Below, in pieces: positions 1 to 64,000 of a stretch of DNA of 64,000 nt (position 1 is its first letter; every line of letters starts with the position of its first letter). The DNA is taken from NCBI RefSeq assembly GCF_008693385.1, contig NZ_CP044066.1, positions 1 through 64,000 of the forward strand. Reading direction: 5' to 3'. The translations under genes and the position numbers were made by a program. This stretch comes from Cupriavidus pauculus. Its GTDB lineage: Bacteria; Pseudomonadota; Gammaproteobacteria; Burkholderiales; Burkholderiaceae. The notes under the pieces are model-generated. The model saw only the letters and a list, made by a program, of their open reading frames with translations, was not told the DNA's origin and did not search any database.

Positions 1-190
1 CCGGCTGTTTCAAATCGCTGAGATCTGGTGCGCGCGATGGGGGTGCGGGCTGATCTGCAGGAGCCTTCGTGGCAAAGCCATTCGGTTGGCGCTCTACTAG
101 TGCTTGCGCACGCGCGAATCGATCCGCTGGGGGCGCTACCGATAGTGCTCGGTTTGCTTGCTGTCGCATAAGGTCAAGCTTCTTCGTCAT
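1..190 (-). CDS. parB: ParB-type partition protein, N-terminal part (runs off window)
   Basis: Reading leftwards from an ATG at 190, an uninterrupted frame runs off the window edge; the visible 63 residues start MTKKLDLMRQQANRA and are rich in Pro and Ala, like the disordered N-terminus of plasmid ParB proteins. A very strong ribosome binding site (GGAGGTGATC) lies at 193-202, inside the end of parA, and the parA stop overlaps this start as TGATG, so the pair is translationally coupled. The ParB identity is inferred from position and coupling; the DNA-binding domain is outside the window. Known ParB role: binds parS and loads onto DNA with ParA for replicon segregation. Confidence 0.75.
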   Translation of the reverse strand, partial: MTKKLDLMRQQANRALSVAPPADRFARAQALVERQPNGFATKAPADQPAPPSRAPDLSDLKQP

Positions 191-903
191 CAGATCACCT
201 CCGCATTCTGCGTAACCGCTTTTGTCTTTCCTGCTTTCTTGCCTACAGGCAGGCCGAGTTTTTCCAGGACGACATCCGCGAGGGCTTCGACTTCTTTCAC
301 AGCTGCGCCCGCCCCCGTAACGCCATGAACGCTTAGGCCGAACATCTGCGATTCACCATATGCGTTGCGCTGTTGCAGACCGGTATCCAGGAGCGGAATT
401 TCCTGGTCATCCTGCAAGATCTCTGTGCATGCCTTGAATACGTTGCCACGACGGGACATGGATGGAATGCAGTAGGTCTGGAGCGAAGGATTCTCCTGCT
501 TAGCACGCCTTGCCAGCTCTTTTGCCTCTCTGCTCGCCCAGACATTGTCCAGCAGCGGGATAACTGGGATCAGACCGATGTCGGAGACGTTGAGGGCAGC
601 CCAGGGAATGGACGACTCAATGGCGGGTGGGCAATCGATGAAGATGAAGTCGTAATTCACCGCATGCTTCTCAATCTCCCCGAGCATCTTTTCGCGAAGC
701 GGCGCTAGGCTGATAACGGTGGCCGGGAATGGCTTATCGGCACCGGCCTGACCCGCCCAGATAGTGCTCGTGCCTTGCTTGTCCATATCAACCAGCAGCG
801 TGCGGTGACCGCGGAGCGCAAACGCTGCCGCGAGTTGCATGCACGTCATTGTTTTTCCGCAACCGCCCTTCTGGTTAAACACCGTGATAATGCGTGCGCC
901 CAT
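190..903 (-). CDS. parA: ParA-family partition ATPase
   Basis: 237-residue ParA/MinD-type ATPase that with ParB segregates the replicon. The deviant Walker A KGGCGKT is at residues 12-18, the second conserved Asp lies in LVDMDKQGTS (about 37-46), and Walker B is DFIFIDCPP (about 86-94). No N-terminal helix-turn-helix is present, so this is the short ParA type. The ATG at 903 follows GGGAGATCAGT, a good ribosome binding site, and an AT-rich leader at about 915-970 is the likely promoter region. It is followed by parB with a TGATG overlap. The cluster of TTTCAC-NN-GTGAAA palindromes just upstream supports a partition locus rather than a chromosomal MinD. Confidence 0.93.
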   Translation of the reverse strand: MGARIITVFNQKGGCGKTMTCMQLAAAFALRGHRTLLVDMDKQGTSTIWAGQAGADKPFPATVISLAPLREKMLGEIEKHAVNYDFIFIDCPPAIESSIPWAALNVSDIGLIPVIPLLDNVWASREAKELARRAKQENPSLQTYCIPSMSRRGNVFKACTEILQDDQEIPLLDTGLQQRNAYGESQMFGLSVHGVTGAGAAVKEVEALADVVLEKLGLPVGKKAGKTKAVTQNAEVI

Positions 904-1113
904 ACTGATCTCCCGAAATTTTATTTAAAATAACATAAAATTATTGATAATGAAACATCCTATTTGCATTGATTGCACATTGTTGACGTAATGCGTTGAC
1001 AGTCGAAGATGTCGCGCCACGGACGCGTCATTCAAACTGCGAATTGCTTGCTTGGATTGCTGGCCTTCCGCATGATGACCCCGAGGGGCGGCAATCACTA
1101 GCCGAGTCCCCAT

Positions 1114-1129
1114 CTTTCACACGTGAAAG
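1114..1129. repeat. parS-like palindrome 1
   Basis: Sequence CTTTCACACGTGAAAG. Two TTTCAC/GTGAAA half sites are separated by two bases (AC). It is the copy nearest parA, about 210 bp upstream of its start. The half site is that of chromosomal parS (TTTCACGTGAAA), but with two extra central bases. Confidence 0.7.
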
Positions 1130-1235
1130 TTCCGTTGTTTAGCCCGGGACGACCAGCTGAGGAAGCCTGATGCAAGAACTGGAGATTAGTCGCGAACCGT
1201 GTTGGGAGACTTTGTTGGCGGTTGGATGAAGGATG

Positions 1236-1253
1236 GCTTTCACGTGTGAAAGC
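1236..1253. repeat. parS-like palindrome 2
   Basis: GCTTTCACGTGTGAAAGC, the same half sites with GT in the middle and one extra paired base on each side. Confidence 0.7.
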
Positions 1254-1323
1254 AGCCTAGTATGTGACGCGTGAACTTTTGGCATCAAGGAGGACAGGTT
1301 CCTGCGCTCAGCGCTCCTGTCGA

Positions 1324-1357
1324 AAGCACATACTTTCACGTGTGAAAGTATGTGCTT
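1324..1357. repeat. parS-like palindrome 3 inside a 34-bp inverted repeat
   Basis: The core CTTTCACGTGTGAAAG (1333-1348) sits in an inverted repeat with perfect 15-base arms (outer sequence AAGCACATA, mirrored on the right) around a CGTG centre. The long perfect arms go beyond what a simple ParB site needs. Confidence 0.75.
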
Positions 1358-1438
1358 ATCTCGTCCATTCTAGAGTTCAGTAGTCCGCGATCAGAGATGT
1401 GGTGGGCTGGTGTAGTGCTGATTAGGGCTACGCTACAC

Positions 1439-1460
1439 ACACTTTCACATGTGAAAGTGT
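1439..1460. repeat. parS-like palindrome 4
   Basis: A perfect 22-bp palindrome with core CTTTCACATGTGAAAG at 1442-1457, flanked by ACA on the left and TGT on the right. Confidence 0.75.
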
Positions 1461-1605
1461 AGCGCGCTCATCCGAAGTTCCACACAAAAGCCCGTAGTCC
1501 AAGGTGCGCTTCCCGCCTCGTATGCCTTCGCTTGTTTGCTTAATGAATGCGCGTTTCGATACCACGTATGGCGCATACGCATTCTCTAAGATCCCGTACC
1601 ACGAC

Positions 1606-1621
1606 CTTTCACATGTGAAAG
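1606..1621. repeat. parS-like palindrome 5
   Basis: Core CTTTCACATGTGAAAG without extended arms. Confidence 0.7.
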
Positions 1622-1702
1622 TCACCTCGAAATGTGTCACCCTCGGGTTGATATCCTTATCACCTCTTGCCGTTTCGGTGAGAACACGCACTAGAAGCTG
1701 CT

Positions 1703-1732
1703 GCTCGCGCTTTCATACGTGAAAGCGCGAGC
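1703..1732. repeat. parS-like palindrome 6 inside a 30-bp inverted repeat
   Basis: The core CTTTCATACGTGAAAG (1710-1725) has one altered half-site base. It is extended to perfect 13-base arms by GCTCGCG on the left and CGCGAGC on the right. Confidence 0.7.
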
Positions 1733-2465
1733 GGGCCGATCCCGTTGACTTTTGGAGCTTGGCATTGCATACGCTGAGCATTCAGAAAATTGCAGAGCGT
1801 CGAAAAATGCGGGACGCTGGTGATTTGCTCTGGAGGGCGTAGGCTGTCGCTCCTTTTCATCGGAAAAATACATTTTTATTAAATTTTTTTCTGCAAAGGT
1901 CCCACGCGTCTTCCGTTCGCATAGACGCGTTCCGGAGGTCTGACGGTATCACCTCTCGGTGGTCGGTTTCGTTCGTGCGCGAGTATCCATCAAAGAGCTA
2001 ACCGCCTCGGCGACGAACGTCCCCCATCAGCGAGCGTGTGGCGACAGAGGAGCCTAGACAAGGATGTGAGGCCCGGTTGCGGCCGCATTGTCTCTGGCAG
2101 GGGTTAGGAAGCAGACGCGCTCAGTGATGCCGCCTGTGGCCGCGCTACTGCGCACCATTGCGTCTAGAAGGGATCGGTCGCCTAGGCAGGGGGGGCGGAA
2201 TCATTGGAGCGCGATTCTTCAACGCAGCACAACACAGCCCCAGAATAGCTCACGGCGAGTCCTGGCCAGGACGAACCATGAAACGGATCTCCAGCCATCT
2301 AAGTGTCTGATAATAAACAAGAATGAACCACGCGACATTTCACAAGGAGTAAAACGCGTGGCAAAAATCAATGTAAATTATCTTCGATTATGGTGGCTCA
2401 CCCGTAACAGAAGCTGCTGCCGTTCGGCTGAGTAGGAATCGGGAGGCTGAGCAACATCGTTTTCT
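1733..2465. other. Non-coding stretch with AT-rich patch, possible origin region
   Basis: No convincing gene was found. A strongly AT-rich patch at about 1862-1895 stands out in GC-rich surroundings, and the stretch lies within the palindrome array next to parAB, so it could contain replication-origin elements. I see no clear DnaA boxes, iterons or rep gene. A possible 25-codon frame begins with GTG at 2359 after AAGGAGTAAAACGC, but it has no recognisable product. Confidence 0.3.
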
Positions 2466-2483
2466 GCTTTCACATGTGAAAGC
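2466..2483. repeat. parS-like palindrome 7
   Basis: GCTTTCACATGTGAAAGC. It is the most distant copy of the array, about 740 bp beyond copy 6. Confidence 0.7.
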
Positions 2484-3535
2484 GTGTGGAAGCTCTGGGC
2501 GATCGTTGATTTCCGCGCAGATCAGCAGGGGCAGGGTGTGCGTCGGGGGCGCGAGAGTATCCATAACCGCGTATAGGGACGAGCGCCGGACGCGCGCCGC
2601 CCCCGACGCGTTTCCCGCCAAGCTCTGAGCCCGGATGCGGATGCTCCAGATCGTAAGTCACCTGGCCGTTAGCCGTTAGATGCAATGTCCTTGATCCAAC
2701 CTCACTGCGCGCACATGGGCGCAAGATTTGGTTCGAGGAGCTTGGGATCCACTAGGAAGGCGAGCACTGGAGGTGCCCGGAGCAATGGTCGTACCCCCAC
2801 CCATCTAGCCGAGGGGCTGAGCGTCGAAGCCTGCGTCGCCAGCGCGCCAGCGGCTTTGCTGGCGCTGGCCCGCCGGGCCCGCGTGCACCGCTGGCCATCA
2901 CGATCGCGTTCACGCAGGCATGCGCTTCTCGAATGGGCGGCGACATGGGGGCTTGGATCATCGAAGACCACTATCTCGGTGCCGAGAGTGTCGTTCATAT
3001 CAGCTCGTTTAGAAAACGATCGACTTGGCGCTGGGCCTTGGCTTCGCCCCCGGGGCTCTCTAATTCCGCAATCCTGCCGCGTTAACGATGGCAGGTGGAG
3101 CGCAGATAGAGTTTCGCAGATCGGCGCGCGGTGGCACTGCAGCTCGCATATGCCGGGGAGGCAGGCGTCTCCGGCATGTCGATCTGGCCACCGCGCAAGA
3201 TGCCTTTGACGCCACCCCGCGCGCTGGCGCACTGTCACTGCGCCAGCGCCGCGCACGAGCTGCCAATGTGCGTAGCCGACGAGCGTAGCGGTGGTCCAAG
3301 TTTTTGTCCGTCCCCCCGCGTTTAGCCTGGATCGGGAAGCCCATGGTCGGCAGAGTAGGCGGCAGCGTCCGAAATCGCAGAAATCAGGACAAGCGGCTGT
3401 CTGTGCGCGACTGATCTGACGAGCGACGTCGCCTAGGTCGCTACACGCGACCGCTCGCCGCACTTGTCGGGGGACGCTTCGGCTCGATCGATAACCACAT
3501 CGCAAACGCGGGCAGGAATACGACACACCGTCGAT
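2484..3535. other. Decayed or non-coding region, nothing recognised
   Basis: Several long GC-rich frames overlap on both strands. None has a convincing ribosome binding site, recognisable motif or consistent codon use, and several look like frame-shifted pieces of one another. I treat them as chance frames or remnants. Confidence 0.4.
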
Positions 3536-3790
3536 TCATGCAACATTCGATTGGCGTTGACAGCTGGTCTCCAGCAACTTTTGCGCACCCCGGATGCGTT
3601 GCGGGATCAGCCATTGGATCGGCGCGGTTCCCGTTTCGTCAGGGAAGCGGCACGACGGCCAGCCGCGCCGCACGGCGATCGCCTGGCCATAGTCACTCCC
3701 GGCCAAATTCAGGCGCTTCCCTCGTGCGCCACTCCGCGTGGACTTGTCGTTCCGAGCAGGGCGAGTTCGAGCAGTTGCCTCGAATGTGCG
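3536..3790 (-). pseudogene. Remnant of an AraC/GlxA-type regulator (helix-turn-helix part)
   Basis: On the minus strand, between about 3700 and the stop at 3536, the frame reads ETGTAPIQWLIPQRIRGAQ followed by KLLET. This closely resembles the second helix-turn-helix of GlxA-type AraC regulators. The upstream part of the domain is barely recognisable, the frame stops before the domain is complete, and no start is visible. It is a short decayed fragment; the left boundary is the stop and the right boundary is approximate. Confidence 0.45.
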
Positions 3791-3815
3791 AAAAAAAGCT
3801 CCGCATCGCGGAGCT
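3791..3815 (-). terminator. Rho-independent terminator after the cold-shock gene
   Basis: Read on the minus strand, the stem AGCTCCGC, loop GAT and stem GCGGAGCT (3797-3815) are followed by a run of seven T (3791-3797). It lies 25 bp past the cold-shock stop codon. Confidence 0.88.
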
Positions 3816-3839
3816 CCTTCGAGAGATTACAGGAGCCGT

Positions 3840-4043
3840 TTAGATCGGCTCGATTTTCGTTGCTGCAGGACCCTTTTGGCCCACCCCGGCAATATAGCGA
3901 ACCTTTTGTCCCTCTTGGAGGGACTTAAACCCACTGCCTTGAACCTCGGAAAAGTGCGCAAAAAGATCGTTTCCGCCATTATCGGGCGTGATAAACCCAA
4001 AGCCCTTCGAATCGTTGAACCACTTTACGGTACCGGTTTCCAT
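3840..4043 (-). CDS. Cold-shock protein, CspA family
   Basis: 67-residue single cold-shock domain, the usual size. RNP1 (KGFGFI, about 13-18) and RNP2 (DLFAHF, about 27-32) are intact, and the N-terminal [11 protein letters not shown] is typical of beta-proteobacterial CspA homologues. The family binds single-stranded RNA/DNA and melts mRNA structure during cold or stress. It starts with ATG at 4043 after an AAGGA-like site, and a strong terminator follows at once, so it is monocistronic. The AT-containing leader upstream is consistent with the long 5' UTR common in csp genes. Confidence 0.95.
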
Positions 4044-4191
4044 GTTGAATTCCTTAAAAAGTTCTCAGCTGGCATAGCATTGCCAGCGAGGCACGACGTT
4101 CAAGGGAGCAGCAACAAGGAAAGTGACGCTATGCGTCAGGTACATCGAGGCTATGACTTGAGATCCTGCTCGATCTCTTATACAGGTCGAT

Positions 4192-5104
4192 GTGACGCGG
4201 GGCAAGCGAAGAAGGAAAATTCCCGAAGATTCGTGCGCGAGCAATCTGTGGCCCATTTTCTCTGAATTGCGAGGGAGATATCCCAAGCACGCAAGTACGG
4301 GCGGATTGCGTCCGAAGACCTGTAAGCTCATCCGAAATCGCACGCTGGCACAGGTTGTGGCAGTCAAACTAACGAAGCAGTGGTCCCCGGAGCAGATTGA
4401 AGGTTGGCTCAAGCATGTCTACGCGGTCAACAAGGACTACCAGGTGTCACACGAGACCATCTATCGTAGCCTCTACGTGCAGGCCCGCGCCGCGCCCTGA
4501 AGAAGGAGTTGCTTCAACATCTGAGGCGGTGCCGGATCATGCGCCACTCGCGCAACTATTCGGCGAAGGCCGACGAGCGCGGAAGAATCCGTGATGCCGT
4601 TTCAATAAGCGAGCGACCGCGAACGCTGAAGATCGCGCGATACCTGGGCATTGGGAAGACGACTTGCTCTTCGACAGTGCCAATAGCCAGATCGTCACCT
4701 TGGTCGAGCGTCAGACGCGGTTCGTGATGCTCCTGAAGGTCTCCGGCAAAGACACGGAGACAGTCGTCAACGCCTTGATCCGACATGCCGGAGAACTGCC
4801 CCAGGAGCTTTACAAATCGTTGGCGTGGGATCGCGGCAAGGGGTTGGCGGACCACCAGCGTTTTACGGTCTCGACCGACATCAAGGTTTACTTCTGTGAC
4901 CCACGGAATCCCTGGCAACGCGGCTCCAACGAGAACACCAATGGCCTCCTGAGGCAGTACCTTCCCAAAGGAATTGATCTCTCTGTCTATTCACAGGCAA
5001 AGCTCAATGGCATAGCACGCCGCGTCAACGAACGTCCGCGTAAAACACTAAACTTCGATACACCCGCTGAACGATTCCATCAAACCGTTGCATCGACCGG
5101 TTGA
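4192..5104 (+). pseudogene. IS30-family transposase, frameshifted
   Basis: Three consecutive plus-strand frames together spell an IS30-family transposase, similar to the IS1088 group known from Cupriavidus. The pieces are residues containing WSPEQIEGWLKHVY and SHETIYRSLYVQ (to 4500), LLQHLRRCRIMRHSRNYS (from about 4510), and the catalytic core from 4664 with LVERQTRFVMLLKV, WDRGK, CDPRNPWQRGSNENTNGLL and NERPRKTLNF. Frameshifts near 4495 and 4640 break it. The N-terminal part is unrelated or degenerate before about 4310, so the left end is lost. The likely right end is near 5104-5130 (GAATCCACAAGTGTGCACTG). Not functional as it stands. Confidence 0.88.
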
Positions 5105-5130
5105 ATCCACAAGTGTGCACTGCCACAAAT

Positions 5131-5325
5131 GGCGAACAGTCGATCGCAGTTGTTGATCGCAGACTTGGCTGCGTCTGCATTGGACAGCTACTAACTCGTG
5201 CGAACCCTGCGCAGTCGGCCGGAATGGACACGTGTTCACGCCATTTGCGATGAGCGGATCTAATCCCCAGCCTAATATTGATAAAGCCATTTGGCTCGGC
5301 TTCGATTCGCATCTTTCGACGCTGA
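5131..5325. other. Short intergenic stretch, no gene recognised
   Basis: Between the IS30 remnant and the 5326 gene pair. Overlapping minus-strand frames cross it but show no recognisable motif or ribosome binding site. Confidence 0.35.
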
Positions 5326-5589
5326 TCACAGTTGAGGTGTTGTTGGCCGCCGTGGCGCAGCTTCACCTGCATTAATCAAACGCTTACGACGCTGCAATCG
5401 CAAAGCGGATACTGTGACAATCAACGCTGGTAGGAACGATTCGGCTGTATTGACCTGTACACCCTGAGCGCGCGCGTCTCGGATGGTCGCAATTTGCTGG
5501 CGTATGAGAAACCGGCCTTCATCGATGTAGGCATCCAGCCGCTTCTCTTGCATCAGCTCAATGAAGGCTTCCGTCAGATCAAGGCTCAT
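5326..5589 (-). CDS. Hypothetical protein, second gene of a coupled pair
   Basis: 87-residue protein of unknown function. The N-terminal half (MSLDLTEAFIELMQEKR onwards) is predicted helical and charged; the C-terminus is basic (LRLQRRKRL) with a proline-rich tail. The start ATG overlaps the stop of the upstream gene as ATGA, so the two are translationally coupled and probably work together. Size and arrangement would suit a small regulatory or toxin-antitoxin pair, but no family signature is visible and I do not assign one. Confidence 0.6.
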   Translation of the reverse strand: MSLDLTEAFIELMQEKRLDAYIDEGRFLIRQQIATIRDARAQGVQVNTAESFLPALIVTVSALRLQRRKRLINAGEAAPRRPTTPQL

Positions 5590-5846
5590 GTCATGGTCTT
5601 CTGGTCGGTCGCGAAATTAGACTTTGCCACCGGGCGGCGCTCGTCTATCCACAGCTTGGCCCACGCGAGCCCTTGAGCCAGCGCCCGCTCGCGGGTTCTG
5701 AAGACGCCGAGTGATCCCGAAATCGCAAGCGTGTCGCTTTCCTGCTCAACTGCTCCAGAGGACTCAAATACGTCGTCGGAGATCGCGCGGGCATATGCCC
5801 TCGCTTGGTGACCGAAGTATCTTTGCGTCGTTGTGATGGGTCCCAC
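5586..5846 (-). CDS. Hypothetical protein, first gene of a coupled pair
   Basis: About 86 residues from a GTG at 5846; the open frame extends to an ATG at 5897. I prefer the GTG because AGAGGGGAG precedes it at good spacing, while the ATG has no ribosome binding site. The sequence has a central acidic part (SDDVFESSGAVEQESD) and a segment RTRERALAQGLAWAKLWIDE that looks like an amphipathic helix. No family is recognised. It overlaps the next gene by ATGA. Confidence 0.55.
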   Translation of the reverse strand: MGPITTTQRYFGHQARAYARAISDDVFESSGAVEQESDTLAISGSLGVFRTRERALAQGLAWAKLWIDERRPVAKSNFATDQKTMT

Positions 5847-6032
5847 AGAACTGCTCCCCTCTAAGACGGCAGTGGCAAATTGCGGCCGCCACTGCATGGT
5901 AGAGAGCGGATGGGCTGGAGGCTACCAAGGCCGGCAGTCGGCAATGGAAGGATTCCGTACAAGCGAGGTGTGGCATCAGGTGCGGCGGCGTGCCGCCGCA
6001 CCTTCATATTCTCAACGCGGGAGAGCAATTAG

Positions 6033-6293
6033 TCACTCGGTCACTCGCGCTTTACACGTTTGCAGTTCTAGAGTGCGAGCCGTCTCGATGCAACCCGTGT
6101 CCGGCGAGATAGCGTTCAGTTTGATTAGTCGCTCGACTCTCCACCAGGCGACAACTTCTGCTGCATATGCTTGGTCACGGTGGAAGAGCTCGCAATGTAC
6201 CGGGCGGCCAGTTAGCATAGACCGCACTATACGCAAAGTGGAACCGTCTCTCAGATGCGACAGCAGTCGAGTTTGTTGAACGGATTTCGCCAT
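6033..6293 (-). CDS. Hypothetical protein
   Basis: A frame of 86 residues from an internal ATG (MAKSVQQTRLLSHLRDG), or 103 from the first ATG at 6344. Neither start has a clear ribosome binding site. The protein contains several Arg and a WWRVERLI segment, but no known motif. It lies alone between the 5326-5846 pair and a non-coding AT-rich stretch. It may be real or a chance frame. Confidence 0.35.
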   Translation of the reverse strand: MAKSVQQTRLLSHLRDGSTLRIVRSMLTGRPVHCELFHRDQAYAAEVVAWWRVERLIKLNAISPDTGCIETARTLELQTCKARVTE

Positions 6294-6344
6294 GTTGTTA
6301 GTAGGAACAATTAATGATGCGACCTTGAAAGTGATATGTCGCAA

Positions 6345-6813
6345 AAATTTGCCGGCTACTACATTACGAGAATAAAGGAGAGTCCTTCATTCTAGCTCAA
6401 TCTTTGGGATCGAATATATTAATATCTATGGTATATCCCCCAGCGTCTGCGCAGCCCCGATTCAGGGTTCAACGTTCCCAATTACATCCAGCTATTCTCA
6501 CGGGTTGGCCGCGCGTGCGAAATAAGAGGAAGTGTGGGTAAGTCGTCGCTCTACGCCGATCCGCTATTGACCTCAGTCGGATATCACGAGCGAATTACTG
6601 TCGCCTGCGTGTCTAGCGCGTCGAACCTATTGCACTGTTTAAGCCAAAACTCGTGACGGGCGCTCCGGTTAAATGTGCTTCCCTATGATAAATTTGCCAA
6701 TTTTGATGCCCTTAAATGAGCGTTCCCTTGACCTCTTCCTTGAAAGATGGGCAAAGGCTGGTAAGCTAGGGAGCGTCGACATCTGTAGGTGCAACAACAA
6801 GGAGAAGAAAGCA
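6345..6813. other. AT-rich intergenic region upstream of the H-NS-like gene
   Basis: No gene is seen. The stretch is visibly more AT-rich than its surroundings (for example 6400-6435), which suits an H-NS-bound or promoter region for the following gene. Confidence 0.4.
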
Positions 6814-7128
6814 ATGGCTACTTACAAACAACTGCTGGCTCAGAAGCAAGCGCTGGAAGCTCAAATCGCCGAGGTACGCGCGACGGAAGTGAATGGTGTT
6901 ATCGACCAGATTCGCGCGCTTATGGAGCAATATGGATTGTCTCTCGAGGATATTCAGGGTAAGCGTCGCCGGGGACGGCCGGCAGGCAGGGGAGTCGCGA
7001 AAGAAGTCAAGGAGCCGCTACCCCCTAAGTTCCGGGATCCAAAGTCCGGTAAGACGTGGTCGGGTCGGGGGCGGACGCCAGCCTGGCTCGGCAAGAACCC
7101 GAATCGTTTTCTAATCGCACAGGAGTAA
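6814..7128 (+). CDS. H-NS family nucleoid-associated protein
   Basis: 104 residues. The N-terminal coiled coil (MATYKQLLAQKQALEAQIAE, about 1-45) is the oligomerisation part. A basic linker KRRRGRPAG precedes the C-terminal H-NS DNA-binding signature, FRDPKSGKTWSGRGRTPAWL (about 75-95), typical of beta-proteobacterial H-NS/Bph homologues. The family silences AT-rich and horizontally acquired DNA; plasmid copies are common. The start ATG at 6814 follows AAGGAGAAGAAAGC; longer upstream frame sequence lacks H-NS character. A single-gene unit. Confidence 0.93.
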   Translation: MATYKQLLAQKQALEAQIAEVRATEVNGVIDQIRALMEQYGLSLEDIQGKRRRGRPAGRGVAKEVKEPLPPKFRDPKSGKTWSGRGRTPAWLGKNPNRFLIAQE

Positions 7129-7377
7129 CCCGAGCTCCGGAGCCCGCTTGTCTGTTTCTCGTGGGGCGACGACATCAAACGCGTCCGAGGTCAAGGCCGT
7201 GGCATGCGCGCAGCGAGGGCCTTGGTCAGTAGATAGAGCGATGACGGATCGCGCACGGAGCTCTTACAAGGTTGTGCCGCGAGCCTCTTTAGCGCAAGCG
7301 GATTACCCATTGCCGTAGCAGCATCGCCCGCGACAGCATCGTCGAATCAGTCGCGAGCCGAATGTCTCTAGTCCCAC
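7129..7377. other. Intergenic, no gene seen
   Basis: Converging space between the H-NS-like gene (plus) and rpoD (minus). No convincing terminator with a T tract is visible. Confidence 0.35.
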
Positions 7378-9396
7378 TCAACGTTCGAGGAATAGCTTCA
7401 GTTTATCGGCGCGACTCGGGTGCCTTAGCTTGCGCATCGCTTTAGTTTCAATTTGTCGGATTCGCTCACGCGTCACGTCGAATTGCTTACCGACCTCTTC
7501 CAAGGTGTGCTCGGTGTGAGTTTCGAGTCCGAACCGCATCCGCAGTACCTTGGCTTCGCGGGGCGACAACTCATCCAGAGCCGCATCGATCTGCGCACGC
7601 AGGCCTGCCGAAACTGCTGCCTCAGCCGGTGAACTCGTCGCATCATCTTCAATCATGTCACCGAGCGTGGTGTCTCCTTCCTCGCCCACCGGAGTCTCGA
7701 GCGAGATAGGTTGCTTGGCGATCTTGAGAAGGCCGCGTACCTTCTCCTCGGACAACTCCATGCGCTCGGCGAGGAGCGCTGGATCGGCTTCTTGCCCAGT
7801 TCGCTGCAATATCTCGCGCGAAATCCGGTTCAGCTTGTTGATCGTCTCGATCATATGTACCGGGACGCGGATAGTCCTGCCCTGATCGGCAATTGCCCGT
7901 GTCACGGATTGCCTGACCCACCACGTCGCATACGTGGAAAACTTCCAGCCGCGACGGTATTCGAATTTATCCACCGCCTTCATCAGGCCGATATTGCCTT
8001 CCTGGATAAGATCCAAGAATTGCATGCCGCGGTTCATGTACTTCTTTGCAATGGAGACGACCAGCCGCAGATTGGCTTCGATCATTTCGCCCTTAGCTTT
8101 ACGCATCTTCCGCTCGGCAGCACCCATCATGTTGTTGATATGCTTGAGCTGCTGGAGTGGTAGTGCGACCTTCTCCTCTATGTCGATAAGTTTCTGCTGA
8201 CTCGCCTGAATGGCAGGCAGCTGCCGCTCGAGTGCCGGGCCAAACTTGCCGGAAGTTGCGGCCGCACGGTGGACCCAGCCGAGATCGGTCTCGTGGCCCG
8301 CGAAAGACTGAATAAATGTCTCGCGGGGCATGCCGCAGCGCGCAACGGCGATCTCGAGGATGGAGCGTTCGATCGCACGCACTTGTGTCACCTGGTCGTG
8401 CACGCTCACACACAGGCGATCGATCATCTTCGGGGTAAACCGGATTGGCGCAAGCTCTCGCTGGATTTCAGCGCGCATGCCATCCATGGCTGCGGAATGC
8501 GTAGGGCCAGTGACGGGCAGCTCGGTCATCCGTTCGAATAGGGCTCGCACGCGTGCAAAAATCGCCAGACTGTCGGTGGTCAGTTGTTCCAGCTGGGCCG
8601 CATTCACCTTTTCTGAATCGCCGGAACCATCTTCGTCATCGTCCGACACATTGTCCTCCACTTCGGGGGTATCAGAATCGAAATCAGCGGGCTCGACAGC
8701 CACTTCTTCGGATGGAAGGGGCGAGTCGCTCGCATCTACAAATACACCGCCCACTGTGTCGCTGATGCCGTCAACCAGTTCGTCAATGCGTGAGTCGCCG
8801 GCGATGACACGCTCCGCTTCGGAAAGGATCATGGAAACCACCGCGGGACAGGCAGCGATGGCCTGGATCATATCCTGCAGGCCACTCTCGATGCGTTTGG
8901 CGACATCAATTTCGCCAGCGCGAGTCAGCAATTCGCTGGAGCCCATTTCGCGCATATACATCCGGACCGGATCTGTGGTCCGGCCAAACTCGGAATCGAC
9001 GGTCGACAAGGCCGCCTCTGCTTCTTCGTCCGCCTGATCATCGGACGTTGCAGTGGGTGCGACATCACGCAGCAGTAGCGCTTCGGCGTCAGGCGCCTGC
9101 TCATAAATGGTCACGCCCATTTCGTTGAACGTGCTGACGATGGTTCCCATTGCCGCAGGTGTCACGATCTCGGACAGATGATCGTTAATATCCGCGTGTG
9201 TGAGATAACCTCGCTCGCGCGCAAGCGCGATGAGCGCACGCATCTGGCCTTTGCGCTCCGCATCCTCGCCGACTATGGATACATCATCTGATAGCTTTGC
9301 TACCGCCTGCGTCTTGGCGGTTGATCGCCGGCGGTTGGGCTTTTCCCCTCCGCGCGACGAGGTGGAGCTTTCAAAGTCAGGATCCGAACGGGTCAA
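7378..9396 (-). CDS. rpoD: RpoD-type primary-like sigma factor (second copy on this replicon)
   Basis: 672-residue group 1 sigma-70 that directs RNA polymerase to promoters. It has region 1.1-like N-terminal sequence (about 45-110), region 1.2 ([13 protein letters not shown], about 138-150), an acidic non-conserved insert (about 220-265), region 2 ([14 protein letters not shown] ... [11 protein letters not shown], about 435-500), region 3, and the region 4 helix-turn-helix [19 protein letters not shown] near the C-terminus. The start is TTG at 9396, chosen because AGGAG lies six bases upstream; the nearby ATG is out of frame. It is shorter than typical chromosomal RpoD of Burkholderiales. Presence beside parAB on an accessory replicon suggests an additional sigma factor, not the housekeeping gene. 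Confidence 0.93.
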
Positions 9397-10214
9397 TACA
9401 TGCTCCTGGGCAGGTGGCCGACCATTTTAGCCATAGCAAGGTACTTTTGGCGCGGCGAATATGACGAACATGGTAGTCATCGATGATGAAACAATAAACG
9501 CGGCCGGGAAATCGTGTGAGCGCTTGGCGGTCCTCAAAAGAATCCGCAACTATTGGCGCTTGCCACTGCCCCATTCAATCTATTCGTCGTTGTGCTAGCT
9601 ACGTCCGCGGGTTCTTCCACTCGGACGCGCGCCATCGACGATTAGCCGGAGGCTGCGACGCAATGGAGTCAGCCCGCTATCTGGCAAGTCGAGTTGACTA
9701 GCTCGCCTAGCGTCGTCCGGTCCGTCCGATGACTTGTAAATCACGCGTCTGATAGCGTTAGGAAGGGCAAGTTGAACCGGCGCGCGCACTAGGACGTACG
9801 ACCTTGCGCAGCTGCGGCTCGCATCTTTATCTGCGCCGGTCACGCTGATGGTCAGTTCCTCCGGCACTGGAGCTGTCACGCTTGCTGGGGACGTGGCTTT
9901 CACTCGCGGGCAGACCGGAAACCGTCTCCATGCTGCGGCTGGCCGCTCCCATGAGTCTGTCCGACGGCGGGCACGTAGCACCACTGGAAACGAATCTCAG
10001 GTGCATGTGGCCGCTGGTGAACTGAACCCTGTTCGAACGAACAAACACGATCCGTTAGTGAAGCGCGTAGCCCGCAGTGATGATTCGATATCGGCCGCTG
10101 GCCCCGAGATCTTGAGATGTACCGTGCGCTTGAATATCCTCTTCGATCCGTTATATTGGCAAACAAAAATAGGCTGCAAGGCCTCAAACTACGCCTGTCG
10201 CGGAGCGCACACCG
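9397..10214. other. Region without a recognised gene
   Basis: Several overlapping frames occur on the minus strand (for example 9997-10179, starting MQPIFVCQYNGSKRIFKRT, about 60 residues). The latter reads somewhat like protein but has no ribosome binding site or known motif. Nothing else is supported. Confidence 0.35.
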
Positions 10215-10451
10215 ATGACTGAGGGAAAGCTACTGCATGACCTTTCGCGCTTGAACAAATGCATCGACGCTCGGGAAAAACAGTTACGTCGTATCGAGGC
10301 GAACTACGGATCGCTCTACGAACTTAGTATTAGACCCGAAAGTCCGGAGGCCGTTAGGATCCGGCAAAAGCTCTACGCCCTTAAGGCGAGGCGCGCCGTA
10401 CTGAGCGGTGAACTCACCGCTCTCGCGCACCGCACCAACTTCCGGAGCTAG
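10215..10451 (+). CDS. Small helical hypothetical protein
   Basis: 78 residues beginning MTEGKLLHDLSRLNKCI, rich in Arg, Lys, Glu and Leu with no Pro-rich or hydrophobic segment. It is predicted to be one or two long helices, possibly a coiled coil (LNKCIDAREKQLRRIEANY). The ATG at 10215 follows GGAG at suitable spacing. Function is unknown; short basic helical proteins of this sort are common on Burkholderiales plasmids. Confidence 0.6.
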   Translation: MTEGKLLHDLSRLNKCIDAREKQLRRIEANYGSLYELSIRPESPEAVRIRQKLYALKARRAVLSGELTALAHRTNFRS

Positions 10452-11303
10452 AGACCCCGGCGATTGGGAACCCTTGAGGTGCTAAGTGAGGCGGTCTTCG
10501 GGAATCGCTGTTCAAGCTGCGGCCTCTCCCTCCGACTGACTACGAAGGCATTTCTGCGCGCTCCCGTGCTGACCGGTCTGCGAGTTGGTTCCCCGGAGAC
10601 GTCGGCTGTCGTGCACCCTAGGAATGTCGGAACTTTGACGGCTAACATGATTGAGCGCAGCCGCTCTTCGTCCCTGCGATCGACTGGGGTATGTCGCGCA
10701 CTGACCAGCTTTGGGCTGTTTTTTTTGCTGTACTGCAGCAAGCAGTGTGTGTGCTTTTATCGGGTGAAGCCTGGCACAGCAGAGCTTACGATGGTCTTGG
10801 AGCAGGAGGGTGCCAGTCGCTCACAGCATACACACAACTCTTCAAGTCGATTCGGTTTGCATACGCGACATCGGAATCCAGCCGGCACCGTATATCGATT
10901 GCCGAAGCCGCGGAGGATGGATTCTGAGCAAATGCGCTCTCCCTCTCGGCGCGAGACCCACAGAGGCAGAGTCCGGGCGCCTGCTCGGTTGGCCACCAGA
11001 CGAAAATGGACACCAATTTGTCATTGACCTAGGGGCAATTCTCTCTCTTCGACGGTGTGGGCTGTCTAAATCCGTGCATCTTGGTCCTTGAATAGGTGTG
11101 GCGCCCGCTGGCTTCCCGAAGCACCGAACAACTCCCAGTCGGCGCTAGGAGGATGGGCGGAGCCGAATGGGGTGTTTTGAATAGATGATCGTGGTCGCGC
11201 GCCTCTAACTTGGCTACAACACTCGTAGACGGTGCCATACGCGGCAAGGGCCACATTTCGTTTGCGGGCGCGGAATTTGCTCAACCATTGTTGAGGAGGA
11301 TCC
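10452..11303. other. Region without a recognised gene
   Basis: Frames on both strands overlap heavily and none has a start signal or a recognised motif. The last 40 bases carry the cheB ribosome binding site (GAGGAGGATCC). Confidence 0.4.
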
Positions 11304-12302
11304 ATGACCCAAACACTCGTCGTCATAGCGGCATCCCGGGGAGGCCTTTCGGTACTCAAGACCCTCGTCTCCGACCTCGATCGAGATTTCCAGGCGACGA
11401 TTCTGGTAGTCATGCACGTGGGCAGGCATCCAAGCATCCTGCCGGAGTTGCTGGCCGCTTGGGGGGCGGTCGCGGTGAGCCATGCTATTGATGGCGAGAC
11501 GATGAAAATCGGTCGGATATATGTAGCCCCACCTGATCGGCATATGGTTGTGCACGGCGACAAGATCCAGCTGCTCGATACGGCCGCCGAGAATTTCTGT
11601 CGTCCGGCTGCAGATCCGCTATTCCGCTCTGCGGCAGTTCACTACGGGGATCGAGTCATTGGCGTGGTCCTTACGGGCGACCTTGATGATGGCGCGGCCG
11701 GGCTTGCTGCGATAGCGGCTCGGGGTGGCTATCGAATCGTGCAACAGCCTGAGGATTGCGAAGCCCCATCGATGCCTCGCAGTGCACTCGCTGCGGCAGG
11801 GGCGGATGTTGTGACAACGCAGGAGAAACTTCCCAGTGTTCTGCGGGCTGCTATCAGTGAGCTATTTCAGCGTGGAGGGGCCATGATAAGTAGTCGGCCA
11901 GACTTGGACCGCGAGGCACAGATTGCGGAAAACGGACTAGCGTACCCTGAGGATCTTGATGAGATCGCAGAACGCTCAGCACTCACATGTCCAAGCTGCA
12001 ACGGGGTGTTATGGCGGCTTCGGGATGAGCGGCCGTTACGCTATCGCTGCCACACAGGTCACGCATACTCGGTGCTGTCACTGGAGGAAGCGACCGCACG
12101 TGCGACGACGGACGCGATATGGCGCGCTATTCGAGCCGTTCGCGAGCATATGATTCTTGCGCAAGAGCGTTGCTTCTCGGCGCAGAGGTTGGGTAACTAC
12201 GGCGACGCGGCACTGGAGCGTGCGCGCGTTGAAGAGAATGAAAAGCTAGTCGCTTTATTGCGGGAAGTGGCTGGAGCGCATGCGTTGGTCGAGCACTCAT
12301 AG
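11304..12302 (+). CDS. cheB: Orphan CheB-type methylesterase without receiver domain
   Basis: 332 residues. The N-terminal 190 match the CheB catalytic domain: the nucleophile motif appears as AASRGGL (Ser about residue 10), HVGRHPSILPELL follows, IYVAPPDRHMVV carries the conserved His, and VVLTGDLDDGAAGL the catalytic Asp region. There is no N-terminal receiver domain. The C-terminal part carries a CxxC...C/H cluster (LTCPSCNG, RYRCHTGHAYS, about 230-258), probably a small zinc-binding module, followed by a helical tail. Family role: hydrolysis of glutamyl methyl esters on chemoreceptors or related sensors. No che genes or receptors lie nearby, so its substrate is unknown. Start ATG follows GAGGAGG. 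Confidence 0.88.
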   Translation: MTQTLVVIAASRGGLSVLKTLVSDLDRDFQATILVVMHVGRHPSILPELLAAWGAVAVSHAIDGETMKIGRIYVAPPDRHMVVHGDKIQLLDTAAENFCRPAADPLFRSAAVHYGDRVIGVVLTGDLDDGAAGLAAIAARGGYRIVQQPEDCEAPSMPRSALAAAGADVVTTQEKLPSVLRAAISELFQRGGAMISSRPDLDREAQIAENGLAYPEDLDEIAERSALTCPSCNGVLWRLRDERPLRYRCHTGHAYSVLSLEEATARATTDAIWRAIRAVREHMILAQERCFSAQRLGNYGDAALERARVEENEKLVALLREVAGAHALVEHS

Positions 12303-12481
12303 CAAAACATCTGTGCGCCGAGTGTTCGGGGGATGGGTGTGCAGAGCACGTCCGGTCCGTTACAAGCCTCCAAGGTGGCCGACTTGCAAGAACATCATTC
12401 CCGCGCCGTATAGGTCTGCAGAAGGTTGCGCCAGTGCGGTAGATGCCCCTGCGAGGAAAGCGGTAAGGGAATGTCCGCCAA
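12303..12481. other. Intergenic, no gene seen
   Basis: Converging space between cheB and the minus-strand membrane-protein remnant; no feature recognised. Confidence 0.3.
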
Positions 12482-12776
12482 CTACGTCGTTCGACTGACG
12501 TAAGTTCTTCCCTGCCCCCGCCGCAGCCGCAAGGCCGCTTCCAAAGTCGCAAGCGTCGTAAGCGAACGAGTTAACTGGACGGCAGCAATGCTCGCCGCCG
12601 CCCCCGTCGCGCTCAGCATTGCCATGGAGCGGCGTTGCGCATCCACCTTTGTCCGCATTTCGTCGATGTATCGATTCAGGACAACCAGGTCCCTCCAGTC
12701 TGCTTTCCACATTTCGCTCCTGAATGCTAATACCAAGTACACCAGCTATGACTATCAGGCTATAGGCTTTCGCCAT
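12482..12776 (-). pseudogene. Small one-span membrane protein, apparently frameshifted
   Basis: An ATG with GCAGGAC upstream (about 12776) starts MAKAYSLIVIAG, then the hydrophobic run continues only in a different frame as VYLVLAFRSEMWKADWRDL. From there a clean 85-residue frame runs to 12482 (VVLNRYIDEMRTKVDAQRR ... RTYVSRTT). Joined by a one-base shift near 12742 the two give one membrane segment plus a soluble helical domain of about 95 residues in total. Alternatively translation starts at the GTG at 12742, but that lacks a ribosome binding site. Sequencing error cannot be excluded. Function unknown. Confidence 0.5.
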
Positions 12777-12961
12777 GTCCTGCGATGTTCTGAATGGGAT
12801 GTTGATGGACAGTGGGGGAGAGGTGATCGACTGACGTGAGCCGGGCATCAAGCTCGACGCAGCGAAAGAGAGGAGTCCGCTTCGGTAGGAATGACTAATA
12901 GGCCAGCCGCCTCTAGCCACGCAGACTACTTTCGCTATGCGTGGGCAGAAATGACAATTCG

Positions 12962-13993
12962 TCAGGAATCTATCGGATTCCCCTCGACCTCCTGAGCGAC
13001 TGATAGCAGTTCAGACGAAGAAACCGGATCCTCTGAGAGAGACGCTACCGCGTTGGCGATTTCGTTCACTGCCGCGTAGTGGAGCATATGACCTGTCGGC
13101 ACCATATGCAGCTGGCTTCCGGCCACTTCCTTATGCAGGCGCACGGTCTGAGCTCCTGAATCTACGATGCCGTCGTCGGTTCCCGCGAACAGCACTACCG
13201 GAGGGCGTAATCGCGAATACTCGCTTCGCATCAGCGTCACTGCGGGAATCATGAGGGCTGTGTCTTCTGCGGCGGCGCGGAGCTGCTTTGGTCTCAGCAT
13301 TAGCTCGCGGGGAATCACACTGAAGAAGTTCTCCGGTATTTGCGCTGGCGCGAACATCTTGCGCAGCGCTCGCTTTAGCCCTACGCGCGCGAGTACTGGG
13401 AGGGCGGTGTGTTGAAGTACGTCTCCCACCCCCGGTATCGCTCCGGGGATGTTGAGTGGTGCATCCAGTCGGGCCGTTGGATGGTAATAGCCGGAAAGCA
13501 GGACTAGCGCACCAATTTCAGCCGGAGTCTGGAGGCCCATCGCGAGCGCGACTAGAGTACCCCACGAGTGGGCTACCACCACGGGCCGCATCGCCGACAG
13601 TTGGTTGATCGCCTTGCTGAGCAGGAGAGCCTGCAGGCGTGGCGTCCAGATCCGGCCGCGAGGGCGGTCACTGTAGCCGAAGCCCGGGCGATCAAAAGCT
13701 ATTACGCGGTGCCGCTGGGCAAGCTTGTCAAACAGTCCGCTTGCAATGAAGTCTTCCGACTGGACGCCGTTGCCGTGGAGAAGCACGACTGGAGGACCGG
13801 TGCCTTGCTCGAGGTAGTGTAGACGCACACCCTCGATTTCAATGAATTGCCCAGTTGGCGGATGCTCCCGTTCCGCTACGCGTGCACGGTGGTTGACCCA
13901 AAGCGCAGCCGCAGTGCCGACAAAGGCGAGGGCGGATGCTGCGACTACGCTACCGGAATTGACGAAGGAAGTCCTCGAGGTCTTAGGAGGCAT
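12962..13993 (-). CDS. Alpha/beta-hydrolase with N-terminal membrane anchor
   Basis: 343 residues from ATG 13993 (MPPKTSRTSFVNSGSVVAA). A hydrophobic segment at about 14-32 probably anchors or exports it. The hydrolase fold follows: oxyanion motif LLHGNGV, nucleophile elbow HSWGT (Ser about 143), acid in FAGTDDG and the final His in PTGHMLHY. Substrate is not evident; such proteins include haloalkane-dehalogenase-like esterases and lactonases. The frame is open upstream to 14140 but that extension is Arg/Cys-rich and unlike the family. Monocistronic, with no neighbour that suggests a pathway. Confidence 0.9.
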   Translation of the reverse strand: MPPKTSRTSFVNSGSVVAASALAFVGTAAALWVNHRARVAEREHPPTGQFIEIEGVRLHYLEQGTGPPVVLLHGNGVQSEDFIASGLFDKLAQRHRVIAFDRPGFGYSDRPRGRIWTPRLQALLLSKAINQLSAMRPVVVAHSWGTLVALAMGLQTPAEIGALVLLSGYYHPTARLDAPLNIPGAIPGVGDVLQHTALPVLARVGLKRALRKMFAPAQIPENFFSVIPRELMLRPKQLRAAAEDTALMIPAVTLMRSEYSRLRPPVVLFAGTDDGIVDSGAQTVRLHKEVAGSQLHMVPTGHMLHYAAVNEIANAVASLSEDPVSSSELLSVAQEVEGNPIDS

Positions 13994-14655
13994 TTGCAAG
14001 TGTCCAAGGTAGGTGCCAAAGCCGGCATGGCTTGAATGGCTGAGCCCTCTACGCACGCAAGCTCGATGCCGAGCAGTAGGACACCTGTGGATTTGACAGA
14101 CTGCCTCAAAAAGGCGAACGGGCCAATGTAAGTAATGCACACCTTAACGCCGGATATTGCATGATTAACCGCTTGCCCGGAGCACGCGGAAGGCGGGGGC
14201 ATGTTGCCGCAAGAAAGCAAAAGGTAGTTGCCCGCAAAGTCTTAACTGCAGAGGGGGGATCTCATCAAGTGATGCGACTCTAGCAGCTAGACAACGGTGT
14301 TGTGTCATATCCTGCGATGTGAACTCGGACGAAAGAAACGCAACTGATGCACGCCTTCGTGCTGGGCGTAGAGGATCGCGCAGGGCTTTGAGCTGCGCAT
14401 CGCCATGGTGCTGACGCTCACCCTCGAGTCCCCCGGCGAAAGGGGTATGGCCATGAAGTTGCTGTGACATATGCCATGAACTGCCCCACGCGTCACTTCT
14501 CGGCACCGACGCTCGGGTGTCGATCCTCCCTTACCTGAGTTCGCATCACCGCTACGAGGAGTACGCTTTTCAAAACGTGCAGCGATGAAGAGCGCTTGCG
14601 TAGACTTCACACGCTTGGCTGCGTCAAACCGCTTTCCCCACTTAGTGCCGCATGC
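13994..14655. other. Region without a recognised gene
   Basis: Minus-strand frames at 14165-14506 and 14305-14610 overlap each other, lack ribosome binding sites and show no known motif. Confidence 0.35.
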
Positions 14656-15351
14656 TCAGCATGCGGGGAGCGCGCGGCGGACAGCCAGAATATCGGCCAT
14701 TGTTACTAGCTCAGCGAAAGATGTAGCCTCCATTTTTCGCATCGCCTGGCCGCGGTAGATCTTCACCGTTGCCTCGGCGATCCCCATCGCGCTTGCTATC
14801 TGTTTGTTGAGCAGGCCCGCCGTTGCAAGCGACATCACCTCGCGCTCGCGGTGGGTGAGCGTGGCGAAACGCGCTCTGAGCAAATGGACTGTCGATTCGG
14901 ACGCGCGACGTAAGCGATCTGACTCGAGAGCGCGATGCACCGAATCAAGCAGATCCTGGCTGCGAAAGGGCTTCGCAAGGAAATCAAATGCGCCACCTTT
15001 CATTGCCGCGACACCCATCGTGAAATCGGCATAAGCAGAAATGAAGATAATGGGGATCGGATCCCCCGCCCGCCGCAATTTCGCCTGAATTTCCAAACCG
15101 CTACATCCACGAAGCCGGACGTCAAGGACGAGGCAAGACGGTACAGGCGGCAGCGTCATCGCAAGCAGTTCTTCGCCCGATGATAAGAGCTCGTGCCGCA
15201 ACCCAACCGACCGAAACAAACTCGCAAGCGCGAATCGCATCGCGGCGTCGTCATCGACCGCCAATACTAACCCCAGCCCCTCGCGGGCGCTTTGGGCAAG
15301 ACTGATGGGGATAGCAGACGACATCAGTGACCGCTCGCTTTCCATTCGCAT
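14656..15351 (-). CDS. FixJ/NarL-type response regulator
   Basis: 231 residues. Receiver domain about 28-145: acidic pocket VDDD, phospho-acceptor Asp in LVLDVRLRG (about 77), conserved Lys in FLAKPF (about 127). A LuxR-type helix-turn-helix fills the C-terminus (LTHREREVMSLATAGLLNKQ, about 165-225), with the FixJ-like order. It should be a DNA-binding transcription factor controlled by an unlinked histidine kinase; none is adjacent. The first ATG (15351) is used; alternatives lie at 15345 and 15324, none with a strong ribosome binding site. Confidence 0.9.
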   Translation of the reverse strand: MRMESERSLMSSAIPISLAQSAREGLGLVLAVDDDAAMRFALASLFRSVGLRHELLSSGEELLAMTLPPVPSCLVLDVRLRGCSGLEIQAKLRRAGDPIPIIFISAYADFTMGVAAMKGGAFDFLAKPFRSQDLLDSVHRALESDRLRRASESTVHLLRARFATLTHREREVMSLATAGLLNKQIASAMGIAEATVKIYRGQAMRKMEATSFAELVTMADILAVRRALPAC

Positions 15352-15556
15352 GTTTCTGACTGTGTCAGTAATGTATGTGTCGGCGACAGCGGCCGCCAGC
15401 TAATTGCGTGACCCGGCCTACACTATTTCTGATTGTTAAGGGATGTCCATATTTGAACCTTTATGGAAGGTCCAAGCGTCCAAGACTCGACGTAACATCC
15501 GGTTTCGTCGAGAACGCGCGCCAGCCGACCCGACGAAATCGTAGTGCAGTAAATTC

Positions 15557-15582
15557 ATCCGCCTGCCGGCGGATTTTTTTTT
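15557..15582 (+). terminator. Strong orphan rho-independent terminator
   Basis: Stem ATCCGCC, loop TGCC, stem GGCGGAT, then eight T. It reads on the plus strand, but no plus-strand gene ends before it, so it may terminate a small non-coding transcript starting in 15352-15550. Confidence 0.8.
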
Positions 15583-15907
15583 GCGAAATAGCCCCACCTG
15601 AGAAAATGCAATTAATCGCCAACGTGCGACCAGACGCAAATTTTGCGTCAGAGACAATGTCGGTGCGGCGAAGCCTGCTTGCGGATAGCGATACTTTCGA
15701 GGTTTCGTTGTTGCCCCCGGCACGTATGTGCAGCCCCTGCTGCAGTAACTTGAAGGGCGCCTAACAACTGCGCGCGGCGAGGCATACGTCTCCGACAGCC
15801 ACCGACGAAAGGCGCGAGCGGCATCGCCTATCCTTAGTGGAACGCTAGGAACAATCTGGCTCTTTCATATTCTCAAGACGTGCCCACGGGGCCACAAAGG
15901 GGCGCTT
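15583..15907. other. Intergenic, no gene seen
   Basis: No supported frame or motif. Confidence 0.35.
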
Positions 15908-16150
15908 GTGTCTCGCCAGCTTCGCTTCATCACCCCGCCGTATCGTGGGTACCTGTTGCACATTTTTATTTTTCCCATGGCGTCTCCGGATTTGGTAGGA
16001 GGGTGGGGATATGAGGTCGGCGTCGCGGATAACGGCGGAGAATTACTGTGCGGTCCCTTTTACTCCTCGTCTGGGTATTGTGATCGAGAGGCAGCAGAGG
16101 AGGCCTCCACTCAACGCGGACGCCTTGCGATTGACATGCTGCTAGGTTAG
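15908..16150 (+). CDS. Small hypothetical protein
   Basis: 80 residues from a GTG (VSRQLRFITPPYRGYLLHIF). It has a beta-rich look, with aromatic and Gly residues in the centre (VGGWGYEVGVADNGGELLCG) and a helical, charged C-terminus (REAAEEASTQRGRLAIDML). This resembles short uncharacterised proteins common in Burkholderiales, but I cannot name a family. The ribosome binding site is weak (GGGGCGCTT). Confidence 0.55.
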   Translation: MSRQLRFITPPYRGYLLHIFIFPMASPDLVGGWGYEVGVADNGGELLCGPFYSSSGYCDREAAEEASTQRGRLAIDMLLG

Positions 16151-16539
16151 CCTGGCCCCATGCGCCCGACTCACGTTCTTTCCCTCGCGCGACATATCTT
16201 TGGTTGCTGGGTGCAAGTGGATCGCGTCGCCCCTGACGAGACCGGCGCAGTCGCGAGGCACGTTGCCGGCAGCGTCGAGGGTGTCGGGGCTGAATGGGGT
16301 GCTCACGCAGCGGTTGAGCACGCTCAAGAACGAGAGCCGGCAACTGCGTGAACACGCGGGTACTGCGGAGAGCGCTGCGCGCGGCTGGCCGACAAGGAAA
16401 CCAGTCTGTTGTCCGCGGTGAGGGCCGCGACGGAGGAACTCGCACACATGGGTAAGCGCCAGGTTGCGGCTGTTCGTCTCCGCGCGCTGCCTCGCGAGGG
16501 TTGAGTTGCTTCCGGGCCTGATTCACTAGTACCGGTACG
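16151..16539 (+). other. Possible decayed coiled-coil gene
   Basis: Two plus-strand frames joined by a shift near 16355 would read LTQRLSTLKNESRQLREH and then RLADKETSLLSAVRAATEEL, a plausible heptad pattern. No start or known family; probably a remnant. Confidence 0.3.
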
Positions 16540-16558
16540 GGGTCAGTTCTCAGTGCAA
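16540..16558 (-). repeat. IS21-type terminal repeat fragment
   Basis: Minus-strand TTGCACTGAGAACTGACCC matches the TTGCAyC-N5-TGACCC pattern repeated at 17746, 17775, 31484, 31518, 51229 and 51253. It is a solo end fragment left of the AraC gene. Confidence 0.55.
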
Positions 16559-16619
16559 AGCAACGATCTGATCTAGCGACGCGCGCCAGCGCATCGCCCA
16601 TTGACATCATGAGAACGAT

Positions 16620-17447
16620 CTATAGGTCGGATTGTTGTGCCTCACACTTGAGCAACAATTCCTGGCCCGGAAGGGCGCTGCCACTTGTCTGTCGGGCCTG
16701 GTACCTCCATCGACCCGGCGTTAGTCCGGTGAAGTTGCGGAACACTGTCGTGAAATGCGCCTGGGAGTGAAAGCCGGTCTCCGGCGCGACTTCGGCTAAC
16801 GAAGACGATCCTTCCGCCAGCAGTTGCTTCGCGATGCCCAGGCGGCATTCCGTAAGATACCGGTGGAGCGTCATGCCGGTAGCGAGAAGGAACTGGGCTG
16901 CGAAATGCATGCGGCTCAGCCCGGCCTCGTCTGCCATGGCTTGGAGCGAGAGGGTCGTTCTCGAGTTCGCCTGGATGAATGCGATTACCTTGTGCAGTCG
17001 CCATGATTGCAGCCCGGCGCGCTGGGCCGGCGAGCGCTCGCGTTGGCGTTGTGCGCGAACGAGATATGCAATGACGCTCTGACAGGCGCTCTCCACAAAA
17101 AGCGGCGGGACTGGTCCATCAGCACTAGCTGCAGTTGTGAGTGCCCCCACAAATCGGCCCAGTAACGGATCGGATCGGAAAGCTGGGTCCTGCAGAGATA
17201 CTTCTTCAGCCGCAGCCAATTGGCATCGCCTGATAGCCTCGGACATCGTTGCGGCAGGCACGAACAGATGAACGGATTTCATTGGTCGCTCGAAACGACA
17301 GCGGATCTGCTCGCCCGGCGCAGTAATCTGGGCAGCACCAAACTGTCCAGCCCGCGTACACAGAGCAATACCATTTTTGGTGCAATCCACCAGAGTCTTC
17401 GAGAGAAAGATCTCGATGGTATAGAAGTGCTCGAGTGATGGCGACAC
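16620..17447 (-). CDS. AraC-family transcriptional regulator
   Basis: About 275 residues as read from a GTG at 17447. The C-terminal third holds the two AraC helix-turn-helices (LSLQAMADEAGLSRMHFAAQ and EVAPETGFHSQAHFTTVFRN, then FTGLTPGRWR). The N-terminal part resembles the effector-binding beta domain but begins abruptly. The same frame is open further upstream without a good start, and the ATG at 17656 lies in another frame, so the true N-terminus may be lost by frameshift. IS21-type end fragments lie on both sides (16540-16558 and 17746-17795). Target genes are unknown. Confidence 0.82.
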   Translation of the reverse strand: MSPSLEHFYTIEIFLSKTLVDCTKNGIALCTRAGQFGAAQITAPGEQIRCRFERPMKSVHLFVPAATMSEAIRRCQLAAAEEVSLQDPAFRSDPLLGRFVGALTTAASADGPVPPLFVESACQSVIAYLVRAQRQRERSPAQRAGLQSWRLHKVIAFIQANSRTTLSLQAMADEAGLSRMHFAAQFLLATGMTLHRYLTECRLGIAKQLLAEGSSSLAEVAPETGFHSQAHFTTVFRNFTGLTPGRWRYQARQTSGSALPGQELLLKCEAQQSDL

Positions 17448-17745
17448 ACATGTCCGCTGCTCGCCGCGCCCGTCACTCCATTTTCCCCAAGTGCATCCGG
17501 CGGCTGGTCCTTTGCAAACCAGGAATGGAGTGACGCGCCACGCTGGCTCGAAGTCGATGCCGGCCTCAGTGATTCACTCTCGTGGAGCGGATACACGGTC
17601 GGCGGAAAGCCGCTTAAATTTGGCGGGTTCTCGAGAGAGGTCGGGTCTCGTTTCATAGCTCTCTCGCATGCCTCAACGCGCGTCCCGTATGTTCAAGTCA
17701 AGCGACCCTGGATTGGCAATGTCAGAGATCTACAAGGTTGTTGAG

Positions 17746-17795
17746 TTGCATCCGAACCTGACCCACTGGGGCCTGTGGGTCAGGTCTCGGTGCAA
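17746..17795. repeat. Pair of inverted IS21-type ends
   Basis: TTGCATCCGAACCTGACCC (17746-17764) and its inverted partner (17775-17795, reading TTGCACCGAGACCTGACCC on the minus strand) are separated by about 10 bases. Two IS21-type terminal repeats face each other with no transposase between them, a scar of excision or recombination. Confidence 0.6.
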
Positions 17796-17966
17796 ATCAA
17801 CAACCATACCGAACGACAAATCGCGCTAGCGCCGTGTGAGCGACTCCCAGCCTAGCCAACGCATCCTGGCCTTTGCCTGAGGGAAACGCAGCGACTTTCG
17901 TCTATGCATAGGCCTGTCTCGCGTTGAGCACCCAGGAGCAAGCGTGTCATGGCGTGCAGCGCACCC

Positions 17967-18167
17967 TCAGGATTGATGAGTGCTTTGTGGAGTCGTCAGC
18001 TTCCATAGATCGTGCATGGCAACGTCATCGACCTCTACAAGGTAACCACCCCGGACATGCTTTTGTACTGAACTGAGAAAACCAAGCGCGCACAGATTGT
18101 TTAGGACTGACTCTAGGTCAGACGAATCACCGCCGAGATACTCGGCCGGATCAATGCGAATTTCCAT
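17967..18167 (-). CDS. Small acidic hypothetical protein
   Basis: 66 residues (MEIRIDPAEYLGGDSSDLES onward). The arrangement of a short N-terminal strand, an acidic helix and VLNNLCALGFLSSVQKHVRGG resembles small winged-helix-like or DUF proteins found near plasmid genes, but no family is certain. The start ATG at 18167 has GGGAG upstream. It stands alone. Confidence 0.55.
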   Translation of the reverse strand: MEIRIDPAEYLGGDSSDLESVLNNLCALGFLSSVQKHVRGGYLVEVDDVAMHDLWKLTTPQSTHQS

Positions 18168-18289
18168 AGTCGCTGTCTCCCGCTAAGTTCGAAGCTTAAC
18201 TCTCAACGACACGTCCACGCGATGGGGCAAAGTCCCAAGAGGACCGAGCCACGACTTTCCCCTCGGGTGCTGCTATGCCCAACTGTAAG

Positions 18290-19390
18290 CGCCACACCCT
18301 TTCCTCGCCGGGTGCCAGAGAAGGGTGTGGCACGCCGCAGCTTTTCGGCGAGCGGTGGATGGTCGCGCCCGATGCGCTCGGCGGCGAGTGTCAGGAAGCG
18401 TCACAGCACGGCGCGTAGCCGTGGTGTAGGGATCGGAGTGCTGTCCTCCAGATTGGCGAGAAGGGGGCACGCCGACTCCAGTGCGCGGGCGTCCACGGCA
18501 GTCCGCGTGCAAGCAGATATTGATCCGGCGCCGGGCTGGCCATGGACGGCAGCGCCGTCTTGCAACGGCGCTCGCCTTTGCCGAACAGATGCAGCCAGCG
18601 CTCGCCGCGCGAGCCCACTTCGATGCCACCCAGCGTGACGCCGACCAGCTCCGGTGCGCGCAGGCCGGTTGCGTACCCAGAATCAAGCAAGAACCGGAGA
18701 CGCGCCGCCGCATCGGGTTTTTACCCCTGCGACCATTCGAACCCTTCCGCGAGCGCGCGGAGGAGCGACCATTCTCTCTTTCGGTGAATACACGCGATGC
18801 GTCGAGATCCGTGGCACGCTGGGTGCCGCGCACCTTCCGGCCGGCAAACGGATTGGCCGGCACCTAGCACTGCGCAATTAGCCAGCGAAACATCGCGCTA
18901 ATGACGCCGAGCGCGTAGGCGATGGACCGCGGCGCCAACGCACCAGTGAAGGGTCGCCATTCCGGCGAAGGGCGAGGGCGCGCCGGGCCGACCCAGCGCG
19001 ACGTCGGCGCCAGCAGAAACGCCCGATAGGCCGTCGCGTCCTCGGAAGTGAGCGAAGAGAGTGGTTTGCCGCGCTCGAGAATCGCCCATAAGAGAAGACG
19101 CTCCGCCTCCTTGCGATACGCCCGCGCGGTAGCCGGCGCCTCATGCAGCGCGAGCCAGGCATTGACCGCGTCGTAATCATTGTTGGCGGAGAGCGAACAC
19201 ATGCGCCGGGGCGCCCGATAGTCGCCATGCGAACCGTCGATGTCTGCGGGCAGCACCAGATGCTCCCAAGGCGCGATGCGTATGGCATCAGCGGACATCA
19301 CCGGCGCAGCGAGCACCAACGCGCGCGCCCGCTCGGTCAACTGCGACGGCAAGTTCGACGATGCAGTGACGAAGTGTTGGAACATATGGG
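18290..19390 (-). pseudogene. Truncated, frameshifted copy of the large tyrosine recombinase
   Basis: This copy closely matches the intact recombinase at 20888-22600 but lacks the first 210 or so residues. It begins near LTERARALVLAAP, continues in frame through LSANNDYDAVNAWLALHEAP to FRWLIAQC at 18864, and then breaks into several frames (ANPFAGRKVRGTQRA; LLDSGYATGLRAPELVGVTL). The C-terminal HWLRH box and catalytic Tyr are not recoverable. It is joined to the truncated imuA at about 19390-19437. The site therefore records an insertion into imuA followed by decay. Confidence 0.85.
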
Positions 19391-19434
19391 CGAGCTTGCC
19401 TGGCGCCGGCCACGGCCAGCACTAGCACGACCTC

Positions 19435-19783
19435 GCCGCTCTGTCGCCCACAGCACATCCGCTGTACGCTGCGCGCGAATCCACATCAGGCGCTCTGGCG
19501 CGATGCCGCAGTTCGCCAGCGCATGCGTTTGTGGAGTGCGAGGGGGCATAACCAGCGCGATCGGACGTTTGGCGCTGGCCCGCAGAGCAGGGCGCAACAG
19601 ACACAGTTCCCGAATGCCAGGTTGCTGGACCAGCATCTCGACCAGCGTTCCGATTGGCCAGCCGCCACCGGGCAGTTCCGATGACAGTGACTTGTCGCCG
19701 GCGGGCACTGTGCGCAGGAATCCACGCGCCAGCTGAGTGGGCCAAAGTGCGGGGTGGATGGCTTCTGGGGCGACGGTTAGCAT
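19435..19783 (-). pseudogene. imuA: Truncated imuA (SOS mutagenesis cassette)
   Basis: The first 115 or so residues of an ImuA protein are intact: AIHPALWPTQLARG, LPGGGWPIGTLVEMLVQQPG, RLMWIRAQRTADVLWATE. After WATE the family resemblance ends and the DNA leads into a recombinase remnant. ImuA works with ImuB and DnaE2 in error-prone lesion bypass; neither partner is present here. The ATG at 19783 has GGAG at proper spacing, and a near-perfect LexA box lies 26 bp upstream, so the promoter region survives although the gene is broken. Confidence 0.85.
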
Positions 19784-19808
19784 GATGGTCTCCGTCCCGG
19801 GAAGTGCA

Positions 19809-19824
19809 CTGTATATTCATACAG
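19809..19824. promoter_or_regulatory. LexA (SOS) box upstream of imuA
   Basis: CTGTATATTCATACAG matches the proteobacterial LexA consensus CTGT-N8-ACAG with a largely symmetrical AT core. It is placed just upstream of the truncated imuA on the minus strand. Confidence 0.9.
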
Positions 19825-19973
19825 TATTTGCACTTTTTTGCGGAGAGAGACTTCCCGGGCACGCCTGACGTAGCCGACTGCCTTGCGCTCAATTTTCTGC
19901 AGCTTATGCCGATGACTCAAGTCTCTGCGTTTTCTTCGTCGGCACAATCACAGCAACGGGTCGAGCACTCTCA

Positions 19974-20189
19974 ATGGTTCATCTCAAGCAAGTCCGCCGT
20001 GTGTCCGTACTTCCTATCAGGGAGAACTGGCACGCTACGCCGCTGTTCGAGAACGGCACGGCCGGCAAAAGTCAGCGCTTCACCGAGGCAAGTGCGGCAT
20101 GGGATTGGGCCGTCACCATCTTCCCCGGAGTTCCGGTCTCGATTCAGACCATCAGGCGCCGCAGTGTGTATGCGGCGGGGCAGAAGTAG
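19974..20189 (+). CDS. Small hypothetical protein
   Basis: 71 residues starting MVHLKQVRRVSVLPIRENW, with alternating hydrophobic and polar residues and two Trp close together (AAWDWAVTIFPG). It looks like a compact folded domain rather than a chance frame, but no family is recognised. The ribosome binding site is poor. It is divergent from the imuA remnant. Confidence 0.45.
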   Translation: MVHLKQVRRVSVLPIRENWHATPLFENGTAGKSQRFTEASAAWDWAVTIFPGVPVSIQTIRRRSVYAAGQK

Positions 20190-20267
20190 GCGGTCCGGAG
20201 CCGCTTCACCCGCAATGTCCAAGGGCCGAAATCGGCCAGAAGGAGACGCTCGACGCCAAGACATGAG

Positions 20268-20609
20268 TCATGGGATTTGAATGTCTCTACTCCAAATGGG
20301 CGCTAGGTACCCAAGCGCCAAGCCCGCAACCACGGCAATGGAATAACCGAGCGCACCTGCCTGAAGATGTACTGCGATAAGAACGCAGCCCACTACCGAC
20401 AGAGAAATCTGCCAAAGTCGAGGGAACCGGAACAACTTTGGCTCAAGTTCCGGCGCGGCGATTGCGCCCACAAAAAGCCCAGCCGAGCCGAGAAAAAGTA
20501 CGCTACGAAGGGAGTATCCGTGCGCCAGCCCCCCAAACACAATGAAGATAGCCGCGAACCCAAACGTGGACAGCGAAACGACTATCGCGAAGCGCATCCA
20601 GTCTGCCAT
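20268..20609 (-). CDS. Small multi-span membrane protein
   Basis: 113 residues from ATG 20609 (MADWMRFAIVVSLSTFG), preceded by GGAGCC. Four hydrophobic segments are visible at about 6-27, 32-50, 65-83 and 86-103, so it is an inner-membrane protein with both ends probably cytoplasmic. No catalytic or transport motif; function unknown. The open frame continues upstream to 20774 but that part lacks membrane character and a better start. Confidence 0.7.
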   Translation of the reverse strand: MADWMRFAIVVSLSTFGFAAIFIVFGGLAHGYSLRSVLFLGSAGLFVGAIAAPELEPKLFRFPRLWQISLSVVGCVLIAVHLQAGALGYSIAVVAGLALGYLAPIWSRDIQIP

Positions 20610-20887
20610 ATTAATTGAGGCTCCAATTTTTGATTGCCTTGCAAAGTGACAGAATATTAGACTATTTGCCGTATGAACCTGCTGTGGATCGATGATGGGA
20701 TCAACGGTCGCACATGAAGCTGCACGCCGGCGTCGCGCTACGGCCACGAGCAGATGCATGCGCGACCATTCCACACGATATGGAGCGATGCCGCCCGCGA
20801 GAACGTCTGTTTTGGGGAATCACGAAGGGCCGCTTAGGGTCGGGAGCCGCCCGTCACTTTGCTGCGGCTGCGTGCTAGCGAGATCTG

Positions 20888-22600
20888 CTACTTGCGCCGG
20901 AAGACTTGCTCGAGCTGATCGCTACGCTGAATGTCATCCTCGTGAAGGTAGCGCGACGTGGTCGTGATGGATGAATGCCGCAGGTTGTCGCGAACCGATG
21001 TCAGTGAGGCACCCCCCATGAGCGCATGGGTGGCATGGGTATGCCGGAGCCAATGCGGTGTGGCGCGCCGCAGCTTGTCGGCGAGCGGCGGATGGTCGCG
21101 CGCGACATTGTCGGCGGCGAATTTCAGGAATCGCTGCAACACGGCACGCAGTCGCGGCGTCGTGATTGGAGTTCCATCCTCCAGATTGGCGAGAATCGGC
21201 GCACGTCGGTCCCATAGCGCAGGCGTTGTTGGCAGTCCGCGCATAAGCAGGTATTGCTCCAGCGCTTGGTTCGCCATCGTGGGGAGCGCCACCTTGCCGC
21301 GGCGCTCGCCCTTGCCGATCAGGTGCAGCCAGCGCTCGCCGCGCGGTCCCAACTCGATGCCGCCAAGCGTCACACCAACCAGCTCGGCCGCACGCAGTCC
21401 CGTCGCATACCCGAAATCCAGCAAGAACCGCAGCCTCATAGCCGCGTCCGACTTCCAACCCTGCGACCATTCCAGGCCATCCGCGAGCGCGCGTACGAGC
21501 GCCCATTCCCCTTTGGTGAAGACACGCGAGGCGTCAAGAGCCGCGGCGCGCTGCGCGCCGCGCACCTTCAGGCCGGCGAACGGATTGGCCAGCACGTAGC
21601 ACTGCGCAATCAGCCAGCGAAACAATGCACCGATGACGCCGAGCGCGTAGGCGATGGATCGCGGCGCCAGCGCACCGGTGAACGGGCGCCATTCCGAAGA
21701 GGGGCGAGGGCGCGCCGGGCCGACCCACCGCGAAGTCGGCGCCCGCAGGAATGCCCGATAGGCCGTTGCATCCTCGGAGGTGAGCGAAGAGAGCGGCTTG
21801 CCGCGCTCGAGCATCGCCCATAAGAGTAGCCTCTCCGCCTCTTTGCGATACGCCCGCGCGGTAGCCGGCGCCTCGTGCAGCGCAAGCCAGGCATTGACGG
21901 CGTCGTAATCGTTATTGGCGGAAAGCGAACACATCAGCCGTGGTGCACGGAAGGTTCCGTGCGAGCCGTCGATCTCCTTCGGCAGCACGATATCGTCCCA
22001 AGGCACAATGCGCGCCGCCGCGGATGTCCTTGCCTGCGATGCCATGACGAGGGCGCGGGCTCGCTCAGTCAGTCGCGGATGCGCGGCAAAGAAGGCCTCG
22101 ATGACCCGCGCGCTTCGCTCCCCCAACCCGTCAATCGCCACCCACCACCGCCTACGCCGCGGAATCCGAATGGTGAGATCCGCGAGGGTATTAAGCCCAT
22201 GCGCCCGCAGCGCGGACGCTGCCCGGGCAGGCAACCACGTTTCGACGGCATCAGTGATCTGCGGCATCGCCGCGGGCAAATGCCGCAACGCCTCAATGGC
22301 GCGCGGCACCTCCGCGGAGCGACTGACGCGGCAATCAGCCGGGCAACCGAAGAGGGCGGCAAGCTCCTCCCGCTGCCCCGCGCGCGCGATATCCACCAGG
22401 TGCCGACGCAGCTCGCCGAGTACACCCCGCGCGGAGCGTCCCGGCGTCAGCGCGTCCGGCCAGAACCGCTCGATAGCCATGCGTGAAGGGGCGCCCTCAT
22501 ACCAGGCGCGCAACGCCGCCAATGCATCGGCCGAAGGAAACGCGGCAGCTGTCGCGACGGGGGATGGTCCGGGGAGGGCGGTAAGGGGGCGGCGAGGCAT
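20888..22600 (-). CDS. Large tyrosine site-specific recombinase (DUF3701-type N-terminus)
   Basis: 570 residues from ATG 22600. Residues about 1-210 resemble the DUF3701-type phage-integrase N-terminal domain (LRAWYEGAPSRMAIERFWP; helix-hairpin-helix-like ALRAHGLNTLADLTIRIP). A SAM-like core-binding domain follows (about 225-350) and then the catalytic domain with Arg in YATGLRAAELVGV, HWLRHTHATHAL, LRHSSITTTSRYLHED giving R, HxxR, H and the nucleophilic Tyr. All catalytic residues are present, so it should be active in integration or excision of a mobile unit. A broken copy lies at 18290-19390, evidence of past duplication or repeated insertion. An att-like tRNA fragment lies 135 bp upstream. 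Confidence 0.92.
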   Translation of the reverse strand: MPRRPLTALPGPSPVATAAAFPSADALAALRAWYEGAPSRMAIERFWPDALTPGRSARGVLGELRRHLVDIARAGQREELAALFGCPADCRVSRSAEVPRAIEALRHLPAAMPQITDAVETWLPARAASALRAHGLNTLADLTIRIPRRRRWWVAIDGLGERSARVIEAFFAAHPRLTERARALVMASQARTSAAARIVPWDDIVLPKEIDGSHGTFRAPRLMCSLSANNDYDAVNAWLALHEAPATARAYRKEAERLLLWAMLERGKPLSSLTSEDATAYRAFLRAPTSRWVGPARPRPSSEWRPFTGALAPRSIAYALGVIGALFRWLIAQCYVLANPFAGLKVRGAQRAAALDASRVFTKGEWALVRALADGLEWSQGWKSDAAMRLRFLLDFGYATGLRAAELVGVTLGGIELGPRGERWLHLIGKGERRGKVALPTMANQALEQYLLMRGLPTTPALWDRRAPILANLEDGTPITTPRLRAVLQRFLKFAADNVARDHPPLADKLRRATPHWLRHTHATHALMGGASLTSVRDNLRHSSITTTSRYLHEDDIQRSDQLEQVFRRK

Positions 22601-22734
22601 GGGTGTGGCGTAAGTTTGCAACCCTGAGTTTGCCACACAAAATGATTGGTATCGATAATGTTTGTTATCGGTATAGCGACGCGTTCCAAAAGAAACTCGT
22701 CTCGCGCGCGGCGGAAGTTGAATCGGGTTCAAGC

Positions 22735-22758
22735 GTTCGAATCCCCCTCTCTCCGCCA
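22735..22758 (+). repeat. 3' end of a tRNA-Ser gene (att-site scar)
   Basis: The 24 bases from GTTCGAAT through TCTCTCCGCCA equal the T-loop, acceptor strand and CCA of a bacterial tRNA-Ser. No tRNA 5' part precedes it (the sequence to the left is unrelated), so it is a 3' fragment of the kind left as attL/attR by integrases that target tRNA ends. A P4-type integrase remnant starts 230 bp to the right. Confidence 0.75.
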
Positions 22759-22782
22759 AGAATAAGTACGAATTCATCCGAA

Positions 22783-22806
22783 GCCGTCCAACTGGGCGGC
22801 TTTTTT
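22783..22806 (+). terminator. Rho-independent terminator of the tRNA-Ser fragment
   Basis: Stem GCCGTCC, loop AACT, stem GGGCGGC (one G-T pair), then six T. It lies directly after the tRNA 3' fragment, suggesting that a natural tRNA downstream region was carried with it. Confidence 0.8.
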
Positions 22807-22986
22807 GTTTTCTATCCCTTATGCAGCAACGGCTTGCTGGCGATATGCTGTCCTAAGTAGTGCGTAGTCGTCCGTCCCCAGCCGGTGAAATCCTGGGTAC
22901 ATAGGGGGGAAACTGGCCTCATCAACGACACGCGGGGTACCTCAAGCGAGCGCGAACGCGAGCTTTGTACTTCGAGGACGAGGGCG

Positions 22987-24202
22987 ATGCCACGACTCAC
23001 TGAGATCTAGCTCAAGAACGAACAGCCTGGAGAGAAGGCCCGCAAGATTTACGACGAGCGCGGGCTCTTCCTGCTCGTCAACCCGGACGGTTCGATGTAC
23101 TGGCGCGTGCGCTACACGCTCGACGGGAAGGAGAAGCTGACGCAGGTCGGTGTCTATCGGAAGAAGGGCACAGAGCGGGTCACGATGCGCCTTTCCAAGG
23201 CGCGCGAGCGACGCGACGAGCTACGCGATCTGCTGAGCCGGGGTTTGGACCCCTCGGCCCGGGCGGCGCGAGGCGTACGTTGGCCGTTGTGGTTGAAGAG
23301 TGGATTGAGGCGTACCGCCTCGGCTGGTCCGTGCAGCACGCACACCAGAACTGGCAGTCGTTACGGGACCAACCACGTCCTCCCAATCATCGGAGCGAAG
23401 CCGATGCGAACGATTGGGACCGCCGGCATCCTCACCGTCCTCCAGAAAATGCTTGCAGAAGGGAAGGCAGAGACTGCGCGGCGAGTTCGTCAACGCTTGG
23501 CCGGCGTCTTCCAGTTCGCAGTCCTGCGCGAGTACATCGATCGTGACCCGGTGCCGCTCGTCGCCAAGGAGTTCACCGAACTCCGCGCTCAGGCTCTCAA
23601 GATCAACCCTACCGAGTCGTTCGCTTGTATAAGCCGCGAGGAACTGCCGGCGCTGTTGCGAGTCATGAGTGCGTATCCAGGCATCGTGGTCCGCATCGCG
23701 CTCAGGCTGACCATGCTTACGCTCGCCAGGACGAAGGAAATCCGCGGCGCAACGTGGGCGGAGTTTCACGATGTCGATGGCGATGCGCCGATCTGGCGTA
23801 TCCCGGCTGCACGGATGAAGGCAAATCGCGCGCACGACGTGCCGCTAAGCCGCCAGGCCGTCGAAGTTTTGAAGGAGTTGCGAGGATACACCGGCGATAG
23901 CGAGTACCTGTTCCCACATGAGCGGAAGGGTGACAGGTCGATGAGCGAGAGCGCGATGCTCTACGCGCTCTGGTCGATGGGGTATCGCGGCCGTATGACT
24001 GGGCACGGCTTCCGTGCACTCGGATCGACCATCCTGAATGAGGCAGGCTATTGCACCCGTGGTGATTGAGCGCGCGTTGGCGCACGACGTCAGCGATAAG
24101 GTCGAGGCCGCCTACAACCGCGCCGAGTATCTGCGGTAGCGGCGCGAAATGCTGCAGTGGCGCGCGGACGTGGGAGAGCGCCTCAGCAAGCTGACATCCT
24201 GA
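22987..24202 (+). pseudogene. P4-type tyrosine integrase, broken
   Basis: The start ATG 22987 reads MPRLTEI and then an amber codon (23008-23010) before LKNEQPGEKARKIYDERGLF, the standard DUF4102-type arm-binding N-terminus of P4 integrases. Two opposed frameshifts near 23270 and 23370 displace VEEWIEAYRLGWSVQHAHQN. A long in-frame stretch follows (LRLTMLTLARTKEIRGATW with the first catalytic Arg, GHGFRALGSTILNE), and a last frameshift near 24055 displaces the Tyr segment VEAAYNRAEYLR. It is preceded by the tRNA-Ser 3' scar, the normal position for such an integrase, so it marks a dead genomic island or ICE edge. Confidence 0.9.
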
Positions 24203-24272
24203 TCTTAGGGCGTTGCTACGCGACGTGACAGAGCGTACCGAGTAGCAGCGCCCTACCATAAAGCAAAAGCTC

Positions 24273-24812
24273 CTACAGGAGAGAATCGCGGTTCGCGGGA
24301 TTGCTCGATGGGGATTGCTGTTTGTTGTACAGGCGGATCGCCGCTTCGCTCAGTTTGCCAAGAGCCTGCTTTGCGCCATTTGTTGAAAATCGAAAAACAG
24401 CAAACCTGCCGCTCTCCAATCCGACCGCGAGACCAAATGGCTTGCCCCCATTCGCAACTTGATCCAATAGCTCATAGTTAGCGATGGCATAGCGATACTG
24501 AGCGGGGGAGTTAGGCGCACTCGATACACTTTGATCACAGATAAGATCGGTCGTCGTCGCACCCAGAGCGGAGTTGATCAACGTAGGAGATCGCGCACCA
24601 GGCTCACATCGGGTGGCGGTCACTAGAAACCAGACGCAGTTACCGGATTTAATGATGCACACCTTCATGAGCGCGCTCTGACTGTCGTTCACAACTCCAG
24701 CGTAAAGGTTACCATCATCGGTAACTCCGGTCTGCCAATCTCCGAACGTCGCGCCGCTAGCATGCCCGGCGAGTGCGATTAATACTGCCGTCAGACAGTG
24801 ACGGATGTTCAT
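24273..24812 (-). CDS. Secreted/periplasmic hypothetical protein
   Basis: 179 residues with a clear signal peptide (MNIRHCLTAVLIALAGHASG, cleavage after about residue 20). The mature part starts ATFGDWQTGVTDDGN and contains paired Cys; it resembles small periplasmic proteins of invasion-associated-locus-like character, but the match is loose. GGGAG precedes the ATG. The gene follows the lipoprotein gene at 24856-25296 by 43 bp in the same direction, so the two may be cotranscribed. Confidence 0.75.
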   Translation of the reverse strand: MNIRHCLTAVLIALAGHASGATFGDWQTGVTDDGNLYAGVVNDSQSALMKVCIIKSGNCVWFLVTATRCEPGARSPTLINSALGATTTDLICDQSVSSAPNSPAQYRYAIANYELLDQVANGGKPFGLAVGLESGRFAVFRFSTNGAKQALGKLSEAAIRLYNKQQSPSSNPANRDSLL

Positions 24813-24855
24813 TTAATGCTCCCGTGACTCCACTCGGAGCCAGCACGCTTGTCAT

Positions 24856-25296
24856 CTACCTTGCGCCGATCTGCTTGCGGAAGCGATTTAAGCGCTTAAT
24901 GTACCCCTCGCATCCGCCCAAGTTCCCTTCGTATTGACCTCGCATGATGCGGTCGTTTTCATCGACCTCCATCGTTACCGAGCAGTTGTAATTCACTGGC
25001 ACATAGGACGTACTGTAGGTGGTGGAAGAATAGTTGCCATATGCGCGCCCTACGTTGACGTTGCCGTAGGTTGTAGAGGGCGTTGTCACTGGGACGAACC
25101 CAGAGCTGGATCGACCCCATTGGATGTACCGGCGGCCGGAGATAGTTCTTTCGCCGCTTGGCATACCGAACACGTTGATGGCATCGTCGAGCGGTCTGCC
25201 CTGGAGCGCATTCATGCCCTTGTCGAATTGACCCCAAGTGGCGCAGCCGCCTAAAAGCAACGCACCCAAGCCCACACAAAGCGTTATTGTTCTCAC
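24856..25296 (-). CDS. Small outer-membrane lipoprotein
   Basis: 146 residues from a GTG with GGGGATGG upstream. Lipobox LLGGC at about 14-18 after a short signal peptide. The mature part has a SmpA/OmlA-like beginning (RPLDDAINVFGMPSGERT, YIQWGR) and a Ser/Thr/Tyr-rich centre, then CSVTMEVDENDRIMRGQYEG. This is typical of lipoproteins that carry a small hydrophilic beta domain. A decayed paralogue of its C-terminus lies at 31310-31476. Probably first gene of a two-gene unit with the secreted protein at 24273. Confidence 0.8.
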   Translation of the reverse strand: MRTITLCVGLGALLLGGCATWGQFDKGMNALQGRPLDDAINVFGMPSGERTISGRRYIQWGRSSSGFVPVTTPSTTYGNVNVGRAYGNYSSTTYSTSYVPVNYNCSVTMEVDENDRIMRGQYEGNLGGCEGYIKRLNRFRKQIGAR

Positions 25297-25517
25297 TACC
25301 CATCCCCTGTAAGCCTTCTTCTACGGTGCGGTTCTCGGCGGCGGAGATGTCTCCGCGTACCGCATTTTACGGGGGTGAGTTGCTGTGGAATCCCCCTGCT
25401 TTGGTGGGGAGTGACAAGATCGTATCGCCTCAATCTGGTGGGAGCATGCCTGCAAAGTCAGATAACTAACCTAGCGACGAGCTGATCGATGCCGCCCTAA
25501 AGCGAGTCCTTTTTGCG
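25297..25517. other. Intergenic, divergent promoter space
   Basis: No gene recognised; lies upstream of the minus-strand lipoprotein gene. Confidence 0.35.
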
Positions 25518-25736
25518 ATGGAGAGTGGGTCGCGCGCCGGGCGCGAGGGTATTCTCGTGGATCAGTTCGTTTCTCTCCTTGCAACGAAGGCGATTCGCAA
25601 AGCCGAGCGGGACGCCTGTGAAATACTAGGGACGCGGTGCGAGCGCTTCGGAGATCTGTTCTGTGATATCCAAGCTATCGCTGAGTTTCTGCATCGATCG
25701 CCGAGAGGGCTGTTCAAGGTTCCGGGGTTTCCTTAG
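25518..25736 (+). CDS. Small helical hypothetical protein
   Basis: 72 residues (MESGSRAGREGILVDQFVSL). The frame is open further left (DELIDAALKRVLFA) without a start codon, suggesting either a start at 25518 without a visible ribosome binding site or a truncated gene. It has a helical, charged composition and no known motif. The next frame (25740) follows directly. Confidence 0.45.
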   Translation: MESGSRAGREGILVDQFVSLLATKAIRKAERDACEILGTRCERFGDLFCDIQAIAEFLHRSPRGLFKVPGFP

Positions 25737-25739
25737 CCA

Positions 25740-26255
25740 GTGTGCCGCTGCACAGATCCAGCCGAATCGAGCGCCGTCCGATCAAGCATGCGGAGTTGGT
25801 GGCGCGCGTCGGATGTCATTGCGTGGGCTTATAGCTATCAGGAAGGCGTTAACCCAAGCCTGCGCGCGGAGGTTGAAGCTGAATTGCGGCAGGAGTGGTC
25901 CAGATGGACTATGCAGACTGCGGCAAGCGCAGTGGGCGCGAGGCGAGCGCTGCTGCGCGATTGCGGGAAGGCGGGTCGCAGCGGGGCAAGGGCGCCCGAC
26001 ATCCCCCATGCGCCGGCCGGCTGGATAGCCACAGGGCGATTGAGAATCACCGTTCGGTCTGGGCCCCGGGGCGACTTTCGAATCAGGGATGAGGGAACCA
26101 CAGTCGTCGAGGAACTCGTCGCAAAGCTTGTCTCATACATTGTTGACGCAATATCCGGCGCGCCCGAGCGTGAACGACAAGCTGCGGAGGCACGATCTGC
26201 GTACGAAGCGCAGCGCGAAGGCGACGCGCCTGGTGCGCCAGTGCGCGGTCGCTGA
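25740..26255 (+). CDS. Hypothetical protein
   Basis: 171 residues from a GTG, or fewer from an internal start such as the ATG of MRSWWRASDVIAWAY. The centre (SLRAEVEAELRQEWSRWTMQ) is helical; LRITVRSGPRGDFRIRDEG looks like paired beta strands, followed by an Arg/Glu-rich tail. No family recognised. It follows the 25518 frame closely and both may belong to one decayed unit. Confidence 0.45.
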   Translation: MCRCTDPAESSAVRSSMRSWWRASDVIAWAYSYQEGVNPSLRAEVEAELRQEWSRWTMQTAASAVGARRALLRDCGKAGRSGARAPDIPHAPAGWIATGRLRITVRSGPRGDFRIRDEGTTVVEELVAKLVSYIVDAISGAPERERQAAEARSAYEAQREGDAPGAPVRGR

Positions 26256-26632
26256 GTCGTCAGAATCGAATCGAACCCGGCGCGGCACGGCGCTATACCG
26301 CGCGCTCCCTGTAGTGCATTGGGCGTCGTGCTCGGCGGCGAGCGCGGCGCTTTCTTTTTGAATGGCATCCAACCAATGCTTCCTTGGCCCGCCCTTCAGA
26401 ATCTCCTGTCCACTGCTGAAAGGCGCAGGCCTACGAACGCCTCGCCGTCAAGGTGCTGATCAGAGGAATAAATCGCGGCGATTGCAACGGGTGCAGCAGC
26501 GAAGGCTTAAGCAGGAGATCAAATGCAGCCATCTATCGGCTGTGTATGAACATGCAACACGCTCGGCAGAGGGATTGACCAAGCTGCATGTGGGTTTTCA
26601 CAATGCGGCCATATCGACGGACAGGATTGAAA
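26256..26632. other. Intergenic, nothing recognised
   Basis: No convincing frame. A GC-rich hairpin followed by TTTCTTTTTG at about 26340-26360 could be a weak terminator for the preceding genes. Confidence 0.35.
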
Positions 26633-27121
26633 ATGACACCCGAACAGGCACAAGCCATCCTCCACGAATACCGACTCCGTATGAGAGAGGCTGCCGTGGC
26701 ATGGAGGCGGGTCCATGCCGACGAACACAGCGCTTGGACTTTTGAGACCGTCAAACATCTGGCCTTCGTGAACGCCGCCGGATTGGCAGGTGCTGCAGCG
26801 CTATATGCAGCCCCCGATCTTGGTAAGAAGATCGTGGGCCCGTGCAGTGTGCCCATTGCCCTGCTGTTTGCGATTGGCCTCGTGATGGCGGTAATCGACA
26901 TGTACCTCAACTCGCTCGGTGCTCTCGCCAGACTCAAAGAGCTAGACAGTCGGCTAAAGATTTGGGACATCCAGCCTCTTCCTGGTCAGATTGAGGCGGC
27001 TGAGCTGCTGAAAGATATCGAGCGTGGCAGCATTTTCTTTCGGTTCGCCGGATATGCCGGCTGGTGCTCAGCATTCCTTTTTCTGGCTGGCGTATATCCG
27101 CTTGCCTTCCTTCGCTTCTAG
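26633..27121 (+). CDS. Membrane protein of unknown function
   Basis: 162 residues from ATG 26633 with AGGA upstream (MTPEQAQAILHEYRLRMRE). A soluble N-terminal helical part (1-40) precedes two hydrophobic segments (HLAFVNAAGLAGAAALYA, about 44-61; VPIALLFAIGLVMAVIDMYL, about 75-95). A cytoplasmic loop (RLKELDSRLKIWDIQPLPG) and a last membrane span near the C-terminus (about 138-160) follow. No enzymatic motif. Isolated from its neighbours. Confidence 0.72.
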   Translation: MTPEQAQAILHEYRLRMREAAVAWRRVHADEHSAWTFETVKHLAFVNAAGLAGAAALYAAPDLGKKIVGPCSVPIALLFAIGLVMAVIDMYLNSLGALARLKELDSRLKIWDIQPLPGQIEAAELLKDIERGSIFFRFAGYAGWCSAFLFLAGVYPLAFLRF

Positions 27122-27281
27122 TCAGCTCTACGGGGATGGCCAGGCCTCCACCGTCTTCCGATGCTTGGCGGCGCACTCTCCAAGCGCCCTCAATATGTCC
27201 CCCATTACCCGTTCCTGCCAGATGTCATAGTCGCGCTCGGCCGGCGGGTCCGATGGTCACCGGCACGGCGCGGCAAGCGCG

Positions 27282-27527
27282 TTATCGAGCGCCGGCGGCT
27301 TGCTTTGCTGCCTCGTAGGCGTCGGTGAGCTTGCGCACCCGCAGGTCATCAGGGCGGCAATCAGGAGGCAGTGGCTTCTTCGCATTTCGGAATTCCTTCA
27401 CGGCGGCGTCCACCTCGGCGCCGAGGGTGGTCTGCGCGACGCTGAACTCGTCAGCCTTCGCGCGGATCGTCGCGCCAGCATGCTGCAGATCCTCGAGCGA
27501 CCACTGCGCCGACGTAGGCTCGAACAT
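27282..27527 (-). CDS. Small hypothetical protein
   Basis: 81 residues (MFEPTSAQWSLEDLQHAGA). Mainly helical, with a central DEFSVAQTTLGAEVDAAVKE and LTDAYEAAKQAAGAR at the end. No recognised family. The upstream minus-strand frame (27541-27723) ends 14 bases before this start but is Arg-rich and unconvincing. The composition fits an accessory or phage-like small gene. Confidence 0.45.
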   Translation of the reverse strand: MFEPTSAQWSLEDLQHAGATIRAKADEFSVAQTTLGAEVDAAVKEFRNAKKPLPPDCRPDDLRVRKLTDAYEAAKQAAGAR

Positions 27528-27770
27528 CAGCGGCGCGGCGCTAGGCCATCGCCTCGCGATAAAGCTGCCGCCGCCGAGCAGCCGCAGCGACCTCCGCCTG
27601 CCTCGCGTTTCGGCCGCGCGCTGCTGCTGTGCTTGCCGCTCGGCTTCGCGAGCACCTTGGTGTGCCGCAAAACACCCGAGACCGATAAGCCACGCCGGAG
27701 GCCTCCTGAGCTAGCTCTCGCACGGAGCTGGATTTTGGTCCATCGCGAATCTGCGAATTGATCCCACGCC

Positions 27771-28700
27771 TTACCGCTTAGTAAGCAACTCTGTGACGGA
27801 ATTTGGACTCATTCCTCCGACGAAATAGGCGCCGGTCGGTCCGCTTAGGCCCAAATCCCCAGTGGGCCCCGTTGCGCCCGCCGCACCCGGAGACCCATTT
27901 CGACCATCATCCCTGCAATAAGGTCTTGCGTCGGTACCGCGTCTGCCGCCTGGCCCCCCGTAGCCAGGGTCACCGCCATTGCCGGGGGGGGGGGACCTGC
28001 GGCTCCCCCCGCAATCTCCACCTTAAGTAGGCGCGAAGCGGCCGCCATGTTGTCCTCGCTGGTAAAGAGAGTAAAGGTACCGCCGCGGCCGCCTGATCCA
28101 CTTGGCCCCCCCTTTGCCGCCATTGCCGCCGGCCCCTCCGGGCCCACCGTCTCCGGCGCCTCTAGTGCAGTTCACAGCGTTCTGACTGGCGGGTGTGCCG
28201 TATCCGCCGCCGCCGCCTCTGCCGCCGGCTTGCCCTTTGCCTCCTGGTCCTCCATCTTGTCCTTTTGGTCAACCAGGAGGGGACCTTTAATGGAAAGGGC
28301 GGTAAGCGTCAAGGAGGGAGCATCACGCCCGGGCTGACCGGGATTCCCGAGTTTTCCGTCTTCTCCGCGCCCCTCTGCTACGGATTCTTCCGCTCCGTGG
28401 TCCGGCCCGGCACCGGCGCTTCCTGAGTCAGGCGGCGAAGGTGCTGCGCCGCGACTGATTCGGCACTACAGCCTTTCCGCGCGATAAGCCTGCCAGTAGG
28501 CGTGAGACTGCACGGCCGTGCCGGGAGAGTTTGCGAAACGATGAAGAGGCGCACCTGGCCGATGTTCCCGACCGTGACGATTACGTGGCGATGCTCAGGG
28601 CCCGGCGCCGATGGTGGCGGCAAGATCGCCATGCCTTGCGCGACGATGTCCCCGGGCACCTGAGCCAATATGCCGTTGTCGGTATCGGGTTCGCGCTGCG
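27771..28700 (-). pseudogene. Collagen-like Gly-Xaa-Yaa protein, broken by frameshifts at homopolymers
   Basis: Piecing minus-strand frames together gives a Gly-rich protein: ILAQVPGDIVAQGMAILPPP and TGRLIARKGCSAESVAAQHL at the front, then GEDGKLGNPGQPGRDAP, DGGPGGKGQAGGRGGGGGYG, GDGGPGGAGGNGGKGG, a non-collagen insert TFTLFTSEDNMAAASRLLK, GNGGDPGYGGPGGRRGTD, GSPGAAGATGPTGDLGLSG, and a normal C-terminus GGMSPNSVTELLTKR ending at 27771. Shifts occur near 28400, near 28285, at a 7-base C run (28106-28112 on plus) and at an 11-base run (27984-27994). An in-frame stop also lies near 28700. Bacterial collagen-like proteins are usually exported surface fibres. Confidence 0.75.
27984..27994. repeat. 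Homopolymer of 11 G (C on the coding strand)
   Basis: It lies inside the collagen-like gene. The frame on the left of the tract (GNGGDPGYGG) and on the right (IAGGAAGP) would be joined by 9 or 12 bases but not by 11. Long G/C tracts of this kind are classic slipped-strand contingency sites, and also classic sequencing-error sites. Confidence 0.7.
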
Positions 28701-28968
28701 GTTGCCCCGACGACGCCTAGCAGCCTTGCGCCAGTTTGCTGTTGCCCATGATGCACACCACGTTACTGTATGGGCGCACAAGTATATCCGTGTCCAATAA
28801 GTGCCTGCGTGCGACCCGGAAAGCCAGACCCTACCGATGCCTTTTGCGTGCGCAGTTTCCTGGACGGGAAAGAAGCAAACCATTGCGCCACAAGGCTATT
28901 CGGGCCGCGCATGGCCCTGCATGCACTACACTTGTCGGTTGCAAGCTATAAAATTACGCTGCGGCAGT

Positions 28969-29781
28969 TCAGATCCTGACGGCAACTATCTCTAGGTGGC
29001 GCGACATCTCGCGCAAGACTTCGATGCCTCGGTCCGTCAACGTGTCCCCCCTCATATCGACTAATCCCGCAGCCTTCAGACCAGTGACAACTCCGCCGTT
29101 GACCTGGTCGGATCCTCTGGCGCGCGTCCAAATCCCTGGGGCAGGTTCCGAGTCTATGTCGATTCCCCGATTCGCATAGAGTACGTACGACATCATATAG
29201 ACCGAGCCAATGCTGACTCCGATAGCACGGGCGAGGTGACGAAGTTCGTCTTCGAGAGTGCGACCTGAGCGGACGGACCAATCGTAGTGCTGGCGTCCGA
29301 ATTCCTCTCCGTTGCATCGGGCGTCTACAACCGAGAGATCTAGCAAATCTAGAAGTCCCTCGCCGAAGGCGACAGTGTCGCTTTTTACGGTAATGTCTAG
29401 CGTCCCCCTCGCGCCACCGCTCGCAAACTGAGCATTCATATCCAACGCGCCGTCGTGTAGGAGGCCGTTACGATAGTATTTGTACAGGAGCCACGCCACA
29501 TCCCGTTGCTCTCCCTTCCAGGCAACGCTGACGCCGCTCTCACCGACCGTTCCACGATTCCGTCGCAAAAAAAGTATGTCGTTCAGTCGCCCGCCAATGA
29601 AAAGGCGGAAGGCTTCGCCGTCCCCCATTGTCTTCGTAGGTTCGGCGACGGAGGGGCTTTTGAGAGGAAAGCGTCGTCGTGACGACGCCGCAACGGCGAT
29701 CATATACATCGCAAGAGATGCAACCGGTCTACCCGCTGCCCTAAGAAATCTTGCATCATCGACACGATCTGCAATGGTCAT
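28969..29781 (-). CDS. HEPN-motif protein, candidate defence ribonuclease
   Basis: 270-residue protein of unknown family. LLYKYYRNGLLHDGAL contains an Rx4H signature (R104, H109) in a helical context, the catalytic motif of HEPN RNases in abortive-infection and toxin systems. The C-terminal part (VNGGVVTGLKAAGLVDMRGD, LTDRGIEVLREM) looks like a winged helix. The position at the left edge of the island with a second HEPN protein, putAbiC and Wadjet supports a defence role. The HEPN call rests on the motif and context only. The ATG at 29781 is the only plausible start. Confidence 0.7.
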   Translation of the reverse strand: MTIADRVDDARFLRAAGRPVASLAMYMIAVAASSRRRFPLKSPSVAEPTKTMGDGEAFRLFIGGRLNDILFLRRNRGTVGESGVSVAWKGEQRDVAWLLYKYYRNGLLHDGALDMNAQFASGGARGTLDITVKSDTVAFGEGLLDLLDLSVVDARCNGEEFGRQHYDWSVRSGRTLEDELRHLARAIGVSIGSVYMMSYVLYANRGIDIDSEPAPGIWTRARGSDQVNGGVVTGLKAAGLVDMRGDTLTDRGIEVLREMSRHLEIVAVRI

Positions 29782-30003
29782 GAGTTTCTTGTCCTGCCTA
29801 AGACTGTTTGCGGTGAGACAACTGAGATTGGATTGCGAGTCCCATCGAGAGGTCTTGCAGCGGCCGATGCGGAGATTTGTCCCGCGATTGGGGCGGCCTG
29901 CTCATGTCAGTGTACTCAACAAAAAAAGGGGCGCCGCGAGACGGCCGGCGCCAAAGACTTCAGGGACGAAGCGAGGCGAGTATCGCGCGAGGGGACGTGG
30001 GAT

Positions 30004-31272
30004 TCAATTCGAATCTGACGACGCAGAGTCCCGGGCGCCGAGCACCAGATCATCCCAATTAAAGTCTTTGGCCAAGATAACTGCTTGTATCGCATCTGCG
30101 CACAAGGCAATGCCGAGATCAAGCATGTCTATCACCTTCTTGAAGTCGCTAGGCTTCTTGGGGTTCGCCACGACGCCTGTATGTACTGCATTCGATCGAA
30201 ACTGATAAATACTCTTTAGTTGGGAAACTATCTCTCGACGCTCTTCCAGCGTGCGGCCAAGAAGCCATGCGCCACGCATCCGGAGTTGAAAGCCTAGCTG
30301 GGCCGGATCGGTCTTTCCTGAAAGGAACAGGGCTTCTAGGGCGATGCCTAAGTCGATTGCTCGATTCACAGGGCTCCGGTGGCGAATCGCCTCGTTTAAA
30401 CGGTGTAGTGGAACATCTAATTCTGCTCTTCTCTCTTGTGGCAGCGTGAAGTAGGCTTCAAAAGTGGGCCGCTTTGCAAGTAGGTCGTCGCGTGTGACAA
30501 CGGTTGTTGAGCTCACGCGAGTCTCCTCGATAGCAGAAGACCATGCGTGGCCGATGTGCCCCTTCAACAGGCTCTCGTCGACAAGCTCTGTGTAAGCTCG
30601 CCAGACAATAGGTGAAGAAGGTCCAACGATAGTGAGTAGAGTTGCAACTCGTTGAAGGAAAGTCAGTTCCTCTACTTCTTCGGGCGAGAGAGGCTTGACG
30701 TTATCGGCTGAAGGCGAGAACCTCGGTCTTGGCGAGGCGAAGCGATACAAGGCGGCCTTGGGGATTCGAGGTGCCTCTCGCAGATTGGCCGGTGCCCGCA
30801 TGTTAAACATGAACGCATCCTCGTCAGACTGGGCAGTTGCCACAAGCTCTCCCAGATTTGATTCGGGAACATCCGCGGGCGGCGCGATAAATACGCCGGG
30901 TAGTAGTTCGGTAGTTTCCGTGACCTCTATACCTCCCAGCAGACAGACTTCGATGCAGTCACTCGCGCATGGCGATAGAAATGCGTAGAGATCATCTATA
31001 GCTTGACTTGGTCCCTTCGTGAGTGCGCGCGCAATGATGGCCTGACCATACTGATGGGTGTCTATCATATGGTGCGACATTCCTCGATTGAACAGCATCG
31101 ATCTTGTCTGCGCGATCTCCGGAATCTCGGCAAGTGCGTTCAGAACGGTTTCGGGGCAATGGTGGTAGGACGGGAAACCGGGAAACATGGCGACAGCAGG
31201 CTCAGTGCTTTCGGCTATAGCGGCTTCCAGCAACCGCAGCAGCTTTTCTCGATATAGGTCCTTGGTCGTCAT
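30004..31272 (-). CDS. Large HEPN-domain protein (Apea-like), candidate anti-phage factor
   Basis: 422 residues from ATG 31272 (MTTKDLYREKLLRLLEAAIA); the longer open frame to 31371 overlaps a lipoprotein remnant and is rejected. The C-terminal third has RAIDLGIALEALFLSG followed by SIYQFRSNAVHTGVV with R359 and H364 forming the Rx4H HEPN motif, the arrangement of Apea-like HEPN domains. The N-terminal 250 residues are unlike anything I recognise and may sense a phage or nucleic acid. HEPN RNases of this type block translation by RNA cleavage after infection. Same strand as the HEPN gene at 28969 but separated by about 220 bp. Confidence 0.78.
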   Translation of the reverse strand: MTTKDLYREKLLRLLEAAIAESTEPAVAMFPGFPSYHHCPETVLNALAEIPEIAQTRSMLFNRGMSHHMIDTHQYGQAIIARALTKGPSQAIDDLYAFLSPCASDCIEVCLLGGIEVTETTELLPGVFIAPPADVPESNLGELVATAQSDEDAFMFNMRAPANLREAPRIPKAALYRFASPRPRFSPSADNVKPLSPEEVEELTFLQRVATLLTIVGPSSPIVWRAYTELVDESLLKGHIGHAWSSAIEETRVSSTTVVTRDDLLAKRPTFEAYFTLPQERRAELDVPLHRLNEAIRHRSPVNRAIDLGIALEALFLSGKTDPAQLGFQLRMRGAWLLGRTLEERREIVSQLKSIYQFRSNAVHTGVVANPKKPSDFKKVIDMLDLGIALCADAIQAVILAKDFNWDDLVLGARDSASSDSN

Positions 31273-31309
31273 TGCTAAGTCCGCCGTGGGTGGGAGTAAA
31301 TTGCGTTCA

Positions 31310-31476
31310 GCTGGTACCAATCTGCTTTCGAAAGCGGTTGAGCGCTTGGATTTACAACTCGCATCCTCCATTCTCCTCGTACTGAGTCACCTGGATTCGC
31401 TCATCGTTACCGATCTGCAGCGTGATCGAGCAACTATATTCCACGGGGACATATTCCGTGCTGTAGGTCGCCGCGG
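31310..31476 (-). pseudogene. C-terminal remnant of a lipoprotein paralogous to 24856-25296
   Basis: The minus-strand sequence TYSTEYVPVEYSCSITLQIG, then NDERIQVTQYEENGGCEL, stop, and on to IQALNRFRKQIG, parallels the C-terminus of the 24856 lipoprotein (TYSTSYVPVNYNCSVTMEVD ... LNRFRKQIG). The stop after GGCEL and the loss of the N-terminus at an IS21-type end (31484) show it is dead. Confidence 0.8.
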
Positions 31477-31483
31477 TGTTGAG

Positions 31484-31538
31484 TTGCACCCGATCCTGAC
31501 CCACTAGGGCCTGTAATTTGCATCGAATGTTGACCCAC
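31484..31538 (+). repeat. Two tandem IS21-type terminal repeats
   Basis: TTGCACCCGATCCTGACCC (31484-31502) and TTGCATCGAATGTTGACCC (31518-31536), both followed by AC and in direct orientation, form the left end of an IS21-family element whose istA starts at 31581. The insertion cut off the lipoprotein remnant on the left. Confidence 0.75.
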
Positions 31539-31580
31539 GTATAGAACACTGTCCTGCTCGGCAACGCGCAGGAGTTCGGA

Positions 31581-31778
31581 GTGATCGACGTGGCCATACT
31601 GAGCATCATTCGACGCTGGCACCTGCGCGACCGGATCCCGCTTCGCGAGATCGCCAGGCGCTTGGGTATCTCCCGCAACATCGAGCGGCGCTATCTGCAT
31701 GCCGATGTCACGGTACGCGCCTATCCACCTCGGCACAGTCCGAGCAAGCACGACGGCCATGCCCCAAGCTCGCTGCGT
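31581..31778 (+). pseudogene. istA: istA remnant (IS21 transposase N-terminus)
   Basis: From GTG 31581 the frame reads VIDVAILSIIRRWHLRDR then IPLREIARRLGISRN, the N-terminal helix-turn-helix of IS21-family IstA, and PPRHSPSKHDG further on. It is cut off at 31779 by the end of an IS3-family fragment after about 65 residues; a full IstA has about 500. Confidence 0.88.
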
Positions 31779-31843
31779 TGACCTGCCCCCGGTCTTAGTA
31801 CGGCATGCGATTAGAGTCCGGGGTTAAAAACGCTGCCTTCCCC
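31779..31843 (-). mobile_element. Solo right end of an IS3-family element, inverted
   Basis: The first 65 bases after the istA break (TGACCTGCCCCCGGTCTTAG onwards) are the near-identical inverted copy of the right end at 32173-32237. It is therefore a detached right-end fragment lying next to a separate deleted element. Confidence 0.75.
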
Positions 31844-31849
31844 TGAGCT

Positions 31850-32237
31850 TGACCTGCTCCCCGTGTTTAGTACCGTGACGATGTAGAGTCCGTTCCCAGG
31901 AGGAGCGGTCATGAAGAAGCGATTCACCGAAGAACAGATTATCGGCGTGCTGAAGGAAGCCGAAGCGGGCCTGAGGCCCGCGGAGCTTTGCCGCAAACAC
32001 GGCATCTCGGAGGCCACCTACTCAACGGTCGGTTCCGCGACGAATGCCTGAACGAACACTGGTTTGTTTCGATGCGTCATGCCAAGACGCTGATTGAAGA
32101 TTGGCGCAATGAGTACAACACCGAGCGGCCTCATAGCTCGCTCGGCCACCTAACCTCTGCGCAATTCGCTCAGGGGAAGGCAGCGTTTTTTACCCCGGAC
32201 TCTAGTTGCGTTTCGTACTAAACCCCGGGGCAGGTCA
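31850..32237 (+). mobile_element. Internally deleted IS3-family element (388 bp)
   Basis: It begins TGACCTGCTCCCCGTGTTTA and ends with the inverted GTACTAAACCCCGGGGCAGG-TCA. Inside, the orfA start (ATG 31911 after AGGAGGAGCGGTC; MKKRFTEEQIIGVLKEAEAG) runs to HGISEATY and is then fused to the C-terminal tail of orfB (NGRFRDECLNEHWF, WRNEYNTERPHSSLGHLT). Almost all of the DDE domain is missing. It would be non-autonomous but retains both ends. IS407-like group of IS3, by orfA sequence. Confidence 0.87.
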
Positions 32238-32356
32238 TATCTTGCCCAACGGCTTGTGATGCGCCCGGCGGACTTGCCGGCTTTAGAGGCTACTACCGAC
32301 CCTTGACGATAGTTTAAAGTTGTTCCCTGATTGGCCGAGTTAGGTCAAAAGTGACA

Positions 32357-33361
32357 TTATCTATATTGTTTTCGAGCTATATCTGAGCTGAAGGCGCTGG
32401 CCGCTATACCGGAGATGACTGGGTCAGCCCGAATCAGAATCAGAATACCGTCGGCCTCAGTTCCAAGATTATCGAAAAGCGCATATTTGTTGGCATATTC
32501 GATAAATGGCTCGCCCCGCTGAGTCATGCAGTTGTAAACAAGAAAAACGAGCTCTATCCAAGAAAGTTGAGCTCTAATGATTGCGATGTACTGCCACTTT
32601 TCTTCTCGACTAATTATCTTCGGGTCAGATTCGTCGACCCATTTGATTAGTCGGAACAGGGTACGAAACATTCCATCGAGCTGATATCGATGTCTGTCAA
32701 ATACCGTCTCGTACCCATCCCGTGCCATATTTATTGCTGTTTCCCGTTGATCTTTTGACCAGTTGGAGAAAAATAGTGGGTCTTGCGGGGTGGAAAGACT
32801 ACTCCTATGTCGGCGTTGAAAAGTCGGCAACTTTTTCCCTGACTTTGAATCCTTCAGGATAACTCGCGCTGCGGTAAAGGAGCCGACGTGCATGCGTTTG
32901 AGTGCATGTCGGCCGATATATATTTTTTCCGGGGCCTCGGCATTTTCATTGCTGATGGTTAGCTGAATACTATCCAAGAGCTTATGGTATGAATTCAGCC
33001 AAGAGAAAAAACTGTTTTCGAATCCCTGTTTTGCTAAGGCTTTGTTCGAGATTCGCAGCTCGCGTAGTGATGCCTGCAACTCGCGCCGTTGAAGCTTAAC
33101 TGTGACAAGCACTAAGTAAACGGTTGCTAAGCCAACTACCGGGTTGATTGTGCCACCGATAAAATCACCAAACTGCCCCCATGCTTCACCTTTCTCAGAA
33201 AATGGGAGACTAATAAAATTTAAGGCGTACGCGGCTACGACACTAATGGCGATGTATATGACGATTCGAAAGACTTCCGCCGCGGATTTGAGATCGTTCG
33301 ATCCATCCTCATCGTCCATCTCCGACAAAGTTGGAGCTCCGAATTCTCGGTCATTTTTCAT
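32357..33361 (-). CDS. putAbiC-type membrane abortive-infection protein
   Basis: 334 residues. Two membrane segments near the N-terminus (about 31-52 and 70-90) flank WGQFGDFIGGTINPVVGLAT, the hallmark of the putative phage abortive infection protein family (putAbiC). A long soluble C-terminal part follows (FENSFFSWLNSYHKLLDSIQ ... YALFDNLGTEADGILILI). Family members occur in defence islands and are thought to cause growth arrest on infection, but the mechanism is unknown. The gene is visibly more AT-rich than neighbouring genes, indicating recent acquisition. It lies between IS remnants and the Wadjet operon. Confidence 0.85.
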   Translation of the reverse strand: MKNDREFGAPTLSEMDDEDGSNDLKSAAEVFRIVIYIAISVVAAYALNFISLPFSEKGEAWGQFGDFIGGTINPVVGLATVYLVLVTVKLQRRELQASLRELRISNKALAKQGFENSFFSWLNSYHKLLDSIQLTISNENAEAPEKIYIGRHALKRMHVGSFTAARVILKDSKSGKKLPTFQRRHRSSLSTPQDPLFFSNWSKDQRETAINMARDGYETVFDRHRYQLDGMFRTLFRLIKWVDESDPKIISREEKWQYIAIIRAQLSWIELVFLVYNCMTQRGEPFIEYANKYALFDNLGTEADGILILIRADPVISGIAASAFSSDIARKQYR

Positions 33362-34093
33362 GTCGAGTATTTATGATTGAGTCGAGGCGAGAATATTGAC
33401 CGATGGTGAAGGCTCATACCCCGCTGAAGAGGGGGTGTACGGCTGATGCAAAGATTCTATTTCGGCGAGTGGTTGAATTAACCCACTATGCCAAAAAAAG
33501 CACGCGGCATATCATTCAACGGCTTGAGCGTCCGGACACCGCGTCACTATGGTCATGAGTTCTGCTACTGCTAGTCTTGCACCGCCTTCGCATACTACTG
33601 TTCCGACGAGAATGTGTCAGAACCCCCATTTCTACCAACGCCAGTCCACTTTGGGTCGGACTAGCTGCGGCTGATTGTTAACGTCTTTCGGCCGCTGGGG
33701 AAGGTGAAGCGTAACGGCTGTTCATGGCCGACGTGAGCCGGCCGAGCTAAGGATCGCTAATGGAGAAGCGATTCAAGGGGGGGGGGTGACATGGAGAGTG
33801 TAGTCCGAAGGTTGAAATAACATTCCAAACTTCGCACCGCATTTAACATAAATTGCGTACTTTAGCCCGACGGGCACCGCAAACGGTCGGGGTTGGAGGT
33901 GGGTAGCCACACGATGCCGCCGGGAGTGAACTTGAGGGCTCTCTCAACTGTTGCGCTTTTACCGCGGGGGTATTGGTCCCCCCTTCGTGGGCTTGCCTCT
34001 ATCGGGAGTCGCCTAGATACTGCGCAGCACCGCGCTGCGGAAAACCAAGCGCGCAAACCATTCGATTTGTACGTCGTTTCCCTTGATACCGCG
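33362..34093. other. Upstream region of the Wadjet operon
   Basis: No separate gene recognised. It contains a 10-base G run at about 33776-33787 and an AT-rich patch at 33820-33865 that could hold the jetA promoter. The jetA frame is open from 33893, but its first 67 codons lack family character. Confidence 0.4.
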
Positions 34094-35593
34094 ATGGACT
34101 TTGATTGGAAGCAACGGACGAATCAGTATGTCCAAGCCAGGCGCCAGCATCCTGCCTGGCTGCTGCTCGCTGCGCGCAGCGCGCCTTTGGTGCTTAGCTG
34201 TCTTCAGACTCTTTTCGAAAAAGATCATGACGGCATTGCTATTGAAGAGGCAGAACTCGCGCTGGCCGCGATGCTTGAGGAGCATGCCAACGCAGAGGAG
34301 TTCGGAGTAGACCCCGAAGGGGACTTCGCGGGCCAAGCGCGGAAGGAATTGCGCGGCTGGATCCGACGCTCTCTCGTGATTGAGCGTGAAGGGCGAGTTT
34401 ACGCTACCGACGCCCTCGAGGAGGCACTCCGGTTTGTTGCGGCTCTCGGCGGTCGGCTTATGACATCGACGGCTTCCCGACTATCGATCGTGCAACGAGA
34501 GATTGAGAACCTCGAGTCGAGTCTTAACCCTGACCCCCGCACCAGAGAGAGATACCTTCAGCGCAAGATCCGGGACCTCGAGAGCGAGTTGCAAGACGTT
34601 CGTGCAGGCAATCTCAAGGTACTTAACCAGTCGGAGGCTGTTGAGGCGATCCGCGAAATTTATAGCCTCGCCACAAGCCTGCGTTCCGACTTCAGGCGGG
34701 TGGAGGACTCGTACCGAGAGGCGGACATGGCGCTGCGCCAATCCATTGTCAGCGAGCGCAGCCATCGTGGAGAGATTGTCGATAAGCTCCTCGATGGTCA
34801 TGACGAGTTGCTGGAGACCGCCGAGGGAAAGGTCTTTCGTGGCTTTCAGCAACAACTCGGCCGTACGGTAGAGTTGGATTTCATGAAGCATCGTCTGCGA
34901 TTGATTGTGAAACATCCAGCTACACGGTCTGCTCTGAATGCTCAACAGGAGAATGAACTCAGATGGCTCATCATTCGTCTGGTTGATGAATCTGCTGCTG
35001 TCATCCGTGCGCGGGCGCGCAGTGAGCGCGACGTCAAGGGTTTTCTCAGAACGGGCCTAGCCGCTGAACACCATCGCGTGGGAGATTTGCTTGGCGAAGT
35101 ATTCCAGCAGGCTTTGCTAGTCGACTGGAAGAGCGCGGCGGTACGGGGTGCAGATAGTCCTTTACCACCTGTTGGGTTGTCGCTAGGCGGATTGCCTGTG
35201 GTTGAACGCTTGCGCTTCAAAGTGTTTAGCGACGATGAGGGTGAGGCGCTCGAACTGAATGCCCAGCGTATGGACATAGCAGCGATTGACGACGAATTCT
35301 GGGATGCATTTGACGGACTTGACCGGCAAGCGCTCTGGGACAGCACGGTCGCATTGCTTTCCCAGCGCGGCGAGCGCTTGGCGATAAGTGAGTTGGCCTC
35401 ATCCCTGCCGCCGACACATGACCTTGAAACCATCGCACTCTGGCTAAGCATGGCCCGCCACGCCGATGCTCCGGTGGGGGTGAAGCGCGAGAGCGTCGAT
35501 GTCGAAGGGCATGATGGTCTGCTGCTTCGATTTGACGTGCCCATGATTGAACTCGGCATTGAGCATCTCCGCGACCTAGACATGGAGCTGTAG
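34094..35593 (+). CDS. jetA: Wadjet JetA (DUF3375, kleisin-like)
   Basis: 499 residues from ATG 34094 (MDFDWKQRTNQYVQARRQHP), chosen because DUF3375 proteins begin in this way; the frame is open back to 33893 but that part looks unrelated. It has an N-terminal winged-helix region with HPAWLLLAARSAPLVLSCL, a long coiled coil (about 170-260, REIENLESSLNPDPRTRERY) and a C-terminal winged-helix region (LPPTHDLETIALWLSMARHA). JetA is the MukF/kleisin-like subunit that bridges JetC heads in Wadjet, an SMC complex that cleaves small circular DNA. jetB begins 3 bases after its stop. Confidence 0.93.
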   Translation: MDFDWKQRTNQYVQARRQHPAWLLLAARSAPLVLSCLQTLFEKDHDGIAIEEAELALAAMLEEHANAEEFGVDPEGDFAGQARKELRGWIRRSLVIEREGRVYATDALEEALRFVAALGGRLMTSTASRLSIVQREIENLESSLNPDPRTRERYLQRKIRDLESELQDVRAGNLKVLNQSEAVEAIREIYSLATSLRSDFRRVEDSYREADMALRQSIVSERSHRGEIVDKLLDGHDELLETAEGKVFRGFQQQLGRTVELDFMKHRLRLIVKHPATRSALNAQQENELRWLIIRLVDESAAVIRARARSERDVKGFLRTGLAAEHHRVGDLLGEVFQQALLVDWKSAAVRGADSPLPPVGLSLGGLPVVERLRFKVFSDDEGEALELNAQRMDIAAIDDEFWDAFDGLDRQALWDSTVALLSQRGERLAISELASSLPPTHDLETIALWLSMARHADAPVGVKRESVDVEGHDGLLLRFDVPMIELGIEHLRDLDMEL

Positions 35594-35596
35594 CAG

Positions 35597-36352
35597 ATGA
35601 GCATTTTCGACACCATTGCAGCGCGTGTGAGCGTTGACGAAGCGCCAGGTGATGGGGCTCTCTCTGCGCTGGTGGAACTGCAAACTACGCAGGCCGATAC
35701 AACACTCCAGGCTGACACAGGCTATACGCCGCGGGAGGTCAAGGATGCCTGCCAGGAGCTCCTTAAATATGGCCTGCTGGAAGTCGCGAGAAAGCCCAAC
35801 CTCTACCGGACGGCGCTGGCCAAGACGGCTGAGGTGAATCGCATCCTTGAACCCTTCGATCTCGTGGTCAAGATTGACGATATCAGGGGCTTGGCATACC
35901 TCATCGTTGCCCAACCGATCTTCGCGGAAGGCGAGGATGAATGGTCGCATCCTCTGGTAAGAAGGCAGCGACTGACGCTCGAGCAATCGTTAATGGTAGC
36001 TCTCCTTCGCCAGCAATATCTGATCTTCGAGCAGGAGCGGGGTGTCGGGGCGGCCGATGCGCCCATAGCGGTTGAGGACTTGGTACCGCAGTTGCAGATT
36101 TACCTCGGCAACCTCGGCAGTGATACGCGCGAGCTGCAGCGTGCCCGGACATTGCTGGAGAAGCTCAAGGTGCATGCCCTGGTTTCCGAGATCGATCAAC
36201 AAGACCAATTCGTCATCCGACCTATCATCGTGCATTTGGCCAACCCCGAAAGCCTCCAGGGTTTATTGACCGCGCTCAAAGACGTCGGGACCGCCGCGTC
36301 ACCGCGGGCAGACGACCCTGCCGCTGCATGCGTGCAAGAGGAAAATCGATGA
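35597..36352 (+). CDS. jetB: Wadjet JetB (DUF4194, MukE-like)
   Basis: 251 residues; a winged-helix protein corresponding to MukE/KITE subunits. It contains YTPREVKDACQELLKYGLLE (about 45-64), VVKIDDIRGLAYLIVAQPIF, and the DUF4194 core RRQRLTLEQSLMVALLRQQY. In Wadjet, JetB dimers bind JetA and DNA. It starts 3 bases after jetA and its stop overlaps the jetC start as ATGA, so the operon is tightly coupled. The Ala/Pro-rich last 20 residues are variable in the family. Confidence 0.93.
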   Translation: MSIFDTIAARVSVDEAPGDGALSALVELQTTQADTTLQADTGYTPREVKDACQELLKYGLLEVARKPNLYRTALAKTAEVNRILEPFDLVVKIDDIRGLAYLIVAQPIFAEGEDEWSHPLVRRQRLTLEQSLMVALLRQQYLIFEQERGVGAADAPIAVEDLVPQLQIYLGNLGSDTRELQRARTLLEKLKVHALVSEIDQQDQFVIRPIIVHLANPESLQGLLTALKDVGTAASPRADDPAAACVQEENR

Positions 36353-39300
36353 CCTCGGTCGATTCGCACACCTCGATTGAGGCTCTGGTGCCCGACGCAG
36401 CCTTCGTGTTGACACGTTTGGATGTATTTAACTGGGGCCCGTTTGGTGGCCGTCACCAAGCCGAGATCGATATTGAAGGCACGGCGATTATCGGCCAGAC
36501 AGGTAGCGGAAAGACGACCCTCGTGGATGCGCTGATGACATTGATTGCCGCGCAACCGCGCTACAACTTGGCATCAACGGGCGGCCACGAGAGTGATCGT
36601 GATCTCGTGTCGTACGTGCGCGGTGTTTCGGGCGCTGGGCGAAGTGGTGAAACAGACCACATCGCGCGGCCAGGCAAGACTGTTTCGGGCATCTCGGCGA
36701 CTTTTGCCAATGGCAGCCGCACCGTGACCATCGCGGGGATCTTTGCCCTCGACGGCACCGGTTCATCAGCGACAGATCTCGACCGCGTTTGGCTCATCTC
36801 CAAAGCGGCGGAGTCGGACCTCGACGAGTGGTTGGAAACAATGCATGCCGGTGGCAAGCGTGCGCTCCGGCAGCTCGAGCGAGATATTGCCGAACTGCGC
36901 ATCTATGACAGTAAGAAGGCATATGTAGCGGAATTGCGTCGCTATTTCGAAGTGGGCGAGAATGCCTTCACGTTGTTGAACCGCGCGGCGGGCCTCAAGC
37001 AGCTCAACAGCATCGACGAGTTGTTCAGGGAACTCGTCTTGGATGACCGCGCGGCATTTCAGCGAGCTCAGGAGGTCGCATCTGAGTTTGATGATCTGGC
37101 GGCAATTCGCGAGGAGCTTGCCATTGCCCGCAAGCAGCGAGATTCCCTCCTGCCCATCCAGAAAAGTTGGGATCAACGCATCGAAGCAGCGGCAGCGCTC
37201 GACTTGCATCGACAACTTGCCGCCATACTTCCTGTGTCAGTGGCAATCCGAGGGCACAGGCTCTGGGCGGAAGTTGAGCGTCGCCTTGGGGAGGAGCTTG
37301 AGAGTTGCAATGCACAAGTGGCTTCGCTCACTGCTCGCGTGCGTGGACTTGAAAGCGATGCAGAGCACCAACGTGATCTGTACATTCAAAGTGGAGGGGC
37401 AAACGTCGAACTCTTGGAGCAGACAATCGACGCTGCGCGAGGACGCTACGAAATCGTCAGGCGCAATGCTCAGGACTACGCTCGGATGACGGCATCGCTT
37501 CAGCAGGTACCAGCCAGCACGCAGGACGATTTCATCGCTGATCAGGCGAGGTTGAGAACTCAGGCCAGCGATGATGAGGCGTCGCGGATCGATCTTGAGA
37601 ATCAGGCATTTGCTGCCGGGGCCATGGTGACTTCGACACGAGCATTGCGAGGCGAGCGGGAGCGTTCTCTATCGGAAGCCCAAGCAAGGCCCGGCTCCAA
37701 TGTGCCCATCCCGTATCAGAAGTTTCGCCTGGAGCTCGCAGACCACCTGAATCTGCATGAAGCGTCGCTACCATATGTCGCTGAGCTTGTGCAGGTGCAG
37801 GAGAAGCAAGCGCATTGGCGGGGCGCGATTGAGCGTGCCATTGGTGGTCACCGACTGCGAATTTTGGTGCGGGTTGACCACATACGCGAGGCGCTTGCTT
37901 GGGTGAACGGACGCGACAACAAGATCCATGTGCGGTTGATTAAAGTCGCCGGGACGGAGCGCCCTGCGCCTGCGTTTGAAAACGGATTCACACGAAAGCT
38001 AAATTTCAAAGAGCATCCGTACCAAGACGCGGTACGAGCGCTCCTGGTCGGGTTCGACCGACATTGCGTTGCCTCCCCGGAGGCATTACGCGAAACGCCG
38101 CACGGCATGACGGCCCAAGGTTTGATGTCGGGCAAAGACGGGCTCTTCGAGAAGCAGGATCTCAAGCCGCTCAACGAAGGCTGGCTTACCGGCTTCGACA
38201 ACAGCGATAGCGTCGCTGCGCTAGAGCGAGATCTCGAAGAGGTTCTGCGGGATCTGAAGACACAGGAGGCGCAGTTGGAGGTGGCACGTGCCCGGGTCAG
38301 CACGGCGACCGCACGCAAAGCTACACGGGAGCGACTATTGTCCTTGACGTTCGAGGACATCGACGTTGTCCACGTGAAGACAGCGCTCGATCGGGCGCTT
38401 GCGCAATTGGCTGCGCTTACAAGTGCGCATTCGGATACGACGCAAGCGAAAAAGCAGTGGGAAGCCACTAAGCAAGAACTCGAGAAGACGAGGAGCGAAC
38501 GAGACGATAGTCTTGGTGTTCAGGGCAATCTGATATTAGGACAGAAGAACGCGTCGACCGATCGACAGCGCATGTTCGCACTGATTGGTGAGGGCCTTGA
38601 TGCAACGCAAATGGCGTTGGCCCAGGAACATTTTGACCTAGAACGTATTGGTACTATCGAGGACCTTCAGCACCGCCACGCGAAAATTGCGGGGGACTTG
38701 CATCAGCAAGTGGAGCAGCTTACCAAGAGGATTACGGAACTCGAGAGGCAACTGGTACGCGGCATGGGGGCGGCCCAGACGATTGATACGGGGGCGCTTG
38801 CAGAAGTCGGTACAGACCTCGAGGATGTCCCGCACTACCTCGCGCGCCTCAAGATCTTGATTGAAGAGGCGCTGCCAGAGAAGCAGGATCGATTCATCAG
38901 CTATCTGAACCAGTCGTCTGATGAAGGCGTCACGCAACTGCTGCGGAGCATCGACAACGAAGTGGAGACGATCACCGAGCGAATCGCTGACCTCAATGAC
39001 ACGATGCGCAGAGTGAATTTCCAACATGATCGATATCTCAGGCTCGAGCCAAGGCGGGTCGTCCATGAAAGCTTACGCACCCTTGAGCAGGCCCAACGCC
39101 ATCTGCGCTCTACGATGTTGGTGGATGATCTGGGAGAGAGCCAATTTGCCGCGTTGTCGCGAATTGTGGCGTTGCTCAAGGAAGCTGCCGAGCGGCGTAC
39201 GACCGTGGGATCCCGCGCGCTGCTCGATCCGCGCTACAGACTTCAGTTTTCTGTCTCAGTCATTGCGCGCGGGTCCGGAGAGGTTGTTGAAACGCGTACC

Positions 39301-39672
39301 GGATCTCAAGGCGGTAGTGGCGGCGAGAAAGAGATCATCGCGAGCTATATTCTCACCGCGTCTCTCAGCTACGCCCTATGTCCTGAAGGCAAGGATCGAC
39401 CGCTCTTCGGCACGATCGTTCTGGACGAGGCATTCTCAAAGAGCTCACAGGCAGTGGCGGGACGCATCATTTCTGCGCTCCGTGAGTTCGGGCTACATCC
39501 GCTTTTTGTGACGCCGAACAAGGAGATGCGTTTGCTGCGTGCGCATACACGCTCTGCCGTGCTGGTTCACCGGCGCGGCTTACAGGCGACGATGACCTCG
39601 TTAAGTTGGGAGGAGTTGGACACGTTCGCCAAAGCAAGGCAACAGGCGGATCGGGATGAAGTCGCCAGTTGA
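36349..39672 (+). CDS. jetC: Wadjet JetC (SMC/MukB-like ATPase)
   Basis: 1107 residues. N-terminal Walker A GQTGSGKTT at about 49-57 after FNWGPFGGRHQAEIDIEGTA. Two long coiled coils (about 240-420 and 600-900) enclose a hinge-like segment near 490-560. The C-terminal ABC signature GGSGGEKE lies at about 985-992 and Walker B GTIVLDEAFSKSS at about 1020-1032. The order is that of an SMC ATPase that extrudes DNA loops. The ATG at 36349 overlaps the jetB stop; a start seven codons upstream is less likely. All motor motifs are intact. Confidence 0.95.
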   Translation: MTSVDSHTSIEALVPDAAFVLTRLDVFNWGPFGGRHQAEIDIEGTAIIGQTGSGKTTLVDALMTLIAAQPRYNLASTGGHESDRDLVSYVRGVSGAGRSGETDHIARPGKTVSGISATFANGSRTVTIAGIFALDGTGSSATDLDRVWLISKAAESDLDEWLETMHAGGKRALRQLERDIAELRIYDSKKAYVAELRRYFEVGENAFTLLNRAAGLKQLNSIDELFRELVLDDRAAFQRAQEVASEFDDLAAIREELAIARKQRDSLLPIQKSWDQRIEAAAALDLHRQLAAILPVSVAIRGHRLWAEVERRLGEELESCNAQVASLTARVRGLESDAEHQRDLYIQSGGANVELLEQTIDAARGRYEIVRRNAQDYARMTASLQQVPASTQDDFIADQARLRTQASDDEASRIDLENQAFAAGAMVTSTRALRGERERSLSEAQARPGSNVPIPYQKFRLELADHLNLHEASLPYVAELVQVQEKQAHWRGAIERAIGGHRLRILVRVDHIREALAWVNGRDNKIHVRLIKVAGTERPAPAFENGFTRKLNFKEHPYQDAVRALLVGFDRHCVASPEALRETPHGMTAQGLMSGKDGLFEKQDLKPLNEGWLTGFDNSDSVAALERDLEEVLRDLKTQEAQLEVARARVSTATARKATRERLLSLTFEDIDVVHVKTALDRALAQLAALTSAHSDTTQAKKQWEATKQELEKTRSERDDSLGVQGNLILGQKNASTDRQRMFALIGEGLDATQMALAQEHFDLERIGTIEDLQHRHAKIAGDLHQQVEQLTKRITELERQLVRGMGAAQTIDTGALAEVGTDLEDVPHYLARLKILIEEALPEKQDRFISYLNQSSDEGVTQLLRSIDNEVETITERIADLNDTMRRVNFQHDRYLRLEPRRVVHESLRTLEQAQRHLRSTMLVDDLGESQFAALSRIVALLKEAAERRTTVGSRALLDPRYRLQFSVSVIARGSGEVVETRTGSQGGSGGEKEIIASYILTASLSYALCPEGKDRPLFGTIVLDEAFSKSSQAVAGRIISALREFGLHPLFVTPNKEMRLLRAHTRSAVLVHRRGLQATMTSLSWEELDTFAKARQQADRDEVAS

Positions 39673-40819
39673 ACTGGGTGCGCGGCTGGCACGAGCTTGG
39701 CAGTCTGCCGAGACGCGTGTGGCGCGCTTGCTAAGCGCCGATGCCTGGCCCATTCGTCTTGCGATCGGGCGGCCTGACGCCAAGACGTTCAGCAGCGACA
39801 CGCTCGCAGTGAAGCAGCACATCGAGCTCTGGCGTAGTGTGGAAGTAGGGGTGGTCCAATGGGAGACGGTGACATATCGTGCGGGCCGAGAGCCAGTTGA
39901 GATCCCCCGATACTGGGAAATCAGAACGCCGACGGAATGGGTGGGCGCCGCGGCGGATGAGACCATTCTCCGTGAGTTTCAGCGCTTGGGTGAGGCCGTA
40001 CAGCGTCTTGATGCAGACTTCCATGCATTGGTGGTACGTCAACGGCGATGGGCGGTAGAGTTATCCGAAGAGGAACTGGCCAAGGTCGGGGAGGTCGCAT
40101 TGACGCTTGGGCGAGGCATGGCGGCAGGGCGTCCGATCCGCGCGATAGCTGTATGCGGTATCGATAGCAAGTTCATTGAGCGTAATCGCACGCTCTTGTG
40201 CCAGATGCTCGATCTTCGTTTTGACGGCCTTGTGTCTGAAATAGGTCTCGAAGCATTCTTGGGCGCGATCGACGAGGATGATCGGTGGTTATTGGTTGTG
40301 CCACTGACTGCCGGAATCTTGCCTTTTCGCCAGCAACGCATTCGTGCCAGTGAGCTTGAGGGACTGCCGGGTACCGTGAAACACGTGGTGATTGTGGAGA
40401 ACGAACGAGCGCTATATCAGCTTCCGACTTTGCCGCATGCAGTGGCGATCCTTGGCGCAGGCCTGAGCTTGAATTGGGTGCGGGATCCGTGGTTGGATGG
40501 CAAACGGGTGGCCTATTGGGGGGATATGGATACCTGGGGCCTTACCATGCTGGCAACAGTGAGACGAGCCATACCCGATTTGGCCTCCATATTGATGGCC
40601 AAGCAATGCTTCGATAGGTATTCGGAGCTGTCCGTACGAGAACCCGTACCTGCTGGTGACAGCGTCCCTGCGGGTCTGACGATGTCGGAGGCTGAGTTCT
40701 ATCAATTCCTGCTTCTGCAGGAGCGAGGCCGGCTGGAACAGGAATTCCTCCCATCGGACGCGGTGCATACTGCTTTCTGGCAGTGGTACGGCGGCGAGAG
40801 CAACGGAGTGGGCTCCTGA
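39656..40819 (+). CDS. jetD: Wadjet JetD (DUF3322/DUF2220, Toprim-like nuclease)
   Basis: 387 residues, overlapping the end of jetC by 17 bases. The N-terminal half is DUF3322-like (WPIRLAIGRPDAKTFSSDTL, VEIPRYWEIRTPTEW). The C-terminal half has the topoisomerase VI A-like Toprim: VVIVENERAL with the catalytic Glu (about 250) and YWGDMDTWGLTML with the D-x-D pair (about 288-290). JetD cuts DNA when JetABC loops a small circle. All metal-binding acids are present. The gene order A-B-C-D defines a type I Wadjet. Confidence 0.95.
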   Translation: MKSPVELGARLARAWQSAETRVARLLSADAWPIRLAIGRPDAKTFSSDTLAVKQHIELWRSVEVGVVQWETVTYRAGREPVEIPRYWEIRTPTEWVGAAADETILREFQRLGEAVQRLDADFHALVVRQRRWAVELSEEELAKVGEVALTLGRGMAAGRPIRAIAVCGIDSKFIERNRTLLCQMLDLRFDGLVSEIGLEAFLGAIDEDDRWLLVVPLTAGILPFRQQRIRASELEGLPGTVKHVVIVENERALYQLPTLPHAVAILGAGLSLNWVRDPWLDGKRVAYWGDMDTWGLTMLATVRRAIPDLASILMAKQCFDRYSELSVREPVPAGDSVPAGLTMSEAEFYQFLLLQERGRLEQEFLPSDAVHTAFWQWYGGESNGVGS

Positions 40820-41020
40820 TAGTATTCTGTCCAAAGAAGGCCGTAGGGCATCGTTTCGTGAGGGTGCCGAGTGTGCTCGTTCATTGCGGAGTCGGAATCG
40901 CTTTTCAATCCGGCCCATCCGAACGCCATCAAGGCATCATGAAGCTGTGGGCGCGGTGCATGGCCCGCGCAACATCTGGTTACTCTCGGAGTCCGGGCTT
41001 AGATTTTTATAGGCTGTAGA
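40820..41020. other. Post-Wadjet intergenic stretch
   Basis: No gene or terminator with a clear T tract is seen. Confidence 0.35.
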
Positions 41021-41260
41021 TTAGTTCGCGATGAAAACTGAGGCATCCCCAAGGATGCATTCGATCCGTGCGTATCCAAAGTGGCCCTTAACGGGTTTCC
41101 ATTCTTGATTCAGTGGGTTTCTCCCGCCCTTCCGGAGAACCTTATTCCACGAGGCCTCGCGGTGCGGGTTGCACGCGTCTCCCACACGGGTAGCTTCTAT
41201 CGCAACGCCTTGACGACTCGGGTACACCCTTCGAAAAATTATTAAGGCTCGCTCGCTTAT
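41021..41260 (-). pseudogene. C-terminal fragment of an unknown protein
   Basis: The frame is open from a stop near 41283 and reads SERALIIFRRVYPSRQG, then VGDACNPHREASWNKVLRKG and GYARIECILGDASVFIAN to the stop at 41021. Composition is protein-like, yet there is no good start (GTG at 41227 lacks a ribosome binding site), so I regard it as the end of a lost gene or a short protein. It faces the Wadjet operon. Confidence 0.4.
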
Positions 41261-41321
41261 AGATTCGTTGTCGCATGCGTGCTAGATTTGTCAGCTTTGA
41301 TGCGTTAAGTTGAGGTCTCCT

Positions 41322-42620
41322 ATGCTGGGCGATTTAGACGAGCTAGTGTTGCGGTGTCGTAATGAAAGAGCTCGTGTCCATATTGGTGAAGCGGTCACGG
41401 CCTATAAGGCTGGAGCGTACCGCTCGGCCGTCATTATGACTTGGGTGGCCCTTGCTTTCGATATTGTAGACAAACTTAAAGAGCTATCGATTAACGGCGA
41501 TGCCGCGGCAACAAAGACGATTGAAGAATACGAGCGCATACATAAAGACGGTGATATCTCCGCCTCACTAAAATTCGAGCGATCGCTTTTAGTCGTAGCG
41601 AAGAAGGATTTCGAGCTTTTCTCCGATTCTGAGTTGATCGAACTGGAGAGAATTCAGGAAGACAGAAACCGCTGTGCGCACCCGTCTCACAATATGGAAG
41701 GAGAGCCTTTTGCGCCGTCAGCCGAGCTTGCTCGCGCGCATATACGCGCTGCCATAGACTATGTGATGAAGAACGAGCCTGCTCAGGGTAGGCACGCGCT
41801 AGACATGGTCATGAAAATGCTCACGGGCGACTACTTTCCAACGAACCGTCGTAAGGCTTTCGAAGCGCTTGCTCACAGCCCTTTAATGACTGGGCGACAA
41901 TCGCTTGTCCGGGCTTTTTTGGTGGTTGTGTTGAAAGACTTGTTACGCGGCGCGGTGGAGAGTCGTAAGAGAGCCAAGTACATCAATGGCCTTTGGTTCG
42001 TTAAAGAGAAGCGCCCCGATTTGTGGCAATTGCTCTTCAACAACGAGTTCTCAGCCCTATCCAAGTCCCTTGATATTAAGGAGCACGGCGAGCGACTTCT
42101 GCTCATCTTGGCCCGCTTGCGGGATGGCTGGGGTGCCTTGTCGCCGGGAATCCGGGCCGGCTTAGTGCTGCTGGTACAGTCTCTGCCGGAGACCTCCATT
42201 GTGGACGTCGACGAGATTCTCCCATTGCCTGAGCTTCGGACGGCTGCCGTGACTCGGATAAAGAAGTTGTCTGCGGAGGATATCTCTCACATGCTTTTAG
42301 TGGAGGACATACCCGTTGAGATCGTTGATCATATTGTAGATTCCCTCTGCGCTGCAAAGAGTTACGCATCGGCAAACGGTTGGGTTGAGGCACTCGTCTC
42401 CGCATTATGGGCCGACTACGCGGCACTAACGCAGACGCACGCCGATCGCATCCTCGATTCAGTGATGAACAACCGACAGCTGAGAGACTGCGGCAAGCTA
42501 GATCAGCTCTTGAAATTCATTGCTAACCGCAGGTTTGGGCATGGTGTGAGGTGGAATAAAGTACTTGTGGCCACGGAGCGTGATCCATCAAACTACACGG
42601 CGCGAGACTCAGAAAAATAA
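41322..42620 (+). CDS. HEPN-motif protein next to Wadjet, candidate defence gene
   Basis: 432 residues from ATG 41322 (MLGDLDELVLRCRNERARVH). The N-terminal 160 residues form a helical domain with YKAGAYRSAVIMTWVALAFD and ERIQEDRNRCAHPSHN, in which R115 and H120 form the Rx4H HEPN signature. The C-terminal 270 residues are all helical and Leu-rich (HGERLLLILARLRDGWG, FIANRRFGHGVRW), perhaps a sensor or scaffold. No known defence family is certain. It lies 500 bp after jetD in the same direction and ends the island. HEPN assignment rests on the motif and the surrounding helices. Confidence 0.72.
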   Translation: MLGDLDELVLRCRNERARVHIGEAVTAYKAGAYRSAVIMTWVALAFDIVDKLKELSINGDAAATKTIEEYERIHKDGDISASLKFERSLLVVAKKDFELFSDSELIELERIQEDRNRCAHPSHNMEGEPFAPSAELARAHIRAAIDYVMKNEPAQGRHALDMVMKMLTGDYFPTNRRKAFEALAHSPLMTGRQSLVRAFLVVVLKDLLRGAVESRKRAKYINGLWFVKEKRPDLWQLLFNNEFSALSKSLDIKEHGERLLLILARLRDGWGALSPGIRAGLVLLVQSLPETSIVDVDEILPLPELRTAAVTRIKKLSAEDISHMLLVEDIPVEIVDHIVDSLCAAKSYASANGWVEALVSALWADYAALTQTHADRILDSVMNNRQLRDCGKLDQLLKFIANRRFGHGVRWNKVLVATERDPSNYTARDSEK

Positions 42621-42817
42621 GATGCTCAATTGCGTCTTTTCGCTTTTCGTGTATTGCTGAGCAGCTATTAGGAGGCTGCAAATCTGTTGGCGTATTGCCC
42701 GTCGGTCTGGCCGCCCAACTGACGCCCCGACACCTGAGTGCCACCCTGTACTTCGAACGCATAGAGATTTTGTAGAGCGCAATTTTCTTCTTCAGGGATT
42801 GCGTTCCTTGCGTTTCC

Positions 42818-44910
42818 ATGGGCGCAACGCTGCGCCTGAACGGCGGCTTCTACCTGGGCGGCCGGCAGGTCGTCAATCGATCCGGCTACATCAACCTCTA
42901 CGGAGCCGGCACACTCGGCAATGCCCAGGTGACGAACCTCGGCGGGTTCACGTACCTGCTCGGCAGCAGCACGGCGGCCAATGCAGCACCGGCGGTAACA
43001 GCCAGGTCACCACCCGCAGTGGCAGCTATACCGAGTTCTGGGGCTGGAGTACCGCTGGCAACGCCTCGCTGGTGACGGACGCGGGTGGCTGGGTCGACTT
43101 CTCGGGCACATCCGGTCCGGCTTTCGACCACCGGATCACCGCAGGCGCCATCGCGGGGGCGGGGCGCTTCCAGCTCGGCCAGAACGCCTTGACCGTGGGC
43201 GGCAACAACACCTCCACCACGGTGAGCGGCACGATCGAGGATGGCGGTGCCGGTGGAGGCACCGGCGGCGGGCTGATCAAGATCGGCACCGGCACGCTGA
43301 CGCTGAGCGGCACGAATACCTATACCGGTGCGACTCAGGTCAGCGCCGGCACGCTGGCCGTGAACGGTAGCGTGCCCGGTGCGGTCACGGTGAACAATGG
43401 CGCCACGCTGAGCGGCGCCGGCAGCGTGGGCAGTACCTTGATTGCATCAGGCGGCACGCGGGCCCCGGGCAATTCTATCGGCACGCTCACCGTCAATGGC
43501 GACTTGATGCTGGCCTCCGGTTCGACCTATCGCGTGGAAGCAGACCCGGCCTCCTCGGCGAGCAACCGTGTGGCGGTGAGCGGTACGGCCACACTCGGCG
43601 GCGCGGTGGTCCATGTCGGCCCCGACGGCAACTTCGCGTCCACGCGCCGCTACAGCATCCTGACGGCTGGGATGGTGCAGGGCCGCTTTGCGTCGGTCAG
43701 CTCGAACTACGCGTTCCTTGACCCGACGCTGACCTATGGCCCCAACGAGGTCACCCTAGCACTCGCACGCAAGGACGTGACGGACCCGGTCTCGCCCGTC
43801 TCGCCGGTCGATCCGGGCGCAGGTGGTGGCACTGGCGGAGGCGGCCCGCGCCCGATGCGCTTTGCCGACGCTGCGGTCACCGGCAACCAGCGTGCCGTGG
43901 CCAACGCACTAGAGACCCTGTCGGACAGCAACCCGGTGCACGAAGCCGTGGTGACGCTGCCCGAGGGCGCGCCGCCGGCCGTCTTCGACAGCCTCTCCGG
44001 TGAGGCCCACGCCAGCGTGGCCACGGGTCTGATGACCCTGGCGGGTGGCGCGCGGGCGCTGCCGCTGGCGCATTTGAACGACAGCCTGTCCGCCGGCATG
44101 CTGCCCGGCGCGCACGTCGCCCAGCTAGGCGGCCCTCTGCCGGCCGCAGCGTTACCCGTATCCGCGTCCCAGCCACTGTGGGTGGAGGTGATTGGCAACT
44201 GGCAGACCTTCGATGGGAGTGCCGCCGCGGCGCGCGTGCGCCAGCAGACGGGCGGCTTCTATCTGGGTGGCGACGGAGCGATGGGGAAAGACTGGCGCAT
44301 CGGCGGGGCATTCGGCTACGCCAACAGCACGCTGCGCGTGAGCAAACGCTCCTCGCGCGCCATCACCGATTCCTTCAGCGCCACGCTCTATAGCGGCCGC
44401 GCCTTCGCGCTCGGCGGCGGCAAGCTCAAATGGCTGTTCGGCACCGCCTATAGCTGGCACGAGGCCAACACCGACCGGCAGGCCAACCTCGGCGGCAGCA
44501 CGGTCCAGTCCTTGACGGCCAGCTATCATGCCAGCACGGCGCAGGTCTTCACGGAAGCCGGCTACGCCGTGCCGCTATCACCGGCAACCCAGCTTGAACC
44601 GTATGCCGGCGTGGCATGGAGCGATACACGCACGCGCAGCTTCGCGGAGACGGGCGGCTCGGCGGCCCTGCACAGCCCCGGCGATAGCAACACCCTGACC
44701 ACCACAACGCTAGGCCTGCGCACTAGCGTGCGGGTTCAGTTTGGTGGCTCCGAGGCGGCATTCTACGTCGGGGCGGGCTGGCGCCATGCATTCGGCGACG
44801 TGCGCCCGGCTACCACGCTGGCCTTCGACGGCAGCCAACCGTATACCGGCCAGTTCGGCGGCGGCAACCAGGACCATACCGGGACGGTGGGAGTGCGGTG
44901 GAGGTTTTAA
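42818..44910 (+). pseudogene. Autotransporter, 5'-truncated and frameshifted
   Basis: Residues GATLRLNGGFYLGGRQVV to LLGSSTAANA are read in one frame (from 42818) and the rest, from GNSQVTTRSGSYTEFWGWST, in another, so there is a frameshift near 42985. Then come passenger repeats of the autotransporter-associated beta-strand type (LIKIGTGTLTLSGTNTYTGA, about 43270-43340). A beta-barrel domain runs from PLWVEVIGNWQTFDGS to the C-terminal HTGTVGVRWRF, a proper type V signature. No signal peptide or start is present; the 5' end is lost near 42800. It would not be exported. Much higher GC than the defence island on the left. Confidence 0.88.
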
Positions 44911-45425
44911 ACATCGCGCTCCGGGTTGGATCACCACCTGATTGCCTAGGCAATGCCCGGCAAGCCGCGTCGTTGAGCCGAAAGCGCAGCATGCGCGGTA
45001 CACCTATTGACGCGACGAAGATGTGTTAAAGACATCGCGACTCCTCTGCAGGGCGAGCGTGTGATCAAAGATGAAAGCCTGGGATAGATTCCGGCGTTAA
45101 GGTTTAGGGCTTCCTCTGTCCATGCGATGCGACAATGGTCGCCCCGGTGGCGATGGCAAGCCAGCCCGCGTGCCGGCGATGCGCGATCTTCCCGAAAGAT
45201 GGCGCATCGCCGACTGTGCGACAAACTGACTGGAATGTGGAAGGACGGTGCAGGCGGGCGATTTCGCGCAGCGATTCACAATCAAGGCGACGATCTCATA
45301 CGCGCTGGAAAATATCCCGGTTCTGGTTACGGAGCCCTCTGTCGAACAGACTATCGTGAGTGTGCGCAGCTTGCTTGACAAGCTGGAAGCACTAATCACG
45401 ATACGACGTCGCGGCGAGCGGCTTT
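44911..45425. other. Region without a recognised gene
   Basis: A plus-strand frame at 45248-45442 (GDFAQRFTIKATISYALENI) reads somewhat like protein but its GTG is only 3 bases from AAGGA and its end overlaps the OmpA gene antisense. I do not call it. Confidence 0.35.
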
Positions 45426-45941
45426 TCAGCCGACCTCAATGATGATGGATACGCGACGATTTTCCGCTCTGCCTAACGCGGTGCGATTATCCGCAATCGG
45501 CATGGATTTTCCCAGTCCGCGTATATGGATACGCTCTTGCGAATATCCGGCACGCTCGAGCAGCCGGGCCACAGCGGTCGCCCGACGCACCGACAGTTGC
45601 TGGTTATATTCCGCGCTACCCTTGTCGTCGGTATGCCCGTGCACATTGAGGTCGTTGATGCCTGCATCGGCAAGTAAGCGCCCAAGTCGCAGCAGTGGCG
45701 CCTCACGGTCGGCAGCAATGAAGTCTTCATCGACGCCAAACAGTACTTTCTCAGCCAACCCGAGTTCCCAGCCATTTTCCGTCAGCTTGAAGCCTTCGCT
45801 TTGCAGCAAGGCTACTTGAGCTGGAGTTAGCTTGTTGTGACGAGACTCCCGCGTTGCACAGCCGACCAATGAAAGCGCGGCTAACGAGGTGAAGAAGTGC
45901 AAGAGAATGCGACGCGACTGAAAGGTGGGTTGGTATGACAT
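45426..45941 (-). CDS. OmpA-family peptidoglycan-associated lipoprotein
   Basis: 171 residues. Signal peptide with lipobox SLVGC (Cys about 28), then an OmpA-like C-terminal domain: VLFGVDEDFIAADREAPLLR, VHGHTDDKGSAEYNQQLSVR with the conserved Asp and Arg for diaminopimelate binding, and GRAENRRVSIIIEV. It tethers the outer membrane to peptidoglycan. It resembles small OmpA lipoproteins of the YfiB type, though no cyclase partner is adjacent. The start has only a weak ribosome binding site. Confidence 0.88.
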   Translation of the reverse strand: MSYQPTFQSRRILLHFFTSLAALSLVGCATRESRHNKLTPAQVALLQSEGFKLTENGWELGLAEKVLFGVDEDFIAADREAPLLRLGRLLADAGINDLNVHGHTDDKGSAEYNQQLSVRRATAVARLLERAGYSQERIHIRGLGKSMPIADNRTALGRAENRRVSIIIEVG

Positions 45942-46079
45942 GAGTAGCTATCCGGTTCGCCGCGCGACGCGAGACTCGGCGTCATCCCGCGAGTAAGCGG
46001 AAGCGGCATATGACAATGTGGCATTGTGTCGAATAAGCATGCTTATCGTCTTCCCGACGCATGGGGGATACGATCGTCG

Positions 46080-46420
46080 GCTATGCGGCAGCGCACCGCG
46101 CTCGCCGAGCTTTCTTCACTCGCCGGCCACACGTTAGGGCGCCACCCCCGTCATGCAGAGGTGCGGGCGGACGAGTCACCTTGGTCCCGGCTGTGGACAT
46201 TGTGGAAGACACTAATGGCGTTACGTTGTGGGCTGACCTCCCAGGCGTGAGCCGCGAAAATCTTCAGGTCAGTTCCAACGAGGGTGCATTGCACATCGAA
46301 GGGCAGGCGGTCGTGCCGACGCCCTCGGGTCTTCGCGTGCAGCATGCGGAAATTCGCCAACCTCACTTTGCGAGGTCGTTCTCGTTGAGACCGGACCGCC
46401 GTCCGGGCACCGAAACTTAG
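46080..46420 (+). pseudogene. Hsp20 small heat-shock protein, broken
   Basis: The alpha-crystallin start VDIVEDTNGVTLWADLPGVS and NLQVSSNEGALHIEGQAVV is clear, but the N-terminal part (LAELSSLAGHTLGRHPRH) lies in another frame. The C-terminus stops after ARSFSLRPD, before the last beta strands and the IxI motif. It is thus frameshifted at about 46170 and truncated near 46400. Hsp20 proteins hold unfolded proteins under stress. Confidence 0.8.
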
Positions 46421-46612
46421 CCCGCAGGTGCCGATTCAAGAAAAATGAGGTCCCGGACGTAATTCAATGGGAGCCATAGCGGCCACCAAGAAGGGAGCCG
46501 GGCTAGTCTCCGCTGTTCGGGGACAGGCAGCACGCGCCAGCGCCGTGATAGTCGCGCGCAGGGCGCCGGGCGATAGCGCCGGGCTACAACCAGAACATTA
46601 CGGGTCGGATCC

Positions 46613-48628
46613 ATGTTTCCACGTCTTCCTGCCGGCGCACGCGCGTTCGGTATTGCCTTGCTTGCGACTGCGGTACTTGCTGCCTGCGGTTCCGATGACA
46701 ATGCCACTCCCGCCCAGTCAGCTACGCCGGGCGCCACCAAGGTTGTCGTAGACACAAGCAGCGCTGCGCCGGTAGCAGGCACCACGCTGACGCTGAAGGC
46801 GACGGTGTTTGCCGCCGATGGGAATGAGGTGAAAGGAGCAAGCTTCGCCTGGACGTCTTCCGACGAATCGGTTGCCGTGGTCACAGGGGCTTCGGACAAG
46901 TCGCCGGCAGGAATCTCGGCTTCGGTTCTGGTCGGCACCTATGCCACGGTGCAGACCCGCAATGCTGGCGTAGCCGATATCACGGCCACGGCGACGCTTG
47001 CCGATGGCGGCCGAGCTACCGCGGTTACGCATCTGGTAGTGCAATCGGCGCCCGCAAAGTCGTACACGCTGACGCTGTCGCCCGCGACCCTGACAGTGAC
47101 CGCCGGCGCGGCGGCTCAAACCGTGACCGCCGCCGTGCGGCGCTCGGATGGCGTCGATGGTATCGCCGACCTGATCAACTGGTCGTGGAGCACCGGCGAT
47201 ATCACTTTCCCCGTGACCGCCGCAGTGGACGGCCGTTCAGCACAGATCAGCAGTCCATCATCTGCCACGCTGGGTGGCTCCGCCGTGCTCGCCGCCTGCG
47301 CGGATACACCCACAGGAGCCCGCCTGTGCGGCAACGCCGCGCTGGCCCGCCCGACCACGGTGCCGCTGCCGACTTACACGGTGGGCGGTACGGTGTCCGG
47401 TCTGGCCGCGGGGAAGAGCCTGATGCTGGCCGGGGCCAACGGCGATACGGCGGTCGTCAGCGCCGGCGGGGCGTTCTCATTCCCCACCGGGCTTGTCGCC
47501 GGGACGCTGTACGGCGTCACGGTGTCTGGCCAGCCTGCCGGGCAGACCTGCACTGTGCAGAACGGCAGCGGCACCATCGCCGGCACCAACGTTACCGATG
47601 TGACGATCAACTGCGTGCAGGCCCAGTTCGTGGTCGTGCCCAACAGCGTGGATTTTAAGATTTCGGTCTATCGGATCGATCCGCGCAACGGAACGCTTGC
47701 CGCAGTGCCTGGCAGCCCGTTCGCCACAACGAGAAAGGTGACTGACATCGCCTTCCTGCCGTCGGGGCTGGTGGGCTACGCGATCATGCGCGACGACGAC
47801 GCGGTGGAGGCATACCAGCTGGATCCAGCCACTGGCGCCCTGAGCGTTATCTCTGGCACGAGCGCGCCGACCTCCCCGATGCCGGAGGTTATCTCCGTGC
47901 ATCCCACGGGCAAGTGGTTAATTATTGGCGCAGGGCGCACTGTCCTCGCATTCAGCATCAACCCCCTCACCAACACGGCGACAGCTACTGGACAGGGGTA
48001 CTGGAGCGGTGACTTGAGCGGTCGTACATCAGGTGTTGCCGTGTCGCCGAATGGTCGGTTTATCTATTCGGTGAACACCACAACGGACGAGGTGTGGTCC
48101 ATGGCCTTTGATCCGTTGCTCGGCACAGTCTATTTGCCAGACACGACGCCACCCACTGGCTCAGGCGCGCGTAGCGCTGTGGTGTCTGCCGATGGCCGGA
48201 TGCTGTACTCGCTGAACATGTCCAGCAACACAATCGGCGTCGGCGCTATCGACCCCGTTAGGGGTGCCGTGACCGCGATTGACGTTTTCCCGACCATGCT
48301 TTCGCCCACCGACATCGTGCTCGCCCCGTCGGGTCCGTTTGCCTATGTCCTGACTGGGGGGCAGACTGCAAATGGGATTCAGGTGGTGCGGCGCAATCTG
48401 ACGACGGGTTTGTTCGATCAGAACCTGGGGAGCACGCCCACCGGCTTCAACGCGCAACGCCTGCACGTCGATCCGAGCGGGCGCTTCCTGTATTCGCCGT
48501 CCTTCCTCGGCGAGCTCTACGGCTTCGCAATCAATTCAACCACCGGTGCGCTGACACCGGTGCCGGGCAGTCCATTCCCCACGGGCAATGGCAATATCGG
48601 CATGGCGATTGTCGAGCCGCTGCCATAG
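46613..48628 (+). CDS. Lipoprotein with Ig-like N-terminus and lactonase-type beta-propeller
   Basis: 671 residues. Signal peptide with lipobox VLAAC (Cys about 25). Residues about 45-160 form a BIG2-like Ig domain (FAWTSSDESVAVVTG, ADITATATLADGG). A second beta domain (about 150-240) and a short GTVSGLAAGKSLMLAGANGD segment follow. The C-terminal 320 residues hold repeating propeller blades of the YncE/6-phosphogluconolactonase type (VSPNGRFIYSVN, VSADGRMLYSLN, VDPSGRFLYSPS). Substrate unknown; probably outer-membrane surface. A decayed duplicate of its 5' part follows at 48750-49200. Confidence 0.88.
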   Translation: MFPRLPAGARAFGIALLATAVLAACGSDDNATPAQSATPGATKVVVDTSSAAPVAGTTLTLKATVFAADGNEVKGASFAWTSSDESVAVVTGASDKSPAGISASVLVGTYATVQTRNAGVADITATATLADGGRATAVTHLVVQSAPAKSYTLTLSPATLTVTAGAAAQTVTAAVRRSDGVDGIADLINWSWSTGDITFPVTAAVDGRSAQISSPSSATLGGSAVLAACADTPTGARLCGNAALARPTTVPLPTYTVGGTVSGLAAGKSLMLAGANGDTAVVSAGGAFSFPTGLVAGTLYGVTVSGQPAGQTCTVQNGSGTIAGTNVTDVTINCVQAQFVVVPNSVDFKISVYRIDPRNGTLAAVPGSPFATTRKVTDIAFLPSGLVGYAIMRDDDAVEAYQLDPATGALSVISGTSAPTSPMPEVISVHPTGKWLIIGAGRTVLAFSINPLTNTATATGQGYWSGDLSGRTSGVAVSPNGRFIYSVNTTTDEVWSMAFDPLLGTVYLPDTTPPTGSGARSAVVSADGRMLYSLNMSSNTIGVGAIDPVRGAVTAIDVFPTMLSPTDIVLAPSGPFAYVLTGGQTANGIQVVRRNLTTGLFDQNLGSTPTGFNAQRLHVDPSGRFLYSPSFLGELYGFAINSTTGALTPVPGSPFPTGNGNIGMAIVEPLP

Positions 48629-48749
48629 AGCGTCGGACGCAACGGTCCGCGACAGACACCTCGCACCATCCAATGGAAAACTTCGGCGGCACCCGATGGG
48701 CTGTCGAATATGCCGGACCGGTATTTCTATATCAATACAGGTGGAGTCC

Positions 48750-49200
48750 TTGTTTCCACGGGCTCTTGTCGGCGCGCGCGCTGCCGGCCTTGCCGTGTGC
48801 TCAGCGCGGCGCTGCTCGCCGCCTGCGGCACCGACGACAATCGCCGACGCCAGCCACCACGCCGGCAGCTTCGCGCTTGGTGGCCGACACCGGGAAGGCC
48901 GCACCTGTTGCTGGTGGCAGGCTGACCTTCAAGGCGACATTGCTCGCTGCCAATGGCACGGAATTGAAGGGCGCTGGCTTCGCGTGGACGTCGTCGGATC
49001 CGGCCGTGGCCACCGTGCTGCCACGGACAAGGCTCCAGCCGCTTCGGTGATGGCGACGGCCGCTGCTCCGGTCGGCATTTTCGCCACCACTTAGACGCTT
49101 GCCGCCGGCGGGGCCGACATCAAAGCCACGGCGACGCTCGCCGATGGGAGCCGTGTCATCAGTATGACGCACCTGGCAGTGCAGGCGGCACTGTCAAGCA
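48750..49200 (+). pseudogene. Decayed partial duplicate of the propeller lipoprotein
   Basis: From TTG 48750 (LFPRALVGARAAGLAV) a frameshift leads to LSAALLAACGTDDN, then SRLVADTGKAAPVAGGRLTF, FAWTSSDPAVATV and IKATATLADGSRVI in alternating frames. Each piece matches the first 160 residues of the 46613 gene. An in-frame stop and several frameshifts show it is dead. It carries only the N-terminal and Ig-like part. Confidence 0.85.
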
Positions 49201-49287
49201 GGATGGCGAGCGCAGTGAGGCGGAGTCCTGACGGTTGCTTGTTTGGCAATTTGCCGTTAATATCAGGGCATATTGCCGGAGCCTGTC

Positions 49288-49743
49288 ATGCGAACCATCG
49301 CCTTTCACCCATCAGGCGCTCAGGCGCCTTATGAACGCTACCTCGAAGACTTGAGTGCTTTTTTGAGCACTAAGGTGCGCGGCGGCGCCGATCTGGCGAC
49401 GTTGGCGAGTGACAGGCTGCCGGCAGAGACACTCGAGCGTCTGCTCGAGACGGGTCTCTCGTGGGACGAAGTCGCCTTCATCATTCCCCGGCGGACGCTG
49501 AGTCATCGTCGGGAGAAGGGCCAACCGCTGACGGTGGAGGAATCAGACAAAGCCATTCGGCTGGCTCGGATTCTTGCCCTGGCGGTGAACACGTTCGGTG
49601 ATGTCGAGCGCGGATTGAACTGGTTGCGTCAAAAGCAGCAGCGGCTCGGCGGGATGGCGCCGTTGTCTCTGGCTGGGACCGAGCAAGGGGCGCATCTCGT
49701 CGAGGAGCAACTCGTGCAAATCGACGAAGGGTACTTTGCCTGA
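49288..49743 (+). CDS. Xre/MbcA/ParS-type antitoxin of a RES toxin pair
   Basis: 151 residues from ATG 49288, with GGAG seven bases upstream (an in-frame TTG at 49273 is possible but inferior). The N-terminal Xre-like helices (LPAETLERLLETGLSWDEVA, FIIPRRTLSHRREKG) are followed by the DUF2384 toxin-binding domain (LTVEESDKAIRLARILALAV, FGDVERGLNWLRQKQQRLGG). It neutralises the RES toxin and represses its own promoter in characterised systems. Its stop overlaps the toxin start (TGATG). Confidence 0.92.
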   Translation: MRTIAFHPSGAQAPYERYLEDLSAFLSTKVRGGADLATLASDRLPAETLERLLETGLSWDEVAFIIPRRTLSHRREKGQPLTVEESDKAIRLARILALAVNTFGDVERGLNWLRQKQQRLGGMAPLSLAGTEQGAHLVEEQLVQIDEGYFA

Positions 49744-50210
49744 TGATCCTTTGGCGAATCAGCAACTACGCGGATCTCAAAGGCGTCGGTGGACTGCGCG
49801 CAGGAGGACGATGGCATTTCCCCGGTCAGCCGGTTGTGTATCTTGCAGAACACCCTGCGCTTGCGCTCCTTGAGGTGTTAGTTCACCACGAGCTCTCGAG
49901 AATCGAGGATCTGCCGAGAAACTACCAGCTCTTGAAAGTCGAGGTTGATGACGCCATCGCGGTCGCTAGCATTGCGGACCTGCCGGCAGACTGGAAGCAG
50001 AACGCCGGCTGGTCGAAGAATGCCGGCACGGAATGGCTGTCCGTCCGATCCAGTCTGCTCCTGAAGGTGCCGAGCGTCCTAGTGCCTTACGCGTCGAATT
50101 ACGTTTTTAACCCATCGCATCCGGATGCGGAGAAGGCTCGCATCCTCGAGGCCGAGCGCGTCGAGCATGATCCGCGCATCCTTTCACTGCTCTCTGAGCC
50201 GCGGGCATGA
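49743..50210 (+). CDS. RES-domain toxin (NAD+ degrading)
   Basis: 155 residues. RES fold with WRISNYADLKGVGGLRAGGRWH (catalytic Arg and the GRWH motif) and VVYLAEHPALALLEVLVHHE (conserved Tyr and Glu), ending NYVFNPSHPDAEKARILE. Known family members deplete NAD+ and stop growth when not bound by the Xre antitoxin. Full length and translationally coupled to the antitoxin at 49288. Confidence 0.94.
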   Translation: MILWRISNYADLKGVGGLRAGGRWHFPGQPVVYLAEHPALALLEVLVHHELSRIEDLPRNYQLLKVEVDDAIAVASIADLPADWKQNAGWSKNAGTEWLSVRSSLLLKVPSVLVPYASNYVFNPSHPDAEKARILEAERVEHDPRILSLLSEPRA

Positions 50211-50387
50211 TCCCCCCGGCCGTTTTGCCGGCCGTCAGAAAGACCAACAGCTTGAGAGCACGAACGACCGTGCGCAGTGCCTACTGCTAGGAGCGTGGCT
50301 CCTGCCACCTTGTTGCGAAGACACCAGCTCGTAGGCGCCACACGCTCATCAAATCGCAACTAACTGCCAATCCCATCCTGCTCACCA

Positions 50388-50403
50388 CTTTCACATGTGA
50401 AAA
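50388..50403. repeat. parS-like palindrome 8, distant from the array
   Basis: CTTTCACATGTGAAAA matches the array sites at 15 of 16 positions (last G replaced by A). It lies 48 kb away and about 30 bp upstream of the promoter of the DUF3018-MazF pair. Confidence 0.6.
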
Positions 50404-50434
50404 TGGATCGCATACCCGATAACAGCCTATATCG

Positions 50435-50463
50435 TTGCTAATAACGGATGCGCAGGTTATACT
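50435..50463 (+). promoter_or_regulatory. Promoter of the DUF3018-mazF pair
   Basis: -35 TTGCTA (50435-50440), 17-base spacer, -10 TATACT (50458-50463). It lies 38 bp before the antitoxin start. Confidence 0.7.
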
Positions 50464-50471
50464 GTTCGCGT

Positions 50472-50483
50472 GTTACTAGTAAC
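50472..50483. promoter_or_regulatory. Operator palindrome GTTACTAGTAAC
   Basis: A perfect 12-bp palindrome just downstream of the -10 box and before the ribosome binding site, the usual place for an autorepressing antitoxin to bind. Confidence 0.6.
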
Positions 50484-50501
50484 GACAAACGGGGGAGAAG
50501 C

Positions 50502-50714
50502 ATGGCGAAGAGCACTGCGCTACGTGCCAGGGAGTTTCGGGCCGCAAAGGCAGCGTTGGGGCTGCGCCAAGTGTTGTTATGGGTGCCTGACACGCGTGAT
50601 CCCATCTACATCGCCGAGTGCAAGCGACAGTCAGCACTTATCGCCGCGGAGCCTCGCGAGTGGGAGCTGGCAGAAGAGCTTAGCCAAATGAGTGATACGT
50701 CGGGGTGGGAATGA
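50502..50714 (+). CDS. MazE-type antitoxin (DUF3018)
   Basis: 70 residues from ATG 50502 with GGGGGAGAAGC upstream. DUF3018 signature: LRAREFRAAKAALGLRQVLL, VPDTRDPIYIAECKRQSALI, then an acidic toxin-binding tail ending SDTSGWE. Partner of the MazF toxin, which it overlaps by ATGA. Promoter and operator are described at 50435-50483. Confidence 0.92.
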   Translation: MAKSTALRAREFRAAKAALGLRQVLLWVPDTRDPIYIAECKRQSALIAAEPREWELAEELSQMSDTSGWE

Positions 50715-51037
50715 AGCGAGGTGACGTCGTTGTAGTGGCAATGAACACCGAGTTCGGTAAGCCACGTCCAGCCCTTGTCATTCAGTCCAACACTTACCTA
50801 GACGAGCATCCGACGATCAACGTTTTGCCCATTACCAGCGAGCTTCGCAATACGCCGGCGTTTCGCATTCGTGTCGAGCCGGACGAGCAGAATGGGCTTC
50901 GCGAGATATCGGAGATCATGGTCGACAAGATCCAGTCGCCACTGAGAACGAAGATTGGCAAGGTCATTGGCCGACTGGACAGCGACCGCATGGCGGAAGT
51001 TGACCGTGCACTAACCGTCTGGCTTGGCATCGTCTGA
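50711..51037 (+). CDS. mazF: MazF-type mRNA interferase toxin
   Basis: 108 residues. PemK/MazF fold: MKRGDVVVVAMNTEFGKPRP, ALVIQSNTYLDEHPTINVLP, ITSELRNTPAF (conserved Thr), ISEIMVDKIQSPLRTKIGKV. It cleaves mRNA at short motifs when free of antitoxin. The ATG at 50711 overlaps the stop of the antitoxin. Complete, and probably active as an addiction module. Confidence 0.94.
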   Translation: MKRGDVVVVAMNTEFGKPRPALVIQSNTYLDEHPTINVLPITSELRNTPAFRIRVEPDEQNGLREISEIMVDKIQSPLRTKIGKVIGRLDSDRMAEVDRALTVWLGIV

Positions 51038-51228
51038 CATCGACGCATTCAATGCTTCGCCGTACGGCGGGCGAGGTTGCGCCGCCCAACGCGAGGCGGC
51101 CGGCGCAATACCGCACTAGTCAGAGAGTTGTCGGTGACTGGCGGCCCCGACGTCGATCTTGGCCTCATGGGAACGGATGGTGTCCGCAGGACCCTATCGT
51201 TGGTCTGTGTGTTGGTCTGTGTGTTGAA

Positions 51229-51274
51229 TTGCACCGAGACCGAACCCACCAATTGCATCGAAAACTGACCCACC
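51229..51274 (+). repeat. Two tandem IS21-type terminal repeats
   Basis: TTGCACCGAGACCGAACCC (51229-51247) and TTGCATCGAAAACTGACCC (51253-51271), each followed by ACC. This is the end of an IS21-family element that holds the istB remnant to the right. A short tandem repeat of TTGGTCTGTGTG precedes it (51200-51223). Confidence 0.75.
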
Positions 51275-51296
51275 CCAAGGACATGCCTCTTCACTG

Positions 51297-51985
51297 ACTG
51301 GTGTCTGCTTTGTGCGTTTCTCCTTGCTCGGCTGAATGCTGCTGTTCTTGAACCGGTAACTGTCGTTGCCGATCTCGACGATGTGGCAGTGATGGGGCAG
51401 ACGATCCAGCAGCGCCGTGGTCATGTTGGCGCCGCCGAAGACAGCCGACCATTCCCCGAAGCTGAGGTTAGTGGTGATGATGAGGCGGGTACGTTCGTAG
51501 AGCTTGCTGATGAGGTGGAACAGCATTGCGCCGCCGGCCTGGCTAAATGGTAGATAGCCCATTCTCGTCGAGGATCACCAGATCGGCGTACATCAGCCGC
51601 GTCGCCAGATGTCCTGGCTTGCCGGCGGCCTTCTCCAGTTCCAGCGTGTTGACGAGTTCGATGATTGAATAGAACCGCACGCGCCGATGATGATGCTCTA
51701 CGGCCTGCACACCGATTGCAGTGCCGATGTGGGTCTCGCCGGTCCCGGGTCCACCAACCAGCACGACGTTGGACGCGAGGAACTTACAACGGCGGAGGCG
51801 CACCAGTGCTTCGTCGACTTCACTGCATGTAAAGTCGAAGCCCATGAGATCTCGATACGCCGGAAACTTGGCCACCTTCATCTGGTAGGCCAGCGAGCGC
51901 ACCTCGCGCTCAGTGAGTTCGCTGCAGAGACAAACGCCACGCCAAAGCGCTTCGCCGCGCAGTTTGGCTAGCCTGAAAGGTATCA
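51297..51985 (-). pseudogene. istB: istB remnant (IS21 helper ATPase)
   Basis: Minus-strand frames read [53 protein letters not shown] stop, then [60 protein letters not shown]. This is IstB with a frameshift near 51550, a Walker A Lys replaced by Glu (GETH instead of GKTH), and a missing N-terminus. It is dead on three counts. No istA is found next to it. Confidence 0.9.
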
Positions 51986-52080
51986 CCGCCCTACCTGAAA
52001 AGAATTGGTAGCGAGCGGCGTCTTGCACGATAGTGGACGCATGTTCGTCGCTGTCGAGACGCCGCGAGCGTCCTTTTTCC

Positions 52081-52971
52081 ATGAAGACCTTTCCGAATGT
52101 CCACCGAGTGGGCGCCGCAACGATTACCCGCGTTGACGAGACGGAATTTCCGCTCGCCCCCGAGCGCCTGTTCCCGGCATGGACCGAGGACCTCGGACGC
52201 GCGCTGTCGGAGCGCTTCGCCGCGGAGAGCCTCGACCTGGCCCTTCGACGCGTACCGCTGAAAACGCATCTGTGGCTCGTCGAATTGGATGGGTACACCA
52301 TCGTCGTCGATACGGGCATCGGGAATGGCAAGTCGCGGCCGTTCAGCGCACTGTTCGACTGCCTCGACAACCCGGTGCTCGAGCGTCTCAAGGCCGCGGG
52401 CTTTCATACAGAGCAGGTCGATTACGTGTTGCTGACCCATCTGCATGTCGATCATGTGGGTTGGAATACGCATCGCCGCGAGGGCAGGTGGGTGCCGTTG
52501 TTTGAGAATGCCACGTATGTATTTGGCGAACGTGAGCGCGACTTTTTCGGGACGCCCGAGGGGGCGCCACGTCGCATGGTGTTCGATGACAGCGTTGCCC
52601 CGGTCATTGGGGCAGGGCAGGCGCGCACGGTGCCTGATGCGGGCGCGGATGTTATGGACGGCATCCGGTTCATCCCGACGTTCGGACACAGCGCCGGGCA
52701 CATGGCCATCGAGATCCGCTCGCGCGGCGAAACGGCGCTGTTTTCGGGGGACGTCATGCACAGCGCGGTGCAGGTGCACCACCCAAACTGGAATTCGATG
52801 TTCTGCCAGCATCCGGAGGAGGCCCGCGCTTCTCGCCTCGCTTTGCTCCAGCGTGCGGCGGAAACGGGGGCCACGGTGTTCACCGCGCATTTCGCGGAGA
52901 CGTCGGCGGGCGTTATCACACGCGCCGGCGACCGCTTCGAGTGGACCTACGCTCGACCTATTCCGGCCTGA
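52081..52971 (+). CDS. MBL-fold metallo-hydrolase
   Basis: 296 residues from ATG 52081 (MKTFPNVHRVGAATITRVDE). It carries the metal-binding motif THLHVDHVGW (about 119-128), further ligands in HSAGHMAIEI and FSGDVMHS, and a final His in FTAHFAET. The layout matches the AHL-lactonase/AttM-like and related MBL hydrolases; substrate unknown. There is no ribosome binding site upstream, and the istB remnant lies about 100 bp away, so the original promoter may have been replaced. A terminator follows at 53157. Confidence 0.9.
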   Translation: MKTFPNVHRVGAATITRVDETEFPLAPERLFPAWTEDLGRALSERFAAESLDLALRRVPLKTHLWLVELDGYTIVVDTGIGNGKSRPFSALFDCLDNPVLERLKAAGFHTEQVDYVLLTHLHVDHVGWNTHRREGRWVPLFENATYVFGERERDFFGTPEGAPRRMVFDDSVAPVIGAGQARTVPDAGADVMDGIRFIPTFGHSAGHMAIEIRSRGETALFSGDVMHSAVQVHHPNWNSMFCQHPEEARASRLALLQRAAETGATVFTAHFAETSAGVITRAGDRFEWTYARPIPA

Positions 52972-53156
52972 GCTCTGAGACCCATCTTCTCCTGCGTCAG
53001 TGTCTCATCGGCGCTCAATCCGCTGATGAAGAGAGCGTCCCTGTCCACAATCAATGCATTTTCGGTCGGCTTGCAGCTGTAGATCTCAACGTAGTACTGA
53101 GTTTCGTCGATAAGAGCGTCAGCCCAACCGACGAAGATGAGAATGGAACGAATTAT

Positions 53157-53178
53157 CCGCCGTGGAGGCGGTTTTTTT
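53157..53178 (+). terminator. Rho-independent terminator
   Basis: Stem CCGCC, loop GTGGA, stem GGCGG, then seven T. It lies about 185 bp after the MBL hydrolase on its strand. Confidence 0.8.
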
Positions 53179-53311
53179 AACTGAAAAGCGTGCCCAGCAG
53201 CGGCATTCGTGGGCAAGGCCCTGTCGTACAGCAATGTAAGACTATTCCCGATGTCGCGGTTTTGAAAGTGCCGTCAGACTTCTCGCATACCTAATCCGCG
53301 CACTCGCGGGG

Positions 53312-53539
53312 ATGGAAACCCTCCAGAGAGAGCACGACCTGAACAGACTGCATGCCTCCAGCTATGCCGCTCGCCCCACCAATGCTGCCGGCGTACACGA
53401 GCGCCAAAGCTCTGTGGCTGAGCTTGGCCGGATGATGCGCGCGGAGCGCGAACGGCACGGATTGACGCACGATCAGTTCGCTCAGGCGCTGGGCATTGAA
53501 TCCTCGGATATCGTTTGGTTGGAGCGCGGCGTTCTGTAA
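53312..53539 (+). CDS. Small Xre-like helix-turn-helix protein, possibly truncated
   Basis: 75 residues. RMMRAERERHGLTHDQFAQ ALGIESSDIVWLERG covers the first three or four helices of an Xre domain, and the frame ends immediately after. The N-terminal 35 residues are unrelated. It may be a short DNA-binding protein or the stump of a longer regulator; the ribosome binding site is weak. Confidence 0.55.
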   Translation: METLQREHDLNRLHASSYAARPTNAAGVHERQSSVAELGRMMRAERERHGLTHDQFAQALGIESSDIVWLERGVL

Positions 53540-53708
53540 ATTCCCAGGGACTGGTCTCTAATCGTGTCGTTGTCACTGGGCGCCGCAGAATTTCTAACAC
53601 CGTCCCTCGATATCTGCGGGCACGTTCAAAGAGGGGATGTGTGTAATCGTGTGCGAGGGAGTACCTGATCGGCACCGGGTCGTCGTGTCGGCAAAGCAAT
53701 TAAGAGCA
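53540..53708. other. Intergenic, nothing recognised
   Basis: No gene seen. Confidence 0.3.
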
Positions 53709-53709
53709 C

Positions 53710-53740
53710 AAAAAAATGCCCCTCGAGCGATCCGAGAGGC
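53710..53740 (-). terminator. Rho-independent terminator after the DUF3597 gene
   Basis: On the minus strand the stem GCCTCTCG, loop GATCG (approximate) and stem CGAGGGGC are followed by A and seven T. One G-T pair. It lies about 115 bp after the stop. Confidence 0.75.
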
Positions 53741-53853
53741 TGGGATACGGCGTCATCGTGGGGGTCACTCACGAAATGGTGATTGCTCTTTATGCTGCGC
53801 GCGGGACGGCGGGGAGGGCGAATGGCTTTTCCGTCCGGCCTGCGCAGACGTGC

Positions 53854-54339
53854 TCACTCCGTCAGGGTTTTAGGCAGCTTACCGCCGTTCTGTGCCAACT
53901 CCTGCATCACGCGCTTGTGCAGCCAGGTGTTCATGGCGGCGGAGTCATTCGTGTCACCCGAATAATTCAATTCCTTCGCCAGCGCTTTGCGGTGCTCAAG
54001 GCTGCTATCAATACCGAGCGCCTTGAGCGTATCGACGATCGACGTGCGCCAGTTAAGCGTCTCCCCGGCTTCCTTCACCGCGCTGTCCATCACGCCTTCG
54101 ACGTCCACTTGCGCTAGCGCAGTCGGCAGGGGCGGGCCTGACGCTCCTGTTGCTCCGCCTGTCGTTGGCTGTGCTTCGGCAGCCTTACTGCCCAGGGCAG
54201 GCTGGCCGCCTGAAGTTGTGCCCGAGAGAGGTGCGCCGGTGTCGCCAGCCGGCGTGCCCGTTGCCACTCCTGTAGTGGCTTGCGCCTGCTGATCGCCGCG
54301 GTGCAATAGCTTATTGAGAATGTCCTTGAAAATGCTCAT
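53854..54339 (-). CDS. DUF3597-domain protein
   Basis: 161 residues from ATG 54339 with GGAGATCAGCC upstream. N-terminal helix MSIFKDILNKLLHRGD; a Gly/Thr/Ala/Pro-rich linker (about 18-75); then the DUF3597 domain VDVEGVMDSAVKEAGETLNW, IVDTLKALGIDSSLEHRKAL, AKELNYSGDTNDSAAMNTWL. The family is common in proteobacterial stress-type gene groups; its biochemical role is unknown. A terminator follows, so it is monocistronic. Confidence 0.9.
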   Translation of the reverse strand: MSIFKDILNKLLHRGDQQAQATTGVATGTPAGDTGAPLSGTTSGGQPALGSKAAEAQPTTGGATGASGPPLPTALAQVDVEGVMDSAVKEAGETLNWRTSIVDTLKALGIDSSLEHRKALAKELNYSGDTNDSAAMNTWLHKRVMQELAQNGGKLPKTLTE

Positions 54340-54419
54340 GGCTGATCTCCTATAGTTTGAAAGGTGTGTCCGTTGCCGCAAGTTCCGTTCCAGTCAATGC
54401 GGTCAAGTGCGAAGCGCTG

Positions 54420-54880
54420 TTAGGGTCCATCGCGCGCGTGAGCCTGTCCTATTAGCTCAGACGGAATGCAATACTGGACTTCGCCGGTTTTGTTGTGCAC
54501 GCGTGTCAAAAGGCTTCGCATTGGCAATTGTTGCGTCTCTCACCTCCACCTAGCGCTCCCTTGCCAACTTCACTGGGCACCGCATGCCGTCAAATCTAAA
54601 AGGCTCGAGAACACTAAGAGCTCCCTGCAAGAGCCAATGAGGGTCCGGTCGCGAGTGGTCAAGGTAGCCTTCCGGTCGTGGCGTTTGGTGCGAAAGCGCT
54701 CGAGCGGCCGCGCGGAAAACGGATGCCATCCGCCACTTATCCGCAGGAAGGAGACCAAGAACCCGAAAGTGGTTGTATGCGCTGGCTTCTATACCTAGCA
54801 TGGTTACGCTAGGTGTTGGCATTAATCCGGCCCGATCGAGTCCGCCCCGGGGCTTGTTGGGAAATAATGCGACACAATCG
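54420..54880. other. Possible small-RNA region upstream of an orphan terminator
   Basis: No plus-strand gene is convincing between 54420 and 54880 although a strong plus-strand terminator follows. Minus-strand frames at 54550-54822 lack start signals. Confidence 0.35.
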
Positions 54881-54906
54881 GCCAGCCTTCGGGCTGGCTT
54901 TTTTTT
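54881..54906 (+). terminator. Strong rho-independent terminator with TTCG loop
   Basis: GCCAGCC, TTCG, GGCTGGC, then eight T. It has no obvious upstream gene on its strand. Confidence 0.85.
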
Positions 54907-54925
54907 GCGCCCCTAGGGACGGATG

Positions 54926-55192
54926 TCACGTTCCTTTAGCCGGTATCTCGTCAAGCGCGGGCGGGTGAGGCCGCTGGACCGGGCTCGCTGGACTCTGCAT
55001 GTCGATCGAAGCAGCCTGCCGCCAGTCGATCTGGTCACGAGACGTGCTGAATTGGTGAGCCATCCCCAACGCGGCACCTGGGGAAATGGGATCGCTCGCA
55101 GGAAATGTCATCTCCAATGAGGCATCCAACGCTGCCTGGTAGCTGTTCCCATCGTCCGGACGTTGTTGAATTGCTGGGATAGCTTTGGGCAT
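54926..55192 (-). CDS. Small hypothetical protein with DASLEMTFPASDP motif
   Basis: 88 residues from ATG 55192 (MPKAIPAIQQRPDDGNSYQA). It contains ALDASLEMTFPASDPISPG, a motif seen in many short proteobacterial proteins of unknown function with SLEDTFPASDP-like sequence. Pro-rich and hydrophilic, probably disordered. The frame is open to 55348 but that part lacks a better start. Function unknown. Confidence 0.6.
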   Translation of the reverse strand: MPKAIPAIQQRPDDGNSYQAALDASLEMTFPASDPISPGAALGMAHQFSTSRDQIDWRQAASIDMQSPASPVQRPHPPALDEIPAKGT

Positions 55193-55529
55193 GGTCGTCT
55201 TGGCTTTGAGAGCGTGGTGTCCGAGACTTTGCCATCCTAGACCTTTCGCGTCAGTACGGCACAGGACCAATCCAGTCGGACCGAGAGCTTCGATCTTAGC
55301 AAACGCGACGCAACGATCCGTCGTCCAAATACGAGCCATTACAGACAATTTTGCATAGACAACTTCACCACCATTGATCCGGCAGCCTACCGACCTAACT
55401 GCTGATACGCATCGCAGAGCGCGGATTTTATGGGATACAACTGAGCGCGACTCCCTGCCACAATCACCAAGTTTGCGTGATGATCGGCCGCAGCGCAGTC
55501 ATGCCCGGAGGCTCTCGGCCGAATACCTG

Positions 55530-55871
55530 TCAGATGTCAACACGAAAATGCTCGACAGACTGGCCGGCATTCACGGCGCGCTGCAGCCAGGCCGGTAACG
55601 CGCCTTGCCCGTCCCAAACATGGCCTTGAGCATCTCGAAAGCGAGCTTGCGCGCTTGACGTTGAGCCGGCCGAGGCGTGTTCATCAAAACCCGCTCTTTT
55701 AAGATCTTCGAATTGAAGACCGTGTCGCGCCATTTGGGTCTTTATCCAGAGGATGGCCTCGGCACGTTCTCGCAGCACTTGGGTCGGGTTGGAGTAGGTA
55801 TGAAGTCGGGTACTTTGGCTCATGGTTGCATGATAGTGCGATGAAGCTTTAACTGTGAGTTCCGGGGACAT
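55530..55871 (-). CDS. H-NS family protein
   Basis: 113 residues from ATG 55871 (AGGG at suitable spacing) or 97 from ATG 55823. A helical N-terminal region (VLRERAEAILWIKTQMARHG, LQFEDLKRAGF) precedes the H-NS C-terminal DNA-binding motif in the form FRDAQGHVWDGQGALPAWLQ. The usual W-x-G-x-G core is present as WDGQG. Second H-NS-like gene in the window; it differs clearly from the 6814 protein. Confidence 0.85.
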   Translation of the reverse strand: MSPELTVKASSHYHATMSQSTRLHTYSNPTQVLRERAEAILWIKTQMARHGLQFEDLKRAGFDEHASAGSTSSAQARFRDAQGHVWDGQGALPAWLQRAVNAGQSVEHFRVDI

Positions 55872-56270
55872 ATCTCTCCCTCGATATTCCATCGCGGTAG
55901 TCCGCTGTGGGTGGGCATTGAAGAAAAGTCATTTCGGGCGCAGAAAGATCGGCCTGCCAGCGTAGGCGGCAAGGTCCATCCAGGTGCGTTGTGTTTCTTT
56001 AAGATACTTCCTCTCCGTCGCGGCCGAGTGAGCTATTCCATTCCCGATGCTGGCACCGTTCACACTAGGCCCTCCGAGCATTGGCACTCATATGCGCTCG
56101 CATCAATGAGGGCGCGTGCGGCCCAGCCAGCGAGATCAAGGTGCCGTCTTATTTACACCAGCTAGAGTTTCGCATGACGTGCCCCGGTTACCACGCGCCC
56201 GCAAGAGGAATTGAGGTCGAGAACCAGCTTGTGTGACGGTCTACGCCCTGCAACGTTTCCCCAGATTGGC

Positions 56271-56549
56271 ATGGTCAGTCGCATGCCCAAAAACTACCGC
56301 CGGCCCGATGAGCATGTCCTGGACAATGTATGCGAACGGTTGGCAATGCATCCTGGTGTCGACGTATTTGATGTGACCGTGCACATAGAGGCTGGTGTCA
56401 TCAGACTCGTGGGCACCGTTAAAGATCGTTACGAGCGTCGTCTAGTTGAGAAGATCACCGAAGGTGTGTGGGGCGTGCGCGATATCGAGAACGGTGTTCG
56501 TTTCCGAGACCCGACGGTTTCACCGGAGCGAACGCTGAGTCTCAGATGA
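56271..56549 (+). CDS. BON-domain protein
   Basis: About 92 residues from ATG 56271, or 88 from ATG 56283. BON domain: DEHVLDNVCERLAMHPGVDV, VHIEAGVIRLVGTVKDRYER, VEKITEGVWGVRDIENGVRF. No signal peptide, so it is cytoplasmic. BON domains bind lipids or partner proteins and appear in osmotic-stress proteins. It lies in the stress-type cluster with DUF3597, H-NS and KaiC genes. The ribosome binding site is weak. Confidence 0.85.
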   Translation: MVSRMPKNYRRPDEHVLDNVCERLAMHPGVDVFDVTVHIEAGVIRLVGTVKDRYERRLVEKITEGVWGVRDIENGVRFRDPTVSPERTLSLR

Positions 56550-56666
56550 TCACGTGAGATTGCGAAGTCGTATTGGCCAGCTTTGCCGGGCTCCCGTGCC
56601 CGGAGTTGTCAAACATGGCAGAAAGATCAACCGCCTGATGGGCTGGCCGAAGCGGTTGTGCTGTCG

Positions 56667-56816
56667 ATGCCTAAAAACCATCCTTTGGACGTGAAAGGAC
56701 GCAATTGGGACATCGCGGAAACGAGGAATGAGACTGCTTATAAAAGTCATCTCCGCCGCGTTGTGGAGGAGGCAAGGTTCGCGTTCTATCTGTCGCGGCC
56801 GCTCGCCACGAGCTGA
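56667..56816 (+). CDS. Very small hypothetical protein
   Basis: 49 residues from ATG 56667 (MPKNHPLDVKGRNWDIAETR). Charged, with an Arg-rich helix HLRRVVEEARFAFYLSRPL. No known family. The start lacks a strong ribosome binding site. Confidence 0.35.
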   Translation: MPKNHPLDVKGRNWDIAETRNETAYKSHLRRVVEEARFAFYLSRPLATS

Positions 56817-57052
56817 GCCCTAGCGCCCGGCGCGCGTTAGTCACGCCGTTGGCGGATGAGTGAACGTCTTCTCTTTGCCCATCAGCCTGGCATCTCGCGG
56901 CCCACCTTGGCTTCGGTCGAAACCAACGCCACGTTGATCAGGTTTTCCCTCAACACGCCACGTGGTGCTTGTCAACGCACGACTACACATAGCATGTAAG
57001 CAAGCCAGATTAGAAATCTGCGAAATGCCGAAACCTCTCGCTGAGGGGGCGA

Positions 57053-57232
57053 TCACCAAAGCATCGGACCACAGGGATAAGATTCGGCAGTGCGCCCATA
57101 CGCGTTGGCGACATCGCGGCAATCGCGACGACTATCGTTCTCGGCCAGCAAGATCACGGCTACGATCAAGACTAATACGACAAACACAGAGGCGGCGATG
57201 CGGCCACTCGATAACAGATGGGTAATAGTCAT
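57053..57232 (-). CDS. 59-residue single-span membrane protein
   Basis: From ATG 57232 (MTITHLLSSGRIAASVFVVL) a clean frame of 59 residues runs to TGA at 57053. One long hydrophobic segment (about 14-30, VFVVLVLIVAVILLAE) is followed by a short Cys-containing tail (DCRDVANAYGR, YPCGPMLW) with two Cys. The codon use and the strict hydrophobic pattern argue for a gene, although the ribosome binding site is weak. Function unknown. Confidence 0.55.
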   Translation of the reverse strand: MTITHLLSSGRIAASVFVVLVLIVAVILLAENDSRRDCRDVANAYGRTAESYPCGPMLW

Positions 57233-57765
57233 GGCTCAGGCGTAGTAAAGGTTATAGAACGCTAGTGCTGTGGACGTAGAGACCGTTGCAGCCGCGATCG
57301 GAAACCAGCGGCGCGGTGCGATGTCGGGAGCCGAACACCCCGCCATCTATGACTCTGACGCCTGGCGAGGAGCACGAGTCTTGGCGGGTACGTTCGCGGG
57401 CTATGAAACAGTCTAGACCCTTAAGAAGAAAAATCTAATCTGCGGCGTTAGTGTGAAGAGAAATGTGCTCGCGCGGGCCAATCGTGTCGCCGATAGTACC
57501 CGCGGGCCGTATGACTGCTCAGGCCAAGCGCCAGACTGCGGTCGCAACGAGGGAGGGAGCGAAACAGACAACCGTTTTTTGGACCCGAGCGCTGACTTAG
57601 AGGACGAAGCCACGGATAAAGCGCCGCGCCGCGTAGCGCAAGGCCTGTGGCTAAGCAACGCTACGTCAAGTGCCGGGCGTGGCCCTTCGAGATATCCCCG
57701 CAAGTGCAATGAACGCACAGAGCACTCCGGATACAGCATTGCGGGTAGCGTCGCGGCGCAAACGG
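57233..57765. other. Region without a recognised gene
   Basis: Frames on both strands are unconvincing. A possible 48-codon plus-strand frame from GTG at about 57268 (VDVETVAAAIGNQRRGAM) ends at 57414 without a good start signal. Confidence 0.3.
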
Positions 57766-59835
57766 CTATCGGTCAGCCCGATGTGTTCCTGCGGTGCGAG
57801 CTCTCTCCAATGCCAGATTTATGCGACTGATCAACTGGTCGTGTTGAAAGGGTTTGCGGAGGTGGATGATGCTTGAGTCAGCTTCAGGTAGTTCCGCATA
57901 ACCTGTTGCAAGAACGATGGGCAGCTGCGGGCGTAATAGTCGCGCTGCCTCCGCTAACTCCAGTCCCGTCATGTAAGGCATGGAGTAGTCTGTGAGCAGC
58001 ACGTCGATGTTCATGCCCTCTGCCAACAACTGGAGGGCCGCGTCGCCAGACTCTGCGACGACAACTTCATGGCCTACGTCTTCCAGCAGCAGCGTGGTGC
58101 TGGTGGCAACGAGAGTGTCGTCATCAACGACTAGAATTTTCCCAACCGCTTCTGCGTGAACCGACGGTGGACCCGTATCACGCGCGACTTCTTCAAGCAG
58201 TGACTCACTGGTCATTGCGAGTGCCGGGAGCCAAAGCGTAGCGCGAGTGCCTTTTCCGAGTTCACTCTCCAGTCGCAGCGCCCCATGCAACTGTCGCGCG
58301 AGACCGCGGACCATGGAAATGCCCAGTCCGGTTCCTTTGCCGACCTCTTTTGTTGTGAAGAATGGCTCGCCTGCTTTCGCAAGAGTCGTCGCGTCCATCC
58401 CGACACCTTCGTCGCTTACGCAAATACGCACGTATTGACCTGCTGGGAGTTCGGGGTCACCAGACGAAGTTAGCGTGTCCACGGCAATAGAGAGGCGTCC
58501 GCCGCGCGGCATCGCATCTCGTGAGTTCACCACGAGATTCAATAGCGCGAGTTCAATCTGGTCGGCGTCGGCGAGAGCAAGGGGTACCTCGTTCGCAGTT
58601 TCTATACGAAGGTCGATGGATGGCCCAATCGAGCGAGCGATAAGTTCTTCCATGCCGCGTAGCAGTTTGGGCAGACTCGTAGGAGCAACGTTAAGATCCT
58701 GTTGTCTCGCCGCAGCTAGCAGGCGCTGAGTCAGCGTCGCCCCACGGCGAGCGCCTTGATAGGCGCCGTTGATGAGACGTAAGAGTTTCGGATTGGCAGA
58801 CGCGTCCTTCCGGGCAAGCTCCAGATTATTGAGGATGGCTGCCAGCAGGTTGTTGAAATCGTGCGCAACTCCACCGGACAATTGACCAATCAGCTCGAGT
58901 TTTTGTACGTGCCGCAGCTTCTCTTCGGTCTGCTCGCGCTTGCGTATCTCCTCAAGGATGTTGCGGTGGGACGTCTCGAGTTCTGCCGTACGCTCGCGGA
59001 CTTTCCTTTCCAGCGACTCGTTGGCACGACGCAACCGTTCCGCTGCTGCCACTTGCTCGGTGACGTCAAGACAGACGCCAACGAACCGTCCGCTCCCGTT
59101 CATCCCATCGCCGACGTATCGGGCTCGCACGTCCACGGTCCGCACACTTCCGTCGGGCAAGATCAACCGATGCTCGAGAGTGTAGTCGGCGCCCGTGTCG
59201 ATGCTGTGTTTGAGCATCGCCTCGATGCGCTCGCGGTCCTCCGGATGGGTCGTGGCCAGCGCGTCGTCGTAGGTGAGGTCCTCGTTCTCGGCCCGCCCGA
59301 AAATGGCCCTGCACGTAGCCGATGCTGTGAGCGTCTGTGTTGCTATGTTGAGCTCCCACGATCCAAGGCGGCCCGCCGTCAGTGCCGTGCGAAGGCGCTC
59401 CTCGCCCTCATGCAGTTCCACGAGACTTCTACGGGCGTCAAATTGCTTTCTACGCGCGCGCACGGCCGCGCCAATCACGCTGATGAAGGTGGTGGGGTGA
59501 AACGGTCGCTCGATGAACGTGACATTGCCCAAGCTCTGGGTTATCCGGGCGACTTCTCCTAGGCGATTTCCCTCATCCGCGACGCGCCGCGTGAGCACTA
59601 CGAAGGGAAGATCGGACCATGGCGGCTGGGTTGACACCCACGCCGACACTTCCCGCAAATCCAGCAGTTCCTCTTCGGTCACGACCACGCAGCATATCGA
59701 ATCATCAAGCGCATGCGCGAGGGACTGCAGGTCGACGCAAATGCGGCAGGGCGTTTGCGTCCTCGCCAGCAACGAAGCGGCGACGGTCGCATCGCGTCCA
59801 ACAGGCGCTAGTATCAGTGCTGGGCAGTCATTCAT
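57766..59835 (-). CDS. Hybrid sensor histidine kinase with C-terminal receiver
   Basis: 689 residues from ATG 59835 (MNDCPALILAPVGRD). The N-terminal part (about 1-130) is a degenerate receiver-like domain. A PAS domain (about 150-275, LGSWELNIATQTLTAS ... LDVTEQ), coiled coil, HisKA with LSGGVAHDFNNLLAAILNNL (phospho-accepting His), the ATPase domain (NLVVNSRDAMPRGG; DEGVGMD; KGTGLGISMVRG) and a C-terminal receiver with Asp in VLLTDYSMPYMTG follow. No membrane segment, so it is cytosolic. Its start overlaps the kaiC stop by 8 bases, so both are coexpressed and probably act in one signalling pathway. Confidence 0.93.
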   Translation of the reverse strand: MNDCPALILAPVGRDATVAASLLARTQTPCRICVDLQSLAHALDDSICCVVVTEEELLDLREVSAWVSTQPPWSDLPFVVLTRRVADEGNRLGEVARITQSLGNVTFIERPFHPTTFISVIGAAVRARRKQFDARRSLVELHEGEERLRTALTAGRLGSWELNIATQTLTASATCRAIFGRAENEDLTYDDALATTHPEDRERIEAMLKHSIDTGADYTLEHRLILPDGSVRTVDVRARYVGDGMNGSGRFVGVCLDVTEQVAAAERLRRANESLERKVRERTAELETSHRNILEEIRKREQTEEKLRHVQKLELIGQLSGGVAHDFNNLLAAILNNLELARKDASANPKLLRLINGAYQGARRGATLTQRLLAAARQQDLNVAPTSLPKLLRGMEELIARSIGPSIDLRIETANEVPLALADADQIELALLNLVVNSRDAMPRGGRLSIAVDTLTSSGDPELPAGQYVRICVSDEGVGMDATTLAKAGEPFFTTKEVGKGTGLGISMVRGLARQLHGALRLESELGKGTRATLWLPALAMTSESLLEEVARDTGPPSVHAEAVGKILVVDDDTLVATSTTLLLEDVGHEVVVAESGDAALQLLAEGMNIDVLLTDYSMPYMTGLELAEAARLLRPQLPIVLATGYAELPEADSSIIHLRKPFQHDQLISRINLALERARTAGTHRADR

Positions 59836-61333
59836 CAGGGTCTGCCTCAGGAGGGAGCAACGGCCCCGCATCGCCCAAGAACCTGGGAACGCCGCTCAGA
59901 ACCCCTTGGAATTGCTCCAATGGAGCGCCGAAGACGAGCCCCGTGTTGCCCAACCTGTATTCGCGAATTGATTCCTCGTGCGGACCGGTGCGCTTCTTGA
60001 TGACCGAGACGGCGCGGCGCACGCGTCCGTGCGCTTCGAAATAGCGGAGCAGGATAACGGTATCGGCAAGGTACGTCACGTCGACGGGTGTCTTCATGTC
60101 TCCCACCAAGCCATGCTGGGCCACGGTCAGGAATGTATTCGCGCCTTGCCGGTTCAGGTATTGGAGCAGTTCGTGAATATGAAGCGTCAACGCACTCTCT
60201 TCCGGCATGGCGGACTCATAGCCGTTGATGCTGTCGATCACCACTGTCTTCGCCTGCAGGTCGTCCACGCTGGTGCGTACCCGATGCGCGAACTCTCCGG
60301 GGGACAGTTCGGCCGCATCGACCTGCTCAATATGCAGCTTCCCCGAGGCGCGCATGGCTTCGAGGTCTATGCCCATGGCACGGACTCGATCGAAGAGCAG
60401 GCCGAGTTCTTCGTCGAATATGAACAGCGCAGCTTTTTCACCACGCTCAACTGCTGCCGCTACGAACTGGAGTGCGTAGAGACTTTTACCGGTTCCTGAC
60501 GGGCCTAGAATAAGTACGCTGGAACCTTGCTCGACTCCGCCACCAAGAAGGTCATCCAGACCCTGAATCCCACTTGTGCGTTGTTTGCGACTAAACACGG
60601 AGCGATGTTCCAGTGCCACCAGCCGCGGAAAGACCGCCACACCACCGGTCTTGATCGTGAAATCGTGATAGCCACCTCGGAATGACTGGCCCCGGTACTT
60701 AACAATCTTCACCCTGCGACGCTCTGCGCCGTAGTTCGGCGAAAGCTCCTCCAGCTTCACGACGCCATGAGCAATGCTATGTACCGTCTTGTCCTCCACG
60801 TCCGAGGTACGATCATCGAGTATCAGTACGGTAGCGTTTTGGCGGGCGAAGTAATGCTTGAATGCGAGAACCTGGCGCCGATATCGCAGGGAACTTTGGG
60901 CTAGCAAGCGAATTTCCGAAAGGCTGTCGATAACGACGCGCCCGGGCTTAACGCGAGCGAACTCGGCGAGGATAGACGTGACCGTCTCCCCGAGTTCGAG
61001 GTCGGAGGAATATAGTAAGCTCTGCTGCTGGTTCGCCTCTAGAAGGGCTTCAGGCGGAGTTACCTCAAATATTGAGATCAGTGGGTCCAACTCCCATCCA
61101 TGGGAATACATGCCGTCCTTCAACTCCTCAGCAGTCTCAGACAGAGTGATATACAACCCACGTTGACCCTTCTCCGCGCCGGCCATCAGAAACTTGATGG
61201 CAATCGTTGTTTTGCCAGTGCCAGGGCTGCCTTCCAACAGGTAGAGATTTCCTTCCTTGAGCCCACCGTTGAGAATATCGTCAAGCCCCGAAACGCCCGT
61301 GCTTGCGAATGTCCGTGCCGCCGCGTCGCTCAT
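59828..61333 (-). CDS. kaiC: KaiC-like two-domain RecA-type ATPase
   Basis: 501 residues with two KaiC domains. First Walker A GSPGTGKTT (about 35-43) and Walker B in RVVIDSLSE; second Walker A GPSGTGKS (about 270-277) with IFDEE and KTVVIDSINGYESAM. GGAGAGTTT precedes the ATG. In non-cyanobacteria KaiC homologues, often paired with a histidine kinase as here, are linked to stress and signalling rather than a full clock; no kaiA or kaiB is seen. The last residues overlap the kinase gene. Both ATP sites look intact. Confidence 0.93.
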   Translation of the reverse strand: MSDAAARTFASTGVSGLDDILNGGLKEGNLYLLEGSPGTGKTTIAIKFLMAGAEKGQRGLYITLSETAEELKDGMYSHGWELDPLISIFEVTPPEALLEANQQQSLLYSSDLELGETVTSILAEFARVKPGRVVIDSLSEIRLLAQSSLRYRRQVLAFKHYFARQNATVLILDDRTSDVEDKTVHSIAHGVVKLEELSPNYGAERRRVKIVKYRGQSFRGGYHDFTIKTGGVAVFPRLVALEHRSVFSRKQRTSGIQGLDDLLGGGVEQGSSVLILGPSGTGKSLYALQFVAAAVERGEKAALFIFDEELGLLFDRVRAMGIDLEAMRASGKLHIEQVDAAELSPGEFAHRVRTSVDDLQAKTVVIDSINGYESAMPEESALTLHIHELLQYLNRQGANTFLTVAQHGLVGDMKTPVDVTYLADTVILLRYFEAHGRVRRAVSVIKKRTGPHEESIREYRLGNTGLVFGAPLEQFQGVLSGVPRFLGDAGPLLPPEADPDE

Positions 61334-61844
61334 AAACTCTCCGGGATAACGATCGTGTGACTAGCCTATCACCGTCTTACTGACCGCATGCACCACCTGC
61401 TATCTATCGTACCTTCTCTATGCCTGGAGCAAACTGTGCTCGCCTGCGCCGCGGGAACGTCTGTGAAGCAAGTGCAGTACTGACGGTTGCGATGGAGGGT
61501 TCGAGGGACGCGGAATGCAATGATCTGAAGATGTCGCGCTGGTCATAATCCAGCGACCTCATAAGACGTAATTGGGATAACTGTTTAGTTCGGCATATAG
61601 GAGCAGTTTGGCATGATACTGCGCGCATGCTATCGGCCAATGTCTGACACGTTTCCACGGGCCTGTCGCCAACTATGGGACTCGAACCCTATGGATGTGC
61701 AGATTACTGGGCTCAGGCCAACCAGCGCGGTGGCCGGGCCAGATATCACGCGAAGCGGGTGCTGGCGCCAACGATGGCGCACCGACGCCGGTATGTTCAT
61801 CATCTGCTCCTTCCGCCCGTCAGCGGGGCGCTGTCGAGATCAGA
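61334..61844. other. Region without a recognised gene
   Basis: Overlapping frames only; no start signals or motifs. Confidence 0.35.
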
Positions 61845-62250
61845 CTCGCCGCATGGCAAGCGATTCCAGCGTCGATTGCTGATCGGGAGGCACATTGATC
61901 GTCGCCGTGCCATCGCCGCTGTCAACTGCCGGCTCCGGATCTTCACGAACGCGAGCGCGCTGTCCGTATTACACGGGCCGCGGATATCGTCGCCTTGCGA
62001 CACGTTGTAGTAAATGGTGGCGAAGCGCGGGTCGCCGGGAGTCTTGCCGGGTGAGAAGTTCGGCCTGATCGGAGTACAGCGCCTTTTCGAACGACTCCTG
62101 ATGCGAGACTTCGCGCGTCATCGGGAAGCCCAGTGCTTCCTGCACCCCCGGAGCGTCCGTGATGTTCATGAGCCGCCTCATTCGCGTCAGGGCTCGCCCT
62201 AGTCTGTTCCGCGATCTCAAAAAACTGGACCGGTCTCTGAGCGTTCTGTT
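61845..62250 (-). pseudogene. Manganese catalase, C-terminal remnant
   Basis: Minus-strand pieces spell the second half of a manganese catalase in several frames: RRLMNITDAPGVQEALGF, REVSHQESFEKALYSDQAE, PGDPRFATIYYNVSQGDDIR then GPCNTDSALAFVK, and DPEPAVDSGDGTATINVPPD ending QQSTLESLAMRRV. Frameshifts near 62060, 62000 and 61930 and the loss of the N-terminal metal ligands make it non-functional. The ISNCY element lies directly upstream and may have truncated it. Confidence 0.85.
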
Positions 62251-62302
62251 GGACCACGGTTAGCCGGCCTGTGAATACGGCTGACATTTTTCATTTAACA
62301 TA

Positions 62303-63928
62303 ACATGCATTAGAGTATCGATCGGTGTTGGCGGTTTTTTCTAATGTCGTACCTGAGACGAATTCAAATGTCGTATCTCCAGGCTCCCGATCCTGCCATG
62401 CTGGCTGACCTTCGCCAGTCAGGAGCACGAGCATGGGCCGCCCCGACACGATCACCATGAGCATGCAGGAACTGGACCGCTGCAAAGTTATCGAAGCCGT
62501 CGTCCGAGATGGTCTGATGGTGTGGCGCGCGGCCGAGAAGCTCGGTATCAGTCGCCGCCAGATCGAGCGGCTGGCCCAGCGATATCGAGAAGACGGTCCA
62601 CGAGGCCTTCTGTCCCGCAAATGGGGGCAAGCTGGCCACCGCCAACTGCCTCCCGGGCTGGAATCACGCGCACGTGGCCTGATCCGCGACACCTACGCTG
62701 ACTTCGGCCCGACGCTGGCGGCCGAGAAGCTGCGCGAGCGCCATGGCCTCGATCTCTCGACGTCCTGTGTGCGCCGGATCATGATTGACGCCGGCTTCTG
62801 GGTGCCCCGCAAGTTGCGCCCGCCCAAGGTCCACCAGCCGAGGAACCGCCGCGCCTGCCTGGGCGAGCTGGTGCAGATCGATGGCAGCGACCATGCATGG
62901 TTCGAGGACCGCGCGCCGGCGTGCACGCTGCTGGTCTACGTCGATGACGCCACCGGCCGGCTGATGCAGCTCCTGTTCGTGCCAACCGAGTCGACGCTCG
63001 CGTATTTCACCGCCACGCGCGGCTATGTCGAGCAGCACGGCAAGCCCGTGGCGTTCTATTCCGACAAGGCCAGCATCTTCCGCACAAACCGCCAGCAGAC
63101 GCCCGAAGGCCGCGGCTATACGCAGTTTGGCCGCGCGCTGTTCGAGCTCAACATCGACATCCTGTGCGCCAATACGAGCCAGGCCAAGGGCCGTGTCGAG
63201 CGGATGAATGGCACGCTGCAGGACCGGCTGGTCAAGGAACTGCGGCTACGCGGCATTAGCTCGATGGCCGACGCCAACGCCTACGTCCCCATGTTCATCG
63301 CCGATTTCAACACGCGCTTTGCCAAGGTACCGCGCAGCGATTTCGATGCGCACCGGCCGCTGCGTGGCGACGAGGATCTGGCGCGGATCTTCTGTTGGCG
63401 CGAATGGCGCAAGGTGTCGCAGAGCCTGACCCTGCAGTACGACAAGGTGATGTTCCTGCTCGAGGACCGGCCCGCGCACCGCCACCTGGCGCACCGATAC
63501 ATCGAGGTCGCCGAGTACCCGGACGGGCGGATCGAGCTGTGGGGCGATGGCGCATCCCTGCCCTACACCACCTATTTTCGTTACCCGGAGGTTGACCAGG
63601 GCGCCATCGTGGAGAACAAGCGGCTGGGCCACGTGCTGGAGATCGCGCAGAAGGTGCAGGCGCTACGCGACAGCCGGCATTCCGAGGGACCGTCGCGCAC
63701 GATGTCGGGGGTGCCGGTCCGTTCCCAGGAGGTTGCGCCCGGCACGCGGCGTCAGCGGCAAATCAATCGCTTGGATCTGGAGCGTGCCATGGCCACCACC
63801 CTGCTCTGCCCGCCCGCAACAGCGGCCAGCGCCACCGCCCCAAAAAAGAACCGGCTTCCACACAAACCGCACGCCCGTGCCGACATTTGAATTTGCCGGG
63901 CGCTCCGACACCTGAGAACGCCCTAGAC
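62303..63928 (+). mobile_element. ISNCY (IS1202-like) insertion sequence
   Basis: The left end near 62303-62400 holds repeated ATGTCGTA-type motifs (TAATGTCGTACCTGAGAC, AATTCAAATGTCG). The right end near 63875-63928 carries the inverted counterpart (CCGACATTTGAATTTGCC). The ends are approximate. It contains the transposase gene at 62433-63890. Confidence 0.75.
62433..63890 (+). CDS. ISNCY-family transposase, intact
   Basis: 485 residues from ATG 62433 with AGGAG seven bases upstream. Two helix-turn-helix segments (AAEKLGISRRQIERLAQRY; AAEKLRERHGLDLSTSCVRR) precede an RNase H-like DDE core: LVQIDGSDHAWF (first Asp), VAFYSDKASIF (second Asp) and SQAKGRVERMNGTLQDRLVK (Glu). The C-terminal part reads IEVAEYPDGRIELWGDG. 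The order and size match the IS1202-like group of ISNCY. No frame break is visible, so it may be active. Confidence 0.9.
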   Translation: MGRPDTITMSMQELDRCKVIEAVVRDGLMVWRAAEKLGISRRQIERLAQRYREDGPRGLLSRKWGQAGHRQLPPGLESRARGLIRDTYADFGPTLAAEKLRERHGLDLSTSCVRRIMIDAGFWVPRKLRPPKVHQPRNRRACLGELVQIDGSDHAWFEDRAPACTLLVYVDDATGRLMQLLFVPTESTLAYFTATRGYVEQHGKPVAFYSDKASIFRTNRQQTPEGRGYTQFGRALFELNIDILCANTSQAKGRVERMNGTLQDRLVKELRLRGISSMADANAYVPMFIADFNTRFAKVPRSDFDAHRPLRGDEDLARIFCWREWRKVSQSLTLQYDKVMFLLEDRPAHRHLAHRYIEVAEYPDGRIELWGDGASLPYTTYFRYPEVDQGAIVENKRLGHVLEIAQKVQALRDSRHSEGPSRTMSGVPVRSQEVAPGTRRQRQINRLDLERAMATTLLCPPATAASATAPKKNRLPHKPHARADI

Positions 63929-64000
63929 AATCGGTGTTGGCCACTATTAGTAATGTCACCTTTGAGATGAATAGAGATGTCACCTCAGGCTTCTCCTCGT
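63929..64000 (+). mobile_element. Left end of a second, related ISNCY element (partial)
   Basis: The last 70 bases begin ATCGGTGTTGGC, then TAATGTCACCTTTGAGATG and AGAGATGTCACCTC, the same pattern as 62319-62380 with scattered differences. It is therefore the left end of another family member that continues beyond the window. Confidence 0.6.

Follow-up and report, generated by a model that had tools for sequence, protein, structure and literature searches.

Background

Type I Wadjet systems are made of four adjacent genes, jetA, jetB, jetC and jetD, and plasmids larger than about 100 kb escape them, according to PMC10586767. Proteins of the HEPN superfamily are recognized by an R-x4-6-H motif, usually with a polar residue after the R, together with a conserved acidic residue. 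PD-T7-3 is a described anti-phage family of this kind; BxaP, structurally similar to PD-T7-3, contains a DUF4145 part (HEPN superfamily) and provides an Abi-like defence against T4, in the description given by PMC10799925. The interval between gpA and gpQ of P2-like prophages is an anti-phage hotspot, according to PMC9122126.

Organization of the region

The window, i.e. the whole stretch of 64,000 nucleotides from Cupriavidus pauculus that was analyzed, contains between positions 28969 and 42620 three R-x4-H proteins (A, B and D), a putAbiC protein (C) and a complete type I Wadjet operon. All the ORFs that an earlier note on this DNA had claimed for the region are present in the ORF list, and its residue numbers were reproduced: R104/H109 in A, R359/H364 in B (from the ATG at 31272) and R115/H120 in D (from the ATG at 41322). 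The features are the following.

28969..29781, minus strand: protein A, 270 aa, R104/H109; predicted AbiV/HEPN-like N-terminal part and MarR-like winged-helix C-terminal part
30004..31272, minus strand: protein B, 422 aa, R359/H364; the N-terminal part is predicted to be mixed alpha/beta, the C-terminal part a HEPN-like bundle
31372..32356, no strand assigned: IS remnants, comprising an istA-like fragment of IS21 and an IS3-family copy with a deletion, orfA start 31911
32357..33361, minus strand: protein C, putAbiC protein whose N-terminal segments are hydrophobic; Pfam PF16872, E = 3.2e-15
33750..33775, plus strand: 26-bp trace, 85% like the beginning of orfA of the IS3 copy (31901)
34094..35593, plus strand: jetA (DUF3375); PDLC00452, E = 5.1e-236, the alignment beginning at residue 68 of an ORF that opens at 33893
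35597..36352, plus strand: jetB (DUF4194); PDLC00480, E = 8.4e-98
36328..39672, plus strand: jetC, ATPase of the SMC/MukB-like type with Walker A at residue 56; PDLC00511, 1422 bits, E = 0
39656..40819, plus strand: jetD, DUF3322 and JetD_C nuclease domain; PF09983, E = 8e-40; PDLC00532, E = 2.1e-157
41322..42620, plus strand: protein D, 432 aa, R115/H120; N-terminal HEPN and C-terminal part; PDLC04108, E = 8.1e-26

The ORFs of B and D are longer than the proteins, spanning 30004-31371 (minus strand) and 41310-42620 (plus strand), respectively.

The carrier is a 249-kb contig, one of three in the genome, and encodes ParA; no overlap is found between its ends, the contig being partly masked. 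It is likely a plasmid-type replicon, as the note had proposed. The AT-richer places are there: GC per kb falls to 0.49-0.51 in the intervals 32-34 kb and 41-42 kb, against 0.55-0.65 in most other kilobases, but it is nearly as low elsewhere in the window (0.52 at 1-2 kb, 0.51 at 6-7 kb).

Modules belonging to described families

The reading frames of the four jet genes are open throughout, adjacent and intact; Walker A and B motifs in JetC and the nuclease domain of JetD are recognized (AAA_29, SbcC_Walker_B, JetD_C). The true jetA start is probably 34094, because the PADLOC profile begins there. With all four genes full length, in order and best matched by the PADLOC type I models, jetABCD is by sequence a clear member of type I Wadjet; what differs is its location, on a 249-kb plasmid-like contig. 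JetC is matched at E <= 1e-50 by only 2 of 72,556 PLSDB records. The operon would extrude small circular DNA and then cut it via JetD; competing plasmids below about 50-100 kb would be removed and its own 249-kb carrier spared.

Protein C is also a clear family member: it scores 56.9 bits with PF16872 (putAbiC), against a gathering cut-off of 22, and is matched by the PADLOC models AbiC (E = 1.7e-8) and AbiP (E = 8.8e-7). Hydropathy indicates two hydrophobic N-terminal stretches, and C would work as a membrane-anchored abortive-infection protein similar to Lactococcus AbiC, from which it differs in that the match spans only about 80 of its 334 residues. The suggestion that the modules are separated by IS scars holds around C, with the IS21 istA-like piece and the IS3 copy that has lost an internal part (both near 31.5-32.2 kb) on one side and the 26-bp trace on the other; between Wadjet and D, in contrast, no IS remnant was found by repeat analysis and megablast against plasmids only.

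Protein D, noted earlier simply as a HEPN protein, keeps the conserved R115 and H120, but it is more than that: it is firmly assigned, on sequence comparison, to the described anti-phage family PD-T7-3 / "Dandelion". The PADLOC PD-T7-3 model PDLC04108 matches residues 10-169, and the D family profile (16-401) aligns at near full length with the chain (21-429) of PDB 9wxf, named "Dandelion" (E = 5e-24); the near-full-length match needs the family profile, since the single sequence aligns only over residues 13-176. PDB 9wx2 is also matched. No literature on "Dandelion" as a defence protein was found, the name being known only from the PDB entry. D shares with the family the HEPN N-terminal part, the R-x4-H-P motif and a similar length; it differs in adjoining Wadjet here. 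The likeness to BxaP is by description, not by sequence. Relatives of D carry the label of a new Pfam family, PF27235; a second new family, PF27329, also occurs among the labels. N-terminal relatives are found in two phage records, one of them phage P2-EC30, and D occurs in 17 viral-contig loci, some of them near-identical, and in 41 plasmid records, 7 of which cover at least 80% of D. D would be a dormant HEPN RNase that becomes active in response to a phage trigger and stops the host cell (abortive infection); the sensing part is probably the C-terminal one, which is more variable.

Proteins A and B

A and B are rare proteins, without match to a defence family. A matches no family at E <= 1 in the profile libraries, PADLOC and Pfam included, and nothing among 72,556 plasmid records. 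Its R104, H109, D54 and E56 are invariant in 10 of 10 aligned rows, where the residue following R is N in six, C in three and S in one; this is the HEPN pattern, with a usually polar residue in that position. Foldseek of the AF2 model against the PDB gave no significant match: only on a second look did AbiV appear among the top structural matches, as the best, weak match of the N-terminal part, along with a MarR-like winged helix. The latter may serve in DNA sensing or in repression of A's own gene.

Several relatives of B carry the NCBI name "HEPN domain-containing protein". R, S and H of the motif and a glutamate (E313 in the 422-aa protein, E346 when numbered along the ORF) are invariant in 32 of 32 rows, in agreement with the HEPN pattern. 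For the AF2 model (pLDDT 88, pTM 0.86) Foldseek against the PDB was likewise negative at significance; HEPN structures surfaced only on a second look, the top rows including weak matches to 2hsb, 4nqf, Csm6 and sacsin HEPN. PADLOC models do not match B. The closest described protein is ApeA: Ec3Ap gives a marginal profile match at the HEPN motif (E = 0.054) and resembles B in layout, an N-terminal domain followed by a C-terminal HEPN. B is matched by three of 72,556 plasmid records (query coverage 28-80%) and by no phage record. Its own N-terminal part may act as a sensor.

Conservation of the R-x4-H motif

Among 90 control ORFs with a length of 250 aa or more, 13 contain the pattern R[NDHS]x3H, so that the bare motif is weak evidence alone; its conservation among relatives says more. 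The motif is kept in 13 of 13 relatives of A (the ten aligned rows and three further relatives), the pattern used for fetching viral A loci itself containing the motif's R. For B it is kept, besides the 32 rows of one alignment, in 34 of 35 when all relatives are counted, the sole exception (P0040) having the R one place earlier, and in all 11 B loci. For D it is kept in 38 of 38 aligned rows, chosen from 120 listed relatives, and in 80 of 80 loci, one of the two fetching patterns containing the motif. Kinship among A, B and D was rejected, as profile-profile comparison gave probabilities below 1%; when A was compared with B, their R-x4-H motifs fell opposite each other, without significance.

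These data bear on the possibility that only Wadjet is maintained, the other four genes, A, B, C and D, being cargo in decay. IS debris separates B and C, and megablast of 26-45 kb finds no second copy of the arrangement on PLSDB plasmids: four records match, covering only the adjoining autotransporter and IS pieces. Decay is nevertheless quite unlikely, as none of the four ORFs is shortened, the conserved R and H persist in A, B and D, and relatives at roughly 30-40% identity or more are similar in length.

Genomic context of the homologues

Restriction-modification genes are many among D neighbours, as found by PADLOC, and catalogued defence genes around B are no commoner than around random genes; these figures count models, not proteins, the models overlap heavily and the first 25 are listed. 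For D, 275 of 287 neighbours enter the count; most of the 12 left out are short or overlapping, and two are long (in L029 and L085). Methylase or helicase motifs, searched by regular expression, are found within 3 kb of D in 10 of 80 loci, versus 1 of 66 beyond 6 kb, which is a weak test; they occur in 1 of 11 B loci and in none of 13 control stretches (those that exist out of 20 chosen), unmatched to the D loci in taxonomy. No recurrent neighbour family is seen in more than three of the 80 D loci. Annotation was read in six plasmid regions with D or B, five of them for D: some of these five have nucleases, a methylase or helicases close by, others have genes of ordinary metabolism (uncounted). 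The association with known defence genes, which the earlier note had proposed as a check for its HEPN genes, is thus seen for D homologues and not for those of B. Some homologues of A and B lie in P2-like prophages, which is not the housekeeping context that would have spoken against defence.

PHROGs family totals do not discriminate (74 for B neighbours, 59 for control); the difference lies in the names among B neighbours, such as portal, terminase and integrase. Portal, terminase, scaffold and origin-nicking names refer to the B neighbours as a whole, not to single proteins. A relative of A (L153) sits between gpA-like and gpQ-like genes, in a locus where we take the genes to be gpA, gpQ, gpP, gpO and gpN. 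A relative of B (L117, identical in sequence to viral contig L183) is likewise between gpA and gpQ, and a distant one (L126) is beside gpQ, without a gpA match. It is these two relatives, L153 and L117, that are gpA-gpQ cargo, and not the copies in the window, which are outside a P2 prophage, no gpQ match being found in G000. In all three sampled Burkholderiaceae genomes having both, B and gpQ are within 10 kb: about 0.007 such loci are expected, a rough and post hoc estimate that uses all 88 gpQ rows, including fragments, and assumes that genomes average 6.9 Mb.

Another role considered for A and B is that of toxins of toxin-antitoxin or plasmid-maintenance units that stabilize the replicon and are not anti-phage. 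HEPN domains are also present in toxin-antitoxin RNases, as PMC9519451 reports; one distant relative of A (L127) adjoins ParA-like and RelA/SpoT-like genes, another (L178) is near ADP-ribosyltransferase-like and HigA-like genes (labels given by reading), and a RES-Xre pair is encoded on the same plasmid-like contig. Such a role seems unlikely, given that the loci inspected visually show no recurrent small partner gene beside either protein, and that some relatives of both occupy prophage accessory slots. A and B are probably, as we infer, prophage-type HEPN RNase defences of the abortive kind, like D.

Finally, the five modules adjoin one another in this region, with A starting 222 bp behind the stop of B on the same strand, which speaks for a single linked system. 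Elsewhere, however, they were not found together in the loci searched: none of the 80 D loci (flanks up to 10 kb, often less) matches a Jet protein, A, B or C; the 11 B loci have no match to A, and the A loci L127 and L128 none to B; A beside B was not seen in the other loci examined, and Wadjet genes are without A, B or D in the examined stretches of G047 and G052. A linked system is therefore disfavoured and most improbable.

Conclusions

We consider it probable that the region is a defence island of mosaic type, in which five modules, independent of each other, were brought together on a large replicon of Cupriavidus through separate insertions, some perhaps IS-linked. The composite island of the earlier note stands firm as far as the family membership of Wadjet, putAbiC and D goes, three of the five modules being of known kinds; A and B, which resemble little-known RNA-cutting proteins, would be part of it by virtue of predicted folds, conserved R and H and the prophage positions of some relatives. 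RNase activity, triggers and protection by the island proteins are what we infer.

The chances seem about even that A and B represent two single-gene anti-phage families, undescribed as defences and carried as P2-like prophage cargo, which this plasmid stacks beside Dandelion and Wadjet. They offer two small anti-phage candidates in which the putative catalytic residues can be named and which have relatives in a prophage defence hotspot; if B is indeed cargo outside known defence islands, neighbourhood-based catalogues would miss such families. The operon next to them is a natural case of a type I Wadjet whose carrier exceeds the size limit that Wadjet enforces: a large plasmid could, in this way, police smaller competitors.

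Defence content of the island and of its replicon

The 13.7-kb island (28969–42620) encodes protein A (R104/H109), protein B (R359/H364), protein C, the operon jetABCD and protein D (R115/H120). By catalogued systems, this stretch stands out on its replicon, because PADLOC (E <= 1e-8) detected no full defence system among 78 further ORFs (130 aa or longer) taken from some 110 kb of this contig; its six model matches were MzaA, DrmD, mad8 and three ZorB. An uncatalogued or partial system elsewhere is possible. Outside the island, in the window and in the further contig stretches L002–L004, E-values were 1.9e-70 for MzaA and 1.8e-52 for DrmD. One of eight large proteins checked singly, a set not including the MzaA and DrmD genes, matched SduA and PDC-M43B weakly (L003, 4700–8521).

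The 249,232-bp contig, which starts with the window, is one of three in the genome (7.06 Mb); a ParA-type ATPase gene lies at its start, and its two ends do not overlap. The features flanking the island are:

20888–24069, two genes for tyrosine integrases, DUF3701 being present in one of them, on the island side opposite the RES/Xre pair
42799–44910, plus strand, autotransporter-like gene directly after D, 87–93% identical to Cupriavidus DNA
49273–50210, plus strand, RES-domain toxin and adjacent Xre/MbcA/ParS-type antitoxin, together a toxin-antitoxin pair some 7 kb away from the island

The island border at the autotransporter-like gene is sharp: GC is 0.68–0.69 at 43–45 kb versus 0.51–0.56 in the preceding kilobases. 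By eye, a truncated second copy of the DUF3701 integrase type was seen at 18864–19385; on the minus strand, at 57766–61333, lie two genes with a 44-bp overlap, which we take to be sensor kinase-like and KaiC-like.

Modules of known family

The family scan, covering the eight ORFs of 28969–42620, bore out two assignments of the earlier note: the type I Wadjet operon is complete, with all frames open, and C is a putAbiC protein by family match. Its family name and two hydrophobic stretches suggest that C is a membrane-anchored Abi protein. JetC was found (E <= 1e-100) in 4 of 60 genus genomes, source genome counted. As described in the review PMC10586767, Wadjet extrudes loops and cleaves circles of less than 50–100 kb, while larger ones escape; plasmids of various sizes can coexist with its operons or carry them. 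The system found here would extrude loops and cut circles below 50–100 kb; as circles above this size are spared, it should leave its 249-kb carrier intact, provided that the carrier is circular.

Residues 10–169 of D match the PADLOC PD-T7-3 model; the profile of the D family aligns with PDB 9wxf ('Dandelion') over 16–401 and with 9wx2 ('Dandelion-hepn') across the HEPN part. Besides D, 396 relatives were found by a protein search scoring the candidates that share most words, and an N-terminal relative occurs in a P2 phage record (P2-EC30, AJ512676, 451–1050). P121, directly after H120, is invariant in all 38 alignment rows. According to PMC10799925, BxaP, a structural relative, shows Abi-like action, and P121A greatly reduces the protection that it gives; the comparison at P121 relies on this description of BxaP. 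D is most likely a HEPN RNase with abortive action.

The check for defence-enriched neighbourhoods, proposed in the earlier note, was positive for D but not for B. Neighbours of D (275 proteins around 80 loci, E <= 1e-15) match 190 + 202 PADLOC models, figures which count overlapping models and not genes, against 6 models for 117 random proteins. Among the matches listed (the first 25 of each list), most are R-M types I–III, along with RT-TIR, MADS-like and HEC-01 models. Such R-M-rich surroundings differ from those of PD-T7-3 itself, stated in the same paper (PMC10799925) to be absent from defence islands. Neighbours of B (109 proteins, 11 loci) match 3 models, not above background. There is no sign of cooperation among the modules: no Jet match was found across the 80 D loci, and no A match in the B loci.

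Rarity and localization of A and B

A and B have no meaningful match among Pfam, PADLOC and NCBIfam models; relatives of A bear the newer Pfam label PF27329, and several relatives of B are named 'HEPN domain-containing protein' by NCBI. Both are rare, genome samples and protein search agreeing: the search found 4 further relatives for A and 34 for B (candidates sharing most words scored), while, source genome always counted, A is present in 3 genomes of the 369 sampled from the class and in 2 of the 399 from the order, and 12 of the 398 genomes from the family have B (E <= 1e-10).

P2-like prophages house 3 of the 11 B loci. In one (L117) the B relative is placed between gpA-like and gpQ-like genes, as is one A relative (L153); the gpA–gpQ interval is a published anti-phage hotspot (PMC9122126). 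In the second (L126) the relative, matched at its HEPN end only, adjoins gpQ; in the third (L121) some 8.5 kb separate it from gpQ, and its position is towards the capsid genes, beyond the interval. gpQ is present in 68 of the 398 family genomes screened for B, and all three genomes with both have them less than 10 kb apart. The L117 copy is also viral in IMG/VR (L183), and another B relative occurs in two viral contigs with identical neighbours. The B relative on plasmid p1 of C. pinatubonensis comes after an HNH gene and a phage-integrase gene, and one on an Aminobacter plasmid lies amid metabolic and sugar genes.

Two viral-contig scans for A gave 4 and 5 loci, 5 distinct overall. Three A relatives (L154, L156, L179) lie near what are presumably lysis, tail or late-control genes. 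Distant A relatives at L127, L128 and L178, however, have no evident phage genes nearby. At L127 (7844–10325) the divergent homologue is co-directional with genes we assume to be ParA-like and RelA/SpoT-like; at L178 (9678–11909) a short one adjoins presumed ADP-ribosyltransferase-like (DUF3990-looking) and HigA-like genes.

The island as such is of a known kind; A and B, unmatched to any catalogued defence family in PADLOC 2023, the Pfam copy and NCBIfam, would act as dormant RNases, each with its own sensing part.
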